18,222 bases of DNA, taken from positions 1 through 18,222 of the forward strand of contig QMOC01000002.1 of NCBI GenBank assembly GCA_003648085.1, in the 5' to 3' direction. This DNA is from Chloroflexota bacterium. GTDB taxonomy: Bacteria > Chloroflexota > Anaerolineae > B4-G1. The position numbers were made by a program, and so were the translations under genes. The stretch's first letter is position 1. The number at the start of each line of letters is the position of its first letter. The notes under the pieces are model-generated. The model ran no database searches. It saw only the letters and a program-made list of their open reading frames with translations, and was not told the DNA's origin. Below are positions 1 through 18,222 of this stretch, one piece after another.

Positions 1-23
1 GAATCGTTTTCCTTCTCAACCAT
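1..23 (-). CDS. possible start of a next gene, cut by the window edge
   Basis: After the stop of the sugar transferase, the minus strand has an ATG at 23-21 that opens a frame reading M-V-E-K-E-N-D to the window edge. It would lie 47 nt downstream in the same operon direction. No good Shine-Dalgarno precedes this ATG. The purine-rich GAGAAGGA inside it could instead be the ribosome binding site of a gene starting just outside. The rest of 1-70 shows only a short TGGCATGCCA palindrome and no intrinsic terminator, so the operon probably continues. Seven codons cannot identify a product. Confidence 0.2.
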
Positions 24-70
24 GCCGTTGAACTGGCACTTGGCATGCCACTGGTCATATCGGGCTGCCT

Positions 71-1486
71 CTAGTAAGCCCCTTTGCCCAAAAGAACCAC
101 TCCAATGGTGCGCCAGAGAATGCGCAAGTCAAGCCAGATGGAGTAATTCTGAATGTAATACAGGTCATCTTCCACATGTAGATGCATTGGACGGTCACTG
201 CGGCCGGAAATCTGCCACCAGCCGGTGATCCCTGGCAGGACGGCAAACCGTTTCCGTTGCCATCCTTCGTACCGTTCTACCAGCCAAGGCAATTCCGGCC
301 GTGGTCCCACCAGGCTCATCTCTCCTTTGATAACATTGATCAATTGTGGGAGTTCATCCAAACTGAACCGGCGCAGGAAGCGGCCCACGCGGGTCACCCG
401 TGGATCATCGGGTCGTTTGTGAATGATCTGCCCGTCGGAGGTCCTTTGTATTACCTTGGGGAGTAGATCATCTGCATTCTGTACCATCGTGCGAAATTTC
501 CACATCCCAAAGGTCCGACAGTTCTCGCCCACACGCTCCTGTTTGAAGAATGCGGGCCCAGGCGAGTCCAGTCGGATGACCAAGGCAACGAGGAAAAACA
601 GGGGTATACAGAGCACTAGTATGGGAAAGGCAATCGCCAGATCAAATAACCGCTTGACAATTCTCGCCGTGCCTTCAATAGCAGAGGCCCGCAGGCGAAT
701 CAGGGGCAGGCCGAAAAATTCATCCATCCGAGTGCGGAAGAAAGCCAGATCGAAATAATCCGGCACTATACTGACCTCGACCGGCAGTTTTTCCAGATCT
801 AACACCAGATGCACCAGCCGCTCGTGAGCCTGTCGTGGCAAAGCGAAGATCACTTCATCCACTCCCTTAGCCTGGACCGTCTCCTCCAGCATCTCGAGTG
901 TGCCCAACACAGGAAACCCAGCTACCTGGCTACCCACTTTATTCAAATCGTCATCGAGAAAGCCGACCAACTGCCAGTCACCGCTGTGGCACTGAATCCG
1001 TCGGGCGATTTCCTCCCCCACTTGACCGGCCCCAGCGATCAATAGCCGAGGTACATGCCCATTACGGCGGGCAATGAGGCGCAGAGAATGAGTAAACACC
1101 CGGACCAATGTCAGCAGGGAGAAATCAATGATGCCAAAGTAGAAGAACAACCGACGAGGCACCTGCCGGTAGGAAAAATACAGGGTCCCTGCCAAGACTA
1201 AGAGCGCTAACCCCACGCCTGCTAAAAGCGAGCGTATCTCAGCAGAGAGACGGCGATAGATATGAGGCCGGATGTCGTAAGCAGAGGCCAAGGAAAGGAT
1301 AATTGGCCAAAGAACGGCGGCTACCATGTAGATCGGCCATGGTAGGGTAACGAACCGCCAAGTAAGACGTCGCCCCCAAGGAATCAGATAGCGGGCCCAC
1401 GACGCGAGATAAAGGGCCAGCAGGGTGAGGGCAACATCTATCAAACCTAGGCTCACTACGCGGTTGACTTTGTGACGTTGGGTCAT
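71..1486 (-). CDS. exopolysaccharide polyprenyl glycosylphosphotransferase (WbaP/WcaJ-like initiating sugar transferase)
   Basis: This 471-aa membrane enzyme should transfer a sugar-1-phosphate from an NDP-sugar to undecaprenyl phosphate, the first step of lipid-linked glycan assembly at the inner face of the membrane. Hydrophobic segments fill residues 10-135. A CoA-binding-3/Rossmann-like domain follows, with GAGQVG at 152-157 and FLDDD at 176-180. The bacterial sugar transferase domain runs from about 277 to the end: KRLFDL (278-283), [14 protein letters not shown] (307-320), KFRTM (330-334), SLDELPQL with the Asp-Glu pair 377-378, and [10 protein letters not shown] (388-397). Length and order fit the large WbaP/WcaJ class. 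The ATG overlaps the stop of the methyltransferase gene by 4 nt (ATGA), so translation is likely coupled. The sugar transferred cannot be told from sequence. Confidence 0.93.
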
Positions 1487-2478
1487 TGCCTTTCCCCCAG
1501 CCCTTCAGGAGGCTTACGGGCCATAAGCACCATTGTCCCACCTCGGCCGACCCATTCCTCTAACCACGTCATCAGGAGCAATAGTGGCCACGTCATGCAG
1601 AGGAAGAGTAATACGCCTACTAAGTTCAGGACCAGCGCTGCCTTGGAAGAAGGCAACCCATCCCGGTTACGCTTCAGCAGATTGAACAAAAGATTGGGAC
1701 TGAACCCCAGTCGGTTAAGAATTGTCTGCACCATCCCAAATTCATTCAGTTCAGGGTAGAAAAAATACACTTCCGGTGTCTCAAACCCACAGGATGTTAA
1801 CAAACTGGCCGCTGTCTGTGGGGTGAAATGGGAGAGATGCCGAGGGGGATCTAGATGGAACCACAGCGGGCCGCCTAGGAGAGATTGCAGGCTGGCAATG
1901 TTGGGAACAGCAATGACTGCCAAACCACCCGACACCAGCCAGCGTTGGACATTGCGCATCACGTGCAATGGATCTGGGATGTGCTCAAGTGTATGCCACA
2001 GGGTCACGACCTCGAAACTCTCTGGCGCGAAGTGATCGTCTCGGAGAGGCTCGGTCATCACCTGCAGTCCGTACTCCTCAACTGCCACGCGCCAACTGCG
2101 TTCCATCGGTTCAACCCCCATACACTCCCAACCGGCATCGCGAGCACAGGCCAGAAATCTTCCTCTCCCACAGCCGATGTCGAGAAGCCGCCCGGGTGAA
2201 CGTCGCCAAGCCCGCTCAACCATCCACAGCCTCAGGCGGTTAAACCACCCCATCATCGGTCCAATCGCCATCCCCATAATAGGAGGACGGTGGCTGTAAT
2301 AGCCGCTTTCCTCGTAGTGAGCAGCCTCCGATTCGATTGCCGGATCCAAAAACACAAAACCGCAGTCCGGACAGCGTAAGTAAGTGTACTCCGCACCCGA
2401 AACCTGGTCCAGGCGAGGAGCACAGAGAAAGGCATAGGGAGTTGGAGAGCCACACAAGGGACAAACAGCTTGTATCAT
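1483..2478 (-). CDS. class I SAM-dependent methyltransferase with N-terminal zinc ribbon and C-terminal membrane segment
   Basis: This 331-aa protein starts at an ATG preceded by AGAGGA, 5 nt away. The N-terminus has two CxxC knuckles (C6/C9 and C36/C39) that form a rubredoxin-like zinc ribbon. Motif I is LLDIGCGRG (98-106), with the ribose-binding acidic residue near E123, and WHTLEHIPDP (161-170) resembles the post-IV region of Methyltransf_11/23 enzymes. Unusually, residues 281-303 form a strong hydrophobic stretch (VGVLLFLCMTWPLLLL) before the last beta strand, which suggests membrane attachment. It lies between the flippase and the initiating transferase genes, so it probably methylates a sugar or lipid-linked intermediate. 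The substrate is inferred only from context. The 41-nt gap upstream contains no promoter that I can see. Confidence 0.88.
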   Translation of the reverse strand: MIQAVCPLCGSPTPYAFLCAPRLDQVSGAEYTYLRCPDCGFVFLDPAIESEAAHYEESGYYSHRPPIMGMAIGPMMGWFNRLRLWMVERAWRRSPGRLLDIGCGRGRFLACARDAGWECMGVEPMERSWRVAVEEYGLQVMTEPLRDDHFAPESFEVVTLWHTLEHIPDPLHVMRNVQRWLVSGGLAVIAVPNIASLQSLLGGPLWFHLDPPRHLSHFTPQTAASLLTSCGFETPEVYFFYPELNEFGMVQTILNRLGFSPNLLFNLLKRNRDGLPSSKAALVLNLVGVLLFLCMTWPLLLLMTWLEEWVGRGGTMVLMARKPPEGLGERQ

Positions 2479-2519
2479 CTGTTCCTCTCACAGCTGGAGA
2501 GTAGGCTTGGCTCTACGAG

Positions 2520-4046
2520 TCATGCCACATTCTCCCGTGCACCTGTCTCCCCAGAAGCCGAATGCTTATCGAGTATGGTCTTCATCAATTGCACAGTGCT
2601 GTGGTCAATGCCCCCCAGTAAAAATAGGGCTATGCCGTACACTATAAGACCCATAGGGAGGCGAAGCAGTAGAGGGAGTGAGCCTGCTAGCCACCAAGCA
2701 CCAAGCATAGTGAGAGTTGCCAGCAAGGGAATGAACAAATGCCTTGCGGGAAGCCGTCCCAGTAGTGGGAGTGTGCCAGCAAGGGCAAGCCCACTCTGGA
2801 TTCCCTGAGAAACTAGGACAGCTACAGCCGGCCCCACGTAGCTCAAACGCGGGATGAGCAGCAAGTTGAGAAAGAAGTTAGTCGCCAGTGCTCCCGACGT
2901 GCAAAGCAGGTCGTAACGCTGCCGGCCACTGGCTCGCAGCAGAGCTCGCAGAAGTGCATTGACTGCTGCCAGCACTACTGCAGGAGCCAGAACCTGAAGG
3001 GCAAGCGCCGCTTCCCCAAATTCTCCTCCCAGCAGCCAGGGAGTAAAATAGGAGGCAAACATTACATAAAATCCTGCCAGCGGCAAAGTGGTCAACAAAA
3101 GCGCCTTCAGGCCACTGACAGTGATCCACTGGAGATAGTTTTTCGATATGCGAGCAGCCGCCGCCATACTTGGGAAAAGCGCATCGGGAACGGAAGAGGT
3201 CAGGGAGTTGGTCAACTGGTAGACACGATTAGGACCGGAGAAGAGTCCCACTGTGGCCGAATCACTTACTGTGCTTAATTGCACGATACCTACTCGATCA
3301 TACACTCTGCGGGCTCCCAGCGTCAGGCCAATCGGCCATGCCTCCCTCAGCAAAAAGCGCCATACTCTCAAGTTTACGCTAGGGCGGGGACGAGGGAGAT
3401 GTATCCAGCAGATAATGAAAGCCGAGGTCAGCCGGATGATGGCAGCGAAAAGGAAGACCAAGAAAACAACCACTAGGCCCAGATCCAGCCAAACGACGAG
3501 TAGGATGCCGACGACCCAACAGGCACGGTCCAGCAAGGTGATGATGGTCTCATAACCCATTATCTCATAAGCGCGCAAGGCGGTGACCAACGTATTGGCG
3601 TAGGTACGGATGCCACTTTCCAAGGCGCAGATGGACAAAAGAAGCCACTCCAGAGAACCGAAAGAGCAGGCGATGGCTGCCGTCATCACCACGACTAGAA
3701 AGAGAAGCACCAATAGGGTCTTCAGGACCAACGTCTGGCCGAGGAGCCTCGAACCGTGCTCGCGTTGTTTCGCGATTTCTCGGTTTAGGATAACATTAAG
3801 GCCGATGTCCCCCAGGATGCTGCAGGTGCCTACAAATGCGTAGATGCTAGTATAGAGCCCGTATCCTGCCTTGCCCAGATAACGAGTCAGCAACGGTAGT
3901 ATCAGCACTGTCACAAGGGCGGTTGCGGCCTGAGAAATGAAAAGCGCAAGCGAGTTGCGTGCAGTCCTGCCAAGTACAGTGCTCCTGCAGGTACCCTGAG
4001 TCTGCAAGCCTCTCTTCGCTCCGTGCTGTCTCTTAAGTTCAGGCAA
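2520..4046 (-). CDS. polysaccharide/oligosaccharide flippase (Wzx-like, MOP superfamily)
   Basis: This 508-aa, highly hydrophobic protein would move the completed lipid-linked oligosaccharide across the membrane. After about 30 basic, polar residues comes RNSLALFISQAATALVTVLI and then LPLLTRYLGKAGYGLY, the typical first-helix pattern of the Polysacc_synt (RfbX/Wzx) family, followed by evenly spaced segments consistent with 12-14 helices. The start is probably TTG at 4046, preceded by AGAGGG at a short 4-nt spacing and 8 nt after the stop of the phosphodiesterase-like gene P1. No later in-frame ATG with a better ribosome site is evident. It sits in an operon with an initiating transferase, which supports export of a polyprenyl-linked glycan. 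Confidence 0.88.
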   Translation of the reverse strand: MPELKRQHGAKRGLQTQGTCRSTVLGRTARNSLALFISQAATALVTVLILPLLTRYLGKAGYGLYTSIYAFVGTCSILGDIGLNVILNREIAKQREHGSRLLGQTLVLKTLLVLLFLVVVMTAAIACSFGSLEWLLLSICALESGIRTYANTLVTALRAYEIMGYETIITLLDRACWVVGILLVVWLDLGLVVVFLVFLFAAIIRLTSAFIICWIHLPRPRPSVNLRVWRFLLREAWPIGLTLGARRVYDRVGIVQLSTVSDSATVGLFSGPNRVYQLTNSLTSSVPDALFPSMAAAARISKNYLQWITVSGLKALLLTTLPLAGFYVMFASYFTPWLLGGEFGEAALALQVLAPAVVLAAVNALLRALLRASGRQRYDLLCTSGALATNFFLNLLLIPRLSYVGPAVAVLVSQGIQSGLALAGTLPLLGRLPARHLFIPLLATLTMLGAWWLAGSLPLLLRLPMGLIVYGIALFLLGGIDHSTVQLMKTILDKHSASGETGARENVA

Positions 4047-4054
4047 TAGTCCCT

Positions 4055-5743
4055 CTAGATATAGCCCAAGTCGCTTAGACGATCCAGAACCTGCTTTTCC
4101 TCGCTCATTTCATACCCACTTTGTCTGCCTGCCATATCAAGGACATTTTCAAGGTACTGGACAGGGTGACGTGCTCGATACTGAGAATCAATTACCTCGC
4201 TCAGCACCCTTCCATCCATATCAGAGGGGATAGGAACATCCATCAGGTATAAAATCGTCGGTGCGATATCCTGCAGTCTAGCCCCTTCGATGTGAGCACC
4301 AGGCGTGATATTCTCACCCCACAGCATACAAATGCCGTTTAACTTATGGGAGGCATTCGGGCGTGTGAGTTGAGCCAATTGCCTCTTATCGAGTATCTCG
4401 ACCGGGTACTTACGTTGGGAAAGTGTACCGTGAAGAGTGAGCGGCATATATGGTTCACTAGCCCATACCACCAAGAGATCAGGGATTAGATTCAGGAACG
4501 GTCCATGGTACAGTTCCTCCCGTTTGTATACCCGGGCCACGAGCGGTTCGTCTGTCAGGGGATCTCGCATACCTAGCAGCCGCTGTGCAATTTCGTCCCG
4601 TAAGGCTTCGTACTCCGCGCCAGGCGATACGATGCCCTTCGGTTCTCGTCCCTTCAGGTTGATCCAGATCGTTCCTCGGACTTCAAGTGAATAGGCACGC
4701 GTGCGGTCCCAGTCAATGTCGGAAAGCACAAAGAGGGAGGGGAGTTGACGACGCACTTCCGAGAACCTACCCAGCAGCCATTCTCTAGGCCGCCTTGGAA
4801 CCGTACTACGTATCCACACCCACATCCTCCACAGTTCCTTAGTCAAGAACTGACTACGGAACCGCTGGAGACGGTTGCTCTGAAATGAAAGCCAGCCTTG
4901 GTCTCGCAGCCAAGTGTTTAGATATACTACGCGGTCCCCAACGGGTCCTGCACCATGGTCAGACAGAACGATCAAGGTCTTTACCTCAGACATGTACCGG
5001 CCAAGCAACTGATCCATATGCTGATAGACCTGAAGGATTGCTTGGGAGAATTGTTCATCTCCCGGCTGGCGATGAGGATGATTAGGGTCTAAGTTTTTCC
5101 AGAACCAGTGCTGGACTAAGTCCGTGGAACGAAAGAGGATGACGAAGAGATCACAAGGGAAGCGAGAACGCAGGAATTGTCCTACTTCGTAGCGCTTCTC
5201 TTCTGAACGGATTAATTCTTTTACAAGGCGAGCAGGGTCCTGCCGGGGACCATACATCAAAGGGAATGACCGTGTTTCGATGGTATAATCCGGAAAGCGC
5301 TCCAGGAGTTCCTCCTGAAGCTCAGGCGGATGGGTGAAGCGGCTTTGAATAGAGGGAGTGTCCATCCCTGAGATGAGGAAGCCGTTCACTGGCTCAGGCG
5401 GATAAGTCATCGGCATATTCAACACACCGACCTGTTTGCCCAGGCTGCTTAGGTACGCCCAAAAAGTTCTGCTGTGCCGATTTGATGCGTTGACAATCTG
5501 GAGAGCGTAACTCCCCGGTTGGCGCATGATAAAATCAACAATACCATGCTTCCCCACATTCTTGCCGGTCATAAAAGTGGTCCAGGCCGGCGCCGTCATA
5601 GGAGGAACAGTGGAGAGCAGAGGGCCTGCAGCCCCTTCACGCAGAATACGGGCTATATTCGGCAACCGACCCTCCTGAACCCAAGGATGGATCAGATCGA
5701 AAGTGGCACCATCCAGCCCAACAACAATGATCTTCTCGGACAT
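4055..5743 (-). CDS. alkaline phosphatase superfamily protein P1 (type I phosphodiesterase/nucleotide pyrophosphatase-like)
   Basis: A 562-aa protein with every canonical residue of the NPP branch of the alkaline phosphatase superfamily: D11 (GLDGATF), nucleophile T50 (PMTAPAW), D208/H212 (STDLVQH), D262/H263 (SDHG) and H466 (SHKLNG). It should be a two-metal phospho- or sulfo-hydrolase or transferase. There is no signal peptide or transmembrane segment, so a cytoplasmic location is likely. NMPMTYPPEPVNG (109-121), KGREPKGIV (364-372) and the C-terminal RLSDLGYI are shared with three paralogues in this window. The ATG at 5743 is preferred; an in-frame GTG lies one codon upstream. It is the first gene of the downstream operon, 8 nt before the flippase gene. 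The substrate is unknown; a phosphodiester or nucleotide-linked glycan intermediate is a guess from context. Confidence 0.88.
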   Translation of the reverse strand: MSEKIIVVGLDGATFDLIHPWVQEGRLPNIARILREGAAGPLLSTVPPMTAPAWTTFMTGKNVGKHGIVDFIMRQPGSYALQIVNASNRHSRTFWAYLSSLGKQVGVLNMPMTYPPEPVNGFLISGMDTPSIQSRFTHPPELQEELLERFPDYTIETRSFPLMYGPRQDPARLVKELIRSEEKRYEVGQFLRSRFPCDLFVILFRSTDLVQHWFWKNLDPNHPHRQPGDEQFSQAILQVYQHMDQLLGRYMSEVKTLIVLSDHGAGPVGDRVVYLNTWLRDQGWLSFQSNRLQRFRSQFLTKELWRMWVWIRSTVPRRPREWLLGRFSEVRRQLPSLFVLSDIDWDRTRAYSLEVRGTIWINLKGREPKGIVSPGAEYEALRDEIAQRLLGMRDPLTDEPLVARVYKREELYHGPFLNLIPDLLVVWASEPYMPLTLHGTLSQRKYPVEILDKRQLAQLTRPNASHKLNGICMLWGENITPGAHIEGARLQDIAPTILYLMDVPIPSDMDGRVLSEVIDSQYRARHPVQYLENVLDMAGRQSGYEMSEEKQVLDRLSDLGYI

Positions 5744-5760
5744 CACTTGCTAGTTTCCAT
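5743..5760 (-). other. possible five-codon leader ORF coupled to P1
   Basis: On the minus strand, ATG GAA ACT AGC AAG TGA lies directly before P1, and its TGA shares one A with the P1 ATG (TGATG). With only a weak GGAAA in front of P1, stop-restart coupling could help initiation. The leader itself has no clear Shine-Dalgarno, so this may be chance. Confidence 0.15.
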
Positions 5761-5791
5761 ACACTTCATTCAATGGGGTGCGTGGATTTAC

Positions 5792-5820
5792 ATTATAGTG
5801 CAAATTGAGAGAGGTGCAAG
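5792..5820 (-). promoter_or_regulatory. predicted promoter of the P1-flippase-methyltransferase-sugar transferase operon
   Basis: A perfect TATAAT (plus-strand ATTATA at 5792-5797) lies about 45 nt upstream of the P1 start. The -35 region is weak: TTGCAC at 5814-5819 with a 16-nt spacer, or CTTGCA with 17 nt. The predicted transcript would start near 5785. The -35 region lies inside a palindrome, so control by a DNA-binding protein is plausible. The -10 box is seen directly; promoter activity is inferred. Confidence 0.5.
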
Positions 5821-5833
5821 GACGCTTGCACCT
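5812..5833. promoter_or_regulatory. 22-bp palindrome, candidate operator
   Basis: AGGTGCAAG and CTTGCACCT form a perfect 9-bp inverted repeat around GACG, overlapping the likely -35 of the P1 promoter. A third partial copy (GTGCAA, 5798-5803) touches the -10 box in the same orientation as the left half, 16 nt away. The symmetry and position suit a dimeric regulator. As RNA it would be upstream of the predicted start, so a terminator is unlikely. The rest of 5834-5971 contains nothing I can identify. Confidence 0.45.
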
Positions 5834-5971
5834 GTGGGTTTTCGGAATAGAAACAGCAAACGGCATCCCTTGATTGACTTACCGTCACACGGGGCGGATG
5901 CTGATCGGATATATTTCAAAGGGGCTTCGATTCGTCTGCCGCGTGATATGACCAGACGCAGGGATTTGTTG

Positions 5972-6010
5972 CAAAAAGAAAATCTGGCCTCCATATATAG
6001 AGGCCAGATT
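5972..6010 (-). terminator. strong intrinsic terminator of the secreted protein gene
   Basis: On the minus strand AATCTGGCCTC and GAGGCCAGATT form a perfect 11-bp stem with an 8-nt loop, followed directly by TTCTTTTTG. It starts about 30 nt after the stop codon of the secreted protein gene. The plus-strand side has no T tract, so it works only for minus-strand transcripts. It insulates the downstream operon from this gene. Confidence 0.92.
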
Positions 6011-6040
6011 CCTGTGCGTGTACTAACCAGTAATAAGGGG

Positions 6041-7597
6041 CTAGTCCAGCGGCTCGGCGTTAAACGCACCGTACCGGTCCGCTGACCAGAGCAAGTCTGA
6101 CGTGGCCACTATAGGCTGATCGGACGTTACCACAACCGTGCCCTTCCAGTCATCACCCAGCACATCGCCAAAGGTGGAGGTACGCAGGTTCATCCCGTCC
6201 ACGATCTGATACTGCACGGCTGACTGGTCGAGATACTCCATGGCCAAGGTACCGTCCCAGTTGTAGAAATAGAAGTCAATATCATTGGCAGTACCGGTGC
6301 CCACATTCATTACGCGCAGCAAATTCCACCGGTTATCGGCTGGCTGGTTACGGCGACGCCAAGCGGTAGGGATGGCCAACGTGGTCGCTGCATCATCATC
6401 AGTGACGGAGGCGTACATAGCCGACGTAGCCTGGCGCATTTTCACATTGAAGACAACCGCTGCAATGTTAGCCCCAGCCTCACCCTCAACCACTGCCGAC
6501 CCAACCCAGATGCAATAACCGTCAGTCCAATCACCAAGGCTGGTGTTGGAGGGAGTAGAAGTGTCATCCCAATACTCCAGTTCTTGATAGAACTCAGCAC
6601 CACCCGGCGTATCGGCTCCGGTGCGGGTATTATAGCCGTGTGCACAGCCAGCGCAGAGTGTATCGTTGAAAGAGCGAGTTAGACCGGTAGCTTTACTGTA
6701 GAAGGTCACGGTAATGTCCACTGGATTGTCGAGATCGAAGTTTTGCACGATAATGGAAGTCAGGCCCTCCCATTTCCCGTGCCGTGCATCCGTGGCTTCG
6801 TACAATTTACGCTCGACATTGGTCAGGTAGATTTTCTCACCGCCACCGGTCAGGGCGCTGTAGGAGGCCGCATACTCAGTCCAGGTATTCAACAGGGCCG
6901 CAGCCACTGGATTGTCTGCCTGGATAATGACCCCACCGGTCCAGTTACCATTCGCTGCCCAATAAGCGGTTGCCGTGAAATCCGGCACGCCGGGGGAAGT
7001 CGGATCAGTCATGTCATAGGTGTTCATACCATTGCCGGGAATGGTGTCATTGTAAGGCCCATAGCTAGTGCCATCGCGATCAATGTAGGTGATCTGGATA
7101 TTTGTATCGGAGGAACTGGTGTTCTGGACCGAGAAGGTGGAGTACTGGGTAATGTCCCCCGTCCCTCCGGCCCGGGCATAAACCGCGTAGGGCAGGTAGA
7201 GGGTCTCAGCAGGCTCGGAGAAACCATTGTAGTAACCTACCCGCATATCATCCGTAGCGCTGCCGCCCTCAAACATTAGCTCGGCGACAGAGGCTATTGG
7301 CTTGTCAGAGCTCACGACCATCGAACCTCTCCAAGGGCTGCTCAGGCCCGAGGCGTCGGCCTCGAACTCGTACCCGCCGTAGCCGGTGATGGTCCGTGAA
7401 AGCTCAACATCCGGCGAGGCACCGCCGCTCTCCGGCCAGTACGCGGCCACAACCTCGGTCGTGTCGGGAGAAGGCTGCAAGCCCATCACGAAGACATCAG
7501 CATCAATCGTACCTGGCGTTGCATCAGCAGCCAATGCAACCCCAACCATGCCCAGTACGAGCACCAAGGCTCCTAGTGTAGACAACTTCTTTTTCAT
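6041..7597 (-). CDS. secreted protein of four tandem beta-sandwich-like repeats
   Basis: This 518-aa protein has a classical signal peptide: MKKK, a hydrophobic core to about residue 20, and a likely cleavage after ALA at 23. No lipobox, sorting signal or C-terminal anchor is seen. The mature part is four divergent repeats of roughly 100-140 residues (about 30-126, 133-248, 255-396, 405-518). Each has a VQN/VMN-like strand, a Y..DGT-type hairpin, a GG-V/VVV segment before SD.PIA (GSMVVSSDKPIAS, GGVIIQADNPVAA, GTVVVTSDQPIVA) and a closing YNGF-like motif. Repeat 3 carries CAGC (315-318) and another Cys at 362. I do not recognise a named family with certainty; similar secreted repeats occur in Chloroflexota. 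It has its own promoter and terminator, so it is probably abundant. A cell-surface structural protein or glycan carrier is inferred from context. Confidence 0.85.
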   Translation of the reverse strand: MKKKLSTLGALVLVLGMVGVALAADATPGTIDADVFVMGLQPSPDTTEVVAAYWPESGGASPDVELSRTITGYGGYEFEADASGLSSPWRGSMVVSSDKPIASVAELMFEGGSATDDMRVGYYNGFSEPAETLYLPYAVYARAGGTGDITQYSTFSVQNTSSSDTNIQITYIDRDGTSYGPYNDTIPGNGMNTYDMTDPTSPGVPDFTATAYWAANGNWTGGVIIQADNPVAAALLNTWTEYAASYSALTGGGEKIYLTNVERKLYEATDARHGKWEGLTSIIVQNFDLDNPVDITVTFYSKATGLTRSFNDTLCAGCAHGYNTRTGADTPGGAEFYQELEYWDDTSTPSNTSLGDWTDGYCIWVGSAVVEGEAGANIAAVVFNVKMRQATSAMYASVTDDDAATTLAIPTAWRRRNQPADNRWNLLRVMNVGTGTANDIDFYFYNWDGTLAMEYLDQSAVQYQIVDGMNLRTSTFGDVLGDDWKGTVVVTSDQPIVATSDLLWSADRYGAFNAEPLD

Positions 7598-7606
7598 AAC
7601 TATTTT

Positions 7607-7613
7607 CCTCCTT
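7607..7613 (-). promoter_or_regulatory. consensus ribosome binding site of the secreted protein gene
   Basis: AAGGAGG on the minus strand lies 9 nt before the ATG at 7597, with an A-rich spacer. It is the strongest ribosome site in the window and fixes this start. Confidence 0.9.
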
Positions 7614-7625
7614 TAGTTAAATTTT

Positions 7626-7664
7626 GAGTGGGAATAAGAGTAGAACACATCTGCTCTTCCACTC
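7626..7664 (-). promoter_or_regulatory. hairpin at the predicted 5' end of the secreted protein mRNA
   Basis: Starting at the predicted first transcribed base, GAGTGG pairs with CCACTC (6 bp). After a 4-nt bulge on one side, AAGAG pairs with CTCTT, then one mismatch, AGA with TCT, and a 5-nt loop. It leaves the ribosome site 12 nt further down single-stranded. Hairpins at the extreme 5' end stabilise some abundant bacterial mRNAs such as ompA. That role here is inferred. Confidence 0.55.
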
Positions 7665-7670
7665 ATTGCC

Positions 7671-7699
7671 ATTATAGCCAGAAACCTACCAAAAGGCAA
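7671..7699 (-). promoter_or_regulatory. sigma70-type promoter of the secreted protein gene
   Basis: On the minus strand, TTGCCT (7694-7699, four of six consensus bases) and a perfect TATAAT (7671-7676) are separated by exactly 17 nt. Transcription would start near 7664, giving a 5' leader of about 67 nt. It is the best promoter match that I found in the window. Confidence 0.8.
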
Positions 7700-7719
7700 T
7701 AATGCTTTAGGATTATTGC
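7696..7719. repeat. 8-bp inverted repeat overlapping the -35 box: operator or weak terminator
   Basis: GCAATAAT and ATTATTGC flank an 8-nt spacer; the low-coordinate arm covers part of the -35 box. Read as minus-strand RNA it is a hairpin followed by CTTTTGG, so it could instead be a weak terminator of the GT39 operon ending at 7755. A second hairpin, ACCGTG-CCC-CACGGT at 7734-7748, lies 6 nt after the GT39 stop without a U tract. Sequence alone does not decide between the two roles. Confidence 0.5.
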
Positions 7720-7754
7720 GGCTACAACAGCCTACCGTGCCCCACGGTTCCGCT

Positions 7755-9344
7755 TCACTCCCGCCAGGTGACAGATGCACCTTCTGGCAGCACAAACTTC
7801 CGGCTCTCGGCCACCAATGTCTCCAGTGGGACCCCTTTGCCCAGATACAGAACCCGTATGTCATAGAATTGAATCACCACCGCTGGCAGACTATCTACCC
7901 ACGCCGCCATAGAGCCATCCCGGTCTATGTTAACCCGCTGCCCCCATCCCTGCACAAACCACATACGCGGGTAGGTATGGTAGATCTCCTGTACTGCCTC
8001 CAGGGAGAGGCTGGGCAAGAAGTGTTTCTTGAGGGATGGTTGATACAGGTCCAGGAAGCGGTCGTAGGCAGGAGCCGAGATAGGCTGATTAGGTTGGACA
8101 TTTTCGACGAGGAACTGGGCTACGCCGCGCAGGTCCATCTTCCGTTCCTCGTAATAATCATCCAGACCTAAAATGCCAGGCACGATGAAGACGAAGGCGA
8201 TCAGCAAAATTGCCAGTGCTATGCGGCCTCCCCGTCGCGGGACTGCGTGGGCCAATCCAGCAGCCCCTGCTGCGATGAGGCCATAGTAAAACGACGCTAA
8301 GAAGATCAGATATCTGGATAGCAGTTTCCGCGGCGTGACGAGATACAGCACGCCCCATGGCACAGCGAACCACAGGGTCACTAAAAGCAACACACGCCAA
8401 CGGCGTTGCCAGACCAACGCTCCTAACCCGACGCCCGCCAGTCCTAGGGCCGGCCATAGGATCCAGCCCCCGCCGACTCCCATCTCTGCTAGTTTGTCAG
8501 CTATGACTGCGAAGCCGATTTGCATCCCGCTTGCCGCTGCCTCCTTGCTCAACTGGCGTTCGAAGAAGTTCACCTGCATCACGGGTACCCAGGGTAAGTA
8601 CGCCAGGACAAAAGCCAGCAGGCTTAGGCCGAACGCGCGAACGCGGGGAGGGGGAGGCCACCCTCTGCCCGTCTGCCACTCTAAAAGCCAGGCACGTCCA
8701 AGAACCAGTGCACCGAATAATCCCTCCGTGGCCACGGCGAAGAGGGCGAAGTAATGAGTGTACAGTGCTAGCGCCAGGAAGCAACAGAACCCTACCCACT
8801 GGCAGCGCTCATCGGTGTGAATCGCCCGCCACAGGAAAGCCATCGAGAGGGCGCTGAAGAGCAGAAAAAGTGTATAGGCCCGCGCTTCTTGGGAATATCG
8901 GATCAGAAAAGGTGAGATGACGGCCATGCTGACCGCTAGTCTTCCCTCCAGCCGTCCCCACAGTCGCCGCACCAAGATGTAGATCGCCGGAATAGCCAGC
9001 AGGCCGAAGCAGGCCGCAGGGAAGCGAAGGAGGAACTCGCCCTCACCCAGGTAGAGAATGAAGTGGAATGGGATCATCGCCAGAAGCGGCTGTGCCTGGC
9101 GACGAAGCATATGGGGCATTTCTATAAGGGAAAGAGAAGCATAACGCCAAGTGAAGATCTCATCGAACCAAAAACTGTCCTCGCTGAGCCGATGCAACCG
9201 CAGGGCCCAGGCAATCCACAACGACAGAATCCAAAAAGACAGTGAATTGGTGTGTGAGATGGTATTTTCCGTCATCCACCCCGCAATTAAACCCTGCTTC
9301 CAGTTTTTCCTTCGTCCACCTGCTCCCCCATCCAGGTTGTCCAA
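7755..9344 (-). CDS. GT39/PMT_2-family membrane glycosyltransferase (ArnT-like fold)
   Basis: A 529-aa polytopic membrane protein, expected to transfer a sugar from a polyprenyl-phosphate donor on the outer side of the membrane. The first helix (about 35-50) is followed by a periplasmic-type loop with WFDEIFTW, whose Asp-Glu (D61/E62) is the signature acidic pair of GT39/GT-C enzymes, and then RYSQEARAYTLF (149-160), typical of Chloroflexota and cyanobacterial PMT_2 proteins. About ten hydrophobic segments precede a soluble C-terminal domain from about 400. The start is TTG at 9344, because AGGAGGG (9351-9357) sits 6 nt upstream; an ATG at codon 24 has no such site. It is the last gene of the upstream operon, 24 nt after P2. 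Acceptor and donor sugars are unknown. Confidence 0.87.
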   Translation of the reverse strand: MDNLDGGAGGRRKNWKQGLIAGWMTENTISHTNSLSFWILSLWIAWALRLHRLSEDSFWFDEIFTWRYASLSLIEMPHMLRRQAQPLLAMIPFHFILYLGEGEFLLRFPAACFGLLAIPAIYILVRRLWGRLEGRLAVSMAVISPFLIRYSQEARAYTLFLLFSALSMAFLWRAIHTDERCQWVGFCCFLALALYTHYFALFAVATEGLFGALVLGRAWLLEWQTGRGWPPPPRVRAFGLSLLAFVLAYLPWVPVMQVNFFERQLSKEAAASGMQIGFAVIADKLAEMGVGGGWILWPALGLAGVGLGALVWQRRWRVLLLVTLWFAVPWGVLYLVTPRKLLSRYLIFLASFYYGLIAAGAAGLAHAVPRRGGRIALAILLIAFVFIVPGILGLDDYYEERKMDLRGVAQFLVENVQPNQPISAPAYDRFLDLYQPSLKKHFLPSLSLEAVQEIYHTYPRMWFVQGWGQRVNIDRDGSMAAWVDSLPAVVIQFYDIRVLYLGKGVPLETLVAESRKFVLPEGASVTWRE

Positions 9345-9368
9345 CTTACACCCTCCTGGTACGGTTCC

Positions 9369-11039
9369 CTACCAATACCCCAGGTCACGCAGCCGCTGTT
9401 CCACTACTTCCTCGTCGCCAGGAGCGAATACTTCGACGGACCGGGGTTTCGGCATGTGCACCCGCTGCCGCACTTCCGGTTGTCTGGATACTAACGCTGG
9501 ATCGAGCATAGAGTAAAGAACACGCCCGTCCATATGGTCAGGCACAGGCTGATCAAGCAGGTAGAGGATTGTCGGCGCCAGATCGAAGATGGTCGCCCTC
9601 TCCACATGGATACCCTGCTGCACTCCCCGTCCCCAGGCGATTAGAATCCCATCGCGCATATGGTCACCGGAGAGAGTGGTATAGCCAAAAGCATGCTCCC
9701 CCCACGGTTCGTTAGCCGCAAAGTGAGTGCGTCGCTCCTCCGGTACCTCATGCCAGACGACACGTAAATCAGGGCTTTCGTCGGTGAAAGGCCCTTCATA
9801 TAATGCATCCCGTCGCCACACCTCGGCCACCACTGGTTCGCCGTAAAGGGGATCGCGCAGAGCCAGTAACCTCTCCCGCAGTTCCTCGCACAATGTATCG
9901 TACTCAGTCCCCGGCTCCACGATCCCCTGTGGCTCGCGTCCTTTTACATTTAGCCAGAACCCGTTGTCCGTCGTCCAGAATACTCTCGTTCGCGCCCAGT
10001 CCACGTCCCACGCCAAGGTCATGCTGCGCAACCGGCTGGGGACAGCCCAGCCGGGGAGCAGCCGTACCGCCGCTCGCTTGACGAGGCCGCCCAACCCTGT
10101 TCGCTTGAAGAACCGCCGTCCCCAAGCGACAGCGGCGGACGTGCTATGCCGCCATCGGAGATACCCCTCCTCGGCGAGCCACCGGTTGGGGAAGAAGAAC
10201 TGGTGCACGCCTCCCAATCCGTGGTCTGACATCACCACCACTGTCGTCGTCCGCGGATCGACAGCCTCCAACAGTTCTCCTACTAGGTGATCCAACTGCT
10301 CATAATGAGCGGGGATTGCGCCACCGAATCGCTCCGCGCTGGCCGGATCGTGGAGGGGATGCCGGGAATCCATATCGTCCCATAGGTAAGTCTGCAACCT
10401 ATCCAGACCGGTGAACACTACTATAAAGAAATCCCATGTCCCCAGTTCCCGCATCAGGAAACGGGCTGCAGCCGCCCGTCGCTCTGCTCCCTCTGTGACC
10501 TCCCGTTGAAGACGTTCTTTCATATCTATACGTGGCACAGCGCCCAGGATCGTCGGCTCCAGGCGATAGCCGGGTACGGCTTGAAGAAGCCGCTCCCCCA
10601 ACTCCGGGGGATAGGTGAAATTGCTGCGGAGATCAGGCGTTAGCATCCCCGCCACCAACACACCTTGCACTGGCGCAGGTGGGTAAGTCACAGGTACGTT
10701 CAACACCCCCACGCGCAGCCCCTGCTCGCTCAGCAGATGCCACAAGGTGGGCAGCCGCACCATGTTCGCATTGATCAACTCGACGCCGTAGTCCCCTGCT
10801 CTCTTACGCGCGAAGTCGTACACTCCGTGGCGGCCCGGATTGCTGCCCGTCGCGAAGGAGACCCAGGCCGCGGCGCTCACGTAGGGGATGCTGGAACGGA
10901 GCGGGCCGTGCACTCCCTCCGCCATCAGACGACCCAGGTTTGGCAGTCTGCCGGTTTCTAAGAGTGGTTTCATCACCAGCCAGGTTGCCGAATCGAGGCC
11001 AATGACCAGAACCTTGGGGGCATTGGGGTGGTGTCCCAT
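9369..11039 (-). CDS. alkaline phosphatase superfamily protein P2, divergent active site
   Basis: This 556-aa paralogue of P1, P3 and P4 keeps D16 (GLDSATW), D213, D272/H273 (SDHG) and H460 (GDHMRDG). Two key positions differ: the nucleophile is Ser55 (YVSAAAW) where the others have Thr, and the His of the DxxxH metal motif is Thr217 (DRLQT). Activity may be changed or lost; D222/D224/H227 just after it might substitute. NVPVTYPP (114-121), KGREPQGIVEPG (366-377) and the terminal RLRDLGYW are retained. There is no signal peptide. The ATG at 11039 is chosen: AGGGAA lies about 8 nt upstream, and it begins 10 nt after the GT2 stop. A longer frame from 11132 would run into the GT2 gene without extra homology. 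Confidence 0.85.
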   Translation of the reverse strand: MGHHPNAPKVLVIGLDSATWLVMKPLLETGRLPNLGRLMAEGVHGPLRSSIPYVSAAAWVSFATGSNPGRHGVYDFARKRAGDYGVELINANMVRLPTLWHLLSEQGLRVGVLNVPVTYPPAPVQGVLVAGMLTPDLRSNFTYPPELGERLLQAVPGYRLEPTILGAVPRIDMKERLQREVTEGAERRAAAARFLMRELGTWDFFIVVFTGLDRLQTYLWDDMDSRHPLHDPASAERFGGAIPAHYEQLDHLVGELLEAVDPRTTTVVVMSDHGLGGVHQFFFPNRWLAEEGYLRWRHSTSAAVAWGRRFFKRTGLGGLVKRAAVRLLPGWAVPSRLRSMTLAWDVDWARTRVFWTTDNGFWLNVKGREPQGIVEPGTEYDTLCEELRERLLALRDPLYGEPVVAEVWRRDALYEGPFTDESPDLRVVWHEVPEERRTHFAANEPWGEHAFGYTTLSGDHMRDGILIAWGRGVQQGIHVERATIFDLAPTILYLLDQPVPDHMDGRVLYSMLDPALVSRQPEVRQRVHMPKPRSVEVFAPGDEEVVEQRLRDLGYW

Positions 11040-11049
11040 GATTCTTTCC

Positions 11050-11979
11050 CTACGGTTCCCTGCGCTCGAAACGTCCGGCTGCAAAGTCCCACACGCCGCG
11101 CCAGATCCCCCACCACACATCGAAGTCCTCATCGCGCGCCACCGCCTTCACGGCCTGCCACCCCCAAAGAAGGGGGAAGTAGAAGCCAAACTGCACCCAA
11201 TGGTGCCAACAGGCGTGCTTACGCATTGTGAGGAGCCGGTTGCGCGTCATATGGTAGTAGGTGAATGCTCCTCCCCACCGTCGCGCACTATACCCCACCT
11301 TATGCCAGATGACCGCGTCGGGGCAATATAGAATCGCATACCCTGCCTGAAGGAGACGCAGTGAGAGATCCACATCCTCACCGAAGAAGAAATAGCGTGG
11401 GTCGAACAACCCCACCTGCTCCACGGCTGCCCGCCCCAGGAGCAGCCCACAGCCTGTGGCGAAAGAGACTAATCTAGCGTCGTCAAACTGCCCTATGTCC
11501 TCCTGGTCTATGCCCCGATGCAGGGCGCTTCCCTGCCTCCAGTCTATAGTTCCCCCTGCGTACCACAGCCGCCGTGGTGAATCCATGTAATAGATCTTGG
11601 GCACTACAGCGCCGATCCACCGATTTTGCCCCATTGCGTTTACCATCCGCTCCAGGGTATTCTCAGCGACCGTCGCATCATTGTTTAGAAGGAACAGGTG
11701 CGTGGCCGACGGGTCGTCCAGGAAGCGCTCTGCTCCCAGGTTGTTGGCCCGACCGAACCCCAAGTTTTCCCCCGCTTCCAAAACCTCCACGGTTGGGTGA
11801 CAGGTGCGGATGGCCTGGACCGAGTCGTCCATAGAGCCGTTGTCCACGACCAGGATGTGAACCGGTCGCAGCGTGGAGCGCATAATAGATGCCAGGCAGG
11901 TCAACGTATCTTCCCGCCCGTTCCAGTTTACGACGACAACCCATACCTTCGCTGCAGACGAGGGCTCCGGCTCAGACAC
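11050..11979 (-). CDS. family 2 glycosyltransferase (rhamnosyltransferase-like)
   Basis: A 309-aa GT-A enzyme, likely adding one sugar from an NDP-sugar to the lipid-linked acceptor on the cytoplasmic side. It shows VVVVNWNGREDTL (14-26), VVDNGSMDDS (44-53), GENLGFGRANN (70-80), the metal-binding LLNND (97-101) and FFGEDVDLSLRL (198-209), the pattern of WbbL/RfbF-like GT2 proteins. The GTG start at 11979 is supported by AGGAGG with a 6-nt spacer; the preceding 50 codons open to 12129 are out-of-frame reading of the GT4 gene. It overlaps the GT4 stop by 8 nt and is followed by P2 after 10 nt, so these three are translated from one message. The C-terminus has short hydrophobic, Trp-rich stretches that may touch the membrane. 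Confidence 0.92.
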   Translation of the reverse strand: MSEPEPSSAAKVWVVVVNWNGREDTLTCLASIMRSTLRPVHILVVDNGSMDDSVQAIRTCHPTVEVLEAGENLGFGRANNLGAERFLDDPSATHLFLLNNDATVAENTLERMVNAMGQNRWIGAVVPKIYYMDSPRRLWYAGGTIDWRQGSALHRGIDQEDIGQFDDARLVSFATGCGLLLGRAAVEQVGLFDPRYFFFGEDVDLSLRLLQAGYAILYCPDAVIWHKVGYSARRWGGAFTYYHMTRNRLLTMRKHACWHHWVQFGFYFPLLWGWQAVKAVARDEDFDVWWGIWRGVWDFAAGRFERREP

Positions 11980-13102
11980 CCACCGCCTCCTGGTACACTG
12001 CCACTGTCTCTCGGGCAGCTTTCTCCCACGAGAACTGGGCTGCGCGGACCAAGCCGGCCAACACGAGCTCTTGTCTTTTTGCCTCGTCACACAGCAAATC
12101 GCGCAGCGCTTGGGCCAGCGCGCTGACATCGTAAGGGTCGAAGAGCATTGCCGCCTCCCCCACCACCTCCGGAAGTGATGAAGCGCTGGAGCAAATGACG
12201 GGAGTCCCGCAGGTCATTGCCTCCAAGGGGGGCAGACCGAACCCTTCGTAGACCGAGGGATAGACAAAGACCTCTGCCCCCCGATATAAGGCAGGGAGGT
12301 CCTCGTCAGACACATAGCCGGGAAAACGAACACGCTGGGCCAGCCCTTGTTCCTCCACTCGCCGGGCGACCTGCGCTCCCTGCCATTGAGACTGCCCGGC
12401 AATGATTAGTATCACGTCCTCTTCAATCGCTGCCTTTGCCACCAACATACCGAAGGCTTCCACTAGTCGTCCCAGGTTCTTGCGGGGCTGGATGTCGCCG
12501 ACAGCAAGGACGTAGCGTCGCCCCTCCGCATACCGTTTCCGCACCTCTGTCACTTTCTCCTCCGGTATATCCACTAAGAACCGATCGTCGGCGGCTTCGT
12601 AAACAACTCGAATTTTTTCCTCCGAGATGTGATACCACCGAATTAGATCTCGCTTGGTCCATTCCGAGACAGCAATGACCCGTGCCGCTAAGCGGGAAGA
12701 AAGCGGCACGGTGGCGGATAGCAGCCACCGATCTCGAGGAGAGAAGAACTGTGGAAATAACTCGTAGGCGATGTCGTGGACTGTGACGACAGTGGGACAG
12801 GGACAGATAGGCGGTGCAGTGTAGCTGACATGCAGTACCTGTGCGCCGATGCGGTGACAGGTACGTGGTATCGCCCATGCTACTCGAGGGATGTTCTCCG
12901 CCGGACGGACGACCTGCAGTTCGAAGTTCGGCGGCAAGGAGAGCCTGCTTTGCAGGGGAGCAGGATCTGTGACCAGCAGCGTGTACCGATTCTCAGTGTC
13001 CACCCGGGTCAGGCCAGTGATCAGACCGAACATATACCACTCGCCCCCTGTCTCCCGCTGGCCGATCATATGGGCGTCAATCGCAACGTGTATCGGCGTC
13101 AT
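11972..13102 (-). CDS. family 4 glycosyltransferase (mannosyl/rhamnosyltransferase-like)
   Basis: A 376-aa GT-B enzyme using an NDP-sugar. The N-terminal domain starts [20 protein letters not shown], like other bacterial GT4 proteins. HVSYTAPP (91-98) and [14 protein letters not shown] (104-117) are family landmarks. The C-terminal domain has [12 protein letters not shown] (199-210) and the catalytic EX7E motif with E286 and E294 in [13 protein letters not shown]. The ATG at 13102 has GGAG only 2 nt away, close for a ribosome site, but no better start exists. It lies 22 nt after P3 and overlaps GT2 by 8 nt. The sugar is not predictable from sequence. Confidence 0.93.
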
Positions 13103-13124
13103 TTCTCCTTACCTATGCGCTGTC

Positions 13125-14819
13125 TCAATCCATATACCCCAGCCCGGCCAGACGTTCCTCGATCCAACGGTGCTCCTTTTCGGAATAGGCGTATCCCTCT
13201 TGATCTCTCATCTGTGCACCGACCCCGCCGTAGGTAAGGGGATGCGCGGCAAACCACTCGGCCAGAAACGCTTCCTCCACCACCCGTCCCTCCGCGTAGA
13301 CAGGAACTGGCTCCCCCATCATATACAGGACTGTCGGGAGCACATCACGCATGTCCACCCGGGTGATGGTGACTCCGGAGCGGATTCCTGGTCCATGCAG
13401 GATCAACGTCCCATCCATACGGTGGTCGCCAGTGATAGTGAGGGCATTAATTTCCTGCTCTGTAAGCAGGCGGATCGCCGGGCCACTGTGGTCGCCCCTG
13501 TGGATACTAAACTGGGACGGGGATTCCACCTCCACCAGTAAGTCGGGGATACAGTCCAAGAACGGCCCGTCGAACAGTTCCTCCCGCCGCCAGACCTTGT
13601 GCACCACCGGTGCGCCTGTCTCCGGGGCCGCCATGCTCTCCAGAGCAGCAATGATCTCACTGCGCAATGTCTCATACTCTATACCGGGCTCCACGATACC
13701 CTGCGGGTCTCGTCCCTGCAGATTAATCCAGATATTGCCACGCCGTTCCTCGGAAAAGGCCTGGGTGCGAGACCAGTCCACGCCCGCGAAAAGTTCATAG
13801 CCGCTCAGCCACCTCCGCCAGCGATCAGGCCACATCCGGCGGAGCCAGGTCAGTCGTTGGTAAGGGAACAGGCTATACGCCACTCCCTTTAAACGTGTGA
13901 TCCCATCGGCAACCCAATGCCTGGCACGACCTTCGGGGCCACCATCCTCCTCAAAATGAAGCCAACCGTGGGAGGCAAGCCAGCGGTTCAGGTGGATAGC
14001 CCTGAGCGCGCGCCCTCCGGATCCATGATCCGAGACGATCACGATAGAAACGTCGCCGCCTAACTCCTCCAACAGATCCCCTAGGCACTCGTCCGTACGC
14101 TGGTATACCGACAGGAGTACATCACCTAACTGTCCAGCCAGCACCGGGTCATGGCCGGGGAAGGCCGGATCGTGCAGGTGCCAGAAGAAGTGCGCTGCCC
14201 CGTCCGTGGCACTAACAACAAACATGCAGAAGTCCCAATCCCGTGTCCGTGTCAAGTGCCGCACGGCGGCAAAACGGATGTCCACTTCGTTCAGTAGTTC
14301 CTCCCGAGCTTTCCCAGGGCGGCCAAGTCGCATCCAGCGCCAGTCGTTAGGCACAATCACGTAAGGACAGCCAAGCACTCTTTCTAACTCCTCCCGAACC
14401 CCCGTCGGATGTGTGAATGAACTGTGGAGGCCGGGCGTGTCCCTGCCAGCAACGAGAACCCCGTTCACCGGTTCTGGCGGGAAGGTCATCGGCACGTTGA
14501 CCACGATGACGCGACGGTCGCGCTCGCTGAGGACCGTCCACAGCGCTGGGGCAGCCCGAAAACTAGCGTTCGTCAGGCGGAAGCCGTAGATTTCCAGATC
14601 CCGCTCCCAGAAGTCAAATAATCGGTGGCGGCCGGCATTCACCCCGGTCACCATCGTTGTCCATGCTTGTGCTGTATAGGGATGAACAGTGGAACGAAGT
14701 GGGCCGGATGTGCCATGCTGGAGCAACCACGCCAGTGTCGGCAGTTTCCCCTTTTCGGCCCAAAGGCGGATCAGATCCAGTGACGCTCCATCAAGCCCTA
14801 CGACGATGACCTTGCTCAT
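13125..14819 (-). CDS. alkaline phosphatase superfamily protein P3
   Basis: A 564-aa protein with the full set of superfamily residues: D10 (GLDGASL), nucleophile T49 (PYTAQAW), D206/H210 (TDGAAH), D264/H265 (SDHG) and H466 (GDHRMDG). One oddity is GRHR at 63-66, where the relatives have GxHG; the glycine after His is Arg. NVPMTFPPEPVNG (108-120), QGRDPQGIVEPG (368-379) and the C-terminal ERLAGLGYMD are shared with the paralogues. There is no signal peptide or transmembrane helix. The ATG lies 1 nt after the stop of P4 (TGAGATG), without a clear ribosome site of its own, so it is probably translated by coupling. The two adjacent genes look like an old tandem duplication. Substrate unknown. 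Confidence 0.87.
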   Translation of the reverse strand: MSKVIVVGLDGASLDLIRLWAEKGKLPTLAWLLQHGTSGPLRSTVHPYTAQAWTTMVTGVNAGRHRLFDFWERDLEIYGFRLTNASFRAAPALWTVLSERDRRVIVVNVPMTFPPEPVNGVLVAGRDTPGLHSSFTHPTGVREELERVLGCPYVIVPNDWRWMRLGRPGKAREELLNEVDIRFAAVRHLTRTRDWDFCMFVVSATDGAAHFFWHLHDPAFPGHDPVLAGQLGDVLLSVYQRTDECLGDLLEELGGDVSIVIVSDHGSGGRALRAIHLNRWLASHGWLHFEEDGGPEGRARHWVADGITRLKGVAYSLFPYQRLTWLRRMWPDRWRRWLSGYELFAGVDWSRTQAFSEERRGNIWINLQGRDPQGIVEPGIEYETLRSEIIAALESMAAPETGAPVVHKVWRREELFDGPFLDCIPDLLVEVESPSQFSIHRGDHSGPAIRLLTEQEINALTITGDHRMDGTLILHGPGIRSGVTITRVDMRDVLPTVLYMMGEPVPVYAEGRVVEEAFLAEWFAAHPLTYGGVGAQMRDQEGYAYSEKEHRWIEERLAGLGYMD

Positions 14820-14820
14820 C

Positions 14821-16485
14821 TCAGTCTAGATATCCTAGATCGCTCAAGTGCTCTTCCAAGAGCCGCCGCTCATCCGGGGTGTATGCCTTCTCGTCTGACG
14901 TGCCTCGGACCGAGATACGGTCAGCCAGAGGTTCGCGTCGTGGCAATCGTGCTGCTAGCCAGTCGGGATCCAGGATCTCCTCCAATACACGACCATCCAT
15001 CTCAGAAGGCACTGGAAGCCCGAGTAGGTATAGGACGGTTGGTGCCACGTCTATGATCGCTGCCTCCCTGCGGTCGTGCATCTGTCGCATCCCGGCCCCT
15101 GCAGCGATCAGGATTCCATCCCGGGCGTGCCCTCCCTGTCCCTCACTGCTCACATCCACAAAGATATCCCCCTCGTAGGCGACCTCCGGGGTACACTCAT
15201 ATCCTTCGATAGGCTCGAAGAGGATATCAGGGGCCAGGTGGAGGAAGGGACCCTGATAGATTGCCTCGCGCTCATGAACGTGCTTTATCACTGGAAGCCC
15301 ATTACGGGGATCACGTAGTTCAGCCAGTCCAGTGATGATCTCAGAACGCACCTCACGGTAATGCCGACCGGCCACGACCACCCCTTCGGGCTCTCTCCCC
15401 ACCATGTTGATGTGGACGGCGTTCTCGGACGCATCACCCGAGTAGGCCAGGGTGCGAGTCCACTCCAGTGTGCGAGTAACAGCAAGAGTTCGCCGTCCCC
15501 AGAGCAGAAGCCGCCTGGGAAGAAGCCGCTTCAGCCAACCTCGTGTCCTCTTGGCGTGTCGTCGCGCGGCTCTTGCTCCCTCCCTGAACTCTAGCCACCC
15601 TCCTTGGGCCAGCCACTCGTTCAGGCGAACTTGGGTGTGCAGCCCACAGAAACCATGGTCAGACATGACAAGAATCGTTGTCTTATTGTCACGCCGTGCC
15701 AGTAGGTCCCCCAAGGCCTGATCTACTGCCTGATAGACCGCGAGCACGCGCTGACAGGTGCGATCCTTTCGTGCTGCCTCTGGCTCTTGGATTAACCGCT
15801 CAATGTAGCGCCATGCGAAGTGCTGAATCCGGTCAGTGGCAACGAAGACGAGGACGAAGAAATCTGTCGGTCGCTCTGCCAGCAACTGGAGCGCCACACG
15901 CGTCCGGCCCTGCACTGTGGTGACCAGGTCGTCCGCGAGGTTGATGATTTGCTCCTCAGTGCGAAGCTCCCGCTCACGGCGACCGATGTGGAGATCAACC
16001 ACATATTTCCGCGTGCGCAGCATGCGCTGGATGTCCTCAGGATAGGCGACAGCCAGATTCCCGTCCGGGGACAACATGCCCGAAATCACATACCCCTGGA
16101 GCGGCTCCACAGGATACGTCATCGGCACATTAATCAGGCCAGCCGAGAGGTTGAACAGGTTAAGGAACTCCCATATACGGGGGGCACGGATGGCGGAAGC
16201 ATTGCAGACGGGACGTTCCCAGCGCCCCCACATCGGTCCCCGGAAGGCATAGACGCCATGTCGCCCGGGATTACAGCCCGTCAAGAAGGAAGCCCACGCC
16301 GGGGCGGTGATAGGAGGCAGGGTCGAGAGCAAGGACACCGTGGTCCCCTCGTGCATCAGTTGTGCCAGATTAGGCATCCAGCCGCGCGCTGCGAACACAT
16401 CCAGCAGCCGGAACGTGCCTCCGTCGAGCCCGATCACCCAGACGTGCTCTGCGCGAGGTTCCATAATGGAAACAAGATCCGACAC
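14821..16485 (-). CDS. alkaline phosphatase superfamily protein P4
   Basis: A 554-aa paralogue with D21 (GLDGGTF), nucleophile T60 (PITAPAW), D218/H222 (TDRIQH), D276/H277 (SDHG) and H453 (GGHARDG), so both metal sites look intact. NVPMTYPVEPLQG (119-131), GREPEGVV (363-370), YQGPFLHLAPDILFE (410-424) and the terminal HLSDLGYLD match the paralogues. There is a basic, arginine-rich stretch at about 303-342 (RRHAKRTRGWLKRLLPRRLLLWGRR region) that might contact membrane lipids. The start is GTG at 16485, with GAGGT about 10 nt upstream; an ATG at codon 8 lacks a site. It follows the DUF1972 glycosyltransferase by 12 nt. Function probably parallels P1 and P3; substrate unknown. Confidence 0.87.
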   Translation of the reverse strand: MSDLVSIMEPRAEHVWVIGLDGGTFRLLDVFAARGWMPNLAQLMHEGTTVSLLSTLPPITAPAWASFLTGCNPGRHGVYAFRGPMWGRWERPVCNASAIRAPRIWEFLNLFNLSAGLINVPMTYPVEPLQGYVISGMLSPDGNLAVAYPEDIQRMLRTRKYVVDLHIGRRERELRTEEQIINLADDLVTTVQGRTRVALQLLAERPTDFFVLVFVATDRIQHFAWRYIERLIQEPEAARKDRTCQRVLAVYQAVDQALGDLLARRDNKTTILVMSDHGFCGLHTQVRLNEWLAQGGWLEFREGARAARRHAKRTRGWLKRLLPRRLLLWGRRTLAVTRTLEWTRTLAYSGDASENAVHINMVGREPEGVVVAGRHYREVRSEIITGLAELRDPRNGLPVIKHVHEREAIYQGPFLHLAPDILFEPIEGYECTPEVAYEGDIFVDVSSEGQGGHARDGILIAAGAGMRQMHDRREAAIIDVAPTVLYLLGLPVPSEMDGRVLEEILDPDWLAARLPRREPLADRISVRGTSDEKAYTPDERRLLEEHLSDLGYLD

Positions 16486-16497
16486 TGACCGCTTACC

Positions 16498-17613
16498 TCA
16501 TCTTCTGACCTGACCTACCGAGACTAACTGGTGGAACAGAGACTCGTAGGCATCGGTCACTTGCTCCCAGTCGTAATGGCGGGCCACGTGCTTCAACGCC
16601 TCCTGCCGGTATTGCTCGACCAGCTCTGGTTGGTTGAGCAACCTCTGCAAGACCCGCCGCAGTGCCCGTCCGCCTTCCTGTCCAGCATAACTCAGCCCGG
16701 CCGCCCCGATCGTCTCCAGGTTCTCCTGTGTGTCGTTGACGACGACGCAGTTACCGAGCGCCATTGCTTCCAGTAAGGCCGGATGAGTCCCGCCAACTGC
16801 TGAAGTCTCCACGAAGACATAGGCGTTGCTCGACAACTCTTCGTACCCCTCACCGAACACATAGCCGGTGAATATGACACGGGGATCAGTATTCGCTTTC
16901 AAGCGGGCGATGTAATCTTCTGCGTACGGTGCGTCGCCGACGATGACGCACTTATAATCGGTCTGAAGCCCAGCGAATGCCTCGATAAGGTGGTGAACAC
17001 AGTTCTCCGCAACTAGGCGGCCTACGAAAAGTACATATTCCCGAGGGCGCAATCCAAACCGGGCCAGCCACTTGCCGGCTGGACGGTGCACTACATCTGC
17101 CCCGTAGGCAATGTATATAGTCTCTGCGCCGTACCGCTTACGGTAGTACTGCTGCACCGCGCGCGAGTCGGTGACGGTCGCGTGAGGCAGGCGAGTAGCT
17201 ACGCGCTCCGCCCAGCGGATGTAGACCTTCGATAGACGGTTCCACTTCTCCCGTCTCCAATCCAGCCCATCCACATTCAAGACCACTTTCTGCCCAGCCA
17301 GACGTGGGATCCAAGCCAGGGGGCTGTTACCGACGATGAACATCATAACTACATCGTAGTCCTGGCCCAAAGCATGAAGAGTTGAAAGAAAGGTGTGAAG
17401 GATCGTGTCCAGATACTTGTTCTTGATAGTGGGTAAACGGACGAGCCGCATGCCGCGATAGGTGGGTTCGCGGTAATGGATATGGTGACTACGGCAGTAT
17501 ACAGTAACCTTGTGCCCACGTTTCACCAGCCGGCTGCCCAGTTGCTCGACGCAGGTCTCGAATCCACTGTAGGAGGCGGGTACTCCTCGCGTCCCCAACA
17601 TCGCGATCTTCAT
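16498..17613 (-). CDS. DUF1972-containing family 4 glycosyltransferase (rhamnosyltransferase WchF/RgpA-like)
   Basis: A 371-aa GT-B enzyme. The N-terminal MKIAMLGTRGVPASYSGFET followed by VEQLGSRLVKRGHKVTVYCR is the hallmark of the DUF1972 family, which includes beta-1,4-rhamnosyltransferases of capsule synthesis. NVDGLDWRREKWNR (about 113-126) and TDSRAVQQYY are also family landmarks. The C-terminal donor-binding domain ends in ETSAVGGTHPALLEAMALGN, the DUF1972 version of the GT4 EX7E region. It probably adds rhamnose or another hexose early in repeat-unit assembly, which is inferred from the family. The start is the ATG at 17613, 12 nt after the propeller gene; its nearest purine-rich site, GGAGGTGA, overlaps the previous stop at a long spacing, so translation may be coupled. 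Confidence 0.92.
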   Translation of the reverse strand: MKIAMLGTRGVPASYSGFETCVEQLGSRLVKRGHKVTVYCRSHHIHYREPTYRGMRLVRLPTIKNKYLDTILHTFLSTLHALGQDYDVVMMFIVGNSPLAWIPRLAGQKVVLNVDGLDWRREKWNRLSKVYIRWAERVATRLPHATVTDSRAVQQYYRKRYGAETIYIAYGADVVHRPAGKWLARFGLRPREYVLFVGRLVAENCVHHLIEAFAGLQTDYKCVIVGDAPYAEDYIARLKANTDPRVIFTGYVFGEGYEELSSNAYVFVETSAVGGTHPALLEAMALGNCVVVNDTQENLETIGAAGLSYAGQEGGRALRRVLQRLLNQPELVEQYRQEALKHVARHYDWEQVTDAYESLFHQLVSVGQVRR

Positions 17614-17625
17614 AACCTACGTTGC

Positions 17626-18222
17626 TCACCTCCCAACCCACACTGGATAGCCGTCCTCCACCCCTGGTGTGTTGGTCAACTGGCGGGATATGCGCTGTTC
17701 TAGATCCAGGACGTAGAGGTTGTAACCACCTTGCTCCTCATGGGCGTAATAGATTAGACAGCCATCGCCGCTCCAATAAGGTTCTCTACTTTCTTCACTA
17801 CCATCGGTCAACCGCTCGATCTCGCCAGTCTCGATATTGAGGAGGTAGAGTTCCCAGTGGCCGGTATAGTTGCCCTGGAAGACAATGTAGTTGCCATCCG
17901 GCGACCATCGGGGGCGCCACTCATCCATCATAGAATCGGTCAGCCGCTGCAAGTTGGACCCATCGGGGCTCATGACATACAACTCGCCGCGTCCCTCCCG
18001 ATCGGAGGCGAAGACGATTCGAGTGCCATCAGGTGACCAATCAGGCATCATATCATTCTGAGGACTACTTGGGATTTCCCTCACCTCACCTCTTTCCGGG
18101 GACACAGCGAAGAGGTGAAAATGGCTGGCCCTTGTGGCATAGAAGATGATTTCATCCCCGTCTGGCGACCAATCCGGACACATTGCAATGCTGTCCTTCA
18201 TATATGTGATACGCTCTGGATC
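17626..18222 (-). CDS. PD40/TolB-like beta-propeller protein, 5' end outside the window
   Basis: The frame is open to the window edge (D-P-E-R-I-T-Y before the first Met at 18201), so the N-terminus is missing and about 198 residues are visible. Four PD40 blades are clear: CPDWSPDGDEIIFYA, PDWSPDGTRIVFASDREG, PRWSPDGNYIVFQGN and PYWSGDGCLIYYAHE, each followed by a strand such as GELYVMSPDG or WELYLLNIETGE and an RLTD/QLTN turn. Such propellers bind proteins or glycans in TolB-like periplasmic proteins or form the C-terminus of larger sensors or kinases. Whether this one is secreted cannot be judged without its start. It is the first visible gene of the operon and ends VWVGR. Confidence 0.88.
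   Translation of the reverse strand, partial: DPERITYMKDSIAMCPDWSPDGDEIIFYATRASHFHLFAVSPERGEVREIPSSPQNDMMPDWSPDGTRIVFASDREGRGELYVMSPDGSNLQRLTDSMMDEWRPRWSPDGNYIVFQGNYTGHWELYLLNIETGEIERLTDGSEESREPYWSGDGCLIYYAHEEQGGYNLYVLDLEQRISRQLTNTPGVEDGYPVWVGR

Follow-up and report, generated by a model that had tools for sequence, protein, structure and literature searches.

The window, an 18,222-nucleotide stretch of the Chloroflexota bacterium contig QMOC01000002.1, carries four PF01663 genes, P1 to P4, within a Wzx-type glycan operon, with all of the features described here located on the minus strand. An initiating polyprenyl-phosphate sugar-1-phosphate transferase (CoA_binding_3 and Bac_transf domains; 71..1486), a SAM methyltransferase (PF13489; 1483..2478) and a Wzx-type flippase (Polysacc_synt; 2520..4046) are encoded next to P1 (4055..5746), whose 563 amino acid product is of the long type. 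A 518 amino acid secreted protein (6041..7597), absent from the first-pass annotation, is encoded between P1 and the gene for a GT-C-like PMT_2 membrane protein (7755..9344); it has a hydrophobic segment at its N-terminus and no Pfam match. P2 (9369..11039; about 556 amino acids) is followed by genes for a GT2 glycosyltransferase (11050..12129, with a start possibly nearer 11883) and a GT4 glycosyltransferase (11972..13102), and P3 (13125..14819; 564 amino acids) and P4 (14821..16485; 554 amino acids) by a gene for a GT4 glycosyltransferase with a DUF1972 domain (16498..17613). The PMT_2 and glycosyltransferase assignments derive from Pfam; for the GT4/DUF1972 protein, the top NCBIfam model is a rhamnosyltransferase, with a score under its cut-off.

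P1 to P4 are intact open reading frames, with GTG starts in P1 and P4, and match PF01663 (type I phosphodiesterase/nucleotide pyrophosphatase) with 112-142 bits against a curated cut-off of 23 bits (Pfam scan). The longest frame of P2 encodes 587 amino acids (9369-11132), but as this form overlaps the GT2 gene, the coding start is probably near 11039. The four proteins have a common C-terminal LGY tail and share 33.8-39.1% pairwise identity over 518-534 columns; they are old, diverged paralogues. The P4-P3 gene pair recurs in three other loci (L012, L074 and L075). The first-pass annotation had described four full-length NPP-type paralogues in a glycan locus with shared motifs outside the active site, and this is borne out, the motifs being present in all four with small variations.

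A structure model of P3 (pLDDT 92.8) shows the NPP fold, placing the protein in the NPP-type alkaline-phosphatase (AP) superfamily. The seven-residue bimetal site with its Thr/Ser nucleophile is complete in P1, P3 and P4 and, with positions taken from motifs rather than coordinates, the bimetal site is complete in 77 of 81 ungapped long-type proteins. The stretch where a formylglycine sulfatase signature would lie reads TAPAW in P1 and P4, TAQAW in P3 and SAAAW in P2. In P2, Thr stands in place of the metal-ligand His (P3 position 210) and Ser in place of the nucleophile Thr. It is therefore a site variant with an incomplete seven-residue site: either it is a partner of reduced activity, or it functions through an altered second metal site. 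Phosphomutase (iPGM) and phosphonoacetate hydrolase functions were rejected, since TIGR01307 scored 19-21 bits in P1 and P4 against a curated cut-off of 331, and TIGR02335 scored 20-29 bits in P1, P2 and P4 against a cut-off of 408; P3 matched neither model. A PDB sequence search with P3 as sole query returned no match.

No signal peptide or membrane helix was seen in P1 to P4 in a hydropathy scan, which was used in place of a dedicated predictor. The peak 19-residue hydropathy is 1.21-1.66, versus 2.88-3.01 in the Wzx, PMT_2 and initiating transferase proteins of the window, and the first core strand lies directly at the N-terminus of P1 and P3. The cytosolic location proposed in the first-pass annotation is thus also predicted here.

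The family is present in 40 of the 60 genomes of the class searched, with relatives in several other phyla, where loci with three to four copies also occur. A glycosyltransferase is encoded within 5 kb of 43/60 long-type loci versus 3/20 control regions (Fisher 1.2e-5), and a flippase or exporter within the same distance of 32/60 versus 5/20, the controls having been placed by hand, not drawn at random, at round positions along long contigs from nine of the genomes. Because automatic gene calling missed some genes, including two of the three AP genes of L075, neighbours were counted from profile matches on all open reading frames. As the source of these profiles was the set of fetched loci, families present there are favoured, and the 'Wzt' profile also picks up other ABC ATPases, as observed in the controls; contig ends cut many AP loci, which lowers their neighbour counts. 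The earlier proposal that the paralogues belong to glycan loci therefore stands for the long type. A pattern of relatives that for the most part stand alone at a distance from glycan genes, which had been named as counting against that proposal, was not seen for this type, although a short branch of the family comes nearer to it, with a glycosyltransferase within 5 kb of only 2/20 loci and sulfate-activation genes adjoining instead.

Genes of this short branch adjoin the ATP sulfurylase gene (sat), or are fused to it, and often lie next to an APS kinase gene. Of the 24 Sat genes belonging to one type, 23 have an AP gene at most 150 bp from the Sat domain, and AP-Sat fusions, as open reading frames of 863-905 amino acids, were observed in seven fetched loci, one of them confirmed with Pfam. 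Sat or CysC is encoded within 3 kb of only 1/60 long-type loci. The LGY tail further links the family to sulfate activation. An HMM built from 77 long-AP tails matched 15 of 927 non-AP C-termini (E-values 5e-12 to 4e-8), a set to which 21 APS kinase frames had been deliberately added, four of them among the 15. All 15 matches are APS kinases and all are encoded beside a short-branch gene; the next best match had an E-value of 0.015 and the best of 927 shuffled sequences 0.24. The tail occurs on 15/22 stand-alone APS kinases encoded within 2.2 kb of an AP gene versus 0/11 without an AP gene on the fetched stretch (Fisher 1.7e-4), and on none of the eight stand-alone APS kinases seen in the family to which the window belongs.

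At the genome level, APS kinase is present in 28/32 genomes with long APs versus 6/20 AP-less genomes, and in 14/18 versus 6/20 in an exclusion test, counts in which kinship and genome size are uncontrolled. The enzyme is common regardless, occurring in 11/14 control genomes, and the APS kinase of one genome (G009) is an odd fusion. Three long-AP genomes (G042, G047 and G051) have no APS kinase match at E < 1e-8. The draft genome of the window, which is 83% complete, encodes Sat beside an AP, while a search for APS kinase gave only a weak match (5.7e-5); the kinase is present in nine of the ten other genomes of its family. A strong PAPS reductase is absent from 22 of the 28 long-AP genomes with APS kinase. 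Six long-AP genomes and one short-only genome have APS kinase without a match to PAPS reductase, PF00685 or PF13469, and two AP-less genomes (G024, with a contig-edge fragment, and G025) have it without a known consumer. PF03567, PF19798 and PF09037 gave no match in those seven or in any of the 15 genomes searched, but neither did they match in any control genome.

Because gene order, fusion and the tail tie relatives of P1 to P4 to activated-sulfate enzymes, the four proteins probably sulfate sugars. We give about an even chance to their being sulfuryl transferases of the cytosol that modify the lipid-linked glycan before it is flipped, each for a different sugar or position. They would take a sulfuryl group from a donor, which is most likely PAPS, and place it on particular hydroxyls of the lipid-linked oligosaccharide as it grows, prior to flipping by Wzx, with each of the ancient paralogues modifying other sugars or positions. 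The SO3 group would be held between the two metals and accepted by the Thr/Ser nucleophile while PAP leaves, after which the sugar hydroxyl would take it off the enzyme, and the LGY tail may dock transferases and APS kinase alike onto a shared partner. More tentatively, and with less confidence, we propose a bacterial glycan-sulfation system in which lipid-linked sugars are modified inside the cell by NPP-fold enzymes in place of classical sulfotransferases, with a sulfo-Thr/Ser intermediate and a dedicated Sat-AP/APS-kinase cassette as supply, its parts joined by a transferable LGY tail. Against sulfuryl transfer, the fold and bimetal site are of the phosphodiesterase type, which normally attack phosphorus, the draft genome of the window is without a clear APS kinase, and the P2 site is incomplete.

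The roles named in the first-pass annotation all concern the chemistry of phosphate. P1 to P4 might transfer a phosphodiester group such as phosphoglycerol to sugars, or hydrolyze NDP-sugars or lipid-linked pyrophosphates, which we consider rather unlikely, as this would leave the Sat fusions, the Sat neighbourhood and the tail shared with APS kinase unexplained. Furthermore, among 208 unassigned neighbours within 4 kb, 88 were scanned and include methyltransferases, O-antigen ligases (5) and hexapeptide acyltransferases, among others; the 25 families listed, out of 138, include no donor-making CDP-alcohol or phosphoglycerol family, and phosphoglycerol or phosphocholine decoration was rejected as a lead. 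Of the proposed addition of a phospho-group to each sugar, the group transfer fits, but what the family is fused to and encoded beside suggests activated sulfate rather than phosphate.

Alternatively, the AP proteins may have a part in sulfate metabolism other than sulfuryl transfer: those linked to Sat would pull PAPS synthesis by removing pyrophosphate or PAP, and the long ones would clear PAP or PAPS alongside other sulfotransferases. Removal of pyrophosphate is needed to make the Sat reaction favourable, and the fusion of AP to Sat agrees with such a role. The occurrence of classical sulfotransferases also follows that of the long APs: they are present in 25/32 long-AP versus 4/20 AP-less genomes, directly adjoin long-AP genes in two places (G033:C3 and G052:C144), and may therefore perform the sulfation instead. 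We judge this account improbable, however, as it accounts neither for the presence of four such old and divergent paralogues in a single glycan operon nor for conserved pairs of the P4-P3 kind. Trimming of sugar sulfate by P1 to P4 acting as sulfatases is very improbable: the superfamily is common to both and P4 matches PF00884 below threshold (21.4 bits versus a cut-off of 25), but the formylglycine sulfatase signature, C/S-x-P-x-R, is absent from all four, the ligands are NPP-type and the genes are set among synthesis genes.

Enzymes sulfating bacterial and archaeal surface glycans are largely unknown, and searches with the classical families miss those of the AP superfamily. Were sulfuryl transfer correct, it would assign a testable function to a large uncharacterised family and would account for at least some genomes that produce PAPS but have no visible consumer. 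The nearest relatives of P3 carry the JGI name 'predicted AlkP superfamily phosphohydrolase/phosphomutase', which we take to be COG3379, and P1 to P4 are apparently members of that family, which is uncharacterised and whose name assigns no reaction. Identity with ENPP1, ENPP3 and the Xac NPP is 14-19%, leaving approximately 200 residues outside the aligned core, and P1 to P4 differ from these enzymes in the lack of a signal peptide, the placement in glycan loci and the C-terminal tail. The Xac NPP may have promiscuous sulfatase activity, which is not used as evidence here. LtaS, EptA and OpgB are membrane-anchored, extracytoplasmic members of the AP superfamily which decorate glycans by group transfer, whereas P1 to P4 lack an anchor and extracytoplasmic domain by the hydropathy scan. 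The proposed reaction is like that of the classical PAPS sulfotransferases (PF00685, PF13469 and PF03567), to which P1 to P4 have no match (Pfam scan, E ≤ 0.001). In the open-access subset of the literature, the one paper naming COG3379 deals, by its title, with a different topic, and none uses the name 'AlkP superfamily phosphohydrolase'. In that subset, no paper was found on phosphodiesterases in glycan clusters, on the AP superfamily in archaeal N-glycosylation or on a phosphodiesterase fused to Sat or APS kinase in Chloroflexi nor, among the titles listed, on an AP-superfamily PAPS glycan sulfotransferase. The term 'alkaline phosphatase' is absent from the main text of a sulfotransferase review (PMC11625862).

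The closest functional parallel is archaeal. Deletion, and also expression in Haloferax volcanii, showed that the AP-superfamily proteins Agl30 (VNG1056C) and Agl31 (VNG1057C) of Halobacterium salinarum sulfate glycans, each on a different sugar (PMC11980604, mBio 2025). In that study, deletion did not fully abolish sulfation, VNG1063H, another protein with an AP domain from this cluster and the third in number, showed no such role, VNG1057C is an arylsulfatase by InterPro, and both proteins are likened to sulfatases, with glycosaminoglycan (GAG) and ulvan sulfatases as top structural matches (PMC11980604). Agl31 is described there as soluble, contradicting the earlier generalization that glycan-decorating AP relatives are membrane-anchored and extracytoplasmic (PMC11980604). 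Haloarchaeal relatives are not tied to APS kinase, with a strong match in 3/8 genomes. Compared by description, P1 to P4 differ from Agl30 and Agl31 in being bacterial PF01663 proteins with the NPP fold and an LGY tail common with APS kinases, and resemble them in the AP-superfamily core, the location of the genes in a glycan-assembly cluster and the cytosolic side, which for P1 to P4 is predicted.

Matches to the alkaline phosphatase-superfamily (AP) family of P1-P4 were found at E <= 1e-20 in 40/60 genomes of the class. Among the matches listed, and with the two types separated by eye, a long type of about 540-590 aa, in most cases ending in an LGY tail, is present in 32/60 genomes, that of the window (G000) counted, and a short type of about 450-490 aa occurs alone in eight. 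Sixty long-type and 20 short-type loci, a part of all hits, were fetched from these matches. Glycosyltransferase genes lie within 5 kb in 43/60 long-type loci versus 3/20 control regions (Fisher 1.2e-5), and a flippase or exporter gene in 32/60 versus 5/20, the controls being hand-placed and drawn from nine of the same genomes. The glycan operon of the window also encodes a secreted 518 aa protein without Pfam or NCBIfam match (6041-7597), a candidate target or surface partner, and elsewhere this genome encodes a distantly related PF01663 protein (578 aa) outside the P1-P4 family (L008, contig C415, 925-2661).

One AP gene is present in 47 of the 60 long-type loci, two in 10 and three in 3; none of them reaches the four copies of the window, an arrangement that is thus rare within the class. 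Multi-copy AP loci with Wzx and GT4 genes also occur in other phyla, namely in Desulfobacteria (L013; four APs), Brocadia (L019; three) and BMS3Abin06 (L022; three). P2, P3 and P4 do not group together in a tree of 166 proteins, each instead clustering with proteins from other loci: P3 with L012, L073, L074 and L075 (support 0.999), P4 with L012, L074 and L075 (0.93) and P2 with L075 (0.998), while no close partner of P1 was found among the 166 proteins. The gene order Wzx, P4-like, P3-like is furthermore repeated in L012, L074 and L075. This grouping and shared order show that the copies are old and have been kept apart, which suits distinct targets.

The NPP bimetal site, which we take to comprise seven positions assigned from motif positions and superfamily knowledge rather than coordinates, is complete in P1, P3 and P4, and in 77/81 ungapped long-type proteins. 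In P2, His210 is replaced by Thr, and as its sister in another genus (L075) shares this Thr, the replacement looks like a kept variant. Two more long proteins (L127 and L098) carry other site changes.

The short type is closely associated with sulfate-activation genes. In 23 of 24 ATP sulfurylase (Sat) genes of one type (at least 298.9 bits), G016 being the sole exception, the Sat domain has a short AP at most 150 bp away, and in L133, L136, L137, L140, L143, L151 and L029 both form a single ORF of 863-905 aa (Pfam domains shown for L137). Sat, AP and APS kinase occur together in 12/20 short-type loci, six of which harbor a second AP, and on contig C56 of the window's own genome Sat immediately precedes a 492 aa AP. 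Sat genes of the Sat-CysC type adjoin an AP in G035 (L084; long AP at 0.3 kb), G048 (L188; 7 bp) and G105 (L217; the window's family), with a weak AP match nearby in G014 (L191). Among the long-type loci, only 1/60 (L084) has Sat or CysC within 3 kb.

The C-terminal tail of long APs comprises about 20 residues, e.g. Y-S-x-E-E-E-A-x-I-E-E-R-L-R-G-L-G-Y. With a profile derived from the tails of 77 of the 81 long-type proteins, we searched the C-terminal 40 residues of 927 non-AP proteins, most of them encoded near AP genes, together with shuffled versions of these sequences. All 15 matches are APS kinases (E 5e-12 to 4e-8), four of them from 21 APS kinase ORFs included deliberately; the next-best E-value was 0.015 and the best shuffle 0.24. 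Each of these 15 is encoded at most 1.3 kb from an AP gene. The tail is absent from seven further stand-alone APS kinases that have an AP no more than 2.2 kb away (L084, L146, L151, L182, L184, L186 and L189), and it was found in 0/11 stand-alone APS kinases without AP on the fetched stretch, some stretches being short (a set of 3 plus 8, the latter scored by eye). When relatives of a single tail-bearing APS kinase were ranked by similarity to that query, 118 of the best 120 matched the tail pattern. As APS kinase and the AP domain are unrelated folds, the common tail has either moved as a module or arisen by convergence, and it may serve as a docking element.

APS kinase (E < 1e-8) is encoded in 28/32 long-AP, 8/8 short-only and 6/20 AP-less genomes (long-AP versus AP-less: Fisher 4.6e-5, with kinship and genome size uncontrolled). 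G048, scored as short-only, bears a contig-edge fragment extending into the tail, and its reassignment changes 28/32 to 29/33. Leaving aside 14 long-AP genomes with APS kinase in a short-AP cassette, the counts are 14/18 versus 6/20 (p = 0.004). Plain sulfate assimilation does not account for this co-occurrence, since strong PAPS reductases are found in only 7/32 long-AP and 2/20 AP-less genomes. Classical sulfotransferases (PF00685 or PF13469) also track long APs (25/32 versus 4/20 AP-less); APS kinase occurs without these or PAPS reductase in seven AP genomes (G006, G009, G011, G028, G034, G043 and G054) and two AP-less ones (G024 and G025). In G033 (contig C3, 653405-653998) and G052 (C144, 30801-31241), PF00685 matches are found at distances of 1.3 kb and 0.2 kb, respectively, from a long-type AP gene, so these glycan loci may also contain a classical sulfotransferase. 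Among genomes found via related loci (40 of 61 loci tested), 27/40 encode APS kinase at E < 1e-20, including 14/17 bacterial (L012-L028) and 3/8 haloarchaeal ones, a weak test as 11/14 control genomes also have APS kinase. APS kinase was found in 9/10 other genomes of the window's own family, and the stand-alone copies seen there are tailless. In four genomes of this family (L211, L212, L214 and L216) a stand-alone APS kinase adjoins an 803-845 aa PMT/GT39-like membrane protein, and the pair may serve to sulfate a glycan that is lipid-linked or exported. A 582 aa ORF of G009 (contig C77; L195, 3020-4768) joins APS kinase (residues 1-178) in-frame to an ornithine aminotransferase (about 189-580), which is either an unusual fusion or the result of misassembly.

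The reading we favour, at roughly even odds, is that long APs transfer a sulfuryl group from PAPS as the would-be donor to lipid-linked sugars as acceptors. A Thr/Ser nucleophile without formylglycine would be better suited to transfer than to sulfate release. This reading is weakest in that long APs are linked to sulfate indirectly, through the short branch, the tail, the co-occurrence and the precedent of another AP family, and phosphate chemistry in place of sulfuryl transfer is its chief rival.

Glycan sulfotransferases of the AP superfamily are already known from Halobacterium (PMC11980604). Two of its proteins with an AP domain, VNG1056C in the membrane and the soluble VNG1057C, are reported to sulfate different sugars of an N-glycan, and their expression in Haloferax added sulfate there; some sulfate remained upon deletion, and another AP-domain protein encoded in the cluster, the third, showed no such role (PMC11980604, mBio 2025). 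Haloferax Agl7 is described as having a part in dolichol-phosphate hexose sulfation (PMC3871713). VNG1056C and VNG1057C, however, belong to another AP family than P1-P4, and what appears new relative to this precedent is the PF01663/NPP type, its presence in Wzx loci of bacteria, the fusion to Sat and the tail common with APS kinase.
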